Positions 1-64,000 of a stretch of 64,000 nucleotides of DNA are shown here, piece after piece. The stretch comes from Brachypterus glaber (lineage: Eukaryota; Arthropoda; Insecta; Coleoptera; Kateretidae). The first letter of the stretch is position 1; each line of letters opens with the position of its first letter. The position numbers and the translations under genes are program-made. The stretch covers positions 32,453,026-32,517,025 of the forward strand of contig OY294048.1 in assembly GCA_958510825.1 (NCBI GenBank), read 5' to 3'. The notes beneath the pieces are model-generated. The model saw nothing but the letters and a program-made list of their open reading frames with translations. It had not been told where the DNA came from and did not search any database.

Positions 1-439
1 TTGAGTTTGAAGCGTGAATTAAAAGCGTATATAAAATAAAATAGTGAAACCATAAAAAAGCTATTAGACAATGATTAGTATTTGTCCCTCCCCTTTTTTC
101 TTTTCTTATAGTCTTCTTTATTTAAATTCCACCACACTCACACAAACACACACATTAATTTTTAAGTTTTGTTAAAAAAAAACTATCTTTAATTTAATTT
201 TTTATTGTTTAGAAAATTATACAACTTCTTGTAAAAATTTAAACTAAGACATGCTGTAAAATAAAATATAAATTGTAAAAATAATTTTCACAAAACGGAC
301 ATACTATGTCTAGCGTGAAATTACTGTAGAATAACTATTGTAATTTTTTTCTTACGATAAATAAATAAATTGAATACACTGTAAAGAGTATTCTATGGAA
401 TGCGAAGCATCACATATTCACTGCTTGTATTTGTTTTAG
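1..439. other. AT-rich intronic or intergenic sequence, no gene seen
   Basis: The stretch is AT-rich with short homopolymers and no ORF or known repeat that I can recognise. It ends in a pyrimidine-rich tract and an AG at 438-439 that looks like the splice acceptor of the exon that follows, so at least its right part is probably intron. Confidence 0.5.
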
Positions 440-633
440 AAGCCTTTCCAAAGAACAAAAGGCAACCGAAGATGGATTATTATTATTTAGTGTACAAGAC
501 AAAGATTTATTGGGTGCTGTTTGTGAAAATGTAGGACTAACATTTATTACCTTTAAAGACATTACAGACAGTGATGAGTCGTTAAGTTCCTTGCCTCAAA
601 TTCGTCTACAATTAGGCAGGCCTGCGCACCTCA
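440..633 (+). CDS. Internal coding exon of an unidentified gene
   Basis: The sequence between an acceptor (TTGTTTTAG) and a strong donor (GTAAGT at 634) is open in one frame for 64 codons, beginning SLSKEQKATEDGLLLFSV and ending LPQIRLQLGRPAHL. The composition is that of a globular protein, and the exon enters with one base and leaves with one base of split codons. I do not recognise the family. The neighbouring exons should lie left of the window and to the right. None is evident before kanadaptin, although the assembly gap could hide one. It could also be the remains of an old gene, but the two good splice signals argue for a live exon. Confidence 0.55.
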
Positions 634-663
634 GTAAGTAAAAGTCACAGATTTCATATACAT

Positions 664-1320
664 ATACAGAGCGGTCCAAAATTCACCCCCCCCCTCTTAA
701 CTTTTGAACCAGTTGAGTAAACAAACATGTATTTAATACTTTCAGCTCTTAAAATGTGGGCAGGGGGGCATGGGGGAACATTTTTTTAAATGGAAAGGGG
801 GGTCGTGTAATACATCATTTTAAAGCTTATAAAATTCTCCATTTAACTCCATATTTTTAAATTAAAAAAAAAATTGGGTTTAAAATGGGGTTGAAAATGG
901 GTATTAATGTCAAAATTCCTCTAAAAAAAACAAATAATTTTTTAAAAATGCCTAATTTCATCATGAAAAAATGTTAATTATACTTTTTAACTAAATTTAG
1001 TTGACATAAATAAAAATTTATAAAAAAAAACTTTAAAAATCGAATGTTTTAGCACAAAAAATTGAAAAATCAAAACCTTAAAAAACATTTTTAAAAAATT
1101 TAAAAATGTTAGTTTAAATAGAGAATTTTATAAGCTTTAAAATGATGTATCACACGACCCCCTTTATATTTAAAAAAAATGTCCCCCCATGCCCCCCTGC
1201 CCACATTTTAAGAGCTGAAAATATCAAATATATGCTAAAAGATAGTTTAAGTCGTCTTATTTAAGAGTTCTAAATTTGAAGTCGATATCTCAACTCGTTC
1301 AAAAGTTGAATGTAAACTCT
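664..1320. repeat. Palindromic foldback element, copy 1 (right end lost near gap)
   Basis: The left end begins ACAGAGCGGTCC followed by a C-run. The right part (about 1130-1310) is the inverted complement of the left part, including a G-rich GGCAGGGGGGCA motif and its C-rich complement. The same element occurs complete at 13195-13918. Here the terminal 30 or so bases on the right are diverged or missing just before the run of N. Confidence 0.7.
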
Positions 1321-1356
1321 GTGGTAGAAGTACAATTAACCAAAAAAAAAAAAATA

Positions 1357-1556
1357 NNNNNNNNNNNNNNNNNNNNNNNNNNNNNNNNNNNNNNNNNNNN
1401 NNNNNNNNNNNNNNNNNNNNNNNNNNNNNNNNNNNNNNNNNNNNNNNNNNNNNNNNNNNNNNNNNNNNNNNNNNNNNNNNNNNNNNNNNNNNNNNNNNNN
1501 NNNNNNNNNNNNNNNNNNNNNNNNNNNNNNNNNNNNNNNNNNNNNNNNNNNNNNNN
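1357..1556. other. Assembly gap (200 N)
   Basis: Exactly 200 N, preceded by an A-run. The round size suggests a scaffolding or default-size gap, so the real distance is unknown. Any ORF crossing it is an artefact. Confidence 0.98.
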
Positions 1557-1585
1557 CAAAATCTTGAGTTATCCGTGTTGACAAA

Positions 1586-1781
1586 TATTATGTTTTGAGG
1601 TGGGTGAGGATTGATAACCCGTATAAAAGATTGACTCGTATATTCTAATATCACAGATAACATATAAACATATAAACACAGCACATTGTGCACCTCGCTA
1701 GGTCGGGGATCCAAGAGATCTTTTCAGTCATGTGTATGACTGTATATCGACTCGCGCATGCGCGCGTAGCCGGATAGCACA
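1586..1781 (-). repeat. 3' LTR of the gypsy-type element
   Basis: This copy matches 7088-7293 closely but has a shorter GAGGATTGAT stretch where the other has GAAAGTGGATGTGGACTGAT. It contains TATAAAAGA, read on the plus strand, and the palindromic GCGCATGCGCGC block. Confidence 0.85.
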
Positions 1782-2265
1782 CCCTTACACTAAGTTTTTT
1801 TAAGCTCTGCTTAATTTATGTAATTTATACTTTATCTTTTTATTAATAAAGTATAGGCTTAAACTTTCATTTTGTATGAGTGCTTTTATTGAACAGTAAC
1901 TAGCTTTTAGATTTTATTTAGAGTTATTTATTTAGTTTATTTTTTTGTAAACTTTAGTTTAATTTAACCTAGTTAATGTTCAAAAGCTATCCTATTTTAA
2001 TACTAGTGTACATATGCTTTTGCTTTTCTTAATAAACATTTTTAGACAAAACTTTGCATTTTTATTTTTTTATTTAATTATAATTTGTATTATAATATTT
2101 TAATTAAAGTTTAAAAGCTTATCCTTAAAAGAACTAAACATTTGCAAAGCTTTCTCCTACTTCCCCCATCCTAAGCTTCTAACTTTATTTAAGGTATTTA
2201 AACTTTACTCTATAAGCTTTCAGGAAAAAAAATATTAACTTACAGGTAAGTATTTAAAAAAAAAT

Positions 2266-2267
<2 letters not shown>

Positions 2268-2303
<36 letters not shown>
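2268..2303. repeat. 36-base T homopolymer
   Basis: A run of 36 T in the 3' untranslated region of the gypsy-type element (a poly-A tract on the element's sense strand). Length is likely variable and subject to assembly error. Confidence 0.85.
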
Positions 2304-2307
<4 letters not shown>

Positions 2308-2408
2308 ACTTAAGACTTTGTAATACCTTGTGTATTTTATTCTGTTTGTTAAGAAATTCTGTTTGCAGATTTTAATCAGGAAAATTAAATATTAATTATT
2401 TTCTTTTT

Positions 2409-5400
2409 CTAATCAAAATCTAGCACATAATTTTTTAATCTAGATGGTAGTTTATAGTCTCTTTTAGGTCTCTTATTATCTAGCACTTTTTCACTCCCGG
2501 AATTACTGTTAATTTTCAAATTTTCGGACACTATACAAGACTTAACATTACTTACACAATTACTTACACAATTACTTACACAATTGCCTTCCTTATGTAA
2601 AATCACATTATCATTGTTTACATCAAAATGATGGTAATCTGATTTTTCATTCGTATTTTGATTTCGAGATTTTGCGCACTCGCCAAAATTAGAAGAATTT
2701 TGGTCTCGCAAAGTTTCGAGATCAGTTTTCTTTTGCAAAATTACCTTTTCTTTATTTTTATTTAAATTTTTCTTATGTAATATTGCAGAAGTTTTTCCTT
2801 TAGTACTATTTTCGTTTTTAGTTTTGTCAGGATTGCAATTTAATCTAAATTTGTCATTTTTATTTACATTTACAACATTTTTACATAAAATTTCGTCATT
2901 CTTAGATACAATATCATCATTCTTACATAAAATGTCATCATTTTTACATAAAATATCATCATTTTCTCTTAAATTTAAATTTTCACACCCAGAACTACCA
3001 CTTTTGTCAAAATCGCCCTGATTTTCTAAATAATTTGAAGCATTCTGAGTGTCATTTGCGTCAATTTGCTGCTGTGAAATGTCATTTTGATTGTCGTTTT
3101 GACTTGAATTGTCATTTTGGACATTTTCACGCGTATTGGTGCAACTGACACTAGGAAATTGCAAAAAATCAGAAATATTATTCCTGATACTCACCGATCT
3201 GCCTGAAAATTCTACCTGTTTTGGTTGTGTTGCCTGTCTCCGCAAAATCTGTCTTTTTCCTTGTTCCAGTCTAGCAATTATTTGATTACAACTTCTTTTC
3301 CATAGTAAATTTTCATCAGTTCTGCAGAGATACAAGGATCTCCCCATTTTTCTTTCAATTACAGCTGGTACCCATTTTTCCTCGTTTCTTGTCCTATAAT
3401 CCTTCACCATTACCGTCTCCTTGATCTTGAAACTTTTCCTTTTTGCCTCTTCTTCCTCGTAGTCGCCTTCGCCATTTTTCTGCTCGAACTCAGAAATTTG
3501 TGTTAATCTGGTCCTGACTTTTCTGCCAAACATTTTCACATCCGGTGCTTCTGAAGTCGTGCAATGGGGCATCGTACGGTAAGATAGTAGAGCTCTGGAA
3601 ATTAATATGCTAATGCTCATACCTTTATATTTAGGATCGTCCAGCATGCATTTCAGTCGTTTTTTTAGATTCTTGACGGAATTTTCACAACTGCCATTTG
3701 ACATCGGGTGATACATTGGACTTGTCAGGTGCTTTATGCCATTACTTTTCAGAAATTTTTCCATTTCCTCGCCAACGAAAGCGGAAAAGTTGTCAGACAC
3801 CAAACAGGAGGGTATCCCGAAACGTGCGAAGCAATCGTATAACTTTTCGATCGTCTGCGCTGCTGAAGTGTTTTTCACAGGATAGCATTCAAGCCATTTT
3901 GAATAAACATCGGTTATCACCAAAAAATATTGATCTTTAAGCTGCATATGGTCAATATGTACACGTTCAAATACGCTCTTTGGTGACGGCCATGGAGTAA
4001 TTGTTTTTGGTGGATTATCCTTGTGTTTTAAGCAAATTTCACAGGATTTTGACATTTCAGCTATGTCACGGTCTATGTTTGGCCAGTACATGAGTCCTCT
4101 GCTTACTGCCTTGGATTTCACTACTCCATAATGCGCAGTATGAAGCTCCTCTAAGAGACTACTCCGTAATACTCTAGGTATTACTACTCTTTGACCAAAC
4201 ATGACTATGCCTTTTTCTATTCTCATCTCATTTTTCCTGAAAATATAGGCTTTTAGGTCATTTTTTACCTTTTTGGCTTCTGGCCATGTTTCTTTTTCTA
4301 TCCACTCTTTAACCTTTTTCAATTCTCCATCTTTTCTGGTCTCAATTTGGACTCTTTTGTTATCTATGGGCCAATCAGGACATACCTCCGTGAAATTTAT
4401 GTATGTTCCCGATTCTTCTTCTTCTTCTTGCGCCCTTAAGGCTTTTTGCTCATCCCTTATTGATCTGCTCAGGTAATCAGCCATGATATTCGTACATCCC
4501 CGAATATATTGAATGTCGAAGTTGAATCCTGATAGATATATGGACCATCTGACTAATCTATTTGCATGGAGAGTCGGTATCCCCTTTTTGTTACCGAATA
4601 GGGCTAACAATGGTTGATGGTCTACTCTCAGATTGAAATAATTCCCCAGTAACATGCCTTCAAACTTTCTTACTGCAAAATATACTGCTAAAGCTTCCTT
4701 ATGGATGACAGAATACTTTTTTTCGCTCACCGACAATGACCTGCTGACACAAGCTATGACCTTTTCCACTCCATTCTCCATTTTATGCATTAATACCCCT
4801 CCAACGGAATCCATGGAAGCATCTGTTGAAAGAATTATTGGAAGTTTATTGTCGAAATGAGTTAAACTAATATCTTCTACAATAAGTTGTTTTATTTTAA
4901 TAAAAGCTACATTACATGCATTTGACCATATAAATTTGGTGTTATTTTTCAATAAATCATACATTGGCCTTAAAATCTCTGCTAATTTTGGAATAAAACG
5001 TGCATAATAAGTAACCATGCCAATAAAACTTTTTAGTTCACTTACATTCGATGGTTCTTTTGCATCTGCTATGGCCTTGACTTTGTCCTCGGTTTTGGAC
5101 AGTCCGTCCCTGGAAATATAGTGACCTAGGAACTTTACTCGTGGCTGGAAAAAGCTTGTTTTTTCTTTGTTGACAACCAGGCCTGCGTCCTGCAGTTTTC
5201 CTAGCACTGACCTCAAATTTTTCAGGTGCTCTTCTCTGTCACGTCCCGTGACACATATGTCATCAACAAATACTGCAACGCCTTCCATGCCTTTAAAAAG
5301 CATATCTAGATTTTTCTGAAATATTCCTGCTGCTGGCTTTATTCCATACATCATCCTAGTCACTTTGTACAGCCCCCGATGAGAATTCCAGACTAACAGC

Positions 5401-7004
5401 TTCTGAGACTCTTCATCTAAACAAAATTGCATATAGGCTCTTGATAAATCGATTTTGCTAAACTCTTCTCCCCCTGCAAGTTTGGGAAAGAGGTCTTGAA
5501 TGAGAGGTAACTGGTAGTTAAAATCCTCCAGATTCTCATTTAATGCTTTATAATCTCCACAAATCCTAATGGTATTATTCGCTTTTGGGACAATAACTAA
5601 AGCTGAGGCATTTTTACTGAAGTTTATAGGTACAATAACTCCTTCGGCTTCCAAACGATCTAACTCATCGTCCACCATTTTAACGTAGGCTAATGGAACT
5701 TGACGTGATTTTGCAAAGACAGGTTTCACATTTGGTTTCCTATCCAAACAGATCGTTGAGTACCTAAAACAACCAAGTTTTGTGCTAAATACCTCACTAA
5801 ATTCTTCAAATAATTTACTAATTTGGGTTGAATCTGCTTCAATTTGATTAAGCATAGTGAATTTTATTTTAAAATTGTTCAACCAATCCTGGCCAACAAT
5901 GTCGGTCACAGAATTTTCAACTATATAAAATTTTTGCGATTTAGTAACCCCGTTATAAGTTAAATTAATTACGATAAAACCTAAACTAGTTGATTTTGCA
6001 TTATTAAAACTCTTAAAAATAAGATTTTCTCTAGTTAATTTAAAATTACTAAAATATTTATCATATGTTTTACTAGAAATTACGGATACTTTGGCTCCTG
6101 AGTCCGCAAGAAATTGAACTTTAATGCCTTCTATTTGCAAATTTACCTTAAAATCGCTATTAATAGCTTCAAAACTACATATATTTACCTCAGAATCTAT
6201 GTCAACTGCATTGACATGTTTGTGTTTACACATTCGTTCTAAGTGGTTATTTTGACAAAAGCGGCACTTCCAGTTGTAAAACTTGCACTTTACTTGTCCG
6301 TGGTTATATCCACATATCCTGCAACTCGCATTTTCCCGATTTTCCTTTGGTTTCCTTGAATTTTTCGTAAATTTATGTCGCACGCCCATGTTGTTTCTCG
6401 AGCTGTCAAAATTTCTAAACGAAGTCGATGCCTTCTGCGCCGATGCGGGTCGACTTCCGTGTGTCACTTTGAATATTTCGCGGGCATTTTCACATTTTAC
6501 GTTTTCTGCATTTTCCCTCGCCCTTGCAACTTCCAGTAGCTCCAAAATAGTCGCGGATTTCTTGAATTCACACAATCTATCTAAAATTGGGCCAGGTTTC
6601 ATTGCGCACATAAATTTATCGCGAATTATGTCGTCTAATTTTTCGTCGAATTCGCAATTCGCCGCAAAGGACTTTACCCTCGCGTACCACTGCACAGTGG
6701 TCTCGTTTTCCTGCGAAATGCTATAGAATTTTCGACGTTCTCGCCAAATACATGTTTTTGCACTAAATTGCCTCTGCATGGCTGACATAATTTCTTCGAA
6801 AGTGGCTTCATTGGGCTTTTTGGGAAATAACAAACTTTTTAAAAGTTTATAAGTGTCCGGTTTAACCGAACTTAAAATTACGGCTCGCTTAATATTGTCT
6901 TCTTTTATCGAATTTGACACAAAAAATTGCTCTAGCTGCTCATAATAAACCAAATACTCGTCTTGACTGGGGTCGAATTCCTTGAACCTGACGCCCGACG
7001 CCAT
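2409..7004 (-). CDS. Gag-Pol polyprotein of Ty3/gypsy-type retrotransposon
   Basis: A single 1,531-codon frame encodes Gag and Pol with no frameshift between them. In order: a retrotransposon Gag region (about residues 5-170); cysteine/histidine clusters near 225-265 (CRICGYNHG, CRFCQNNHLERMCKH); a retropepsin with active-site LADSGA (about 300); reverse transcriptase with GDYKALN, KIDLSRAYMQF and catalytic FVDD (about 480-620); RNase H beginning LSTDAS; an HHCC zinc finger (HTAHYG...CEICLKH); and a DDE integrase (HIDHMQ, VSDNFSAF, then GSCENSVKNLKK). About 250 residues of Asn/Ser/Lys-rich tail follow, with seven-residue repeats. The apparent start at 7022 is a GTG, so I take the first ATG at 7004. 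All catalytic motifs look intact. The single-ORF gag-pol resembles the mag lineage, but that placement is tentative. Confidence 0.92.
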   Translation of the reverse strand: MASGVRFKEFDPSQDEYLVYYEQLEQFFVSNSIKEDNIKRAVILSSVKPDTYKLLKSLLFPKKPNEATFEEIMSAMQRQFSAKTCIWRERRKFYSISQENETTVQWYARVKSFAANCEFDEKLDDIIRDKFMCAMKPGPILDRLCEFKKSATILELLEVARARENAENVKCENAREIFKVTHGSRPASAQKASTSFRNFDSSRNNMGVRHKFTKNSRKPKENRENASCRICGYNHGQVKCKFYNWKCRFCQNNHLERMCKHKHVNAVDIDSEVNICSFEAINSDFKVNLQIEGIKVQFLADSGAKVSVISSKTYDKYFSNFKLTRENLIFKSFNNAKSTSLGFIVINLTYNGVTKSQKFYIVENSVTDIVGQDWLNNFKIKFTMLNQIEADSTQISKLFEEFSEVFSTKLGCFRYSTICLDRKPNVKPVFAKSRQVPLAYVKMVDDELDRLEAEGVIVPINFSKNASALVIVPKANNTIRICGDYKALNENLEDFNYQLPLIQDLFPKLAGGEEFSKIDLSRAYMQFCLDEESQKLLVWNSHRGLYKVTRMMYGIKPAAGIFQKNLDMLFKGMEGVAVFVDDICVTGRDREEHLKNLRSVLGKLQDAGLVVNKEKTSFFQPRVKFLGHYISRDGLSKTEDKVKAIADAKEPSNVSELKSFIGMVTYYARFIPKLAEILRPMYDLLKNNTKFIWSNACNVAFIKIKQLIVEDISLTHFDNKLPIILSTDASMDSVGGVLMHKMENGVEKVIACVSRSLSVSEKKYSVIHKEALAVYFAVRKFEGMLLGNYFNLRVDHQPLLALFGNKKGIPTLHANRLVRWSIYLSGFNFDIQYIRGCTNIMADYLSRSIRDEQKALRAQEEEEESGTYINFTEVCPDWPIDNKRVQIETRKDGELKKVKEWIEKETWPEAKKVKNDLKAYIFRKNEMRIEKGIVMFGQRVVIPRVLRSSLLEELHTAHYGVVKSKAVSRGLMYWPNIDRDIAEMSKSCEICLKHKDNPPKTITPWPSPKSVFERVHIDHMQLKDQYFLVITDVYSKWLECYPVKNTSAAQTIEKLYDCFARFGIPSCLVSDNFSAFVGEEMEKFLKSNGIKHLTSPMYHPMSNGSCENSVKNLKKRLKCMLDDPKYKGMSISILISRALLSYRTMPHCTTSEAPDVKMFGRKVRTRLTQISEFEQKNGEGDYEEEEAKRKSFKIKETVMVKDYRTRNEEKWVPAVIERKMGRSLYLCRTDENLLWKRSCNQIIARLEQGKRQILRRQATQPKQVEFSGRSVSIRNNISDFLQFPSVSCTNTRENVQNDNSSQNDNQNDISQQQIDANDTQNASNYLENQGDFDKSGSSGCENLNLRENDDILCKNDDILCKNDDIVSKNDEILCKNVVNVNKNDKFRLNCNPDKTKNENSTKGKTSAILHKKNLNKNKEKVILQKKTDLETLRDQNSSNFGECAKSRNQNTNEKSDYHHFDVNNDNVILHKEGNCVSNCVSNCVSNVKSCIVSENLKINSNSGSEKVLDNKRPKRDYKLPSRLKNYVLDFD

Positions 7005-7069
7005 GATGGATTCACAATACACGGGAAATTTTTTTTCGAAATTAAGGAAATAAAGTACTCACTTTTTGT

Positions 7070-7086
7070 TTATCCAATCGTCGCCA
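7070..7086 (-). other. Primer-binding site of gypsy-type element
   Basis: Reading the minus strand, one base after the 5' LTR the sequence TGGCGACGATTGG starts with the TGG expected to pair with a tRNA CCA end. The exact tRNA is not identified. Confidence 0.55.
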
Positions 7087-7087
7087 T

Positions 7088-7293
7088 TATTATGTTTTGA
7101 GGTGGGTGAAAGTGGATGTGGACTGATAACCCGTATAAAAGATTGACTCGTATATTCTAATATCACAGATAACATATAAACATATAAACACAGCACATTG
7201 TGCACCTCGCTAGGTCGGGGATCCAAGAGATCCTTTCAGTCATGTGTATGACTGTATATCGACTCGCGCATGCGCGCGTAGCCGGATAGCACA
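7088..7293 (-). repeat. 5' LTR of the gypsy-type element
   Basis: Near-identical to 1586-1781. On the minus strand it starts TGTGCTATCCGG, includes GCGCGCATGCGCGAG, and ends CATAATA next to the primer-binding site. Confidence 0.85.
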
Positions 7294-7425
7294 ACATATT
7301 AACTATAAATATGTAAATATATCGATGTTTTTCGAAGAAAATAAAAATGTAAATATTTAAAACCTCGCGTCAACGATAGAATCGACGCGGCGCCTATGCG
7401 AGCACTGGAAATTCGCCGATGAGTG

Positions 7426-7687
7426 GAAATCATATAAGAAATTTCGTATAAAAACATACTATGTAATTTCGTAAGAAAACGTATAAAAGACATATACGAA
7501 TTTTCATAATAATATGCAACAATCTAACTTGTAAGAAAATTCGTATAAAAACATATAGAAATCATATAAAAAAATTCGTATAAAAACATACTATGTAATT
7601 TCGTAAAAAACGTACGTATAAAAGATATGTAGGTATTTTCACATTAAAACGCAACAACTTATGAAAATTCGTATAAAAACATATGGA
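7426..7687. repeat. 132-bp tandem duplication
   Basis: Two diverged tandem copies (period 132, GAAATCATATAA at 7426 and 7558), each with internal TTCGTATAAAAACATA motifs. The unit is AT-rich with no ORF. Confidence 0.75.
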
Positions 7688-7762
7688 AATCAGATATGAA
7701 CTCAAATTTCAAGTCGATATCTTACGCCGTTCAAAAGATGCAGGCATTGTAGGTAGTATTTA

Positions 7763-7892
7763 GAGCCACTTGCACCAACGATGGTTTAAATTCAAACTTG
7801 AATTGAAATCCGACCAATCAAAACGCAGGATTTTTAACTTAAACTTGTTTTAGTTAAGATAATCCCAGAGCACAAGTTGATGCAAGTGGCCC
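7763..7892 (+). mobile_element. Harbinger-like MITE, copy 1
   Basis: A 130-bp element with terminal inverted repeats GAGCCACTTGCACCAA / TGATGCAAGTGGCCC, flanked by a TTA trinucleotide on both sides (7760-7762, 7893-7895). A 3-bp TNA duplication with GGGCC ends is typical of PIF/Harbinger MITEs. Confidence 0.75.
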
Positions 7893-7926
7893 TTAAAGGA
7901 ATAACCCTGTATAGTTGTTCTCCTGA

Positions 7927-8061
7927 GGGCCACTTGCACCAACTCTTAAACTGGGATTATCTCAACTAAACTGAGTTTAAGTTAAAAATACTGCATTCTG
8001 ATTGGTTGGCCGTCCATTTAACCCAAGTTTAAAGCTAAACCATCGTTGGTGCAAGTGGCCC
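7927..8061 (-). mobile_element. Harbinger-like MITE, copy 2 (inverted)
   Basis: A 135-bp element with termini GGGCCACTTGCACCAA / TTGGTGCAAGTGGCCC, flanked by TGA on both sides (7924-7926, 8062-8064). Its interior is the reverse complement of copy 1, 34 bp away. It lies 156 bp upstream of the kanadaptin ATG, so it may sit in the promoter or 5' UTR. Confidence 0.8.
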
Positions 8062-8217
8062 TGAGAAGGGTAACCCTGGACAGGAATATCCTGTCAGGAA
8101 ATATGGTAAAAGTTTCACATGTGTGTTGATGTTTAATAATTTTGTAGGTTATGTTTTGATTTGTTGTCAAAAAAAAACAGCTTTTCTTTTAAATTTAATT
8201 TGAAATAATCATTTAGC

Positions 8218-8434
8218 ATGGAAACTGAAAATAAGCTCGAAGAAAGTGTTAAAAAAACAGAAAGTGAGAAAACCTCGGATATTCCTTTTAAGAAACCAAT
8301 TTTAATCGGAAAAATTGGTCGATTACCGAGAAAGATTCCACAAAAAGAAACTTTGGTTGAATCTTCTCCCAAGGTGGAAAATCAGAAAATTGAGGAGGAT
8401 AGGTCTAAATGCATAAATCCTGAACCACAATCAG
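8218..8434 (+). CDS. Kanadaptin exon 1 (start)
   Basis: Starts at ATG with [18 protein letters not shown] and ends PEPQS plus one base before GTAAAT. The exon is acidic/basic and low in complexity, as in the N-terminus of the family. No in-frame upstream ATG is evident. Confidence 0.88.
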
Positions 8435-11400
8435 GTAAATGAAACTTTTTTTGTAACACGTTGAGCCCCGGCATGGGCTTAACTTGGCCCTGCTTTAATT
8501 ATAGAATAAAAATTACCACTCAGGCAATAATATTCAGACAGGAATAAACATGAATAGTATGTGTAAGGGAACGTTCAAGTGTTACATAACGCAAATTTGG
8601 ATCATTTTGGACCCCCCTGTAACGCTATTTTGCTATACCATTAACATGGGCGTAACACTACAACTACTTTCTTGAGCATTTTCCAAAGTACAACTAGAAT
8701 TTTCGAAAATAAATTTGGGTTGAACCCCTTCGGTATATTAATATTTGTTCATCTTTTTAAGCTAAAGTTCTGATTACCCCAACACTGCATGACACAGAAA
8801 ACAATATTCCTTTACCATATAAAGAACCAGTATGGTCTGGTTTACCGCAGTCCATTGAGAAAGATTACATTTTTGAAGTGCTGAAAAACGGATCAATAAT
8901 TGAAACCATAAATGTAATGACCAAACCATTTTGGGTATTTGGTAGGCTGGCTAACTGTAATATTTGTATGCAACATCCAACAATATCAAGGTAAGAATAT
9001 ATCTGTGATACACTGAGATAAATTTTTACATCCACATGCATGGGTAATTTACTTGCAGCTGCTGCTTATGTGAATTTACACTCGAAGTGTTAATATAAAT
9101 GCGGTGTGTATTATATTTTTACATCCAGTGTGTAAAGTTTACACCAACGCGTAATTATACTTTTTACCTAAAACCCTTCAATTTATTAAAAAAATAGAAT
9201 AACCATTTTGTTATTTTTTTATTTATGAATAGTGTTTTATGGAAAAACTACGCAACAGAAAAATAAAACGTATATTCGTAATCAGCGCTACAAAAAGTAC
9301 CAATATAAAATAGAAACAGAAAACATACACAAGTCTTAACAACTCAAAATTTGCAGGCCAGTGTTACCACCTAAATAAGTAAAATATTATAAAATATATG
9401 TTTTAAGGATATTGTATTAATCACACCTTTTAAATATTTACTTTTAATCAACACTTACCAATTATTTCTTTGAAAAACCTAGCACACACAAAATTATACC
9501 TACACTCTTACAAACGTAAACAATTATAATGGTCGACAGCCACCAGACTCGATGAAGCAGGGATTCTGGCTTCTCAAGTCACGTGACTAGCTTAACGCTC
9601 GCGATTGGCTGGCTTGTACATCAGAAGTGTGATTTTTACACTTCGCGTGTATTGTTGCTAAAGGTATGTTTATAAAAATACACTTTCTTGAGCTCCGAGT
9701 GTATTGTTGCGGAAGGTATGGATGTAAAAATACACACTCTAGGTCAAAATCACCTCACGTGTGTAGTGTCACATCAATGTTGATGTACATTTATATCAAG
9801 GTGTAAAATTTACACATTTATAGAGTGTATTTTTTTACACCTTTTCAATGTAATTTATTTTTGTGTATGTAATCAACTAGTTATCAACTGTTACGTTTCG
9901 TGACCTTATATTTTTAAGTATACAGGGTTATTCAGAAATAGGGTCATTAATTTTAAGGGGTGATTCTACAAAGGAAAATATAAAAAAGTTCCTATAAACA
10001 TATGTCCTAAAATGCGTCGTAAGGGAGCTAGGCTAAGGACACCACTAGATTGGTGACGCAGTCACTACAGGAAACTGAACTGGAGTTTACATATTTATTG
10101 TCCTTAAGCTAGGCCCCTTTGAAAGTGGCTAAAAAATTTGGTTTTTATTTTTTAATTATAATAATAATATTTATTTCAAAATAGGTAACCTAATACATTC
10201 TTGCTAATATATCACAATATAATATACTATTTTAAATATACATATCACAATTTAAAATTCAATATACATACCACAAATTAAAATTAAGTAACCAATGTAT
10301 CTTTCAGTTTATGTTTGAATGAATTCAGAGATACAGAGCTTTTAATTTCTAGTGGTAACTTGTTATATTCATTGAGTGCTTTGAAAAATAGGTTATTCAT
10401 AGTTCTATTATTATTTGTTCTAACAATGTGAATATTTGCATTTGATCTGGTATAATGATCATGAATTTCATTATTAAAAGTTATAAATTTATTAAAATAC
10501 GTAGGCGTCAAGCCATTTAATACTTTATATATGAATACCATTGAACAGTAGTATGTTTTTACATTTATATTAAACCACTGTAGAGTATTAAGCATTACAC
10601 TGATTGGCGTTAACATACTACATCTGAGAATGATTCGCATGCCGCGATTCTGAAGCCTCTGCAATTCAGCCCTACTGCTAATATCCAAAAGGTACAAAAT
10701 CGTAGCACAGAAATCAAAATGCGGTAATATTATTGCATTGTAAACGTTAATCCTAGTTTTTAAATCTAAATTTGCGGAAATCCTTGAGAAACAAAATAAT
10801 TTTTTTGAAATTTTTTTCTTGATGTATTCAAAATGTTTTTTAAATGCTAAAGAATTATCTACTACCACGCCTAAGTACTTTATTTCTGAAACAATTTCAA
10901 TTTTTTCATTTTCAACATACAGATTGATATTTTCAGTGTTGATATTTTTGACCACACGCGGACCAGCAATTACCATGGCCTTTGTTTTATTAGGGTTAAG
11001 TTTTAACTTATTTATTTTAAAATAGCCCTCTAGTGCTTTTAATAATTCATTCATTCTGTTTATTGCATCAATCAGGTTGGAAGAGCATATTGCGATCAGT
11101 GTGTCATCGGCATACAGGTTCAAAAAGTCGTATAATAGTTTAGAATTAATATCATTAATGTATATGATGAACAACAGTGGTCCCAATATGCTCCCCTGTG
11201 GTACACCTAGTTCGATGTCAATATCAGAGGATTCAGCTCCATCCACCCTTGTAAACTGCTGTCTATCACTAAGGTAATTTATAATCCACTCTATTACATC
11301 ACCAGTAACGCCATAATATTTTAATTTCTTTATTAAAATTTTACGATCTATTGTTTCAAATGCTCTCTTTAGGTCAATGAAGACAGCTATAATAAATTTA

Positions 11401-14400
11401 TGTTTATCTAACATTTTAAAAAACTCAGTGATAGTCAGTTGTAGGGAGGTCTCACAAGAGTGTCTGGCCCTGAATCCAGACTGATTTTCGAAAAATAATT
11501 TATTTTTTTCAAAATACTCAACTAATTGTTTATAAACAACTCTCTCTAATAATTTTTCCACAGTGGGAAGGGTATTTATGGGTCTAAAATTAATAGCTTC
11601 GTTTGTATTAACAATTTTTGGAATTGGTGTTATACAGCTACGTTTAAGCACTTTGGGGACAACACCTTTTTTTAATGACATATTGATAAAGGTTAATAGG
11701 GGTCCACCTATTGTATCAAATATATTTTTTAGAAGTTTTCCACCAAGAACATCATGTGTACTACATTTGTTGTCCAGAGCCCTAACCATACTTTTAAGCT
11801 CATCCATGTTTAATAATTTAAATTTACTTATATTAGAATCTATAACTGGAAGATCATGATGTGACCAATTTTGTGCAACTTCAATAGAATTTGCTATTTC
11901 ACAAACACTTTCAACAAAATATTTATTAAAATTATTTGCTATATCAATAGAATTCTTAGAAACAATAGTGCAGTCATTTAATAACTCAGGAACACTTTCA
12001 GATATAGCAACAAGGTTTTACTTGTAAACTAATCTTAATAAGACCAATCTTCATATGTTATTTTCATGTACTTATTTTAACCAGGGGTGTGCGAAATGTG
12101 GGAGCCTTATCAATTTTTTGACCCAAACTTTTTTCTGTGTGCTTATTTGTGATTTTTTTTAGAATGTGATTCCTCAAGTCAAAATACATAAAAAGGTACT
12201 CTTGTTGTAATACTGTAGGATTAACCGTTTCCGAGAAAAATTGATTTGAAGGTGAAATTTCACGGCTCGAGGGCGAAAAATTAAATAATAAAATGTTGAA
12301 AACCGAAATTTCAATGGTGCAAGGTGGATGTACATCAAAAATCAATCCTAAGGGAGCTATGGTGTTCTAAAAATGCACCATTTTTAAAGGGCCATATTAG
12401 CTTTAATCCCCATTTTTCGACCTACATGTATAGAAACGTTTTTTCTTAGCTTTTAATATAGAATAGAGCAAATATTTCCCAATTAAAATTTAAAAATTGA
12501 GAAATTTCCAAATAAAAAAAAACAACTTTACCCCTGATCGTGATATTTTGCAGCTTTACTAACCCGACCGTAAAATTTTGATGACTAAAAAAAGGTCCTC
12601 ACCTCTGAAAAATTTCCAACCTTTCCAATTTTCCCAAGTAAACAATTTACTGACCAGTTTCCCTTTACCCCTGTGGGAGTGCTTAGAGCTTATTTCGCCA
12701 GGGGGTGCTCAAAATCATTCCAGGGGGTGCTCAGCACACCCCCGGTTACGGACCTGTACAAACTTATCATTTCTATTAAACATTTTGAAATTTCTTTAAC
12801 ATAATATTACAATTTTCGAAAAACTTTTTTGTTGGCAAAGTTTTCACTTATCTAATATGAAACTTTTTTGGACGCCAAATCCGCATTTTTCTTTTATTTT
12901 AGGTATCATGCAATTTTACAGTACAGAACTGAACCGTCTGAAAAGGAGGAGGCGGGGTTTTACATCTACGATTTGGGTAGCACTCATGGAACATTTTTGA
13001 ATAAAAATAGGCTAAAACCAAGAGTCTATACAAGAATTCAAGTAAGTGAAATATTATTAGTTAATAAACATACGAATATGTCATTTTGAGACTATTTTAA
13101 AACTAAACGAATTTAAATGTATTCTTTTTTACTGCTCTACAGAAAAGTAAAAAAAATAAATCTATTAAATATATTAATATATATATATATATACAGAGCG
13201 GTCCAAAAGTCACCCCCCCCTCTTAACTTTTGAACGAGTTGAGATATCGACTTCAAATTTAGAACTCTTAAATAAGACAACTTAAACTATCTTTTAGCAT
13301 ATATTTGATATTTTCAGCTCTTAAAATGTGGGCAGGGGGGCAAGGGAGGACATTTTTTTAAATGGAAAGGGGGGTCGTGTGATACATCATTTTAAAGCTT
13401 ATAAAATTCTCCATTTAACTGTATATTTTTTATTTTTTTTAAACATTTTTTTTTGGGTTTAAAATAGGGTTGAAAATGGGTATTTTTGTCAAAATTTGTC
13501 TAAAAAATCCAAACAATTTTTTAAAAATGCCTAATTTCATAATAAAAAAAGTAAATTATACTTTTAAACTAATTTTAGTTGACATAAATAAAAATTAACA
13601 AAACAAAAACTTAAATATTTATTTTTTAGCACAAAAAACTGAAAAATCAAAACCTTGAAAAACATGTTTAAAAAATTTAAAAATGTATGGTTATATAGAG
13701 AAATTTAAAGGCTTTAAAATGATGTATCACACGACCCCCCTTTCCATTAAAAAAAAATTCCCCCCATGCCCCCCTGCCCACATTTTAAGAGATAAAAGTA
13801 TCAAATATATGCTTAAAGATAGTTTAAGTTGTCTTATTTAGGAGATCTAAATTTGAAATCGATATCTCAACTCGTTCAAAAGTTAAGAGGGGGGGGGTGA
13901 CTTTTGGACCGCACTGTATAAGTTTAAAATTCCCGCTATTTTTAAGCTACAGTGGACTCGGCTAATTGTGACATAGGTTTCTTGATTTCACATAATAATT
14001 GTTTGTAATATTAAAGTCGCTTAAAAAATACAGTTTTATTTGCAAGCAACAATCAGTGTCATATTCAGGTAACCCATAATAGGCCGTTAGATAGTTAAAT
14101 TAATAATATTATCTTTTCTACAAGGTGTTTTTCGCTTTATTCCAAGGTGTCACAATTAAAATAAGAAAAGTTTAATTGTGACACATTTTGGTTTTAACTG
14201 TGACATCTGATTAAATAACGCGCACATGCTTCAAAATAATTTAAAACTTTAATATTGTCTATAATATTGACTTATTTTAAAGGTAAAAATAATAATTATA
14301 CCTATATGAACACTGTTAAAATTTTTAAAAGGATATACCTACATGTATAAATAAAATTTAAGATTTTTGAATAAAATGTGTTTGTTATAGAAAACTTATT

Positions 14401-17400
14401 AATAATAACTCGTAATAACTATGTAGGTAAATTATAAATCGCCTAAATCGATGGTTCTGCCTGGTTTATTTTGCTTTGATGCAGGACGGTTTTTCCACCC
14501 TTTAATGCGCGATATTAAAGTTGTCCTAGGTACATTATATACTTTAGATGCCTTTTTAACTGAATATAGCTTCCTATTAATAGCTTCAATTGCTGTATTT
14601 ACATCCTCCAGTGAGTATGTTTTATTTTTTTTTGAGTTTAGATTTCTGTTTACGTTTAGTCATTTTTATAAGATTCTAAAAAAACGGCATTTTTTACTTA
14701 AACATTTTGTATCTTGGTTTATTTTAATTGTAAATTGTCATGTCACAATTAAAAAAGTTTGGGTGTCACAATTAAAACACATAAATTTTTGAGAGTATAA
14801 ATGTGACATACGCTACAAAACAAAGGTTTGATATTTTAAGGGTATGAAATATAATATGTTTCGTAACTAACTAATAATGGTTATTCCCTTCAAATTTTAG
14901 CTCAATATCTTTATAAACAAAAAAGCTACTAAATTTATAACAAAACTATATGTAATTATGTTTTTTTACAAAAAAAATGTCGACTTGCCAAATCTCTCTA
15001 AATCACTTGCCGATGTCAACAATTTTCTGGAAGGTAGGTTTAATATCAAATACTTAAAATCTGGTATTAGATCAAACGTAGTTGACGCGTATTTCAAATA
15101 AATAAAAAATGTCACAGTTAGCCGCCTGTCACAATTAGCCTAGTCCACTGTACATCATTGGTTAAAAACGTGTCTTTTAACATATAAAATATTGTGACAT
15201 TTTTTGTCTATAACAATGATTGACGGTCGTTAAAGCTAATAAAAGAAAGGAAATTACATAAAAAAATGGTTATACTTAAGGGTATTTTGTATGGTATTGA
15301 AAAGGTACTTTTTTGGTTTATTCTTCATACACTCACTAAATTAGCATGTTCTACATATTGTGCAAACGTAAATTATATTGAACACAAGGAAAACGTCAAA
15401 TTTTTAGGTTACAATTACAACTTAAGTCCTATCCAGAGGCTCGCATAACAACCATTACAAGATACATGACGACACATCAAGTCAATCCTGGCATCGCATT
15501 CTTATGTACCCTTTCCAGGAAATAGCATAATTATGCTATTTATGCGCTCTGTGGTGTAAAACGGGCCGCGTCCCTTACTATCTTGCATAACTGGACGGAG
15601 TATAGTTAGATGTAATATGCCAGTTATACTGGTTAGATGTAATATGCCAGTTATACTGGCATATTACATATAACTATGCTAGGATCAGTCAAGAAAACTG
15701 TTGGATCTAATGACCTATGTATCTCTAGATTCTTTTGATATATAAACTTTCAGTTCTGTATATTATTCTTAATTTTTTGAAGGTATTCTGAACTGTTGCT
15801 TAACCGTCACATATGAAATCCTCCCCCCCCCTCAAAAATGGTTTACCTCCTAAAAAATTTTGATGAATAATAAAAAAGCAAAAATCCGGGCCCCCTCAGA
15901 AACTCCGGGCCCGAGGGGAAACACCCCTCGAGGGCCTTGCTAAGATGCCAAAATTTGAACCCTCGTGATGCAGTGGTAAATATATTCCAAAATTTAATTT
16001 TTTTCGTGGGATATTTACTCATCAAAATTAGCTGCATATTCCTGGGGCAACAAAAAAAAATCCAACTTTTTTGGTTTGAATCACCCGGGTGCACCCTATT
16101 ATAATAAATGCAGGATCCAACCTTAATTTTAAATGCAATTTTTTCTAACCCAAACGTACTCGGGGACAAGTGTATCTATCCTACATAAAAATAAACAACA
16201 TTGGTAGATTTAATGATGGTACTTTTTAATGGTACCAGTAACTGGTACCATTAAAAAGTCCTAACCAATATGGTGCAATTAAAAAAATTGAGTTTTTGAC
16301 CTATAAAAGGCATTTAATTATATGTACATATCAACGTTAATTTTATTTTTTTTGTAAAAGAAATAAGCATTATGTTTTACAACATATGATAATAATTTCA
16401 AATTAAGATTCATCAAATAAGTTTTTCTGTGAACTGTATTTACCACTCTCAATGTCTTGCAATCCACTGAGAACCCTTTCAAAGGCACTTCTATAGTCTT
16501 TTGATACATCATCCTGTTTTTCTTTTTGTGATTTCACTTTCATTTGTAAATGGTCAATTTTTTGTCTGATTTCTTCCATACTTTTCTTCATTTCTTCTTT
16601 ACTTTTCATTTTGGTAGGATCAGTCAAGCAAACTGTTGGATCTAATGACCTATGCATCTCTATAAGATTCTTTTGATACGTAAACTTTAAGTTCTGGATA
16701 TTATTCTTAATTTTTTGAAGGTATTCTGAACTGTTGCTCAGTCGTCTTTTTAAGTCTGCAAATTCGTTTTCTATTTGTTTGTTTTTAACTTTCGCAAATT
16801 CACGCATTTCTTCAGTTTTCTCGAAGATTCTTCTTATTTTTTCTATGGGTTCCAAGTTTGGTGCTGAATGAGAAGCGAACAGATCTAATAATTTTTCACA
16901 TTCGTTTGAGCAGTTTCCTTCGCTGAAATGTACGTGTAATTTTTCGTCGATTTTACTGTTTTTTTGTTCCTTTTCTGTGATAATTTCTTCTGAATTCATT
17001 ATGATATTATTTATGGACAATTTTGACACTTGGTGATTGACAATTTTACATATGCGTACTTATTTGTTTTCTGAAATTAAAACCATGGTTACTTGATTGA
17101 TCAATAACATATATTTATCCAATACATACAGATAATAAGACAATTACCAGCTTTATTTTAAATAGATAAACTCAATAATAACCCCCGCGTGGCTTTTACT
17201 TTATTGAGTGGATAATTATTTATTTTACCCACTCAACTGTCACTTGTCAAATTATTTTCTTGTAAATGTCATTAAAATTTTTAATAAAAATATGAATTCC
17301 TATTTATTGGATAAAATCTTGTATGGCACTCATGGGTAAACCGATATTGCCCTATCGAAAATTAACCTGCTTGGCTCGCAGGTTAATTTTCTCCTGGGCA

Positions 17401-20085
17401 ATATCTTACTTTACCCACTAGTACCATAAATAACTATTATCTAATACATACAGATAATAAGACAATTACCAGCTTTATTTTAAATAGATAAACTCAATAA
17501 TAACCCCCGCGTGGCTTTTACTTTATTGAGTGGATAATTATTTATTCTACCCACTCAACTGTCACTTGTCAAATTATTTTCTTTTAAATGTCATTAAAAT
17601 TTTTAATAAAAATGGCTGACGCCTCGCAGGTTAATTTTCGAGAGGGCAATATCGGTTTACCCATGAGTGCCATACAAGGTTTTGTCCAATAAATAGCTTA
17701 GGAATTCATATTCTTATTAAAAATTTTAATGACATTTACAAGAAAATAATTTGACAAGTGACAGAGTGGGTAAAATAAATAATTATCCACTCAATAAAGT
17801 AAAAGCCACGCGGGGGTTATTATTGAGTTTATCTATTTAAAATAAAGCTGGTAATTGTCTTATTATCTGTATATATTGGATAAATAACTATTATTCGCTT
17901 GTATTCCAAAGCGACATTTTTCGGTTAGAAATGTTAAGTTAAAACTGACATTTTTGTTAAGAGTTTGTCTTTTGTTTTATTATGGCGGGCTCTAGCCCGC
18001 CAAAGTACTTTTTGGGTCCCTCATGAAAAATTGCATAGAGGTTGTGTTCGTCTTTTTTTTTACTGTGGCGGGCGACATATAAATAATAGTTCCATCGTTT
18101 TGGTTGTAATAAGTGTTATTATAAAAAATAGAAAAACCTGGTATTTGAAAGTTCTCTACTTCATCTACGCGCCACGTTTCTGACAAAATTATAATATCTA
18201 TATTTTTTGTGTTTAAAAAGTCAATGTATGTTAAGAACTCATCAAAATTTTTATTAATTTATCTTATAAGATATAAATGTTAAAATAAAAAATGTTAAGC
18301 AATCTATTTTCATTCCAAATTTTACCACACTGGTCTATAGTTAAGTATTCTGTTAAAAACATCTCATCTTTCTCTGTATCCCCTCTTAAATCAATGGCCT
18401 ATAGTATTTAAATCTAACTAAGACCTAGATCTAGTGTCCCTAGGCCTAAGACGGGATGACATAGGAAAAACGGAATAATAACAATAAAGTTTGTTCAATA
18501 TTTCCTTTATTTATTTAAATTATATTAAAATTACCGGGCATTATGAAAATTACCGGGCATTATGAAAATTACCGGGCATTATGAAAATTACCGGGCATTA
18601 TGAAAATTACCGGGCATTATCGCCCTAGGTTTCCTAGGTTGTTATAATGATGTTTATAGCAACTGTTTCTATTAGGTATATAAGTAAATAATTGACTGAT
18701 GAAAAATAAAACATTTTAAAACAACCCCCTGACTTCAACTATATTGGGCATCGATTTTCCCGAAAACTAAAAGAGATAATCAATTTCTGCAAAAGAAATT
18801 TCAAATAAAACAACAGTAGCTATAAAAAGTAGCCCTATATTAAATACATCCCTATACCCCCTCCCACAACTATTTATTGTCATAATATGCCAGGGACGGT
18901 TTTTTCCCCATTTTAGGTTTTTTTTTGGCCCTAGCTAATGATTGTGGGGGTGTACGATTTTTTTGGCCTCGGATTCGGATTCAGCGATCGAAAATACATA
19001 CAATACAATGATACATGGGTCTGGTTCGCTGGTCTGAACTTTTTTGTGGGGCTGTGTAATTTAGATTTTGGCTTTACTCTTTTTTTTAGGTGGGTCATAT
19101 GTTAAAATTAGGGTGCAGTACCCGAAAATATATTTTAAATGGCCCCGAAGAAGATACAGAAGATGAATCAGAGTTCACAGTCACTGAATTGAAACAAAGG
19201 CGTGCTGAAGAACTTAAAAGACGAGAAGAGGAAGAAGCTTTATCCGAGTTAAAGGCACAACAAGAGGAAGGTGAGTTTTGCTTTCTCATTTTCAAAATTT
19301 GGTAAAGGCTGGTATTTTATATTATTACAAGCTTTTATTTAACTTTCAATGTTTGTTATTAATATGTATGGATGTTTGTTTAGGGCAAATCTGCCAAAGG
19401 CTTTTTCGACCACCCGGAAAACGAAAACTTACGACAAAGAACGAAAGAACAAACTAAGACTAAGATGAAGTGACTCTAGGTCTATAGGGTTTTTGAGGTT
19501 ACAAATTGGTATCTTTTTCTATATTTTTGGACCATTTCCTTTTGTTTTTCTTTCTAGCTTTTTTTTACCACGCCATTATCATGGTAATCTGCAGATGTAA
19601 ATTTATTTTTAAAAAATAAATCTAAAATTTCACATTTGAAATCTAATCAAAAAATTGTTTAGTCGTGAAAGTGAAATTTAATGTAAAAAATATCAAAAGA
19701 AATTTAAATCGTTTTTTTTTGAAAACTAATAGTCCTACCATAAAAATGATCAATATGTTTTTGTAGGGAATTAAACTAGGGACACTAGATCTAGGTCTTA
19801 AGTTAGCAAGGTGCCTTCCTAACTAACTCGAACCAGTCTTAGGACTGATAGCTTAATGATGATGATGAATAGTCATGAAATTGGAGAAAATGTAAAAAAA
19901 AGCTTCTGTCTAATAGATAATCTATATGCCTGAATAAAAAATCTTGCATATTTAAAATACCTATTGCCAACAATTTAAAAAGGGTATACCCGTTTTAGCT
20001 AGTTTAATTTTAATTTTTGTTTTTTTTTTATTTTTGTTATGTTATTACTATCCTTGTCATATGGCCATTAGGCTGGAATAAATGC

Positions 20086-20116
<31 letters not shown>

Positions 20117-23100
20117 TTGTTATTTCAGAAGAGCGAAAAAAGAAACTTGAAGAGCGTGGCGTAGACTGGGGTCTCGGAGAGGACGCAGACGAGGAAACTG
20201 ATCTCTCCGAAAACCCATTTGCTCAATCCAATAATGAAGAGCTCTATCTGGACGATCCAAAGAAAGCGCTTCGAGGATTCTTTGAACGGGAAGGTATTTA
20301 TTAATGATATAAATTATATGTGGATCACTTGATTATCAAGTCTTGATTTATCTCGTAATCACTAAAATCACAATTAGTCACTATTTTTATTGCTATAGCA
20401 ACAAAAACAGTCACTATTTATTTTTAAAATTTCTGAAGATACTGAAGCCCCTGTTTTTAAGATTAGACCTACTTAGTAGTTAGTGCATATTTCCCACCCG
20501 TTGCCTATGACAACGGTTGGGAAGTGACAATCAGCTGATTTTACATATCTGCTGTCAGAAAATTAGTAAACGTCAAACACATAACCTCAAATTGACAAAT
20601 TAATTTTAAGATAATTTTTGAGTTTTTTTAATGTTTAGGTGCTAGGTCGTAGGTAAAATAGTAGCAGTGCAGTAAAAACTAGGTTTGCGTACTCTGTGCG
20701 TAATATACTAACTTCACACTGGTGCGATAAAGTACTATTTCCTACGACCTAGTAAGTAGTTAGTGGTTATTTTCCACCCGTTACCATGACAGCAGTCAGC
20801 TGATTTTACATATCCGCTGTCAGAGAATGAGTAAACGCTAACACGAAACGTCAAATTGACAAATTAATGTCAAGACAATTCAGCGTTTTTTTGACGTTTA
20901 GGTGTTAGGTCGTATGAAAAATAGTGTACGCACCACGACGGAAACCTATTTCCGTGCACTTCGATTGTTTATTTTTTTACGAAGTGGAGCCGTGCACTGA
21001 AAATAGGTTCGCGTACTCGGTGCGTAATATACTACCGTAGGATTAATTCCATTTTGAAAGTTTTTTGTAATATTACAAAAACTTTATATTGTGTTAATTT
21101 TTGAAAGTTTTTTTGGGGCCGGTAAACTTACCGAACACACGAATTCTTATTTTTTTTAACCAATAAAAAGTACTTAACTTAAATAGTATTTTTGCAAAAA
21201 AAAAAAATTGCGGATTACTCACAAATTAGCGAGAAATTAATTTTAAAAAAGTGCATTTTCAAGACATAGTTAGGGATTTTAACCGCATTTCAATTTAAGT
21301 TGGTATAATTTTCAGTTAACTAATAAACAGCGTTGTCAGTTTGTACATTTATTTTATTTAAAATAATAGTACAAATTTTAACAAAAAATGTAACGTTAAC
21401 CAACTTCTCCCATTCAAAAAAAAAATACCAAAAGAGCAAACTACCAAACCATTGTTAACGTAAACCAACGCCTCCCATTAAAAAAACACCAAACTACCAA
21501 ACCAAACCATTGTTAACGTAAACCAACTTCTCCCATTAAAAAAAAATACCAAATAACAAAAAACCAACGTAAACCAACGTTAACGTAAACCAACGTTAAC
21601 GTAAACCAACGTTAACGTAAACCAACGTCCATTAAATTGTTCTAACAAAAAACTGAATTTTCCGCACCTAATTATATTCAAAACAGTAAGTTTTAGTAAT
21701 AAAACCAAAAATCAGTGCAAAAATATTGTTAATTTTTCAAACAAGAAATCATTTCGAATAATACAAGAAAACACTTTAAATCAAAATTAAAATCTGACTA
21801 CGCCGCATCTCTGTGCATACGTGAAATATGTCAGCAATATTATGGCGGTTCATAAAATTAATTATTATTTACCATTCTTCTCCATGTAAGTTATTTTTTA
21901 GTAATAAAACAACGTTTTCCGCATCTAATTTTATTTATAATTGTTAATTTTAGTACCACAGTGAAAAATTAGTGCAAAACTAGTCCTATTTTTTGTGTCC
22001 GGTAAGTTCACCGAAACCGTTTTTTTTGCAAAAAAAAAAAATTCTTAATTTAAAATTAAGGTATAGACTTCGAATATGACTGTCGAGAGCAAGGGATGGG
22101 CCAGTATGTGTGTAAAGTAGACCTCCCTATTGATGACGAACATGGACGGCCTGTCGTAGCAGAAGTTATCCATAGTGGGAAAAAGAAAGAGGCGGTGATT
22201 CAGTGTGCGTTGGAAGCGTGCAGACTTTTGGATCGGGCTGGTGTGTTAAGGCAATCTACGCATGGTGAGTAATGGTACAAAAAGTGTAGAAACTAGTATT
22301 TCAAAACGATTGTGAAGACAGGGAAGTTCCGAGGTTTTTGGCTTAGGGGGAGTGAAAGTAAAATTTGCTGAGTGACAATCGAAAGAAAAATTCGCTAGGT
22401 GGAAAAAGCTCATCACTGTTTTCCACCTAAAAAAAACTGATTAATAAAAAAAACTGATACTAAAAAAAATAAGCTAATGACCTCTACTATTTCTATTTTC
22501 CGACTGCCAAACATTTTTTTTTTACTAAAAAAAGATCATCAAACTTGTCCTATCGCCTAATTTTCCGAAATAAGGGCCATCATTTGAGTAAAGGTCTAGA
22601 TATTAATAATTATAGGGCCTTACGTTTGAGCAGCTTCACAGTAACCTAGAAATTTTATTACAATTTTGTTTTATTAGAGTCTCGTAAAAGAAAAGCCAAG
22701 AACTGGGAAGAAAATGATTTCTACGACAGTGATGATGATACATTCCTGGATAGGACAGGAACGATTGAGAAAAAGCGAGAAGCAAGGATGAAGGCCAAGG
22801 CACCACAAAAGGCAGAGACCTACGAAAGTCTAGTAAGATATCTTTCTTATATTTTTTCTTAGCCAATGTTCTATTAAAAATTTTGTAAACATTTTGTATT
22901 ATATTAAATAAAAATATGTTTTTGAACTATTTATCCATCGACCGACGAAACATTTAAAGTTTAGTAAAATTTTAATTTGCTTAACAAACTGCTTACAAAA
23001 AAATATATTTTTTTATTTTCCGGATAGCTTTTAGTTGTGTCTGGCTACATTTGTTGCGCTGATTTCGGAACCTTTCCGTTTTTCTCGATCAGCCCGTGTT

Positions 23101-26100
23101 TTTGAGATATACAGACATCGGATTTTAGCGAGTCGTGACGTCAAAATGCATAGCCGGGTACAATAAGTTAACAAATTTATATTAATTTTATAAAAATGTT
23201 TAATATGTTGCCAAACTACTACATTACCAAAGAAAATTATATAAATATTATGAAAATCCCGTAACGTTTTATTTAAGTAAAAGAAATTTTAAAAAAATAA
23301 CAATTCTGAAAATTACGATTTAGTTGGGCTCTTTAATAATCCAAATTTAATTTTATAGTATTGTGGCATTTTATCAAGTTAAAAAAAAATATGCCTGGCC
23401 AATCGTGTTTTATTCGCAATAAAAGGTCACGTGACTTATAACTTGCGATTGAAATTAATTTTGTATTTTTTTTTACTTACTTTAAATTTTAAATTGCCCT
23501 TGCTCCTCATCTCCTTTATGGGTTTTTGTGTTCACATGTCTTAATTATTAGTTTTTCTTTCCCAGGTTAGGTCTTTTTTTACAAAATGTGCATTGTGCAG
23601 TGCAATCCACGATTTAACCGTAGTAAGTAATGGTTTTACGAACATTTTATTAAGGGATTTAACTAATGAAATGAACGGTGACAAATGAATATTAGATAAG
23701 GCCCAAACGAAAAAGTTAGAGCAAAAAAAGAAATTAATTCGCATTGCTAAGTCAAACGAAATTACTCATATTTACTTGCAATAAAAACCTTGTTTCCGTA
23801 TCCGCGTGATTATAACCAATAAAATAACGTACATGTTACACGCTTGATCTTACATCTCACTTATTTCGTCGCATACGGAAACAAGTTTAGAGCTTTTAGA
23901 TCTTTGCAGAGTACATGTTTATAACGATTTCAAATAGATTTCACCTTCCACCTTCACCTTCACAAATTGGATAAAACACAAAAAGATTTCGTCGGTAGTT
24001 TGTTTTTTCTACAAACACTATAAGTTCTAGTTGTGTAATTTTGTATTTTATTAATAATATAAAAAAAAAGATTTGAGTAAAAATAATAATTTTGAAGAAA
24101 TTTTTAAAAACATTTTTCACAAGTTATAAACGTCACGCGAGCTGTTATTGCGAATAGAAAAGGATTGGCCAGGCAGATTATTTTTAACTTGATAAAAGTA
24201 ATACCCAGCCTCCATGTTACAATACTATTAAATAAAATTTGGATTGTTTAAAAGTCCAACTAAATCATAATTTTCGGATCTGTTATGTTTTTTTTTTAAT
24301 TTTCTTTTACTTAAATAAAAACGTTAGGGGATTTTTATAATATTTATATACTTTTCTTTATAAATGTAGTAGTTTGATAGCTTATAAAACATTTTTATAA
24401 AATTATTATTAATTTGTTGTACCCGGCTATGTATTTTGACGTCACGACTCGGTAAAGTCCGATCTCTAGTTATATAAAAATATGAATGTATAAAACTTTA
24501 GTCGTAGAAAAAGTATAGTTTGGAATACGTGCAGAATGGCTATCGCGGCTTCGGTGACAAACATCCACTCGTTCGGAATATGCATCATTCTACACGTGTT
24601 GCAGAATATACTATTCCAAGCACTTTAGAGTTGCCTGTGTAAATTATTCTTTAATAGTATTACAATTTTCCCATACAACATGTACTGTATAATGTATGAT
24701 ACTTTAGTTTTGAGGTAAATATTTTGACAGCAAAGGGGTTCACCTATAATTACGATTACATTAATTGTAATCTACAACGCCAGGGGGTCTCAAACCAAGG
24801 CCGAGAGCTAAGCCCCCTTTGCACTTCCTAGTTGGCGTCCTGCCTCCCAGATTTTAGATTATAATAATATATCGTCGGCTTACAAGTAAAGAGCACTAAG
24901 TCCAAAAACATGTTTTTGAGATATTGACAAATTTAACTTTCATTGTTGTTATTTATTTTTTGTAATAATTGTTTTTGGAAAAAAACTACCGCAAATTGCA
25001 ATGACATGTTTGGACATAATAATGTCCCATTTGCAGTTAAATAAAGAAAAATTGAAGTAGTTTAATTCAACTAAATTTGGGAAAAGACATGGACTTAGTG
25101 CCTTTTACTTGTAGGCCCACGACGTCGGCTTACAAGTAAAGAGCACTAAGTCAATAAAATAATATAAAAAACAACTATTTAAAATTAAAACCCTTCTATT
25201 AATTAAACGTAACGTAGAAAACAAGTTGTTTACATAAATTTTCAAAAATAAATTTTTAAAAGAAGGGTTTGGACTTTTTGATTGTTTAAAGAACGTTTCC
25301 AAAATTAATAATAATAATTAATTAGTAGTAATTATATGAAACTGCCTACTATGCCAGAACTAAGACAGTTTTCAGAGGCCATCGGCTGTGCCGGCAAAGA
25401 AGCATCTCCTAAAGTCAATAATCATAATGAATCATTATTAATGATAAAACACTTCACGGTGCAATTCTAGGGACTGTTTTCCTAACTTGCCGCGAACTTT
25501 AGTTTTTTTTTATATTCTTGTTATTTATGTGGAAACCAAGGATTTAAGAGCAAAATTAAAAAAATCTATCAGTTAGTTTTTTTATATATATTTTTTTTAT
25601 AAAAATCTGCACCTATTCAATTATTTATCTATGTCTCGGCTATTTCTAATTATAATAAAAATATTATTATAAATAAAACAAAGATTGCTTAAAAAAAAGT
25701 AAATACCATTTTTTAAAATTCTTTTGCCGTTTTGTCACAATACGCAATTAATGCAAATGAAAATTAAATTATTACCACCATCGAAAGTACACGTAAAAAT
25801 CATTGTCATTTTACAGGTAAAGTTCTGTTTCTCTGTTCAGTCTCTATTCCATCAACTTTAACATAACAATATTTGAATGCGTTTGGCATATTTTTATAAA
25901 TTATTTTATTAAATAAAACTCTTTTTAGAAAGTCGCTTAGTGCAGAAACATTTGAAATAATCTACAAGTAAAACGCACTAAGTGCTAAGTGACTTAGTGC
26001 CTATTGCCAGATAAAATTTTAATTAAAATCAAATTGGTGCGTTTTGTTTAGTGGGTAACTCCCTTGGCAGTCCACCTAGAAGTTAGTTCGATTTACCTAT

Positions 26101-29100
26101 ACATAGATCATCAAAAATTAATTACAGTGCCATTAAAATCCCATTTTTGTAAAAAAGTGCCCTAGTGCCTTTTACTTGTAAGCCGACGATATATAATAAT
26201 TATTTTACAAAAATAGACGCGGGTCACAAACCTTTAAATGGAATTTAATATGTACTCTATTTAGGTTGAAAAGGAAAAATCAATCAGCCAATCAATATCC
26301 AAAATCGAAAAACAACTGTCAGAAGCCGAACTTAAATTCATCCAACAGTCCAGATCAAATAACGATGAAGACTCCCTAGACTCGTACATGAAGGAACTAA
26401 AACAGTCGAAGCCTGACAAAACCACAATCAACAAACTGAAAGCCGAACTAACAAAACTGAAAGCGGAACAAGCCAATGTTATTCGTCTTGCCAACGTTGC
26501 CAAACCAGCTAGTTTGCCGCCACTGGTTGCGCATAATAGTGCGGAGCCGGGTACAAGCAAGGGAGGAAGTAGTAAAGCGGTGTTGCCTATTTTTGGCAAA
26601 AGAAAGAAGATTAAGTTGCAGTTGCCCGCTAGAGGGCCACAGTTGCCACATAGGTGTACGAGTAATAGCGCAGAAGATGTTGAAGAAGAGGATGAAAATG
26701 AGGAGGTTACGGATGAGGGGCAGAATACGCATCAAGTTGAGGTTAGTGTGAACGCTTTAAGACAAAGACTTTAAATTATAAAAAGTGCGCAATATAGTCT
26801 CCTATCTCACGAAACCATCTAACTGACAAAATTTACATTTTTTTTCACATCTTCATCTCGAAGTTTTATGACATTCTAAACCTGCAATTTTAACAAACAA
26901 AATTGTAAATTTTGTCAGTTACGTCGTTTCATGAAATAGTGGACGATATGACACATTTTTTGTAATTTCAAAATTGAAAAACCCTGACAGCACATAACAA
27001 CTATTATATATCCAGGGAATATACTTTCTGGATATTAAGTATATCCATTGGATAGCCTGGATTGACATTAGATGTCCCATGGATATCCAAACGTCTGCCT
27101 ATGTCCAGAATATCCACTGGATATCCACGAGATATCCAGTGGACATCTATTTTTAAACCTCCCTAAATTATATCCACTGGATATCCATTAGCGACTCATC
27201 ATGGATATCCAGTTCATGAAATTGCTATAAAAAATTACAGATTGTATGGAACTTGATTTATATCTTAAATACAATTTGCAATCAAAACTTTTTAAAATTT
27301 TCTTCTTAAAAATATTAAAATTTGAAATTAACCTTAAATCAAGAGGCAAGCAAGGCATTGTAAAAAGTGATACATCTATACAGTGGTGAGTTCCTAAATT
27401 TCTCGGTCTTGTGAGTTGGTAATTTTGTAAATAAAATACATTTAAAATTAAAGTACATTTAGAAATAAAATACATTTAAAAATTAAAACAGCACAGCACA
27501 GTTAAAATATTATGGTTTTAAAAAAATTCTTTACAAGAATCTCTGTAGCCAAGGCCAAAAATTAGTCGCAGTAACTTTTTTTGTGATATAAACACTCTTT
27601 TCATGGAAAAGGAGCAACCCAAAAAAAAAATAATAAAATTTATATGGCAGTAGGCTAAAGAGTAGTATACATTAAGAAGAGCACGTTCAGCCTCATGCAC
27701 AACTTATCTGTGTGTATTTCACCAGAAAAGTGCCTTATTATATTCTTGACTTTCACTGGGTTCTAAAATCAACCAAATATATTAAGTACATTTTAAATAT
27801 TTAAATTTGAATTTACATGAATTTTTTTGGTGGACCACTTTTATTGCAGCAGTTTAGATTAATGGGACATTTTCCCCGGCGAGTTCATTTGTTGAAAACG
27901 TCACTAAACTGTTCTAGGTAAAAATCAACGCTAAAAGTTCCAGTTTTGTGAACAGATGGGATTAATAGTTAGATTAAACAAAAAAAAAAAAGCCAAATGA
28001 AAGTGAGTTGGTCAACAATTTTAGTACATATTATTAACTTATATTTTTAACTGCATAATATAAAATTAAATTAAAGTTAAAATAAATAGAGTAAATGTAA
28101 ATAGTTTTTATTGGTTATCTTGGCAACTCTGATTACTTTGTCTTCCTTACGTTGGCTAAACTGTTAGAAAGAGATAGCACTGTAGACCTAATTTTGACGG
28201 TCTTTTTTGTCAAATATTTCATTACGTTACCTTTCCAAATTTAATATCCTTTAGGCCTAAAGGAAGAAATAATTTTATTTTTTACAATTTTGGTTCATAG
28301 AGCACACAAGAAACGCAGTCAAATCCACCAGAAAGCAACGAGCCGCAACCAGAAGCATCCAATCCCAACAACCAAGCAGTGCAAGAACCCGAGGACGAGA
28401 TCCAGTCAAACAGTTCTTCGGATGGCGATATAGATGACATCTTGGCACAAGGTAGCGACTTATTCATGGACTTTAGCTTAAAATCAATCAACAACACAAT
28501 GACTTTCAAAAAATTCGAAAAAATTATGAAAACAGGCCTTCCACCATTTGCAAATCAACACCAAGAGAAACTAGCAAAAATATTAAACAGTTTAAAGAGG
28601 CTAGCCTCGAACGAAGATCGCATGCACGTCGACTGGAAGATTTTAGCCGCAAAGAAGCGAAAAGTTATGAAGTTAATTGCAGACCTGAGAACTTGCGAGC
28701 CAAATGGGAAGTTGGAGCACAGAGTAGCTTCCGAATTAAACAGGATTTTGGGCGAGTTGAATAACATGACTGAAGAAAAGTACAAGGTTATTGGAAAAGT
28801 AAAAAAGATGGGAAATGAGATAAAGAATATATCTGAAGCGATTGATAAGGAGTGCAAGAGATATTTAGAAGAACAGAAAAGTATTACTCCAGAGTTAGTA
28901 GATGATGATCAGCCTAGTACGAGCTCTAATTGTGATGCTAAGGGTAAGATTCGTCTCATTGTACAAATCATTAATTTGTCCCATTAAAACAAAACACTGA
29001 ATAATAATAATAACAGTAGGCAACACGGTTTCTTGCCCTGATTGGATGTTTTTTAACTAATTTTGGGTCGCTGAAACCGAATCTGGCCTCAGAATATTTC

Positions 29101-32100
29101 TATTACCTAAGTTTTCTGAGAAAAATGAGATAAAAATGTTAAAAAATCATTATTTTATCCTTTTTTTGTTCTAATATGCACCCTTCTTTTAAGGGTAAAT
29201 AATGCAAATAAAAAGTCCAAACCGAATCTGGCCTCAGAATATTTCTATTACCTAAGTTTTCTGAGAAAAATAAGATAAAAATGTTAAAAAATCATTATTT
29301 AATCCCTCTTTTGTTCTAAAATCATGGGAAAAAAATATTTCAAGGACAAATTTAGATTCGGCGACTCAATATTAGTTAAAAAACTTAAAACATGGAAACT
29401 TTAAATTCATAGGTAGAATAAATAGGGATATTATGAAAAAAAAATTTAAAAAATGGATAATGTGACAAAACTAAGTAGGGGTGGAGGGTAAGAAGAAGGG
29501 TGCATAAGGGGACAAGCTTATCGCCACGGACTCATGCTAAAAATTGTCAAAAATCATTACTAGGGGGTCAAAAATGAACTAAAAAAATGCAACGTAATAT
29601 GGTTCTTATGTAATAAAGTAACATTTTTATGATGTAGAACCGTTAAAAAAACAACAACAAAATACACAATATTTTGTTTTATAAATTATTTTTAAATTGG
29701 CATAATTGCCTGTACTAAAATTTAAAAAATAAGACGTGCTGGATTTTTTTTAAGGTCAAATTTGGATTCTGCGCCTTTAAATTGATAAGAAAAATATATT
29801 TTTTGGGCTCGGGAAAGAAGTTTACACTGTGTACTTTAATTTTGTTTCTTTTTCATTTATTTACTTTTTACGAACAAACTAAGCAAAATAAAAAAATATT
29901 TGTATAAATATTTTTGTAGAGAATTTTATAATCTAAAAATTGTGTCCTATAAAATTTTTATAAAGATTTAATAGTTTTGCCACAAAAGTAAAGTCTCCAC
30001 TTTCATTTTAAGCTTTTTATTTTTTTTTCGTTCGTACTTACTCTGACAGTAGGTCCTTAGCATATATATTTTTGAGTTCCTCGTATTTTTTTTTAATCCA
30101 AACCTAGGTGTCATAAGGAGCGTTACTACAATAATACCAATAACACTTGTCATAAAATCATAAAATGTCCGTTTGTCCTAAAATCGTCATAAAATTAAAT
30201 CACTGTCATAAAAGTCATAAAATTTCATAAAAATAATCATATTTTTTACTTTCGAGGGACCTAGGAGAGATTTTGTTGTCTTTTCTGACGTTTTATACAA
30301 ATTTATTAAATAGTGCACTGTTTTAAAATTAGAATAGACTATCAAATATGTAAGAGTTCTTGCCTGTGAAGCTAGGGCTTTTGCTATTTTTTTTCTTTAA
30401 GACTTTAAAGACTCTTTAAAAGAGTTAATCAATATTAAATTAAAAAAGAAAAACGTCAGAAGACGTCAAAACGTCAAAATTTGTAAAAATAATCGCCTAT
30501 AGCACTAATTTAGTCAATAAAGGGCTGACGATCATGTTTTTAGTCGTTTTTTAAATTCGAGTTTGTAAGAAATCAAGCTTGATATTTGTTAAAATTTTCT
30601 AGAGCTTTCTTGTTTTTTTTTATGAAATTTCAAATTGTAAGACTTTTTTGCTCAAATATTGTCATAAAATTTTTCATACAATGCCTAAAATTGTCATAAA
30701 ATCATAAAAAATCTAAACAAAATCGGTGGGATCCCTGCAATAATAATACCAATCAGATACCTAGTTACTTTCTTAGTACGCGGTCCTAGATTCATGTTGC
30801 TGTAGCAGTATTTCGTTTTAATGGGCCATCCGGTACAGTTGCGATCTTTAAAAAGTACTACACCCAAAAGTAGTACCATTTAAATCTAACCTAAAGTCAG
30901 TTGATGACTTAATTAAGTCAGAGACACATAAAACTAAGTACAACAGTCGTCATCACTTAACAAAACAACAAAACAAAAACAAAACAAAAATCAATTTTAA
31001 CAATATATTTTGGGGCTGATATAAGAAAAATGGCCGAGAAATTAATGTTATTTTATACCGTTTTTAAATCGATTGACATTGTACATAACCCTAAAAATTT
31101 CATTGTAAATAAAGCTAAAATTTTAAAAAATTGTTCAATGTTGTTATACTTTTTTTTATTTCAACTGTACAATACAAATAATAATTTCAGAACTTGCTAA
31201 TCGTGATAATTCTGCAGAGCAAGATCAAATCATGGAGAGCGATGAAGAAAGCAAAAATGATGCAAGCGAGAAGAAGAAGAAAAAGAATCAACGCAGAATT
31301 CAGCAACGCCTAGAACGAGCAGAAGCAAAAACAGGTATTTAATGTGACATTTACACATAGAGTAATTACTGATAATACGGCAAAAATTTGTTAAACTTTT
31401 GGGGCTCACACTGGATTTAAAACTAACTTGGAATTCGCGTACTGATATTTTATAAAATATAAACGTGATTTTTCTATTTTTGGATATGATAACAAAAAAG
31501 TTATTTTGACTGTCTATTTCTCCCTGTTTGTATCTTTTAAATATGGCGTAACTGAATGAGCACATAGCTTTCAATCCAAGATCTCTTCTCTTTATTTCTC
31601 TACACTGTGGCATACTGACGCAAATTATGTAATTATTACTATATATAGTACACATTTGTGTAAGCGGTTACCGGTGGTTACTATTTAAGCTCATACAAAC
31701 TCAAGTAGAATTTGTATTATCTTGTGGCCGTGGGTGATAGTATAATAATAATAATAATCTTTATTTCAAAAATTACGATGGAGTACAAAACATGTAAACG
31801 ATCATGAAAATGAAAATAGTCACCATAAAAAAAAAACATAAATACTTAAACATATTAAAAAGGTACCCACTTAAACATATTAAAATATAAATTAAGATTA
31901 GTGATTAAAATATTCAGTCATAGAGTATGGTTCTATATTTATTAGAAAAAGACGAACATGTCGTTTATATGAGTAGTTAATTTGTTAAAAACAGATATGC
32001 ATGAATAGAACCACCCCTTTTCAAATTGTGCTAATCTATGGCGTAGTAAGTTGTAATTTAGGTTTCTACTACTCTGAGGTTTTAAGTTCTGAAATTTATC

Positions 32101-35100
32101 TTTATTTTAAATAAAAACGTTAAAAGTTCGTAAATGTATATACCTGTAATTGTTAAAAAGTTATTGTTCTTGAAATGATTTCTGCAGGATTCGTTATATC
32201 TTAATTCTAAAATAGTACGAACCGCGCGTTTTTGTATTTTGAAAACATGCTCTACCTATGAGCTTTGTCCCCAAAAGATAATGCCATACTTAAGGACAAC
32301 TAAACCTAGAAATTTGGTGCTATTTGCTGTTTTCAAAGTCAAACTTTCATATGGCATCACCTCAGGGTTTTAAAAGTATACCGTGAGGTTTTAAACACTA
32401 AAACTTGGATTTTATCCTTATTCAGAAGCAGTTTATTTTTAACAGTGTAAAATATTATCAGCGCAAGTCTGGAGCAAACTAACCACATCTTGGTAACTAT
32501 AATTTAGATCCAGAATTGGACTAATAATATCATTCATGAAAATGATGAAAAGTATAGGGCCGATAACGCCTCCTTGGGCTATACCTAGGTTTACAAAGAT
32601 AGGATCTGACATACAAAATCTACCATCTTTATCAACTTTTTGAACTCAGTTCTTTAGCCAATCCTTGATCCACTGCAGCGCATTCCCCCTAACACCATAC
32701 CTTTCAAGCTTTTCCAAAAATATATAGTAGTCTATGCTGTCATAGGCCTTAGATAGGTCCAAAAACAAAGCTACGATATATCCTAAGTTTTCGAAGCCCA
32801 AAAGGACCTTATGTATGAAGTCGTGCATCGCAGTGTAGAACGATTTTTTATGTACCCATGTTGAAAATCGATAAAGAGGGGATTTATCTGGAAAAAATTA
32901 ATTAAAAACTATTCTACGAGCCATAGCGGTCTCAAATACCTTTGAAAAACCCGATAGCAAGATTATCGGCCTATAATTTTCAATTTGACACGGGTTACCC
33001 CTTTTAATGAGTGGTTTTGTCAGGGCAGCTTTTAAGGTTTCAGGAAATATTCCATACACTAAGGAGTTAGTAAGGACAGAAATTTTAATTTTAAACAAAA
33101 TTATAAAAATATTAATTTATTATTCCATCAATCTATTTTCTAATCATCGTACAGAGTGATATTGGTAGACTGACAGTTTCGGGCTACTGGCCCTCTTCAG
33201 TACCAAGAGTCAACTCTGCACGCTGATTAAGAAAACGTTTTTAGACTTTACTCGCAAAAGGAATATAGCCATTAGATTGATGTAGACTTGTGCGCCATCT
33301 ATTTCTAGACAACTACTCATACCTCTCCTAATCTCTTGGTACTGAAGAGGGCCAGTAGCCCGAAACTGTCAGTCTACCAATATCACTCTGTACGATGATT
33401 AGAAAATAGATTGATGGAATAATAAATTAATATTTTTATAATTTTGTTTAAAATTAAAATTTCTGTCCTTACTAATTTTACGTCTAACCACCCGTTAGTG
33501 GTACTATGTGCTTGAGACACACAAGTCTTCAACTTGCTACCATTCAAAGTCTCCAGATTAGGAGAGGTATGAGTAGTTGTCTACATCTAGAAATAGATGG
33601 CGCACAAGTCTACATCAATCTAATGGCTATATTCCTTTTGCGAGTAAAGTCTAAAAACGTTTTCTTAATCAGCGTGCAGAGTTGACTCTTGGTACTGAAG
33701 AGGGCCAGTAGCCCGAAACTGTCAGTCTACCAATATCACTCTGTACGATGATTAGAAAATAGATTGATGGAATAATAAACTAAGGAGTTGTTCACAATAA
33801 ATGCTAACGGTTCGCATATTTCAGGTGCGCAGGTCTTAATAATACTTACAGGTATCTCATCAAGGCTACTCCACTTATTTTTTAGATTTCTTATAATATC
33901 ATAAATTTCAGTACTCAAGACCAGACTAATAAACATTAAATTTGGATTGTTTGTGAGATCACAATCAAAGTCAACAGTAGGCCATGGATGAAATAAAAAA
34001 AACTGCAAAACCGAGTAACGTCTAACTGCAAAACCGCGTAACGTCTAACTGCAAAACCGCCTATCTACTGAAAGTAGCAAAACTGAGATTTTGTACAAGT
34101 ATAATCTATTCATCAAATGGCGTATATTGAGATATGTTTTGCAAGAAATAATGAATATAAACGGCTTAAAATGATAAAATTAATTACCATATTTATTTGA
34201 AAACTGCGTAAATGCGCATCTAAAAGTTGACATCACTTTGACATAAGTATAACTTTTTAATTTTCTAAATTAAATTCTCAACAGTGGAATGGAAAAATCT
34301 ACAAATTTATAGAAAACAGGAGTTAAAATTCTATATTAGGCATAGAAATATTTGATAGCTACAGCCAATTTGCCATAATTTTTAAGGACTTAACCTAGGT
34401 TATTCAATAAGCTATTAAAATAATTTTTATTATAAATAACAAATTTATAAAAAGGGTCGTTTAATATTTAGTTAAACTATTATAATAACAATTAACTAGA
34501 TTAATCCTATAGGTAATTATCATTAAATATCTAAAATTTTGTAAAAAATTAATTTAAAGACTTATATATATTTTTTTTAAATTTATATTTGATTAAAATA
34601 GAGTACCTATTTAAAAAATAGTACACTGTATGTTGTATTAAACTGTCTAAAATATAATAATTATACAAACATCCTGATTTATCCATCAATAGCTAAATTA
34701 ATTAGTTTTTTTCTAGCATGTAAAATTGTGTTTTTATACCTTACGCGGCTTTGCAGTTAGACGTAACCGGGTTTTGCAGTTGGAGGTTAAGCGGTATTGC
34801 AGTATCATGGACAAAATATCACGATTCACTCACCGCAGTAATGAGAAGAATCCAGCGCGTGCGCACTGATTTTCTTATTTTTGTTTTGACGTATGCCAAA
34901 AATTATTTTAAGGTTAGGTATCATTCTTTTGCAGAATTTTACAAAAATATCTACTTTTTTCTTTGCGAACTAACAGTTTTTTTTTAATTGGCTAAAAGTA
35001 TTCGGTTTTAATAGTATTTTCGTAAAAAAATTGCGGAATATTCATTAATAAACATTTGATTCTTAAAATATATCGCCTTGTAAATTCTGAAATATCGTAT

Positions 35101-38100
35101 CTGAAAAATGCCTCCCATTAAAAAAAACATCAAACCAGCAAACTACCAAACCAAACCATTATTAACGTAAACCAACGCCTCCCATTAAAAAAAAAACACC
35201 AAACCAGCAAACTACCAAACCAAACCATTGGTAACGTAAACCAACGCTTCCCATAAAAAAAAACACCAAACCAGCAAACTACCAAACCAAACCATTGTTA
35301 ACGTAAACCAACGCCCCCATTAAAAAAATCAAACAGAAAGTCTTGAGTATTTTGCTATATTATATTATATTCTAACAAAAAAACAGGATTTTCCGCACCT
35401 AATTATATTCAAGTAAATTTTAGTAATAAAACCAGAAATCAGTGCAAAAATATAGTTCATTTTTGTGGACCTGATGCGCACCGTAACCCCACTCAAATTA
35501 AACTATTTCATAAAACTACAACTGCCTAAACGGAAGCCACTTTTGACAACAACAAAAATAAGCAAACCAGTGCGCATGTGCTAGATTCTACTCATTACTG
35601 CGGTGAGCGAATAGTGAAATATCAACCGTTCCGCTTTTAGGATTCCGGTCGTGACTTATTTAGTTGAATAAAAGGTATGCAGGGATACGAACCGTACTAG
35701 TTTATACAAAATCGATGTAAATTACATCATCTGTAATTTGTTTGGTCTTTAAGAGACAGGCTCAGTGCCTATGGCTCATTTATCTAAAATTTGAATTAAT
35801 TTGAATGGATAATTGGGGGAGTGAGTCTCTGCTCACTGATGCTGATTTGCATCTGTCATGAATTTTTGGGTGTTGCGACGAGGAAGGTGGGAGGGGGATT
35901 TGGGGGGATGGAGTAGGGATTGGAGGGAGGTGTGGGGGGAGTGAAACTAGTTCACTGGTGCTGGAGATGCACCTGTCCTGTGTTTGTGGGCACCATTACT
36001 GGTTGAGGACATTTTTGATCTTTTTGTAAGTGTAGTGGATTTCATGATCGTAATCTAGAAAATTTGAGATGAGGGGGTTTGGGTGGTCTAAATTGTCTTG
36101 TATAAAAGACTTACTGTATCGGATGATTTCCGTTTTTAGGAGGGGCATGTCGAGATCTCTGTGAATTTGGTTGTTCCGCATGAACCAGGGGGCATCAATG
36201 CATATTCTGAGTACCTTGTTTTGAAAGGCCTGAAGTTTGGCTGAGAGCGTTTTTTTAAGGGTGATTTTGTTCCAGGCTGGTGCTCCATAGAGGAGTACTG
36301 GCTTTAGAGTTTGGTTGTAAAGTAGAAGTTTGTTTTTAATTGATAGGGGGCTCTTTCTCCCTATAAGAGGGTAGAGTTTGGAGAGGCGGGTGTTTGCTAT
36401 TTGGAGGGTATTTTGGACGTGCTGATCCCACGTAAGATTTTTGGATAGGGTAATGCCAAGGTATTTGGCATGGTTTTCCCAGTTAATGGCTTGGCCGTTT
36501 ATCTGAATGGGTTGGGGTGGGCCTCTTCTAATCCTAGAGATTAGAATGCCTTTTGTTTTGTTAGTGTTTACTTTAATTTTCCATTTGGAGAACCATTTTA
36601 TTAGGGCATCCATTTGGCGCTGGAGGGCGGTATGGATGCGCTGGGGGTTTTTAGCTTTTGCTAGTATGCCGGTATCGTCGGCGAACAGGGCTATTTCAGT
36701 AGCCTGTGTTTTTGGGATATCTGCGGTGAAGAGATTGTACAGAAGGGGGGATAGTGGGGAGCCTTGTGGAACGCCAGCTTCGATGGGGCGAGTGCTGGAC
36801 TTAGAGTCGCCTATTTTGATTTGAAAGTCTCTGCCTTCGAGGAAGGAGGCTATGAGCTTGGTGATGCCTAGGGGGAGGCCGAGAAGATGAAGTTTGACTA
36901 CAAGACCTATGTGCCAGACTTTATCAAAGGCTTTTGCGATGTCCAGGAGGATCAGTCCCGCGGCTTCGCGCCTATTTAATCCATCTGTAATTGAGTCTAC
37001 CAGGCGAGCCACCTGGTGGACTGTGGAGTGTCTGCTTCGGAAACCGAATTGCTCGTTTGGTAGGAGATTGAGCTCTTCAACTAAAGTTTGGAGTCTGGTT
37101 AAGATGACTTTCTCGGCTATTTTGCCCAGGGAGGATAGGAGGCTTATGGGGCGATAACTTTGGGGAAAGGTCGGATTTTGACCGGGTTTTTTGATTACTA
37201 TTACATCTGCGTTTTTCCAGGACTTTGGAAAATGTCGCAGTCTGAGCATTGCGTTAATAATGTTAACGATGGCCATGATGGTTTTGCGGGGGAGAATTTT
37301 TAAGATTTTGTTCGGTATTTGGTCTGGGCCGGGGGCTTTTCTTTTTGGGAGATTTTTGATGATACTTTTGATTTCCTCGGGGGTTGTGGGGGTGATAATG
37401 TCGTTTTCGACTTGGGTTGTGATTCTATCGTAGGTGTGCTTTATTTCTCTTTCGTGCGTGAGTTGCTCGTAGTCAGAGTCGTCAGAATCGGGTTCAGAGT
37501 CGGTTTCTGGTACGGGGTCAGGAATTGGGGGGTTTGGTTTGAATTGATCTTGCATTGTGTCAGCAAATGCTTCGGCTTTTTCGGGGGTGGAGTAGACGAC
37601 TCCTCTTAGGCCGTGTATTGGGGGGAAGCCTCTTTGGTGATCGAGGGATAGGGTTTTGGCCATTTTCCAAAGGGATCTATCCTGGGGGTTTAGGGATTTT
37701 AGTTTTCCCTCCCATCGGGAGTTTGCTAGGGTGTTTAGTCGGTCTTTGACTTCCTGAGTAAGTCTGTTCGCTTGGCGTTTAATGTGAGGGTCTTGAAGAG
37801 TGCGCGCTCTACGTAGAAGGCGGTTTTTCTCTCTGATTAAGTCTTTGAGATCTCGAGGAAGGTCTTGCGGGTTTTTAATTTCTACATTTTTAGTTAGTTT
37901 GGCTTCATCCATTGCGGATTTAATGACTTGGGTGAGATTGACTACGGCGGTATCTAGTTCTTGGACGGTGTTTATAGGACTGATTGTGGTTTTGGTTTCT
38001 AGGAGTTGGGATATGAATGCGAAATCGTATACTGTCTTTTTAGTGTGGTTTGCGGTTGGTATGCCTCCTGCCGTGATAATGATTGGGAGGTGATCTGAGC

Positions 38101-40722
38101 TTAATTCGTGTTTTAATTCTATATTAATGTTTAGCGTCGTGTTTTTATACAAAACGATGTCAAGGACGTCGGGAAGGCCGAGGCCATAATGGGTTGGGGA
38201 ATCAGGTGCGGTAACCATTATATGGTTACGTTGTAAAATATCGTTAAGCCTACGGCCATTGGCCGTAGTTGTTCTAGAGTGCCAAAGGGCATGTTTGCAA
38301 TTCAAGTCTCCGGCTAGGATTGTTGGGTGGTTGTCATTGAAGTAGCCTTCGATGTCGGCGGGTCTAATTTCCCTATTGGGGGGTTTATAAAAGGACACGA
38401 TCCTGAATTTGGAATTGTCGTTCATATTGACGAAGATGGAGGTAGTTACGACTTGATCGCTTTGTGTGGGGGGGGCGTGTAAAAGATCGTGGGACAAATG
38501 TTTTTTAATATAAATTGCTGTGCCTCCTTTACGATCCAGGAGTCTATCGTTACGGTAACAGGAATAGTTGGGTATGGTACCCCTATGATGTGGTTTAAGA
38601 CCAGTCTCTTGGACGAGGGCTATATCGATTTGATTGTCGTGAAGAAATTCTATGAACTCCGGTTTTTTGGTTGAGAGGACATCAGCGTTCCAGGTGACGA
38701 TTTTAAGGGCTCTGGGTTTCACTTGTCTATACATTTTGGGGTCCTAGGCTGGGCAATTGGAGGGTACTGAAAGCCTGCATGAAGCTGGCGAATTCTTGCA
38801 TGAATGAGTGTATTTTTGAAATTTGGGTTTGATCAAAAATATTTGGGGGGTTGGCGCTGGGGCCTGGGGCCGCTTTGGGTTGTTGGGGGGTGGCTTTGGC
38901 TGCCTTTTGGGCATAGGAGGTGCCAGGGGTGAATTTTTGGGTTGGGGGGACCTTTAAGCCGGTTGGGAGGTTGTTAGAAGGGTGTTTTGGGCATTTGTGA
39001 TAGTTGGCTGTGTGAGGGCCAAGGCAGTTTGCGCATTTAGCGTCTGTGTTGCGGGGTTTGTCACATGTTTTTGTGTGATGATCTTTTGCGCATTTGACGC
39101 ATTTGGCTGTAGCTCTGCAATTGGCCTGGGAGTGACCGAATAGCTGGCATTTGTGGCATTGCCGGAATTTTGGCTTATAGGTCTGGCTTTCGACCTTGAT
39201 TACTAGGTGTAGAAGCCTAGTTTCTTTGAATATAGGGTGTTGATGTCCGGTCACCTTGGGAAGGATGACTAGGACTAGTGGCATGGGGGTTTTGTCTTTG
39301 GTACGCGTCATTCTGGCGACTGACGTGGGGGTGTACCCTCGCTCGATGAGAGCGGCTGCGACGTCTTTTACGGCTATTTGAGTGGGGATTCCCCGGATTA
39401 CGGCGTGAATCGCCTTGTCTTCCGGGAGGGTGAAGCTGTGATACGGAATTTTCTCCGTATCAAGGTGTTTCGTGACTTTGCGGAAGTCGTCACTAGTCTG
39501 AGTGCGAATTTGAACACCGTCGGTGGTGTTCTTCGCGTGTAAAATATTAATTCTTTGCGAATTAAAATAGCTCGATAGGGCTAGCCACTTTTCAGGGGCT
39601 CGGATTATGATAGGGGGGATTTTTGGGGCTTTTTGGGCTTCTTGGTCGGGGGTTGGGGGTTTGGCGGCGGGTTGGTTTATTAAACCGGAAGGTTGGTTTG
39701 TTAAGCCGGAAGGGACCGGGGCGGGGGGGGGTGGCCCTGATCCGGAGGGTTTAGGGGCCGTGTCGGAAGCGGCCCCTTTTTGGGGGATTTTTTGGCTCTT
39801 AGGCGGAATTGTGTTTAGCTCCGTTTCGGAGCCGGAACTTTTTGGGCGCTTTTTTTGTTTTCTGCGTTTTCGCGGGGATAGTGTGGGGGATCTGGGGGAT
39901 TCGCTCCCTGAGGCGAATTCCACTCCGGACATGTCTGATTCGGAGGGTTCAGGGGCATCGGAAAATGCCGGGTCCTGGCTTGGTTGGTTTTTTAGGAGGG
40001 TATCTATTTGGACAGTGAGGTGGGCAATTTCCTGTCGGAGGCCGCTGATCGTGTCATTGGCGAATTTTATTTGGGCTAGAAGACTATCGGTTTGTGTTTT
40101 GTGATTTTCTGCCTGGACTTTTAATTGTTCTTGAAGGTTTGCAATTATTGACTGTAGGGAAGAATTTGCCATGGTGGCGTCGTAGTGGGGCTTATCGGGG
40201 GAGTTTGGATATGACATCTCGGAGTGCGTAAGTTGAGAATTACGGGGGCCTGAAAAGGCCCCGGGCGGCGGGGGGAGGTGTAGTGTTAAGCACTAATTGT
40301 TAGTATTGGGGTCTTGGGAACCTTAAACACACCAAACCGCCAGCCTCAGCGGTTTGTAGGAATTGGCTTAAGTCCACAGTGTGAAAAGGGCTGCAGCACT
40401 TAGCAAGCAAGCTTACAAGTGAGCAAATGTTAGTTCGAATATATTTATAATAAACCAATCTTACTCTATGGAAATCTGCTGGGCGACGTCTGACCTCTTC
40501 ACTGTCACTCACTCGACCGTAATGTGTCATGTGTAATGTAAATTACATATGGGTTATGTAGTCTTTATTAAAAAATCATGTATATGTTATTCTATTGTAG
40601 AAATGGAACGGCAACGTGGCTACGAAGAGGATGCGACTCGGGAGGACTACTCGATGTGGGTACCGCCGGAGAACCAAACAGGAGATGGCAGAACCAGTTT
40701 GAACGATAAACTGGGATATTGA
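8218..40722 (+). CDS. Kanadaptin (SLC4A1AP / NADAP orthologue), 11 coding exons
   Basis: Coding exons are 8218-8434, 8762-8990, 12903-13041, 19090-19270, 20129-20293, 22061-22264, 22678-22832, 26265-26741, 28301-28943, 31191-31334 and 40601-40722. They total 2,676 nt (891 residues), with all phases consistent and GT/AG at every junction. An FHA phosphopeptide-binding domain spans about residues 120-225 (FGR at 132, SRYH at 148, [10 protein letters not shown] at 174). A kanadaptin-specific dsRNA-binding-like region ([20 protein letters not shown], encoded by exon 6) follows, then the family motif [21 protein letters not shown] and the conserved C-terminus (WVPPE...[13 protein letters not shown]). 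Vertebrate kanadaptin is a mainly nuclear FHA protein of about 800 residues; its biochemical role is not settled. The extra length here is mostly exon 9, which I cannot match to the vertebrate protein. Introns are heavily invaded by transposons, intron 10 alone spanning 9.3 kb. Confidence 0.93.
8435..8761 (+). other. Kanadaptin intron 1
   Basis: Phase-1 intron, GTAAAT...TTTTTAAG. At about 8566-8660 it holds an interspersed repeat beginning GGGAACGTTCAAGTGTTACA, also seen at about 48468 and 56908. Confidence 0.8.
8762..8990 (+). CDS. Kanadaptin exon 2 (FHA N-terminal half)
   Basis: Encodes [11 protein letters not shown], then [20 protein letters not shown], the FHA strands carrying the phosphopeptide-contacting Arg of FGR. 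Phase 1 in, phase 2 out; donor GTAAGA. Confidence 0.93.
9000..9880. repeat. Diverged repeat-rich intron 2 segment
   Basis: Between about 9020 and 9860 the words GTGTAAA/TTTACAC and GATGTAAAAAT recur in both orientations at both ends, suggesting an old foldback or TIR element of about 0.85 kb. I see no ORF and cannot assign a family. Confidence 0.4.
9924..10150. repeat. Interspersed repeat (ATTCAGAAATAGGGT family), split by a LINE
   Basis: Starts GGGTTATTCAGAAATAGGGT and matches, inverted, 42225-42420, and also 47285-47400. Similarity stops at about 10150, where the 3' tail of a LINE begins, so this repeat was the insertion target. Confidence 0.6.
10152..12016 (-). mobile_element. 5'-truncated non-LTR retrotransposon (LINE)
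   Basis: The minus-strand copy ends at low coordinates in a TTATTATAATTAAAA-type tail after a 3' UTR of about 130 bp, and begins within the region upstream of RT. The 3' terminal motif (AAT)n with TTTATTTCAAAA, read on the plus strand, is shared with the decayed LINE ending at about 31740, so both belong to related families. Confidence 0.85.
10284..12016 (-). CDS. LINE reverse transcriptase, partial ORF
   Basis: An open frame of about 577 codons without a natural start. It begins in the linker upstream of RT ([13 protein letters not shown] near 11930), followed by RT blocks with [61 protein letters not shown] and the catalytic LYADDTLI, then the thumb and C-terminal region ending at a stop at 10284. 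The endonuclease domain is missing through 5' truncation. The motifs fit the CR1/L2/jockey group, and the clade is not resolved. The frame is free of stops, so the insertion is relatively young, but it lacks a promoter and an endonuclease. Confidence 0.9.
12060..12370. repeat. Interspersed foldback-family repeat
   Basis: Contains CCAGGGGTGTGCGAAATG and AAAAAGGTACTCTTGTTGTAA, matching the 47719-48462 foldback element. It is the right-hand part of the repeat interrupted by the LINE. Confidence 0.55.
12376..12760. repeat. Repeat shared with 60240-60950
   Basis: Contains the words GACTAAAAAAAGGTCCTCACC and, further right, GCTTAGAGCTTATTTCGCCA and GGGGGTGCTCA. All three occur in the same order near 60300-60930, marking one dispersed repeat family. 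No ORF is recognised. Confidence 0.6.
12903..13041 (+). CDS. Kanadaptin exon 3 (FHA core)
   Basis: Completes SRYH across the junction and encodes [19 protein letters not shown], the FHA signature including the Asn turn. Acceptor TTTTATTTTAG, donor GTAAGT; phase 2 in, phase 0 out. Confidence 0.95.
13195..13918. mobile_element. Foldback element with long inverted repeats, copy 2
   Basis: An element of about 724 bp whose ends are ACAGAGCGGTCCAAAAGTCA and its complement TGACTTTTGGACCGCACTGT. The inverted arms extend beyond 150 bp, and the G-rich/C-rich inner motifs also pair. Flanking TATA on both sides is compatible with a TA target. It is non-coding and likely a mariner-type non-autonomous element. 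Confidence 0.8.
13950..15150. mobile_element. pogo-type DNA transposon deletion derivative
   Basis: Terminal inverted repeats CAGTGGACTCGGCTAATTGT and its near-perfect complement at 15127-15150 (23 of 24 bases match) are flanked by TA on each side (13948-13949, 15151-15152). The word ATTGTGACA recurs inside both ends. The interior keeps a transposase N-terminal fragment on the minus strand, so this is a shortened copy of an autonomous pogo/Tigger-like element. Confidence 0.8.
14432..14663 (-). pseudogene. pogo-like transposase N-terminal fragment (HTH_psq)
   Basis: From an ATG at 14663 a lysine-rich leader leads, after an apparent one-base expansion in a run of nine A, into [36 protein letters not shown] and KPGRT. 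This is the Psq/CENP-B-type helix-turn-helix of pogo transposases. A stop follows at 14432, and the second DNA-binding domain and DDE domain are absent. The frame shift and truncation mark it as dead. Confidence 0.7.
15153..15604. other. Intron 3 segment, no gene seen
   Basis: AT-rich on the left. A moderately GC-rich patch (about 15540-15590, GGGCCGCG) has no recognisable ORF or RNA. Confidence 0.4.
15605..15677. repeat. Direct plus inverted 27-bp repeat
   Basis: GTTAGATGTAATATGCCAGT occurs twice with period 27, followed by the inverted form (ACTGGCATATTACAT), so the stretch can form a perfect hairpin. Confidence 0.75.
15680..15807 (-). pseudogene. Partial duplicate of the nested coiled-coil gene
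   Basis: This 128-bp stretch matches 16615-16746, inside the minus-strand ORF at 16403-16999, at most positions, with small deletions and substitutions. It is truncated on both sides and has no independent ORF. Confidence 0.8.
15808..16402. other. Intron 3 segment downstream of nested gene
   Basis: Holds a GC-rich patch with self-complementary CCGGGCCC / GGGCCCGAGGGG (about 15887-15935), a GGTACC-containing palindrome (about 16213-16260) related to 58860-58945, and a poly(A) signal for the nested gene (AATAAA on the minus strand at 16347-16342). Confidence 0.5.
16403..16999 (-). CDS. Nested intronless coiled-coil protein, unidentified
   Basis: A 198-codon ORF on the strand opposite kanadaptin, entirely inside its intron 3. 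The first ATG is at 16999 ([12 protein letters not shown]); the longer frame to 17029 would need a GTG start. The product is highly charged and mostly helical in character. A coiled-coil core runs from about [14 protein letters not shown] to [13 protein letters not shown], with heptad-like spacing. No signal peptide or membrane segment is visible. An AATAAA lies about 55 bp past the stop. The single exon and intronic position fit a retrocopy or a nested gene. A diverged partial duplicate sits 0.6 kb away. I do not recognise the family, and kinetochore or centrosomal coiled-coil proteins are only a guess. Confidence 0.55.
   Translation of the reverse strand: MNSEEIITEKEQKNSKIDEKLHVHFSEGNCSNECEKLLDLFASHSAPNLEPIEKIRRIFEKTEEMREFAKVKNKQIENEFADLKRRLSNSSEYLQKIKNNIQNLKFTYQKNLIEMHRSLDPTVCLTDPTKMKSKEEMKKSMEEIRQKIDHLQMKVKSQKEKQDDVSKDYRSAFERVLSGLQDIESGKYSSQKNLFDES
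17113..17885. mobile_element. Nested foldback element (three copies of one arm)
   Basis: Ends ATTTATCCAATA and TATTGGATAAAT bound inverted arms of about 190 bp (with AACCCCCGCGTGG and its complement CCACGCGGGGGTT). A further direct copy of the arm lies at 17440-17610, each followed by a CAGGTTAATTTTC / GGGCAATATC block. A related fragment is at 49559-49670. No ORF. Confidence 0.75.
18419..18443 (+). repeat. Left half of exact 25-bp inverted repeat around exon 4
   Basis: Begins TAAGACCTAGATCTAGTGTC and is the exact reverse complement of 19776-19800. The pair flanks kanadaptin exon 4. Confidence 0.85.
18531..18620. repeat. 19-bp minisatellite, about 5 copies
   Basis: Unit TTACCGGGCATTATGAAAA repeats at 18531, 18550, 18569 and 18588 with a partial fifth copy at 18607. 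The copies are identical, indicating recent expansion or homogenisation. Confidence 0.95.
19090..19270 (+). CDS. Kanadaptin exon 4
   Basis: Encodes [20 protein letters not shown], the end of the FHA domain with the family-specific GPEED motif, then [20 protein letters not shown] leading into a charged helix. Phase 0 in, phase 1 out; donor GTGAGT. Confidence 0.94.
19776..19800 (-). repeat. Right half of exact 25-bp inverted repeat around exon 4
   Basis: Begins CTAGGGACACTAGATCTAGG and complements 18419-18443 perfectly. Confidence 0.85.
20085..20114. repeat. (ATT)n microsatellite
   Basis: About nine ATT units preceded by GGAATAAATGC. The form resembles a short LINE/SINE 3' tail and sits 14 bp before the exon 5 acceptor. 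Confidence 0.85.
20129..20293 (+). CDS. Kanadaptin exon 5
   Basis: Encodes [13 protein letters not shown] and [16 protein letters not shown], a conserved block in the family. Phase 1 in and out; donor GTATTT is weaker than the others. Confidence 0.94.
20464..21045. repeat. Two tandem copies of a dispersed repeat
   Basis: Copy 1 starts near 20464 and copy 2 near 20746. Both share TAGTTAGTG, CCACCCGTT, CAGCTGATTTTACATAT, TCAAATTGACAAATTAAT and TTAGGT-TAGGTCGTA. A third, inverted copy lies at 45040-45310 in shade intron 2. Confidence 0.75.
21111..22015. mobile_element. TIR element with internal minisatellite, family member A
   Basis: Ends CCGGTAAACTTACCGAACAC (21119) and the near-complement TGTCCGGTAAGTTCACCG (about 21996). 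The interior has repeated ACCAACGTTAACGTAA units (21391-21625) and a TTTTCCGCACCTAATTATAT block shared with 35372-35460. No ORF. Confidence 0.55.
22061..22264 (+). CDS. Kanadaptin exon 6 (dsRNA-binding-like region)
   Basis: Encodes [20 protein letters not shown] and [20 protein letters not shown], a double-stranded-RNA-binding-like fold known in kanadaptins. Phase 1 in and out; donor GTGAGT. Confidence 0.95.
22265..22677 (+). other. Kanadaptin intron 6
   Basis: A 413-bp AT-rich intron with nothing recognisable. Confidence 0.85.
22678..22832 (+). CDS. Kanadaptin exon 7
   Basis: Encodes [20 protein letters not shown] followed by [13 protein letters not shown], the most conserved acidic signature of the family, ending ETYESL. 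Phase 1 in, phase 0 out. Confidence 0.95.
23112..24469. mobile_element. Large foldback element with TIRs of about 340 bp
   Basis: The left arm (23112-23452) includes CGAGTCGTGACGTCAAAA, GCATAGCCGGGTACAA and TGCCTGGCCAATC. The right arm (24122-24469) is its reverse complement with moderate divergence. The central 670 bp has another inverted pair (TTTCCGTATCCGCG / GTCGCATACGGAAAC). No transposase ORF, so it is non-autonomous. Confidence 0.8.
24873..26188. mobile_element. One or two TIR elements sharing CGTCGGCTTACAAGTAAA ends
   Basis: The terminal motif occurs at 24873 (forward), about 25091-25122 (inverted), 25123 (forward) and 26165-26188 (inverted). The simplest reading is a 250-bp and a 1,066-bp element of one family lying end to end. 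No ORF. Confidence 0.65.
26265..26741 (+). CDS. Kanadaptin exon 8
   Basis: Encodes a coiled coil ([20 protein letters not shown] onward, including [20 protein letters not shown]), the motif [13 protein letters not shown] and an acidic stretch [11 protein letters not shown]. It aligns by order and motifs with the C-terminal half of vertebrate kanadaptin. Phase 0 in and out; donor GTTAGT. Confidence 0.92.
26742..28300 (+). other. Kanadaptin intron 8
   Basis: Contains an inverted pair around 26813-26945 (CTGACAAAATTTAC / GTAAATTTTGTCAG) and a 200-bp cluster of self-complementary TGGATATCCA-type words (27005-27205). The rest is AT-rich with nothing recognised. Confidence 0.7.
28301..28943 (+). 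CDS. Kanadaptin exon 9, lineage-specific 214-codon exon
   Basis: An uninterrupted 643-bp exon that fits the gene's phase on both sides. It starts with a Pro/Asn/Gln-rich acidic part ([17 protein letters not shown]), then a helical lysine-rich module ([57 protein letters not shown]), and ends in a Ser/Asp tail. I see no counterpart in vertebrate kanadaptin. It may be an insect-specific domain or a captured coding segment. Confidence 0.85.
28944..31190 (+). other. Kanadaptin intron 9
   Basis: A 146-bp tandem duplication (29075 and 29221, AACCGAATCTGGCCTCAGAA) lies in the left third. Multiple TGTCATAAAAT words are scattered over 30130-30720, and an AACAAAACAA-type simple stretch lies at about 30958-30990. 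No gene recognised. Confidence 0.7.
31191..31334 (+). CDS. Kanadaptin exon 10
   Basis: Encodes [20 protein letters not shown] and [20 protein letters not shown], an acidic-to-basic stretch. Acceptor AATAATTTCAG, donor GTATTT; phase 1 in and out. Confidence 0.88.
33162..33206 (-). ncRNA. Hammerhead ribozyme, copy A (inverted)
   Basis: On the minus strand the order is TTGGTA (stem I), CTGAAGA (core), GGGC-loop-GCCC (stem II), GAA, ACT-GTC-AGT (stem III), C (cleavage position) and TACCAA (stem I). All conserved core bases are present, including the A15.1-U16.1 pair. Flanks GTGCAGAGT and ACTCTGTAC extend stem I beyond an internal loop. Confidence 0.85.
33336..33380 (+). ncRNA. Hammerhead ribozyme, copy B
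   Basis: Identical to copies A and C in the 45-nt core. Its upstream flank comes from the inverted arm, so the outer stem I helix is missing. Predicted cleavage is after C at 33374. Confidence 0.82.
33689..33733 (+). ncRNA. Hammerhead ribozyme, copy C
   Basis: Same 45-nt core, with the outer stem I helix (GTGCAGAGT upstream, ACTCTGTAC downstream) intact. Predicted cleavage is after C at 33727, 353 nt from that of copy B. Confidence 0.86.
34001..34805. mobile_element. Element ending in inverted 23-bp tandem repeats
   Basis: The left end has about 2.6 copies of a unit starting AACTGCAAAACCG and ending GTAACGTCT. The right end (34741-34800) has the same units inverted. The 680-bp interior is AT-rich without an ORF. 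It abuts the 5' limit of the recognisable LINE sequence, so it may have inserted there. Confidence 0.65.
34824..35620. mobile_element. TIR element with internal minisatellite, family member B
   Basis: TIRs of about 65 bp (CTCACCGCAGTAATGAGAAG on the left; CTACTCATTACTGCGGTGAG on the right) enclose about four units of roughly 63 bp with ACCAAACCATT and AACGTAAACCAACGC (35105-35330), and a block shared with 21650-21730. Confidence 0.75.
35996..38734 (-). CDS. Jockey-type LINE ORF2: endonuclease and reverse transcriptase
   Basis: 912 codons, uninterrupted. The N-terminal APE-type endonuclease has [38 protein letters not shown] and SSDHLPIII. The RT follows: [72 protein letters not shown] and catalytic LFADDTGI, then the C-terminal [10 protein letters not shown] region ending at TAA. 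There is no RNase H domain, as expected for jockey. Start and stop overlap the end of ORF1 by eight bases (ATGTATAG). All catalytic motifs look intact. Confidence 0.95.
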   Translation of the reverse strand: MYRQVKPRALKIVTWNADVLSTKKPEFIEFLHDNQIDIALVQETGLKPHHRGTIPNYSCYRNDRLLDRKGGTAIYIKKHLSHDLLHAPPTQSDQVVTTSIFVNMNDNSKFRIVSFYKPPNREIRPADIEGYFNDNHPTILAGDLNCKHALWHSRTTTANGRRLNDILQRNHIMVTAPDSPTHYGLGLPDVLDIVLYKNTTLNINIELKHELSSDHLPIIITAGGIPTANHTKKTVYDFAFISQLLETKTTISPINTVQELDTAVVNLTQVIKSAMDEAKLTKNVEIKNPQDLPRDLKDLIREKNRLLRRARTLQDPHIKRQANRLTQEVKDRLNTLANSRWEGKLKSLNPQDRSLWKMAKTLSLDHQRGFPPIHGLRGVVYSTPEKAEAFADTMQDQFKPNPPIPDPVPETDSEPDSDDSDYEQLTHEREIKHTYDRITTQVENDIITPTTPEEIKSIIKNLPKRKAPGPDQIPNKILKILPRKTIMAIVNIINAMLRLRHFPKSWKNADVIVIKKPGQNPTFPQSYRPISLLSSLGKIAEKVILTRLQTLVEELNLLPNEQFGFRSRHSTVHQVARLVDSITDGLNRREAAGLILLDIAKAFDKVWHIGLVVKLHLLGLPLGITKLIASFLEGRDFQIKIGDSKSSTRPIEAGVPQGSPLSPLLYNLFTADIPKTQATEIALFADDTGILAKAKNPQRIHTALQRQMDALIKWFSKWKIKVNTNKTKGILISRIRRGPPQPIQINGQAINWENHAKYLGITLSKNLTWDQHVQNTLQIANTRLSKLYPLIGRKSPLSIKNKLLLYNQTLKPVLLYGAPAWNKITLKKTLSAKLQAFQNKVLRICIDAPWFMRNNQIHRDLDMPLLKTEIIRYSKSFIQDNLDHPNPLISNFLDYDHEIHYTYKKIKNVLNQ
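38727..40217 (-). CDS. Jockey-type LINE ORF1: Gag-like zinc-knuckle protein
   Basis: 496 codons. An N-terminal coiled coil (about residues 15-80), a basic Ser/Arg/Lys stretch ([12 protein letters not shown] near 115), a Pro-rich linker, a pre-zinc-knuckle domain ([20 protein letters not shown]) and three CCHC knuckles ([42 protein letters not shown]) follow in order. Their spacings 2-4-4, 2-3-4 and 2-3-6 match the jockey/I group pattern. The protein packages element RNA in the known members. The Ala/Pro-rich C-terminal tail runs into the overlap with ORF2. Confidence 0.93.
   Translation of the reverse strand: MSYPNSPDKPHYDATMANSSLQSIIANLQEQLKVQAENHKTQTDSLLAQIKFANDTISGLRQEIAHLTVQIDTLLKNQPSQDPAFSDAPEPSESDMSGVEFASGSESPRSPTLSPRKRRKQKKRPKSSGSETELNTIPPKSQKIPQKGAASDTAPKPSGSGPPPPAPVPSGLTNQPSGLINQPAAKPPTPDQEAQKAPKIPPIIIRAPEKWLALSSYFNSQRINILHAKNTTDGVQIRTQTSDDFRKVTKHLDTEKIPYHSFTLPEDKAIHAVIRGIPTQIAVKDVAAALIERGYTPTSVARMTRTKDKTPMPLVLVILPKVTGHQHPIFKETRLLHLVIKVESQTYKPKFRQCHKCQLFGHSQANCRATAKCVKCAKDHHTKTCDKPRNTDAKCANCLGPHTANYHKCPKHPSNNLPTGLKVPPTQKFTPGTSYAQKAAKATPQQPKAAPGPSANPPNIFDQTQISKIHSFMQEFASFMQAFSTLQLPSLGPQNV
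40601..40722 (+). CDS. Kanadaptin exon 11 (C-terminus)
   Basis: Encodes [20 protein letters not shown] then NDKLGY and TGA at 40720-40722, the diagnostic C-terminus of kanadaptins. It begins 52 bp after the right target duplication of the jockey insertion, so that insertion lies very close to the acceptor. Confidence 0.95.
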
Positions 40723-40806
40723 TCCATTTATTTAGTCATGTAAGTTTAATAATTAGTTATTATTACTCAAACTAATATGATTAAGATAAACTATTATTAT
40801 TTCCTC

Positions 40807-40812
40807 AATAAA
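40807..40812 (+). promoter_or_regulatory. Kanadaptin poly(A) signal
   Basis: AATAAA 84 bp past the stop codon in AT-rich sequence, followed by a T-rich stretch. Confidence 0.7.
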
Positions 40813-41160
40813 TATATTTAAAAAATTAAGTTTTTGTAATTATCTAGTAATTATCAAACACAGTCACACCAAGTAGTGACATGTCTCGAGAGTTTTTTTT
40901 TATCCACTGCGTCAATTATTTCGTTTAATTACTTCAATCTGCAAAATATCCAACCAATCGAGCATACTGTCAAAACATTTGTCGATAATTTTTTTTTGCG
41001 AATTATCATTTTAAGGAGTTTTAATCTTTATCTGCAACACAGATCATGTACGGCTTGGCAATAGCAAAAAAAAAGTGCCTTGCTTTTTTGTATTAGACAG
41101 ATTAATTTGTCAGTTTCAGTTCTTGGTGTAGAATTAATTGAGTCCAGAGATTAAGGTATA

Positions 41161-41286
41161 GGGTCACTCGATCAGTTGTTGCTTTGTCTAGTGTTTTGGG
41201 TTTCTGGTAGTTTACGCCTGAAAGCCCAAACCAACGAATCACCAAAACACACAAAGTAGACAAAGCAACAACGGATCGAGTGACCC
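41161..41286. mobile_element. 126-bp hairpin MITE with TA target
   Basis: GGGTCACTCGATCAGTTGTT on the left and AACAACGGATCGAGTGACCC on the right form near-perfect arms that continue inward (GCTTTGTCTA / TAGACAAAGC). TA flanks both ends. No coding content. Confidence 0.85.
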
Positions 41287-41568
41287 TACGAATTCATCCA
41301 AAATTGAAGTGTTCGGATAGGTAGTGAGTGAGTCGGTAGTAGAGGCATAATTTTATATGAGTTAAACAATTTTTTTATATTAATATTGAAAGGCGGGTAA
41401 CGTATTTTGGGCTAAATCTCCTGCAACGATAAGATTTTACATGCTTATAGATACATACAAAATAAATACTTAACCAAAATTTTAGCCCTTTTTACATCCC
41501 GGAACATGCTTTAATTAATTATTACGAATTTTGACAAACATGTATCAATGCACGATTTCGCAACATTG

Positions 41569-42220
41569 CGTTACACCCCCCGTTACTTTTAAACAGAATG
41601 AGTTATAAACTTGGAATATGCATATCACACAACAAAAACTATCATTTGTCATATTTTTCAATTTTTATTCGGTAAGGTGGACAATTTTTTAAATGGCACC
41701 CTAGGTCTTGTGATATCATTTTAAAGAGCTTAAAATTCTATTTTTAACCATGTAACTATTTTTTAATATTATTTTTGAAGATTTTTTCTTAAAAATTGAT
41801 GAAATTTTCAAATATCTTAAAAAATTAATTTTGGAAGTGTTGCGCAAAAAGGTCGAAATAGTTAATACATGTTAAGGCCAATTATTTATCATTTTCATGT
41901 AAAATTTTCAATATTTATGCACAAAATATTAAAAATTTGAATCATTTTGAAGAAAAATAAATCTTCAAAAATAAATAGATATACAGTTAAATAGAGAATT
42001 TTAAGCTCTTTAAAATGACGTATCACAAGACATAGGGTGCCATTTACAATATTGTTTCCCTTACCGAATAAAAAATTGAAAATATGACAAATGATAGTCT
42101 TTGTTGTGTGATATGCATATTCCAAGAAAAATATGGCAAGTGATGAGTTTTTATTGTGCGATACAAATATTCCAAATTTGAAGTTTATATATCATTCCGT
42201 TCAAAAGTTACGTGGGTGTA
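41569..42220. mobile_element. Foldback element related in layout to 13195-13918
   Basis: Inverted arms include TGGAATATGCATATCACACA, TATCATTTGTCATATTTTCA and TGATATCATTTTAAAGAGCT and their complements. The order of motifs (terminal C/G-rich tract, ATCAC, ATTTTAAAG) parallels the other foldback family. Confidence 0.65.
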
Positions 42221-42224
42221 CCAT

Positions 42225-42420
42225 TTAAAAGAATAACCCTGTATCTCAAAGGGTTCCCGAGTTATTAAATGAAAACCGAATTTTTTAACCACTTTCAAAG
42301 GGGCTTAGCTCCCTTAAGCCGCATTTAAAAAAATATATTTATAGGATTTATTTTGTTATATTTTCTGATGTCGAATTACTCCTTAAAATTATTGACCCTA
42401 TTAAAAATACTACACGGTGT
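42225..42420. repeat. Fragment of the ATTCAGAAATAGGGT repeat family
   Basis: Reverse complement of much of 9924-10150, including CACTTTCAAAGGGGC and CTTAGCTCCCTTA. Confidence 0.6.
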
Positions 42421-43820
42421 ATTTGATATAGTATGAATTTTCCTGGGCAACTATTACTAAATTAGTATAATACTAAATTTATAGAGGTAAAAACAAAAAA
42501 GCATCTATAGATTTAATAGATTTATTTTTTTTATTTTAACCGATTCTACTTCATCATTTTTGATATAAAATATTAAAATAAATAGTTGTCATTTCTTAAC
42601 TTTAGTTAAATATTTTCCCTTAAAAATCACTTATCATTCAAAAAAAAACAACTGAAAGGCTAAATTTAAGAATTACTTTAAGTAGTACAAGACAGTTTTT
42701 TCACTTGACAGCTTTAACACTGGGCTATCTAGAGATGAGTAATAAAAGCTTAGTTTATGTTATTTATCTTGAGTTATTGCCATTGTATCAATGTGCCTCA
42801 AGTATCAGTGACCCTCATTTTCACCTATTATACTATTCTAGCGTTTACGCGCTGTGAATGGTATAATAATGAAATAAAACAAATTATCTATAAATTATAT
42901 ATTATGTAAAAAATGAAAATTAATTATATTTAATAAACTTTGTACATAAATATTATCCTGATTAAGACACAGCCTACTTAAACTTAAACAATATTACACA
43001 TAGCGGCAAAATTAGTATAGGATGATTGAAACTTTAGTACTTCAGGCTCTATATAAGAGCAATTTCAAAAATTCTTTTTTTTTTAAATATTCCTATTTAC
43101 TTTTGAAATAGTGATAAAGCCAGTACATATTTTTCTTTGGAAACATGGCCATGTTTATATACAATATTGTATAGCGATACCAACTTAATTTATTTTTCTA
43201 AAAATAGTTTTTTTATTGGTTTATTTTCAAAACAAAGTTACTATAAACGTAAGTTGTTGAATAAAATGTACCTATTTCATTTTAAAATAAAAACCACTTA
43301 TTTTAGTAATTTTATCATCTAAATACTCTAAAGTTTTTTAACAAGAAAATAAGTTTACCACAAGGTAATTTAGATGATACAGATAAATTAAAAAAGTGTA
43401 TTTTATTCCAAATAGGAATAATTTAGGCAGTTTTGAATGTGTAACTTATTTATAAAGTAACTTCGTCGTGAAATAAAACTAATAGAATTTTACTGTTTAT
43501 TGAATAATAAATTATGTTCTTGTCGCTACACGAAGGCTTTAAAGAAAATGATGCTTCATCACGATCTCAAGAGTAAGTAACAATATTTAAAATAAAAACG
43601 AATTTTTTAAATTTCTCTTACAGTTCAGTACCAAGTACAAAGTTTCGATCACGGGAGTGCACTCTTTACATATAATTTCCTCTTAAATTTGGATCTTAAC
43701 TACACAGTTTAAATAAAATAGAAATTAAATGTTGAAATAATTTTGGTAAATCTCCACGAAAAAATCGTAGTGGTCTTAGTTTATAGCTTCTCAGTAGAAG
43801 CTGTCCAAATTTAAAAAATG

Positions 43821-43826
43821 TTTATT
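43821..43826 (-). promoter_or_regulatory. Shade poly(A) signal
   Basis: AATAAA on the minus strand about 42 bp past the shade stop codon. Confidence 0.7.
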
Positions 43827-43867
43827 AATCTTCTATTTTGGCTAATACTTGTGTTATTGTACTTTGA

Positions 43868-44910
43868 CTAAAGTCGGTCTTTAAAATTCATATTCATAGG
43901 TGATTTTGCCGATAGTAAAAACTCAAATTGTAATTCTAAAGGCGTGTCCACTTGAATTTCAAACTTCCTAATAGTTGAAAGAACTAATATTGGCAAGACT
44001 TGTTCAATAAATCGTTTGCCAGGGCATATTCTACGCCCTATTCCAAAAGGACAAACTAAATAAGTAGCGTTGCTAAAAGTTTGTTGCTTATGATCATTCA
44101 ACCATCTCTCAGGATTGAATTCAGTTGCGTTTTTGAAATTTTTTTCTTCTCTGCTCGCTATTCCGGTATGGCAGATTACCACACTGCCAGATTTTATTTT
44201 ATATCCAGATAAATTCAAGGGTTCTTCTGTTATTCTTGCTAAACAATTTGCAGTAGGATATAACCTGAATGTTTCGTTTATACAAGCTTTTAAATAATTG
44301 TTACTGTGATCCTCGAGTATTTTTTCCTGTGCATTTGGATGCTTTGCAATTAAATACAATAAAAATATCAAGCTGTTTTTTAACGTGTGTATTCCGGCAG
44401 CTATAAAGTCCACGATAGCTGCAGTTTTTTCTCTGTCATCTACTTGTGCTTTTAACACGGATTGAAATAAAGCACTTTCTTTGGTCGAATCATCTGCAGT
44501 TTGAATGAGTTCCAATGCTATTTTATAAATGATCTCCTCACTTTCTGCTAATTTTTTGTACGCAGCAGTAGGAAATAATTTCCAGAACGGTAATCCGTAG
44601 TATGTATCCCTCGATGCCAAAAAATGTTCTTTCACGGCTTCGGCCAAATGCTTTGCGATTTCTGATTCTTCTTCTTCGGGTAATAGAAAGCCCATTCTTC
44701 TGCCCAGTACCAAGTCGCAAGTTACTTCCAGTCCCAATCTAGATACTAATTGGTGCAAGTCTGCCACTTGTCCGCTTTTTTTTCTTTGTTGTTTTAGTAA
44801 GTTACACCAATCGTCGGCTATTATATCCACTTGCGGTAAGAAGCTGGATATCGTCTTAGGACTTGTGAGATCTGTCGTTAAGGATGTTCGTAAATAGTGC
44901 CATGTTTTAC
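43868..44910 (-). CDS. shd: Shade exon 3 (catalytic and haem-binding part)
   Basis: Starts after TTTGTTTTTTCAG, completes the Gly of NEQG, continues KTWHYLRTSLTTDLTSPKT and runs unbroken for 347 codons to the stop. Carries the I-helix, ETFR, PERW and the haem Cys loop. Confidence 0.95.
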
Positions 44911-47900
44911 CTGAAAAAACAAAGACTAGACTGCACAAATAAACCAACGACATAAAGGTATCATATACGGAGCAACAGAATTTTGTTTACTAACGCAAGA
45001 CTTTTCTCGGGCAAAGTGTTTCGACATATCTTTCTTCTTACCTAGGATTGCTCGAAAGTAAAATAGTATATTACGCACTTAGTACGCGAACCTAGTTCGA
45101 AGTGCACGGAAATAGGTTTGCGTTTTCCACGACCTAACACCTAAACATCCAAAAAACGAAAAAATTTTCTTATTAATTTGTCAATTTGACGTTTTTTGGT
45201 TGACGTTTACTTATTTTCTGACAGTAGATATATAAAATCACCTGATTGTTACTTTCCGACCGCTGTAATGGCAACGGGTGGAACATGAGCACTAATTACT
45301 AATTAGGTCGTAGAAAAAAATACACAGGCACACAAAAAAACAAAAAGGTCAGTTTCTGGGGTCGAGATAAACATTTCTATATGTTTGGGGTCGCTGAATT
45401 CGAATCTAGGGTTGGTTTGACTCGTTCTGGTCGCATTTCGTTGCTAACCTTAAAAAAGTGATGATAGTTGAAACACGTTTCATCACCTTTTTGAGATTAG
45501 GTACAAAATGCCACCTGACTGAGTTAAACCAACCCCAGATTCGGATTCAGCTACCCCAAAAACGTATAGAAATGTTTGTCTCGACCCAAGAAACAGACCT
45601 TTTTTTTCGTGTAGTACCTGTTCACAGGCACACCAAAAAAAAAGGTCAGACGAGACGAATATTTCTATACGTTTTTGGGGCCGCTGAATATGAATCTGGG
45701 GTTGGTTTAACTCGTTCAGGTCGCATTTCGTTGCTAACCTCAAAAAAGTAATGAAAGTTGAAACACGTTTCATCACTTTTTTGAGGTTAGCAACAAAATG
45801 CGACCTGACCGAGTCAAAACAACCCCAGATTCGGATTCATGAATCGCTGCAGCGACCCCAAAAACGTATATAAATGTTTGTCTCGACCCCAGAAACAGAC
45901 ATTTTTAAATTTTTGTGTGCCTGTGTTATTAGCATATGCGAAAAACTACAATAATATTTTAAATGATATTAATAACCTTAACAATTTACTGTTAACGTTT
46001 TTTGTTTTTCATAAAATATAAGGTTACATAGATAAGAATTTTTCCATTGTTTCAGCAAATACAGCAAATACAAATGTACTTAGTTGTATTAAAACACTAA
46101 TTACACTAGTAGAAATTTAACTTTAGAATATCGGTTTTCTACCCTTATAAAATATGTGCAAATGTGCTTTTTAACGTTAGAATCTAACGTTAGTTACTAC
46201 CGTTAATCTAATCAAAATTTAATGTTAGATTTTTAATTTAGAAATACGTTGAAAGTACGTTTAAATCTAACTTTTGGCCAACTAGGAAAATTTTACCTGT
46301 TATATTGGTAGTCCCAATAAAATGGTACCTACAGAAAAATTTATTCATATTAATAATACTTAAGTAATTATTATATTTTAGCAATCTTTTTAGGTGGCCC
46401 TTAATATTTTTCGTGTAATATGCTGTTACTTATATTATTTATTTATAGATTTAAAAATTAAAAATATTTTTGTACTTCTGGTTTTACTTTTGAGGGATGA
46501 TATTCTCTTAAAATATATTATAGAAATTATAAACAAAATAAAATTATATTCTTATTAATTAAATATTAATAAATAATAATAAATATTAATTTTAATCAAG
46601 GAGAATAACAAAAATCTTTTAGTGTTTTTATTTTATTTTTAAAAAAATTGCAAACTTTTCTCGGATTATTATCAAAAATATATGGACGTAGCTGTATAAT
46701 AAGTCCTTTTTACTACATCTTACACAATAATGGAAAGTCGAAAAGTTAGATTAAGGTTAGATTTTAGTTAATTTCTAACGTTAGCATAAGGTTGGGATTT
46801 AGTCAGCAACTAACGTTAGATTTATGTATTTTATAACGTTTTTGTCAAATTTTAGTTTTAAACATTAAATTTATATATTTTATAATGTTTTTGTTTAACT
46901 TTAGATGTTAGAATAAATATAAATATTAAGATTGATGTTTTCCTACAAGTGTAATTAATTTATCATATTTGCAACTAGTATACAAAGATGAAAACAAATT
47001 TACTAATAAAACAAACAGTTAAGAATAAAAAATATCTGGTTTTATTTTACATCTTTAATAGGATAGTACAAATTCTAAAACAATTATGTCGACTATTATA
47101 GTCAATAATAGAGTTAAAAGAGAGATTTTAATAAATAGCTAAATTAGCTTTTACATACAACTCATGCTAACGTCATACTCTTCGCATTCTCGTGACTAGA
47201 AAAGTATTAAACGATAGTTTACAAAATTCCAAAATCATCAAAAACCCGCCTTGAAACAAAAAACTATATACATAATATGTATATAGGGTGATTCAGAAAT
47301 AGGGTACAAAATTTTAAGAATTGATTCTAGATTCAAAAATATGAAAAAATGTTTCTATAAAGGTTAGTCTGGTAAGGGAGCTACGACCCTTCTAAGGGTA
47401 CATCTGAAAAGTAGTTTTTATTTAATATTCAACTTCAAAATGTAGTAGAAGTAAAAAAAAGAATCGCGCAGACGGCAGCTGGCGCGTGGTTTCATTGGTT
47501 AAAACACTCGAATGTTGCTAGAGTAGGGATGTAGAAAATTAAACAGGTCAGTATGTGAGCACTTGCAAAGAAGCGTACAATGCATTGCAATGGACCGTTA
47601 TATAGAAATATTTTGTTTTGAATTCTACCCTGTCACTAAATGCGTGCGTTTGTTTACGCTTACTGCATCTTGAAGTTAAATATACTATATGAACTACAGT
47701 AACTATTTTGCACATGCCTTATCATTGATAAAGGTTATCCTTTTATGTAATTTTTATTTGGTAATTTTAACCAGGGACGTGCAAAATGGGGGGGCGATGT
47801 AAGTGTTTTGCCCCAAACATTTTTATCCATAGATTTCTTGACATTTTCTTAATAAAATAGGATTCTTTAGTTAAAAATGGGTACATGAAAAAGGTACTCT

Positions 47901-50900
47901 TTATGTAACACCGTAGGGCCAACTGTTTTCGTGAAAATTGCAATTAAAGAGACAATTTTACGTTCTGAGCATCAAAAACAGGAACTAAAAAATGCACCAA
48001 TAAAAAATTCAATGCTGCAGATTGATTCTACGTTAAAAACTGTTAAAAAGAGCTCATATATGCATATACTTACATCTAGATTCGAAAATCGGCGAATAAC
48101 ACTTTTTAAGGGACCATAGCTCCCTAAAAAGCGATTTGTGTATATTTGTATATGGGAACTTTTTTTCATAGTTTTTAATATAGAATCACCTCGCAGTATT
48201 AAATTTTTTATTGGTACATTTTTTAGTTTCTATTTTTGACGTGAAATTCCCTCTTAAATTGCAGTTTTCTCGAAAACGGTGGGCGCTATGGAGTACCTTT
48301 TCAATGTATTTTTAACGATAGAATCCTATTTTATTGAGAAAAGGTCAAAAAGTCTACGGATAAAAAGGTTTGGGGCCAAAAAGTGACATCACCCTCCCAT
48401 TTTGCACGTCCCTGGTTAAAACTACCAAATCAAAATTACATAAAAGGATAGCCTTTATCAATGTTAAGGGAATGTTCAAGTATTACGTAACGCAAAATTT
48501 GGCCATTTTGGACCTCCATCGCCCTATAACGCTGCGTAACGTTTTTATCGAACTTTTTGGGCCGGGATAAATTTTTTAAAAGCAGAAAAATATCGTTTTC
48601 GGACCCAAGGCCATATGATGGCTATCAGGCGGCCACATGACTACAGATCTATTGCCAGAAGAGCGGTAAGCGGTCTGAAAACTAGTTGGCAAATAATCGT
48701 TAGCCGATTTGTGCTGACCAATTGTCGAAAGAAAAGGTCAAATTGTATAGAAGAAGAAGAAGATCGTTGGCCGATTGCTGGCCGCATTCTCCAATAGCTC
48801 GTGGGCCGCTCAAATTATGCGACTACTGCCCGATCGGCGCACAAGCGGCTTTATCGTATGCAGAATTGCGACCGTCAGCTGCCCACGGAACAACTGTTTT
48901 CTGAGAACCGTTTTAAAATAATTTACCTTGCTCATTGACTATCCCAGTGCTTGCATATCTTTCAGGTCGACTTCTTCTGATTTGGGCAATCGCTTCAGTT
49001 GGAGGCCTTATGGGATATTTTCCACTACTTTTCAGCACTTTTTCAATGTCTCTTTTTTCAAAAACACTTATCACAGGCACGTTAAATAGTGCTTCTTCTT
49101 TTACTACTGCACCATACATTCTGCAAAAAGTAAATAAATGAAATAGTTATTTCTACTTTCTCCTAAAGAAATTAATTGATCTGAAATGAAATCAATTTTT
49201 TTTGTCTAGTTTTCATAATTCGTGGGAAAATGTCAAAAATAGTTTTTTGCGCTCCAAGTATAGGTAAGTGAATTTTTCTGTGTGAGGTTGTATTTTGTGG
49301 ACCGAAGCGGAGCTGAGGTCCATAAACACGACCAAAGTGTCCTTGCGCGGTAAATCGTTTTTTCTGTCATTAGTTACGGTTTTGTTTGTATTGATTTCAT
49401 CTATCACTAAGTGTGCTCGATATAGGGTAAATCCATGGTAACTGTCGTAACAGTCGCAGAAAAAATAACACTATCTTTTAAATATTTTATTACATTATTA
49501 TTAAAGATTGTTTGTTATTTATTATTATTTAAGATTGTTTCTTAAAAAGTAATAATTTAATAATAGTTATTTATGGTACTAGTGAGTAAAGTTAAATATT
49601 GACCATGAGAAAATTGACGGCATCAGCCGAGCAGGTTAATTTTAGAGAGGGCAATATCGGTATATGCGTAAACAAGGGGCGATTTTGAATAAGTCAGTAA
49701 AATCTTCTTTGGCTTTGATTTAATTGTAATTGTGTAAAATTACAATTCTAATTATGTAAAATTACAATTCTAATTGTGTAAAATTACAATTATAATTGTG
49801 TAAAATTACAATTTTAATCATGTAGTTACAATTCTAATCATTATTTTGAATGACGTGTGTAAAAATTTTATAATTTATGGCACAAATAAATTCTATTCTA
49901 TTCTATTCTATTCTATTCTATTCTAATGCTATTTTTTGCAAATTTTAATAAATTTTCAAATAACGGAGATAAGCTATATCAAAAACTTGCTGGGACACCC
50001 AGTATAGTGAACAGATGGACCGTTTTGAAAAAAATTTGGATGTAGTGCCAAGTTTGGTCAAAATCCGAGACATCGAGGGCAAACCGAGTATATTAACGAG
50101 AAAACATTTTCTTCAAAAACGGCTCTAACGATTTTTGGTCTTATTTTTTTAATTGGAGCTTATATAACAAATTCCAAAAAGAAAAAGAAAAATTGACATG
50201 TAATTTAAAAGTTCTTCTAGAACACCGTGAAAGCGGAAAGAAAACTCCGATTAACGTAACTTTTTCAGGAAAAATTAATTTTATTATAAAGATCAATTCT
50301 ATCAATTTTAAAAGTAATCCCCCCAAAAACAAAAAAGTTATGGGGGTTAAAAAAATTTTAAATTGAAAATCCTCGGAAACACTATCATTAAAAAAAAATC
50401 ATTTTTTTGTTTTTCGCAAAAAGAAAATTAGAAGAAAAAAAAATTGAAAAATTTAGATTTTTTTTTGTTTTTTTTTTATTTTTTTGATTTCTTTTTTATA
50501 ATTTTTTTTTAATTTATTCGTTTTCCAAAAAAAGATCTTTTTTTTAAATGTATTATTTTTTTATTTTTTTGAATAAAATATTTGGGAAAATGCAATATAC
50601 CATGGTATAAATAAATTCATTTTTTTCACCACCAGCCCAAAAGCACATCTTTATTACTGTTCTTTTCATTGGTAGAAATATTATATTATGCCAAATCAAG
50701 TGGAACATGTGTGTGTATATTGTAGTTCTAAAAAACAAGTAAAGTGTTCAAGATGGGCTTGTGGTAAATGTAATGTTGCGTAATGTCGATATTATTTTAG
50801 ACCCTTTCATAAAAAGAGTATTTTATAATTTTGCAGTTTTAAATACATGGTAATTTTGCTGAATATGTTTTATTATTAATTTTATTATGTATAAAAAATG

Positions 50901-51320
50901 ACAAGCAGTTTAATCCCATATCGGTTACCGGCTATGCCACCCAAAGTCAAAATATCAAATAAAAATTAAGTTTAGGGTGTTAGGTTATCCTAGTTAAGGT
51001 TTGAGGTTGCTACTAACAGATGATTATCTAAAAAGAAAAAGTTGCCTTATAATTGGTAATACCAACCTGTGCATGTCTTCATAAAACTTGTGTATTTTGC
51101 TAAAACTATATCCTCCAACGGAGAAGATCCACCTGGTGCCCAATATGGGCAGTGAAAATGGTCCTGGAATATTGTTGACATCTCTGAATGTTGGGGGTGC
51201 AGTAAGTCCGTTCTTCTTGGTGAACCACCATGGTGGACGGTATCCCAGGACAGAGAATAATACTACCACTACGAAGATGCTTACTACGTCTACTGTTTGA
51301 AAAAATGATTCAAAAAGCAT
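43868..51320 (-). CDS. shd: Cytochrome P450 shade (CYP314A1), ecdysone 20-hydroxylase, three coding exons
   Basis: Coding exons on the minus strand are 51320-51067, 49120-48927 and 44910-43868 (254+194+1,043 nt; 496 residues), with consistent phases and GT/AG junctions. In other insects shade converts ecdysone to 20-hydroxyecdysone in peripheral tissues, in mitochondria and/or ER. Evidence: a hydrophobic N-terminus (VVSIFVVVVLFSVLGY), the IPGPFSLPILGTRWIF hinge, the shade-like YPIRPPTE and SRPERYASTGIVNEQG, LVLGRRMGFL, YYGLPFWKLFPT, an I-helix with DFIAAGIHT, the K-helix ETFR, FNPERW, and the haem-binding FGIGRRICPG. The usual acidic residue of the I-helix AGx(D/E)T motif is His here. The length is slightly under the 540 residues of the fly protein. 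Assignment to CYP314A1 over other mitochondrial-clade P450s rests on these block similarities. Confidence 0.92.
45040..45310. repeat. Inverted third copy of the 20464-21045 repeat
   Basis: Contains the complements of TTAGGTGTTAGGTCGT, GACAAATTAAT and CCACCCGTT in reverse order. Confidence 0.7.
45318..45928. mobile_element. Double foldback element
   Basis: Ends ACACAGGCACACAAAAA / TTTTTGTGTGCCTGTGT bound four alternating inverted blocks containing TCTGGGGTCGAG, TTGGTTT-ACTCGTTC and TTGAAACACGTTTCATCA. An internal CACAGGCACAC at about 45613-45640 suggests two foldbacks fused head to tail. Confidence 0.75.
46101..46953. mobile_element. AACGTTAG-rich TIR element, copy 1
   Basis: Ends TTACACTAGTAGAAATT and TTTTCCTACAAGTGTAA. 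Many TAACGTTAG words lie near both ends. Same family as 54000-56910 and 62535-63502. No ORF. Confidence 0.7.
47719..48462. mobile_element. Foldback element with CCAGGGACGTGCAAAATG arms
   Basis: The left arm ATCATTGATAAAGG...CCAGGGACGTGCAAAATGG pairs with the right arm CCATTTTGCACGTCCCTGG and its continuation over roughly 200 bp. Related to 12060-12370. Confidence 0.75.
48927..49120 (-). CDS. shd: Shade exon 2
   Basis: Encodes MYGAVVKEEALFNVPVISVF, KRDIEKVLKSSGKYPIRPPT and YASTGIVNEQ plus one base. Acceptor CTTTTTGCAG, donor GTAAAT; phase 2 in, phase 1 out. Confidence 0.93.
49891..49925. repeat. (TTCTA)n microsatellite
   Basis: Seven units directly after GGCACAAATAAA, a layout typical of the 3' tail of a LINE or SINE. 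No body of such an element is obvious upstream. Confidence 0.9.
50690..50815 (+). pseudogene. piggyBac-like transposase C-terminal cysteine-rich fragment
   Basis: In one frame CVYCSSKKQVKCSRWACGKC is followed by a stop, then CRYYFRPFH. The pattern C-x2-C ... C-x2-C ... C ... F-H matches the C-terminal zinc-binding domain of piggyBac transposases. The rest of the transposase is not present. Confidence 0.45.
51067..51320 (-). CDS. shd: Shade exon 1 (N-terminal anchor)
   Basis: ATG at 51320. Encodes MLFESFFQTVDVVSIFVVVV, the Pro-rich hinge IPGPFSLPILGTRWIF and KIHKFYEDMH plus two bases of Arg. The donor GTTGGT is weak, but the phase and the continuing P450 alignment support it. Confidence 0.92.
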
Positions 51321-51559
51321 CTAAAATTATAATAAAAGAGATTATAGATTAATTACATTAGTTTACGAGAAGTGTTTGTATTCAAAGTAGTCCAGGCAGT
51401 GGGTAGGTTCTGACTTATAAAAGGTACTGGAGAGTTCTAACTTGGTAGATTTGTACAGTTTGGTGTCCTCATTATTATTTCGAGTTTTCCACTTTTTATA
51501 AAGTTTGGTCCGAAAATGAGAAATAACTTATTTCTGAATAACCCTGTATATTGTATGTA

Positions 51560-52993
51560 GGGGAACAGGGGGCACAGTGAGTCACTTACTTTTTCAGAGC
51601 GCATATTTTTAAAAGTTTTGGCAATAACTCAGATTTTTTTTCATACTACGTTTCTTTGATCTTTAAGCTAACATAATTTGCAGGTTTAAATTAAAAATAA
51701 ATAGACCATGATTTTTTACAAGTACTTTTTTGACAGTATGTCATTTGATTCACTGAGTTCCCAGTACGGGGTACAGTGAATCACTGCAAGGGGTACAGTG
51801 AGTCAGTATGGGGTACAGTTAATCGTGATAATCGTAAATAAATTAAGTCAATTTATTAATTAAAAAAAATGTTTATTTTAGATACCTACATAGTTAAATA
51901 AACTTAAATAAAACTCTTTGGTAACAAACAATAAAACTTAAAATTAAGTAAGAAAAAAAACAAAAGTCAAAATAAACTAACGTAAATCAAGACCCTGAAA
52001 AACAATGTTAAATGTATATTGAATATGATTGTATATTGTATAAAACAATTTTCAAAAATATCATCACCACCCCTAAGGGGGGGGATTTGGAAAAAAATAA
52101 TTTCAAGATGTAGTTTTAGCAACTTCGAAAACCACCATATTCAAATTTTCACGAAAATATGAAAAATATTTTAAAATATTTACTCCGTCACCCCTGCGGG
52201 GTGGATTCGATTTCAGCAATATTAAAAACCCCTATAATGAAATTTTCAAATTTTTGTGAATATTTTTCTCGCTCGGGATTGTTTTTGGTGAACAATCCCG
52301 AGGGAGAACTTTTGGTAACATACCTGTATGCCAAAGTCTCTAGCTTAAAGCGTTCTTAAGTTATCGTGCCCACAAGATTTCCCGGACAGACCGACCAATC
52401 GACCAACAATTTTTTTTGCTAGAAATTGATTTATATCGACGTCATAAAACGCAACAATACGCCAAAAAAAATTAAAATTTTTTTCCTAAATTTTAAAATT
52501 TTTAAAATGGAAAGCAAAATTCCTACAATAATTTTATTTATAAATATACAGGAACATTTAACCATAGTTGATGCACAGTGGATCATGAGCCAATGTGTCC
52601 AATCGGTCTTTGACTCACTGTGTCCCCCCAGTAACCAGAGCAGTTCAATGTAGACATAAAAAACATACCAATTATCTGATAAATTTGTGTAAACACACTT
52701 ATTTAGGAGTTAATAAAGAATACAAAAATGCCAAATTACACTAGAATTTACGTAAAAGTAGTACAAATATACCTAATTAACAAATTAACAAAAAAAATAC
52801 TTTCATTATTTATTTTATGCAGCCACCTCTTCGCTTCAACACACGCCACGCAGGTTTGCCGGCAACTGACCCTTTATCTAGAGAAACGTCTTCTTAGCGG
52901 GCCATTAGAAAGCGGCGTTTCTAAAACTAATATTGGTAGAGTTATAGTCAACGATTCATTGTGCCCAATGACTCACTGTGCACCCTGTTCCCC
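51560..52993. mobile_element. 1.43-kb TIR element (GGGGAACAGGG ends)
   Basis: Inverted ends GGGGAACAGGGGGCACAGTG and the complement of GGGGAACAGGGTGCACAGTG (24 of 25 bases paired over the full TIR) are flanked by TA on both sides. CAGTGAGTCA/CAGTGAATCA words recur subterminally. No transposase ORF recognised. Confidence 0.82.
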
Positions 52994-53019
52994 TATGTAT
53001 TTACTGAAATTACAGAGTG

Positions 53020-53610
53020 AACAGTAACTGGCATGTCAAAATTTAAGAAGTGATTCTACATCCGAAAATATTAAAAAAACTTCCTTTAAAGGTTGGTCCA
53101 AAAATGAGCCCTAAGGGAACTACGGGCTTTCGATATTGAATGGGGAACAAAAAAAGCACCAATAAAGTTTTAATGATGCATGGTAATTCTTCATTTAAAA
53201 CTAAGCAAAAAAGTATTCTTCACCAAAACACCTAAATTTAATATTAAAGGAATAATAGCCTTTTAAAAAGTAACATTTTTGGTGGCACAAAATGTTACTT
53301 CCTTACATTTTTTATGTATTTTTACTCAAGGAATATTTTTTACAAAAAATCAAAAAAAATATACATAAAAAAGTTTGGGGCAAAAATGTGTTAAGCCTTA
53401 GTAAGGCTTTGTCCGCCTAGGCACGCCTGGATATATTTTAAAAAAAATTAACAAACTAATTAATACTAGTAAACATGTTCTAGCTTAAAGGGTTATTAAT
53501 TGAAAACCTTATTTTTAGTACAATTTTAAAGGGCCGTAGCTCCCTTAAGGCTCATTTCCGGACCAACCTTTATAGGATTTTTTTTATATTTTGACATGCC
53601 AGTTACTGAT
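53020..53610. mobile_element. Foldback member of the GTAACTGGCATGTCAAAAT family
   Basis: GTAACTGGCATGTCAAAATT on the left and ATTTTGACATGCCAGTTAC on the right enclose arms with AAAGGTTGGTC and CTAAGGGAACTACGG and complements. Confidence 0.75.
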
Positions 53611-53999
53611 CTAGCGATTTTGCGAATTGTAGAAATTTGCTGAGCTTGAGTCTGCTGTAACTTGTGAACTATTCATCTTATTAAAAAATGTTTTCTACAA
53701 AAGCTGCAGGAAATAGCTATTAACCTAGGTGGCGTTGGAGAGAAGATATTCTCGAAAAACTGGTTTTCGGTACCATTTTTCCAATATGGCGGCGCGAGCG
53801 GCGGTCGAAAACTCGGAATATGTATGAAAAACTGCACAAATCTACAAAATTAGAAGTCTTCTGTACCTTTTGCAGCGAAAGCCCCCTTTTATGACTTCAG
53901 TGCCTGGTCTAAAGCAAAAAAAGTTCATTTTAGTAAATTTTGTGTGCTTCGTGGTAAAATTTTCAAAAGGACTTGCCTTTTTGCGAGTCTCAAAATTAC

Positions 54000-56910
54000 C
54001 CTAGTAGAAATTAACCGTTAGAAAAACGTTTTTCTAACGTTAGAAAACTGTATAAAAGTACGTTATAAAATATGTGCAAATGTCCCGCTTTTTAACGTTA
54101 GAATCTAACGTTAGTTACAAACGTTAATCTAACGTTAGATTTTTAAGTTAGAAATACGTTAAAAGTACGTTTAATTTCTAACTTTCGGAGGGGGCGTGGC
54201 CACCTAGGAAATTTCTACCTGCATCATACAATGGCAGCTGGAGACAAATTTATTCATATAAATAAATCTTAATATATTTTAGTAATCATAATATTTTTAA
54301 ACATAATTTCGTTACATTTATTTATAATGTCCCGTAATTAATACGTTCACTGCCAACGGCTAGTTTTGACAGCGGAGCAATGGGAAAAATAGAAAGAATT
54401 GATTAATGTTGTTAGGGGCGCCAGTTACTTTAGCTTTTACTCCTTTAGGTAAGTAACAACCTAGTGTAAATACTTAAGCTTTTCAGTTTGAGAAAATATA
54501 ACCCCTAAATAAAATAAGATAATTCATTTGAGAAATTTATTATAAATAAACTTAATGAAAGCACATCAAGTAATGTATTAATATATATAAAAAATATGTG
54601 TAATTATATTAAGATATAATTAAAGAAATCTTAATAAAAATTACTAAATTCAGAAATCATTCGACTTAAATGTATAAAGAAAACATGAAGTTCAGCAAGC
54701 ACCAAGAAATGTATGTAAACAACAATCATTTCTTGCAGTGTATAAAAGTCATGCTTAAATTAGAAATCATTTAATCAAAAGTATGATATTTAATAATTAA
54801 TAAATGAGATTAAATGTTTTAAAAAAAATAAGTACCTAAAAATGAACAAAAGCCAGAAGGGCATATAGTATTAATCAATACTATATCAGATCTGATAAAG
54901 TTTACAGTTATAAGAATATTGAAATAAAAGAATTTAAAAATATGAAATATTGCTTTCAAAAGTTTTCAGAATGAGTACTTAGCTGGTTTCTGCAAAATCC
55001 ATGAGGTATGAATTCCATCGTCTCCATCTGTGCAAGTCTCCCCTATGCTGATGAATTCATTTCTCAAATGAAAGAAAAAAAAAATATAGGCTGTCCCATC
55101 TACTTTGGAAAAATTATCTTCCAGGATAAAATGTACGATTGAAAATGTTGTCCGGGATTAAATATGCTTTTGAAAATTATGTCCAATATAAAATTGTCTG
55201 CTAGACGGTTACATAGAATTTATCTATGCCAAAAATTACAGAACCATGTTCCAACAGAACATCACTCCATGCGGAGAACTTGTATATCAAATATACCAAA
55301 ATAAACTTCAACTTAAATTAATGTAATTCCATATTAATGGTATAGAAATGGTGAGTAATTAATGGTAATTAATTAATGGTCTAGTAATAATGGTGGTTAA
55401 TTAATGTAGTAATAATGGTGCTTAATGGTGCTTAATTAATGGTGATGTCATACTAAGTCTTCGATGTCCATCGAAACGTTATAAATGCGTAATTGTAGAA
55501 AATAACCGTTACAATATCTTCCGCATTGTTTAAATATTCATTTTCACTAACTTTAAATAAAAATACATGAAGGATTACTTCGATGATTACAGAAAATAAA
55601 CACTCGTCAAAATGAGACCACCATTGTACAGAGTTGCATCAAGAAGGAGCGAAAATCGACCTTATCAACCGGTATGAACCCTTCAGGTAAATAAAATCCT
55701 ATTTCTGAACTATTAGCGACATCTATGCAAGTCATTATCAACTACAGTTTTACCGTATAGGATTCCTAATAAAGGTAACTGAAACGACACCAAAAATAAT
55801 AACTAATTAAAAGAATGTTTCCTAATAAATCCGTATTAGTGATATCTAACCTCAAAATATTACTCTAAGAAACAAATATAAACAATACTTATTGTTTATC
55901 AGCAAAACTAATAAAAATACGAACAGAATACTAAGTGTCCTGTGAACTAAGTATAAACAAAATACTGAATCTAAGTGAGCAGTTCCAGCAAACTATTTTC
56001 AACAAATTCTGGATTATCCCGAAGAAATAATCATACGAAACTTTCCAGGAGAGACAAGCTACAAATGAAAGCCAGTGAAATCCAACCCTCAATAGACTCT
56101 GAAACATATAAAAACCAGGTAAGTCCATAGACAAATGCACTATAGAGAAATAAGTCATATGATTCTTTATTATTAAAAATCATATTCTAATTATGTTTTC
56201 TTTATGTTATTTTCAGGTAGAACTATGGAATAGAGACTTATATGGTTAGAATTCAGTTCCTGCTACAAAATAGTCCCAGATACAAAATAGTTCTGTACGT
56301 ACGTAACTATTTATATACAAAATAAACATAAATTATAACGTAAGTAAACGAATAGTTTAATTAACCCTTGCTATATTACAAAGTGACGATTTATATCGTT
56401 ACAATAAAATAGCCATCTTTTTAGGTGGCCCTAAATATTTTTCTTGTAATATGCTGTTATACTTCGATAAATACGTTTACCTCTCAGAATAACTTTATAT
56501 TTAGTTAGTTAATATTTATTTATACATTCATAATCTTAAAATATTTGTTCAATTCTAGTACAGTGTTGCCAGACTTACTATAATTTTGACTTTTGGGGGA
56601 TATTTTTTTAAACTTATTATAGAAATAATAATTATCAAACCTAGGCACATAGCTGTCTGAAATGAGTATTTTTTACTATAGCTTACATATTAATGGAAAT
56701 TTAAAAAATACTTAAAGTTAGAATAAGGTTAGAAAAAGGTTAGAATTTAGTTAGGAAACTAACGTTAGATTTATGTATTTTATAACGTTTTTGTCAAACG
56801 TTTTTTTTAAGGTTAGATTTATATATTTTAGAACGCTTTTGTCAAACGTTAGTTTTTAAGGTTAGATTTATATATTTTATAACTTTTTTGTATAACATTT
56901 GAGACTAAGG
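54000..56910. mobile_element. AACGTTAG-rich TIR element, copy 2, with nested insertion
   Basis: The left part (54000-54327) and right part (56404-56910) together match copy 3 at 62535-63502. The middle is a 2,076-bp insertion. Confidence 0.8.
54328..56403. mobile_element. Solo-LTR-like insertion (TGT...ACA, ATAA duplication)
   Basis: A 2,076-bp segment starting TGTCCCGTAATTAATACG and ending TTTATATCGTTACA, flanked by ATAA (54324-54327, 56404-56407). Removing it with one ATAA restores exactly the sequence of the homologous uninterrupted copy near 62850-62870. TG/CA ends and a 4-bp duplication fit an LTR. No ORF is recognised and the orientation is unknown. Confidence 0.65.
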
Positions 56911-57221
56911 AAACGTTCAAGTATCACGTATCGCAAATTGTACCAAAATTCATTCACTTCATACCCCGTTTCTGGCGTTAATAAAGGCTGTAGATATTTC
57001 ATGTTTTGGCTACCCCTCCTAATAGGGGATGTATTAGGGGGGTTAGCCAAAATATAAAATCTCTAGAGAGGGTAGGACATAATGTCGGTCCAATCGGTCC
57101 AGTATTGGATTATTCTATTTGATTGCTAAAAATTACCTACTATATTATATATAACAATAGTTTTAAAAATTACCAAATCGCCCAGACAAAAAATATATAC
57201 TTATAGGTATATATACTGGGT

Positions 57222-58412
57222 ATACATGGTAGCAAGAACGCTAAGTAAAATCCAAAGACTAGCATGTCTAGGGATTACTGGCGCTATGAGGACGACCGCT
57301 ACAGCCGCGCTCGAAGCCATACTGGGGCTGCCCCCGCTTCCATCTTGGTCCCTATTAGCAGTATCAAAGTGATTGAGGCTGAAGATCAGCTTAGGTATAA
57401 CAAGAAATTCACTCTCACAATTCCCAGTAAGGAACAGTGGGAGAGAAAGCAGGTTGCTTTCGCCCCGACATCCGTGGTGTGCTATACAGACGGTTCCCGT
57501 ATGGCAAGCAGACATCGGGAGCAGGATTCTGCATTGAGGACAGGGAGGTACAGGAAAGCTTTTCGCTAGGAATGTACCCCACAGTCTTCCAAGCGGAGGT
57601 CTTCGCTATACAGGAGGCGGCAAGGTGTGAGGCAGTACGTTCAGGCAACGAGACAGATGTATACTTCTGCTCGGATAGCCAGGCAGCTTTAAAAGCTCTT
57701 AGCGCACCCGCAACAAGATCCGCTCTGGTGCAGGAGTGCGCTGGAGAGCTGGATGAGCTAGCAAGAACAAAAAGAGTTCACCTTGTGTGGGTACCAGGTC
57801 ACTGCGGTATTCCAGGCAACGAGAGGGCGGATGAACTCGCCAGACTGGGTGCCGGAAAGCCCTGCCTGGGACCTGAACCAATTCTCGGTATCACAAGGAA
57901 ACAAGTGAAGACTGCCCTCAACGCTTGGGTGGAAAGTCAGCTTAAAGAACACTGGACCGAGCTTAGCGGTTGCAGGCAGGCAAAGGAATTCCTGACCAGG
58001 CCAAGCAAAGCTAGGTCGGTCTGGCTACTAGGAAGGGGCCGAGCAACCATAAGCCTCCTTACAGGGGTCCTTACGGGCCACTGTGGGCTTATGCGACACC
58101 TAAGCCTCATGCGGACGGTAAACGATCCGACCTGCCCTGGGTGTGGGATGGACGAGGAAACGCCCTACCACTTCATAGGGGAGTGTGAGGCTCTGGGCAG
58201 GCTCAGACAAGACGTCTTCGGAGTGGTAACACTAGCGAAGGAAGAGATGAGCCTCCTAGCCTGGTCAGATGTTATGAACTTCATCAGAAGGTCTGGCAGA
58301 TTCAGGAAGAGGGAGGATAGGCAGCAGGTTGGGTAGGTAATCTTGGGGCAGACAAAAAGGGCCATTGGGCCTACTTGTCAGGCGTCGGAGCCTACCCACC
58401 TTTTACTACTAC
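57222..58412 (+). mobile_element. 5'-truncated LINE with RNase H, flanked by 13-bp duplication
   Basis: Flanked by ATATATACTGGGT at 57209-57221 and 58413-58425. Begins in the post-RT region (RTLSKIQRLACLGITGAMRT), has at least one stop and frame change near 57360-57520, and ends in a short 3' UTR without a poly-A tail. Confidence 0.82.
57437..58336 (+). pseudogene. LINE RNase H and C-terminal domain, 5' end frameshifted
   Basis: The RNase H domain starts in another frame (CYTDGSRM at about 57480) and continues after a frame change with FQAEVFAIQEAA, YFCSDSQAALKAL and HLVWVPGHCGIPGNERADEL. The C-terminal zinc-binding part is TCPGCGMDEETPYHFIGEC. This layout occurs in RNase H-bearing insect LINEs (I/R1/LOA group). 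Confidence 0.8.
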
Positions 58413-58425
58413 ATATATACTGGGT

Positions 58426-59189
58426 GTAACAAGACCAAAGTACACCCCTTTTTTTCTTTATTTTAAAAGTTACATTTTCCAAATTTGAAACATCTTTTAT
58501 TGCCATAAAACGTCAACTTTTAACCTAAAAAGTACATTTAAGCCACTTTCGGTTTAGTCGGAAATTACACCAACTTTCGATTTTTAAATGGGACACCCTA
58601 TATATTTTTACGTTTCAATTCTTCGCTTCATTTGGAGTACAATGATGCCAAAAAAGTGACATTTTAAATTGCAGTTTTTTTTATTTAATTTTTAGTTTTT
58701 ATCATAGGTAGGTCATGATAACTAAAATTACTCAAAATGATACAAGTAATCCTGAAAAACACATTTACGCTGAAAATTCAATTTATAACGCAGTGGTACC
58801 ATTTTAAAGATTGCGAAAACTTTTTTCGCTCAAACACTCATTTTTTATTAATGGGACCATAATTGGTACATTGCAATGTACCAATGCATTGGTACCATTA
58901 AAAATTACCAATGCATTGGTACCATTAAAAATTACCATCATTAAGGAATCTAACAATATCTTTTATTTTTATTTAGGATAAATACAGCCTGTTTTATAAA
59001 TGAAAATCAACAGTAAAAATCTTATTTTTTGTGATTTTAGCGAATTTTAGTAACCAAGTTGGTTTTGAAGACAGGATTTTTATCTGTCAAATTTAAGTTA
59101 AAAAAAAGTTTTTATCGTAAATCAATTTTTCTAGGGTTGCTTGATCATTTCGACTAATTTTAAGCTTACTAGTAATCATGGCCTACTTA
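58426..59189. other. Repeat-derived intergenic sequence
   Basis: No gene seen. Contains GGTACCATTAAAAATTACCA tandem/inverted words (58860-58945), related to 16213-16260. Confidence 0.5.
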
Positions 59190-59850
59190 TACCGGGTGAG
59201 TTTAAAACCATGTACACCTCCTAAAATGGGATTGGTTTCAGCTCTATCAAAGAAATTTTTGTTTGTAGCTTATATTTCTTAATAAGGTCTACAAAACGGC
59301 GTAAATAATTATTTTTTTGCACCTCCGGTTTTGCCGGAAACCAAGTCAATTTTATTTTTTTAAACGACACCTCCTGTATATTTTTGCATTTATGAATTTG
59401 GAAAACAATTTCACATTTAAAAAAAATCATTTAAATTTTCATTTATTAAAAAAGCCTAATCTGGCAAAAGTGGAAGTGAAAGAAAAAAAGTACGCCATTT
59501 TGAAGCTCTTACATTAGGGGTTGCCATTTGAAAAAATGAAGTTATGAAGGAACCCCGTTTAAAAAAAGTTAAAGTACAAAACAATTACCAAATTTTGTCT
59601 TTTACATAAATTTGTTCCCACATATAAATAAATCAGATTTTATTTATAAAAAAATCTAGAATCTTAATAAAAAAATGTACTAAAAAAAATATAAAGTTTT
59701 TAAATGATTTTTTAATGTAAATTTGTTTTTTCTATCCAAAATTACAAAAATATACAGGGGGTATCATTAAAAAAATAATTTAACTTAATTTCCGGCGAAA
59801 CCGGAAGTGCAAAAAAATAATTTTGTACGCCATTTTGTAGAAAAAAATAG
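59190..59850. repeat. Foldback element with CCGGTTTTGCCGG arms
   Basis: CACCTCCGGTTTTGCCGGAA near 59320 is mirrored by TTCCGGCGAAACCGGAAGTG near 59790, and the adjoining sequence (ACACCTCCTGTATATT / AATATACAGGGGGTA) pairs too. Confidence 0.65.
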
Positions 59851-60026
59851 CATTGTTGTCGTCAGATATCGCCAGTGCACGTGGTGTTTGATATGCTTCC
59901 GACAAAAAGCGCGATCAATTCTATAAGATCGATTCAAAGGAAAAAGAATATATTGTAATAAAATATCAAAAGTAAAAAAATCGATTAATTGTAAAAGTAT
60001 CGATCTTCAAAAGAATCGATTAAAAA

Positions 60027-60243
60027 TAATGAAGCTGAAGTTTGCAATGTTTTTTTTTTTGCAACGAAAATTCAAATAGTATATTAAAGCACTTATTCCA
60101 TAACACGTTTTTAGCGCACTAGTACTTTAGAAAACTCGCCACAAGCGGCTTGTTTTCTAAACTTGTACTCGTGCGCTAAAAACGTTTGTTATGAAACTTT
60201 AATATACTATTTGAATTTTCGTTGCAAACTTCAGCTTTATGAA
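60027..60243. mobile_element. Hairpin MITE of about 0.2 kb
   Basis: AAGCTGAAGTTTGCAA and GCAACGAAAATTCAAATAGT on the left, split by a T-run, are mirrored continuously on the right (ACTATTTGAATTTTCGTTGC, AAACTTCAGCTTT). The loop carries GTTTTTAGCGCAC and its complement. Confidence 0.8.
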
Positions 60244-60960
60244 ATTTCCCAAATCAAAAGAACAGCTTTACCCCTTGACCGCGAAATTTTGCTGGCTAAA
60301 AAAAAGGTCCTCACCTCTGAAAAATTCCCAACTCAAAAAAAGCTCTACTACCCCCGACCGTAAAATTGTGATGACTAAAAAAAAGGTCCTCATCTCTGAA
60401 AAATTAAACTAATATAAATAATATTAATTAATTTTCTGTGTTGTGAGAGTTTTAAATGAAGGGTCCAGTGGAAAAATGATGAGGTACCATTTTTTAAAAA
60501 GTTGAAAAAAACGAAATTTAAAGTTTCGAAACTACTAGTGAAATAGTTTTTAATGACATTTAGAGTTCTTTCTGGGTAATTTTCTCGATTACAAATTCAT
60601 AACAACCCCATGTTGAATCCCGGCACGAATAAAAACTTCATGTATACCCAACATTTTTATTCATTTCAAAGATGTAAACATTCAAATTCAAATTTTCAAC
60701 TGCAGTTTTTAGTGTGAACCTCATCGTTTTTTCACTAGACCCTTCAAATAACTATTTAAAACTGATTTTGTTTATTATTTTAATAATAATTTAAATCAGT
60801 TTACATTACTCACAGTATTATTATTTTTTAATGTAGGGTAGCTTCTGTTTTGACTTGAGCAACCCCTGTGGGGGTGCTTAGAGCTTATTTCGCCATGGGG
60901 TGCTCAAAATCATGCCAGGAGGTGCTGAGCACCCTCTAGCACCCCCCCATGGTGGTGATA
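60244..60960. repeat. Second copy of the 12376-12760 repeat
   Basis: Two tandem blocks with GACTAAAAAAAAGGTCCTCA-type words near 60250-60400, then GCTTAGAGCTTATTTCGCCA and a GGGTGCTCA block at 60870-60950. Confidence 0.6.
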
Positions 60961-60989
60961 GCACAAAAACCTTCTAAGAATATTCTTAA

Positions 60990-62050
60990 AATAAATATCC
61001 GGAAGGACAGCATGCTTCTTAGAAGCATGTCTATTTTGCTCAGGATATTCTAAGAACGATTAAAGAAATGCAAAGGATACCGTTTTAATCGTACTGGGAG
61101 TTCCTAAGAAGGTTCTTAAAAGCCTCTGCATCAAATAAGAATGTTTTAAGAAGCATGTTAAGAATGTTCTTAGAAGTAGGTACATGTACTTTTAAGAATA
61201 TTCTTGGCATGCTTCTAAAAATATTCTAATTTGATGCATTTAAGTAATAATATTGGATATTTCGCAGGCGCAAACAAAGTAGGTAGGCGTTTCAGAATTC
61301 TGCATTAATGTAGTTTTTCTCTTTCTTTCAATTATATTTTATAATACTCGATCCTTTTTATGAAGTGATATCATAAATTTGAACATGGCGAAAATTTTTA
61401 CATCTTTGAGATAAACCTAATAATTAAAGTATATAAAAATCTTTAGATATAGCATCCATCAGGTAAGATTCATATGGCATATGCAGTTTTACTGTGAAAG
61501 TAAACTTTGTACCAAACATAAAAATCATGCGCCACACAAAAATCCAATGTTTAGAGAAAAAATAGCAAATAATTGTCATTTCAAAAAATAAAAATTTTAA
61601 TTTTTTGTCTAAAACTATATAATAATCACTTTATGTGTAAAAATAGATCCATTTCTACTACTACTAGGGTAAAACTTATGTTATTAACAATTTTAAGAAT
61701 ATTTGTAATTCTAACCTAATAAAATTAAAATAATATAGACGCCATATTACTATTCTAAAGACATTCCCATTAGAATATTTTAAGAATATGTATTTGAGAA
61801 TATTCTTAGCAAAATACTCTAATCATGCTTAGCATGTGCACTATAGCATTATTCTAAAAATATTCCCATTAGAATATTTTAAGAATATGTATTGGGAATA
61901 TTCTTAGCAAAATACTCTAATCATGCTAAGAATGTTTAGAGTAGAATCACTTATGCTACTACAGCAGTGCACCTTTTAAGAACATGCTTAGCATGTTTAC
62001 AGCATTATGCTAAGAACCTTTTCAAGGGAACGATTAAAAAACCTTCTTAG
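60990..62050. repeat. AGAATATTCTTA-rich repeat with 99-bp tandem copy
   Basis: Self-complementary words such as AAGAATATTCTTA and AAGCATG/CATGCTT recur throughout. A 99-bp unit is tandemly duplicated (CCCATTAGAATATTTTAAGA at 61766 and 61865). The right end at about 61960-62050 mirrors the left at 60980-61140. No ORF. Confidence 0.65.
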
Positions 62051-62534
62051 GATGTAATGTGTTATCAGGGCAGTTACGGGATTAAATGCATTATCTTCTC
62101 TACTTGTTATTAAAATAATATCACCAGTATAAACTATAGTTTCTTTGCACAAAAATAGCACATTGTCACACACAACAATAACACGAGACAATAACAATTT
62201 CTTTATATATGCGCCTTTATTAATAAATCAAAGATAATTATTATTAACTTCACGATACACTTGCTTTTATTTATTTTTTTCTTTTAATTTTGATACTAAC
62301 CTTGACATGCGTGTGTGGGTAACAATACTATACTACCGAGGAACTAAGTAAATCATATAGTTATCTAAAAAGTTTGAATTAAATGCTTATCGTAGATCAG
62401 TGTATATTGTTTTATACACAGTAGGGTGGACCAAGATTAAAATTTTTGTGTTTTCGATATAGTCTGTAACCTACATATTCTGTGGCACATAGGTATAATA
62501 CTGGGGAAACAATATTTTGATAAAAAATTGACCA

Positions 62535-63502
62535 ACCCTAGTAGAAATTTAACCTTAGAATAACGTTTTTCTAATGTTAGAAAACTGTATAAAAGTACGT
62601 TATAAAATATGTGCAAATGTCCCGATTTTTAACGTTAGTATCTAACGTTAGTTACAAACGTTAATCTAACGTTAGATTTTTAAGTTAGAAATACGTTATA
62701 AGTACGTTTAATTTCTAACTTTCGGACGGGGCGTGGCCAACTAGGAAATTTCTACCTGCATTATAAAATGGCAGCTGGAGACAAATTTATTCATATAAAT
62801 AAATCTTAATATATTTTAGCCATCATAATATATTTAAACATAATTTCATTACATTTATTTATAAAATAGCCATCTTGTTAGGTGGCACTAAATATTTTTC
62901 GTGTAATATGCTGTTATACTTCGATAAATACGTTTACCTATCAGGAAAACTTTATATTTAGTTAAATAATATTTATTTATTAATTCAGAATCTTAAAATA
63001 TTTTTTCAATTCTAGTACAGCGTTGCCGGACTCACTATAATTTTGACTTTTGGGGGATATTTTTTTAAACTTATTATAAAACACCTTTATATGTAAGGTC
63101 CCAGAATGACTAAAAACTAATAAATAAAAATAAATAAATATATAAATAATAAATAATTATCAAACCTAGGCACATATCTGTCTTAAATGAGTATTTTCTA
63201 CTATAGCTTACGTATTAATAATGGAAATTTAAAAAACATTTAAAATTAGAATAAGGTTAGAAAAAGGTTAGAATTTAGTTAGGAAACTAACATTAGGTTT
63301 ATGTATTTTATAACGTTTTTGTAAAACGTTAGTTTTTAAGTTTAGATTTATATATTTTATAACGTTTTTGTCAAACGTTAGTTTTCAAGGTTAGATTTAT
63401 ATATTTTATAACGTTTTTGTATAACGTTTGAGACTAAACATAAAAATGTCACTAATCTAATGTTATGTTAAGTTAGATTTATGTACTTTTCTACCAGGGA
63501 AT
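62535..63502. mobile_element. AACGTTAG-rich TIR element, copy 3 (uninterrupted)
   Basis: Ends ACCCTAGTAGAAATT and TTTTCTACCAGGGAA. The interior has multiple TAACGTTAG and TTATAACGTTTTTGT words. It supplies the empty site for the insertion at 54328-56403. Confidence 0.75.
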
Positions 63503-64000
63503 TGTATAGATAAAATATATCCGCTTTTATCCTACATTAGAGTGGGCCGTTAAATAACTTTTTTCTAAATCGCCTTCGGATCAAGGATAAACATTTTTCT
63601 TTTTGTGTAAAACAAACTGTGTCAAGAGCTTTTATTCCTGTGATGACATCTTTAGTCTACGCAAGTCTGTCAAAGTTTTGATTTTTGCGTCAAATTTAGC
63701 CAATTTTAAGAATTTAATAAATCCTTCTTTTTTCTTATTTTGATGGTCAAATTGCTTTAATTGTATAAACAAAACGTTCCTTAAACACTTAAAAATAAAA
63801 ACTGACTTAATAAATAACAGGAGGTTGTACATGAGCTCAAAAAAAAACTTTTCGCAAAAAAAATGAACCGACTTTTGTCTTTAAAAAGTAAAAAATAAAA
63901 AATAAGCCGATGTCAATTTCACCACTCCCTAATTTAAATACTAAAAATTATTTATGTTAAATTGTTTGCTGTGAAATTGGCACCGACTTATTTTTTATTT
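63503..64000. other. AT-rich sequence, no gene seen
   Basis: No feature recognised in the last 0.5 kb. Confidence 0.5.

What the first reader, a model, noticed from the sequence alone, without database searches (positions are those of the whole stretch)
33162..33733. Three identical hammerhead ribozyme motifs in one 710-bp insertion
At 33162-33206 (-), 33336-33380 (+) and 33689-33733 (+) the same 45 nt contain every conserved hammerhead element. These are CUGANGA (CTGAAGA), stem II GGGC/GCCC, GAA, the A15.1-U16.1 pair closing a 3-bp stem III, cleavable C17, and a 6-bp stem I TTGGTA/TACCAA. Complete core plus three helices is very unlikely by chance. Hammerheads with very short stem III are known from Penelope-like elements and animal retrozymes.
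Basis: partly seen in the sequence, partly recalled or inferred. Interest (0 to 1): 0.88.

Follow-up and report, generated by a model that had tools for sequence, protein, structure and literature searches.

The report
Head-to-head hammerhead retrozyme in a beetle
This is one copy of a tiny non-coding mobile element, whose hammerhead motif occurs thousands of times in what is probably a beetle genome; its RNA is predicted to cut itself, and it was likely pasted in from both ends of the broken target DNA by the enzyme of a Penelope-like element living in the same genome.

Summary
The three identical 45-nt hammerhead motifs are real and not a chance match (0 hits in 100 Markov-model windows). 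They lie in a ~710-bp insertion with an 11-bp target duplication, built of 353-nt non-coding units in two opposed arms, 3' ends outward. Rfam's type I model does not hit; the best match is a sub-threshold hammerhead model (RAGATH-1, 21.4 of 56.3 bits). The genome holds 5,850 such cores.

The main result is how copies are inserted. Of 66 sampled loci, 43 are head-to-head with one end at site A (about u94) and the other at site B (about u139); 3 are A/A, none B/B or tail-to-tail. Penelope-like elements (PLEs) of the same genome end alike: one end 89-100 nt, the other 119-127 nt past their hammerhead-like core, in 5 of 5 scorable copies from two families. The window element gives 85 and 132. Most likely this is an animal retrozyme mobilised by a PLE that primes on both target strands. 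Self-cleavage, RNA circles and PLE action are untested.

The parts
33058..33068 (.). left target site duplication ACTAAGGAGTT
   Evidence: joining the flanks with one copy gives a continuous frame of a non-LTR reverse transcriptase across the site
33069..33332 (-). left arm, inverted partial unit (u223 to u353, then u1 to u141 read on the minus strand); outer end is site B
33148..33222 (-). complete hammerhead with outer stem I (core 33162-33206); predicted cleavage after 33168 on the minus strand
33333..33779 (+). right arm, 1.27 units (u1-u353, then u1-u94); outer end is site A
33336..33380 (+). middle hammerhead core; 5' strand of the outer stem I missing; predicted cleavage after 33374
33333..33685 (+). 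one full 353-nt unit, the u1-u353 reference used here
   Evidence: start-to-start spacing 353; 354 in 19 of 22 same-strand neighbours elsewhere
33375..33727 (+). 353-nt RNA predicted to be released by the two plus-strand hammerheads
   Evidence: inference from the two predicted cleavage sites
33673..33747 (+). complete hammerhead with outer stem I (core 33689-33733); predicted cleavage after 33727
33779..33789 (.). right target site duplication ACTAAGGAGTT

Best explanation
This is a copy of a non-coding retrozyme of a probable beetle, a 353-nt repeat bearing a predicted type I hammerhead ribozyme, that was likely inserted by the reverse transcriptase of a resident Penelope-like element priming on both cut strands of the target. 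Steps: (1) tandem units are transcribed and the hammerheads cut the RNA into 353-nt pieces that may circularise (inferred from known animal retrozymes). (2) A PLE protein (RT plus GIY-YIG endonuclease) recognises the RNA and cuts the two target strands some 10-17 bp apart (the duplications are shown; the protein is inferred). (3) One target 3' end primes at site A, about 85 nt past the hammerhead core start, and the other at site B, about 130 nt past it (end positions shown; priming inferred). (4) Both cDNAs are extended, often for more than one unit, on a circular or multimeric template, and are joined at a variable point, usually with a few nt of microhomology (structure shown; process inferred). 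The product is a head-to-head insertion with one A end and one B end.
For: Motif and family: three motifs against 0 in 100 Markov windows; 2,953 + 2,897 cores genome-wide against 0 + 0 for the reversed control pattern; same-strand spacing of 354 nt in 19 of 22 neighbours. Insertion: of 66 loci, 43 head-to-head A/B, 3 A/A, 4 B plus an unclassified end, 10 one-strand, 6 running off the stretch, 0 B/B, 0 tail-to-tail; 11 of 11 opposite-strand neighbours in a positional list are head-to-head; duplications of 10 bp or more in 31 of 40 A/B loci against 0 of 61 mismatched flank pairs; junctions not palindromic, 2 of 43 within 15 nt against 3.8 expected. Arms exceed one unit in 37 of 40 A/B loci. PLE link: PLEs with RT and GIY-YIG domains in the genome; in 5 of 5 PLE copies with both arms scorable (two families) one end is 89-100 and the other 119-127 nt past the hammerhead-like core, the window element 85 and 132. 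The purified Anolis PLE protein cuts and extends both strands and starts at two adjacent internal RNA sites (PMC11167929).
Against: No Rfam hit at threshold. A competing fold is more stable in the energy model, -33.8 against -25.7 kcal/mol for the native hammerhead. No compensatory changes, and the hammerhead is not significantly less variable than the rest of the unit (Mann-Whitney p 0.19 and 0.26). Inner arm ends are not enriched at the cleavage site: 3 of 40 A arms and 2 of 40 B arms within 8 nt. The PLEs compared share no clear sequence with the unit, and their cores are hammerhead-like only (relaxed pattern). In the Anolis system hammerhead mutants do not stop insertion in vitro. 23 of 66 loci are not A/B head-to-head as fetched.
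Confidence: 0.75

Rival explanations
1. The element is a cut-down PLE derivative: its unit is the pLTR of a PLE family (lost or not sampled) that dropped its ORF, rather than a retrozyme of separate origin.
For: The head-to-head arms, duplication length and one-sided tail match PLE copies in this genome, and rotifer solo pLTR structures are known to be mobilised in trans (PMC3846280 passages).
Against: None of the PLE bodies in L042-L063 carries the unit; strong matches in L053 and L054 are separate retrozyme copies. Its hammerhead has a canonical core, closed stem III and outer stem I, unlike the PLE cores seen. Only 22 loci were compared of 419 GIY-YIG candidates, so this is not excluded.
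Confidence: 0.25
2. The repeat is mobile but its hammerhead is inactive in vivo; the folded RNA persists because a PLE reverse transcriptase recognises it, not because it cuts itself.
For: In the Anolis PLE, hammerhead mutants do not affect insertion in vitro and cleavage needs the protein (PMC11167929). No enrichment of inner arm ends at the cleavage site. A competing fold is more stable in the model.
Against: 154 of 159 complete copies in the fetched loci keep CTGANGA and GAAAC, though the copies are young and this is no test of selection. Published invertebrate retrozyme hammerheads with canonical type I form self-cleave (PMC7229834, sections read).
Confidence: 0.2
3. The head-to-head form comes from another process: self-priming of one cDNA (as proposed for rotifer PLEs) or twin priming by a LINE.
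For: Self-priming was proposed for inverted rotifer PLEs (PMC3846280 Discussion); twin priming is known for L1 (PMC2837659, seen in the listing only). LINE-type elements are present in the window. L023 has a near-palindromic junction.
Against: Junctions are not palindromic in 41 of 43 A/B loci. Both outer ends are fixed and different, at the spacing seen in resident PLEs.
Confidence: 0.1

Closest known systems
Metazoan non-LTR retrozymes (PMC7229834; abstract, passages and sections 13, 14, 17 seen)
   Same: Short non-coding tandem repeats (about 170-400 nt) of low GC with type I hammerheads, many copies, larger target duplications than plant retrozymes; reported also from insects.
   Different: Those texts describe tandem repeats; the word 'inverted' does not occur in that paper. 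Here 43 of 66 loci are head-to-head with two fixed end sites. RNA circles and cleavage not tested here.
Penelope-like elements, e.g. PAc of Anolis (PMC11167929, main text read) and Adineta vaga Penelope (PMC3846280, passages and Discussion read)
   Same: Head-to-head arms, 8-18 bp duplications, a tail on one side, ends 85-132 nt past a hammerhead or hammerhead-like core; two adjacent RT start sites shown in vitro for PAc.
   Different: The element here has no ORF; its tail is about 45 nt against about 26-30 nt in the PLE copies measured here; its hammerhead core is canonical.
Plant LTR retrozymes (PMC4918200, seen only in the search listing with start of abstract)
   Same: Non-autonomous, hammerhead-bearing retroelements.
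   Different: Type III hammerheads in LTRs and 4-bp duplications, as described in PMC7229834.
RAGATH-1 hammerhead (Rfam RF03152)
   Same: Best Rfam match, hammerhead core aligned in register.
   Different: Score far below the gathering threshold; not a member by that test.

Membership tests
Metazoan non-LTR retrozyme | type I hammerhead with full core, three helices, open stem I | tested here: met
   structure scan and outer stem I; Rfam RF00163 not met
Metazoan non-LTR retrozyme | loop-loop tertiary contact between stems I and II | not testable with these tools
   an internal loop in stem I and a 5-nt loop II exist; contact not assessed
Metazoan non-LTR retrozyme | unit of about 170-400 nt in tandem, low GC, no ORF | tested here: met
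   353 nt, 35.7% GC, longest stop-free stretch 65 aa; 354-nt spacing
Metazoan non-LTR retrozyme | many dispersed copies with target duplications | tested here: met
   5,850 cores; duplications of at least 8 bp in 39 of 54 uncut loci of sets 1 and 2
Metazoan non-LTR retrozyme | self-cleavage and linear/circular RNA | not testable with these tools
   needs bench work or RNA-seq
Penelope-like element (autonomous) | ORF with RT and GIY-YIG domains | tested here: not met
   no long open frame in the unit
Penelope-like insertion structure (works like) | head-to-head arms with a tail on one side only and 8-18 bp duplications | tested here: met
   43 of 66 loci A/B, 3 A/A, 0 B/B; PLE copies of the same genome, 5 of 5 scorable
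Penelope-like insertion structure (works like) | insertion by the PLE protein | not testable with these tools
   PLE genes are present; action on this RNA not tested
Rfam Hammerhead_1 (RF00163) | covariance-model score at or above 34 bits | tested here: not met
   no match in the window; one match elsewhere in the genome

The most novel reading that the evidence does not exclude
Animal retrozymes are passengers of Penelope-like elements: the hammerhead fold places a PLE reverse-transcriptase dimer at two fixed start sites on a small circular RNA, both cut target strands prime at once, one at each site, and the two cDNAs are joined head to head. The same dual priming would explain the inverted pLTRs and one-sided tails of PLEs at large.
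Probability: 0.5. Interest if true: 0.82.

Novelty: new variant of a known kind. Interest (0 to 1): 0.64.

Why it matters
Which enzyme moves animal retrozymes is open: PMC7229834 and PMC7761336 name PLEs as candidates mainly from co-occurrence and shared hammerheads. Here the insertion ends themselves carry the PLE signature, at nearly the same spacing from the hammerhead as in resident PLEs. The one-A, one-B pattern also gives a sequence-level test of how PLEs make inverted copies, which PMC3846280 ascribed to self-priming. It turns a suggestion into a concrete two-component system, one PLE protein and one 353-nt RNA, that can be tested in a tube.

Tried and rejected
Rfam: no type I hit at gathering score or E up to 10 over 1,051 bases; a sub-threshold RAGATH-1 match appears only when the search is cut to 101 bases. 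Covariation and conservation of the hammerhead: no signal; the copies are young and the samples were mostly ranked by similarity. Similarity between the unit and PLE bodies: only AT-rich weak matches (and a 73% match in L045, E 5e-6, not followed up); strong hits in L053 and L054 are separate retrozyme copies. Run-off at the predicted cleavage site: not enriched. A cluster of A-arm inner ends at the hammerhead's 5' edge (10 of 40) comes mostly from the set ranked with a query that has its own junction there, so it is not used. Same-template test: arms of one locus share alleles more than different loci do, but L081 differs at 4 of 9 sites, so one shared RNA is not always the template. Of nine PLE loci with inverted arms, L061 and L063 gave no duplication and L059 only a low-complexity one; these three are left out of the end count, and L053 has a core on one arm only. 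The PLE core pattern was relaxed to CT(T)GANGA after seeing the L050 family. Exceptions: two loci (L033, L071) begin within 21 nt of the fetched edge and may be cut; in L087 the arms are 222 nt apart; some duplications, such as L007's A-run, are low complexity. Literature listings were capped (30 of 41, 20 of 86, 15 of 1,043, 20 of 679, 15 of 18,968, 3 of 3, 12 of 80), so absence from them is weak; two relevant papers are not held.

Full report
OBSERVATION. The same 45 nt occur at 33162-33206 (-), 33336-33380 (+) and 33689-33733 (+). A scan that asks for CTGANGA, GAA, an A15.1-U16.1 pair and three helices finds only these three in the window and none in 100 first-order Markov windows. The two outer motifs have, beyond an internal loop, a second stem I helix CGTGCAGAGT/ACTCTGTACG; the middle motif lacks its 5' strand because the inversion junction lies just upstream. 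Rfam's Hammerhead_1 does not match. With the search cut to 101 bases the best match of all families is the RAGATH-1 hammerhead, core in register but below threshold (21.4 of 56.3 bits, E 0.072).

ANATOMY. The insertion is 710-711 bp between 11-bp duplications ACTAAGGAGTT. It interrupts a non-LTR reverse-transcriptase sequence on the minus strand: joining the flanks with one duplication copy gives an open frame across the site, although that fragment has stops further on. It is built of a 353-nt unit, 35.7% GC, with no stop-free stretch over 65 aa. I number the unit from 33333 (u1): the hammerhead is u4-u48 and predicted cleavage follows u42. The minus arm ends outside at about u141, the plus arm (1.27 units) at u94. 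Both arms point outward.

THE FAMILY. The host genome is 648 Mb in 842 contigs. The best named match to the window's P450 is from the beetle Brassicogethes aeneus (72% identity), and the other high-ranking named matches are beetles too, so the host is probably a beetle. A 33-nt hammerhead pattern with up to 3 mismatches occurs 2,953 times forward and 2,897 times in reverse; the reversed control occurs 0 times on either strand. The first 100 places listed by position on one contig (perfect matches) form 67 clusters; same-strand neighbours are 354 nt apart in 19 of 22 cases and all 11 opposite-strand neighbours are head-to-head.

ENDS. I examined 66 loci: 40 from the list, ranked on the whole insertion; 20, ranked on 94 nt of one arm (those of its loci not already held); and the first 6 by position (fetched). 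With A as u88-128 and B as u133-152, 43 are head-to-head with one A and one B end, 3 are A/A, 4 have a B end and an unclassified end, 10 have one strand only (8 end at A, 1 at B, 1 at neither), 6 run off the fetched stretch, and none is B/B or tail-to-tail. By set the A/B count is 26 of 40, 14 of 20 and 3 of 6. With narrower ranges (A u90-106, B u133-150) 34 are A/B. Of 110 outer ends, 92 fall in the narrow ranges, which cover 35 of 353 positions; the ranges were drawn after seeing the data. Duplications of at least 10 bp are found in 31 of 40 A/B loci of the first two sets, against 0 of 61 pairings of flanks from different loci. One A/A locus (L038) has a further piece ending at u147 about 550 nt away.

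INNER JUNCTIONS. The arms meet at variable points, with 1-8 nt of overlap in 31 of 40 A/B loci, filler in 5, none in 1 and longer overlap in 3. Inner ends lie within 15 nt of each other in unit coordinates in 2 of 43 A/B loci, 3.8 being expected by chance, so the junctions are not generally palindromic. A arms exceed one unit in 28 of 40 loci, B arms in 14 of 40, and at least one arm in 37 of 40, up to 1,992 nt; so the template was circular or multimeric. At 12 diagnostic sites, tandem units of one arm agree in 0.98 (set 1) and 0.93 (set 2) of comparisons, opposite arms of one locus in 0.88 and 0.85, different loci in 0.80 and 0.62. Arms share an allele at every compared site in 26 of 35 loci; L081 differs at 4 of 9. 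So the two arms often, but not always, come from the same or closely related RNAs.

THE LIKELY PARTNER. The genome has PLEs: a 716-aa open frame in L050 matches RT (39.3 bits, cut-off 29.6) and GIY-YIG (25.8, cut-off 22.6), and L051-L053 carry GIY-YIG matches over cut-off. L054, L057 and L060 were found by GIY-YIG matches and not scanned further by Pfam; L054 and L057 align with L050, and L060 shares its core with L052. Nine of 14 fetched PLE loci have inverted arms that I checked for duplications. In the six with a clear duplication I measured from the start of the hammerhead-like core to the outer end: L051 91 and 119, L054 89 and 119, L057 89 and 119 (one family); L052 97 and 127, L060 100 and 126 (a second family); L053 131, with no core found on the other arm (third). 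Each of the five copies with both arms has one short and one long end. The window element gives 85 and 132. The purified Anolis PLE protein cuts and extends both target strands and starts reverse transcription at two adjacent internal sites, the stretch between them being the genomic tail; its hammerhead cut lies 26 bp past a start codon placed at the start of stem II (PMC11167929, main text). In the present unit stem II starts at u17 and the predicted cut follows u42, also 26 nt. Rotifer PLEs have an inverted pLTR, a tail at one end and 8-10 bp duplications (PMC3846280 passages).

MECHANISM. Shown by sequence: the repeat, its motif, the duplications, the A/B pattern, the head-to-head arms and the similar spacing in resident PLEs. 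Inferred: self-cleavage and circles (from PMC7229834), recognition by a PLE protein, and priming on both target strands at A and B. Self-priming on an antisense template, offered for rotifer PLEs whose inverted junctions hold palindromes (PMC3846280 Discussion), would predict palindromic junctions, which 41 of 43 loci here lack. Against my reading stand the missing Rfam hit, the more stable competing fold, the lack of covariation or measurable constraint, no enrichment of arm ends at the cleavage site, no sequence shared with the PLEs sampled, and the in vitro finding that hammerhead mutants do not stop PLE insertion.

KNOWN OR NEW. The element meets the sequence criteria of metazoan non-LTR retrozymes (PMC7229834, sections 13, 14, 17). 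That paper and PMC7761336 (passages) propose PLEs as movers. In the capped listings I saw no paper on head-to-head retrozymes or two-site ends of retrozymes; most subscription papers are not held. I call it a new variant of a known kind.

Noticed in passing
L043, L046, L047, L049, L052, L053, L058-L061 (PLE loci): Hammerhead-like cores near PLEs seem to carry one extra unpaired nucleotide between CTGANGA and stem II; read by eye.
   Followed up: no
L041 1501-1547 (G000:C10:30938340-30938386): The only RF00163 match found in the genome (45.8 bits, gathering 34), a different hammerhead from this family; surroundings not studied.
   Followed up: partly
34001-34069 and 34734-34803: Three 23-nt tandem repeats and an inverted, diverged counterpart about 680 nt away.
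   Followed up: no
2409-7022, 35996-40217, 43868-44953 (all minus strand): A retroelement polyprotein with RT, RNase H and integrase domains; a non-LTR element with endonuclease/RT and a PRE_C2HC ORF; an ecdysone 20-monooxygenase-like P450.
   Followed up: partly
L065 (G000:C12:35764100-35767500): A longer, more complex retrozyme array, not resolved by the segmentation.
   Followed up: no
unit u349-u10 (window 33333-33342): Inner ends of A arms cluster at the 5' edge of the hammerhead (10 of 40 within 8 nt of u353), mostly in the set biased by its query; could mark an RNA 5' end.
   Followed up: partly
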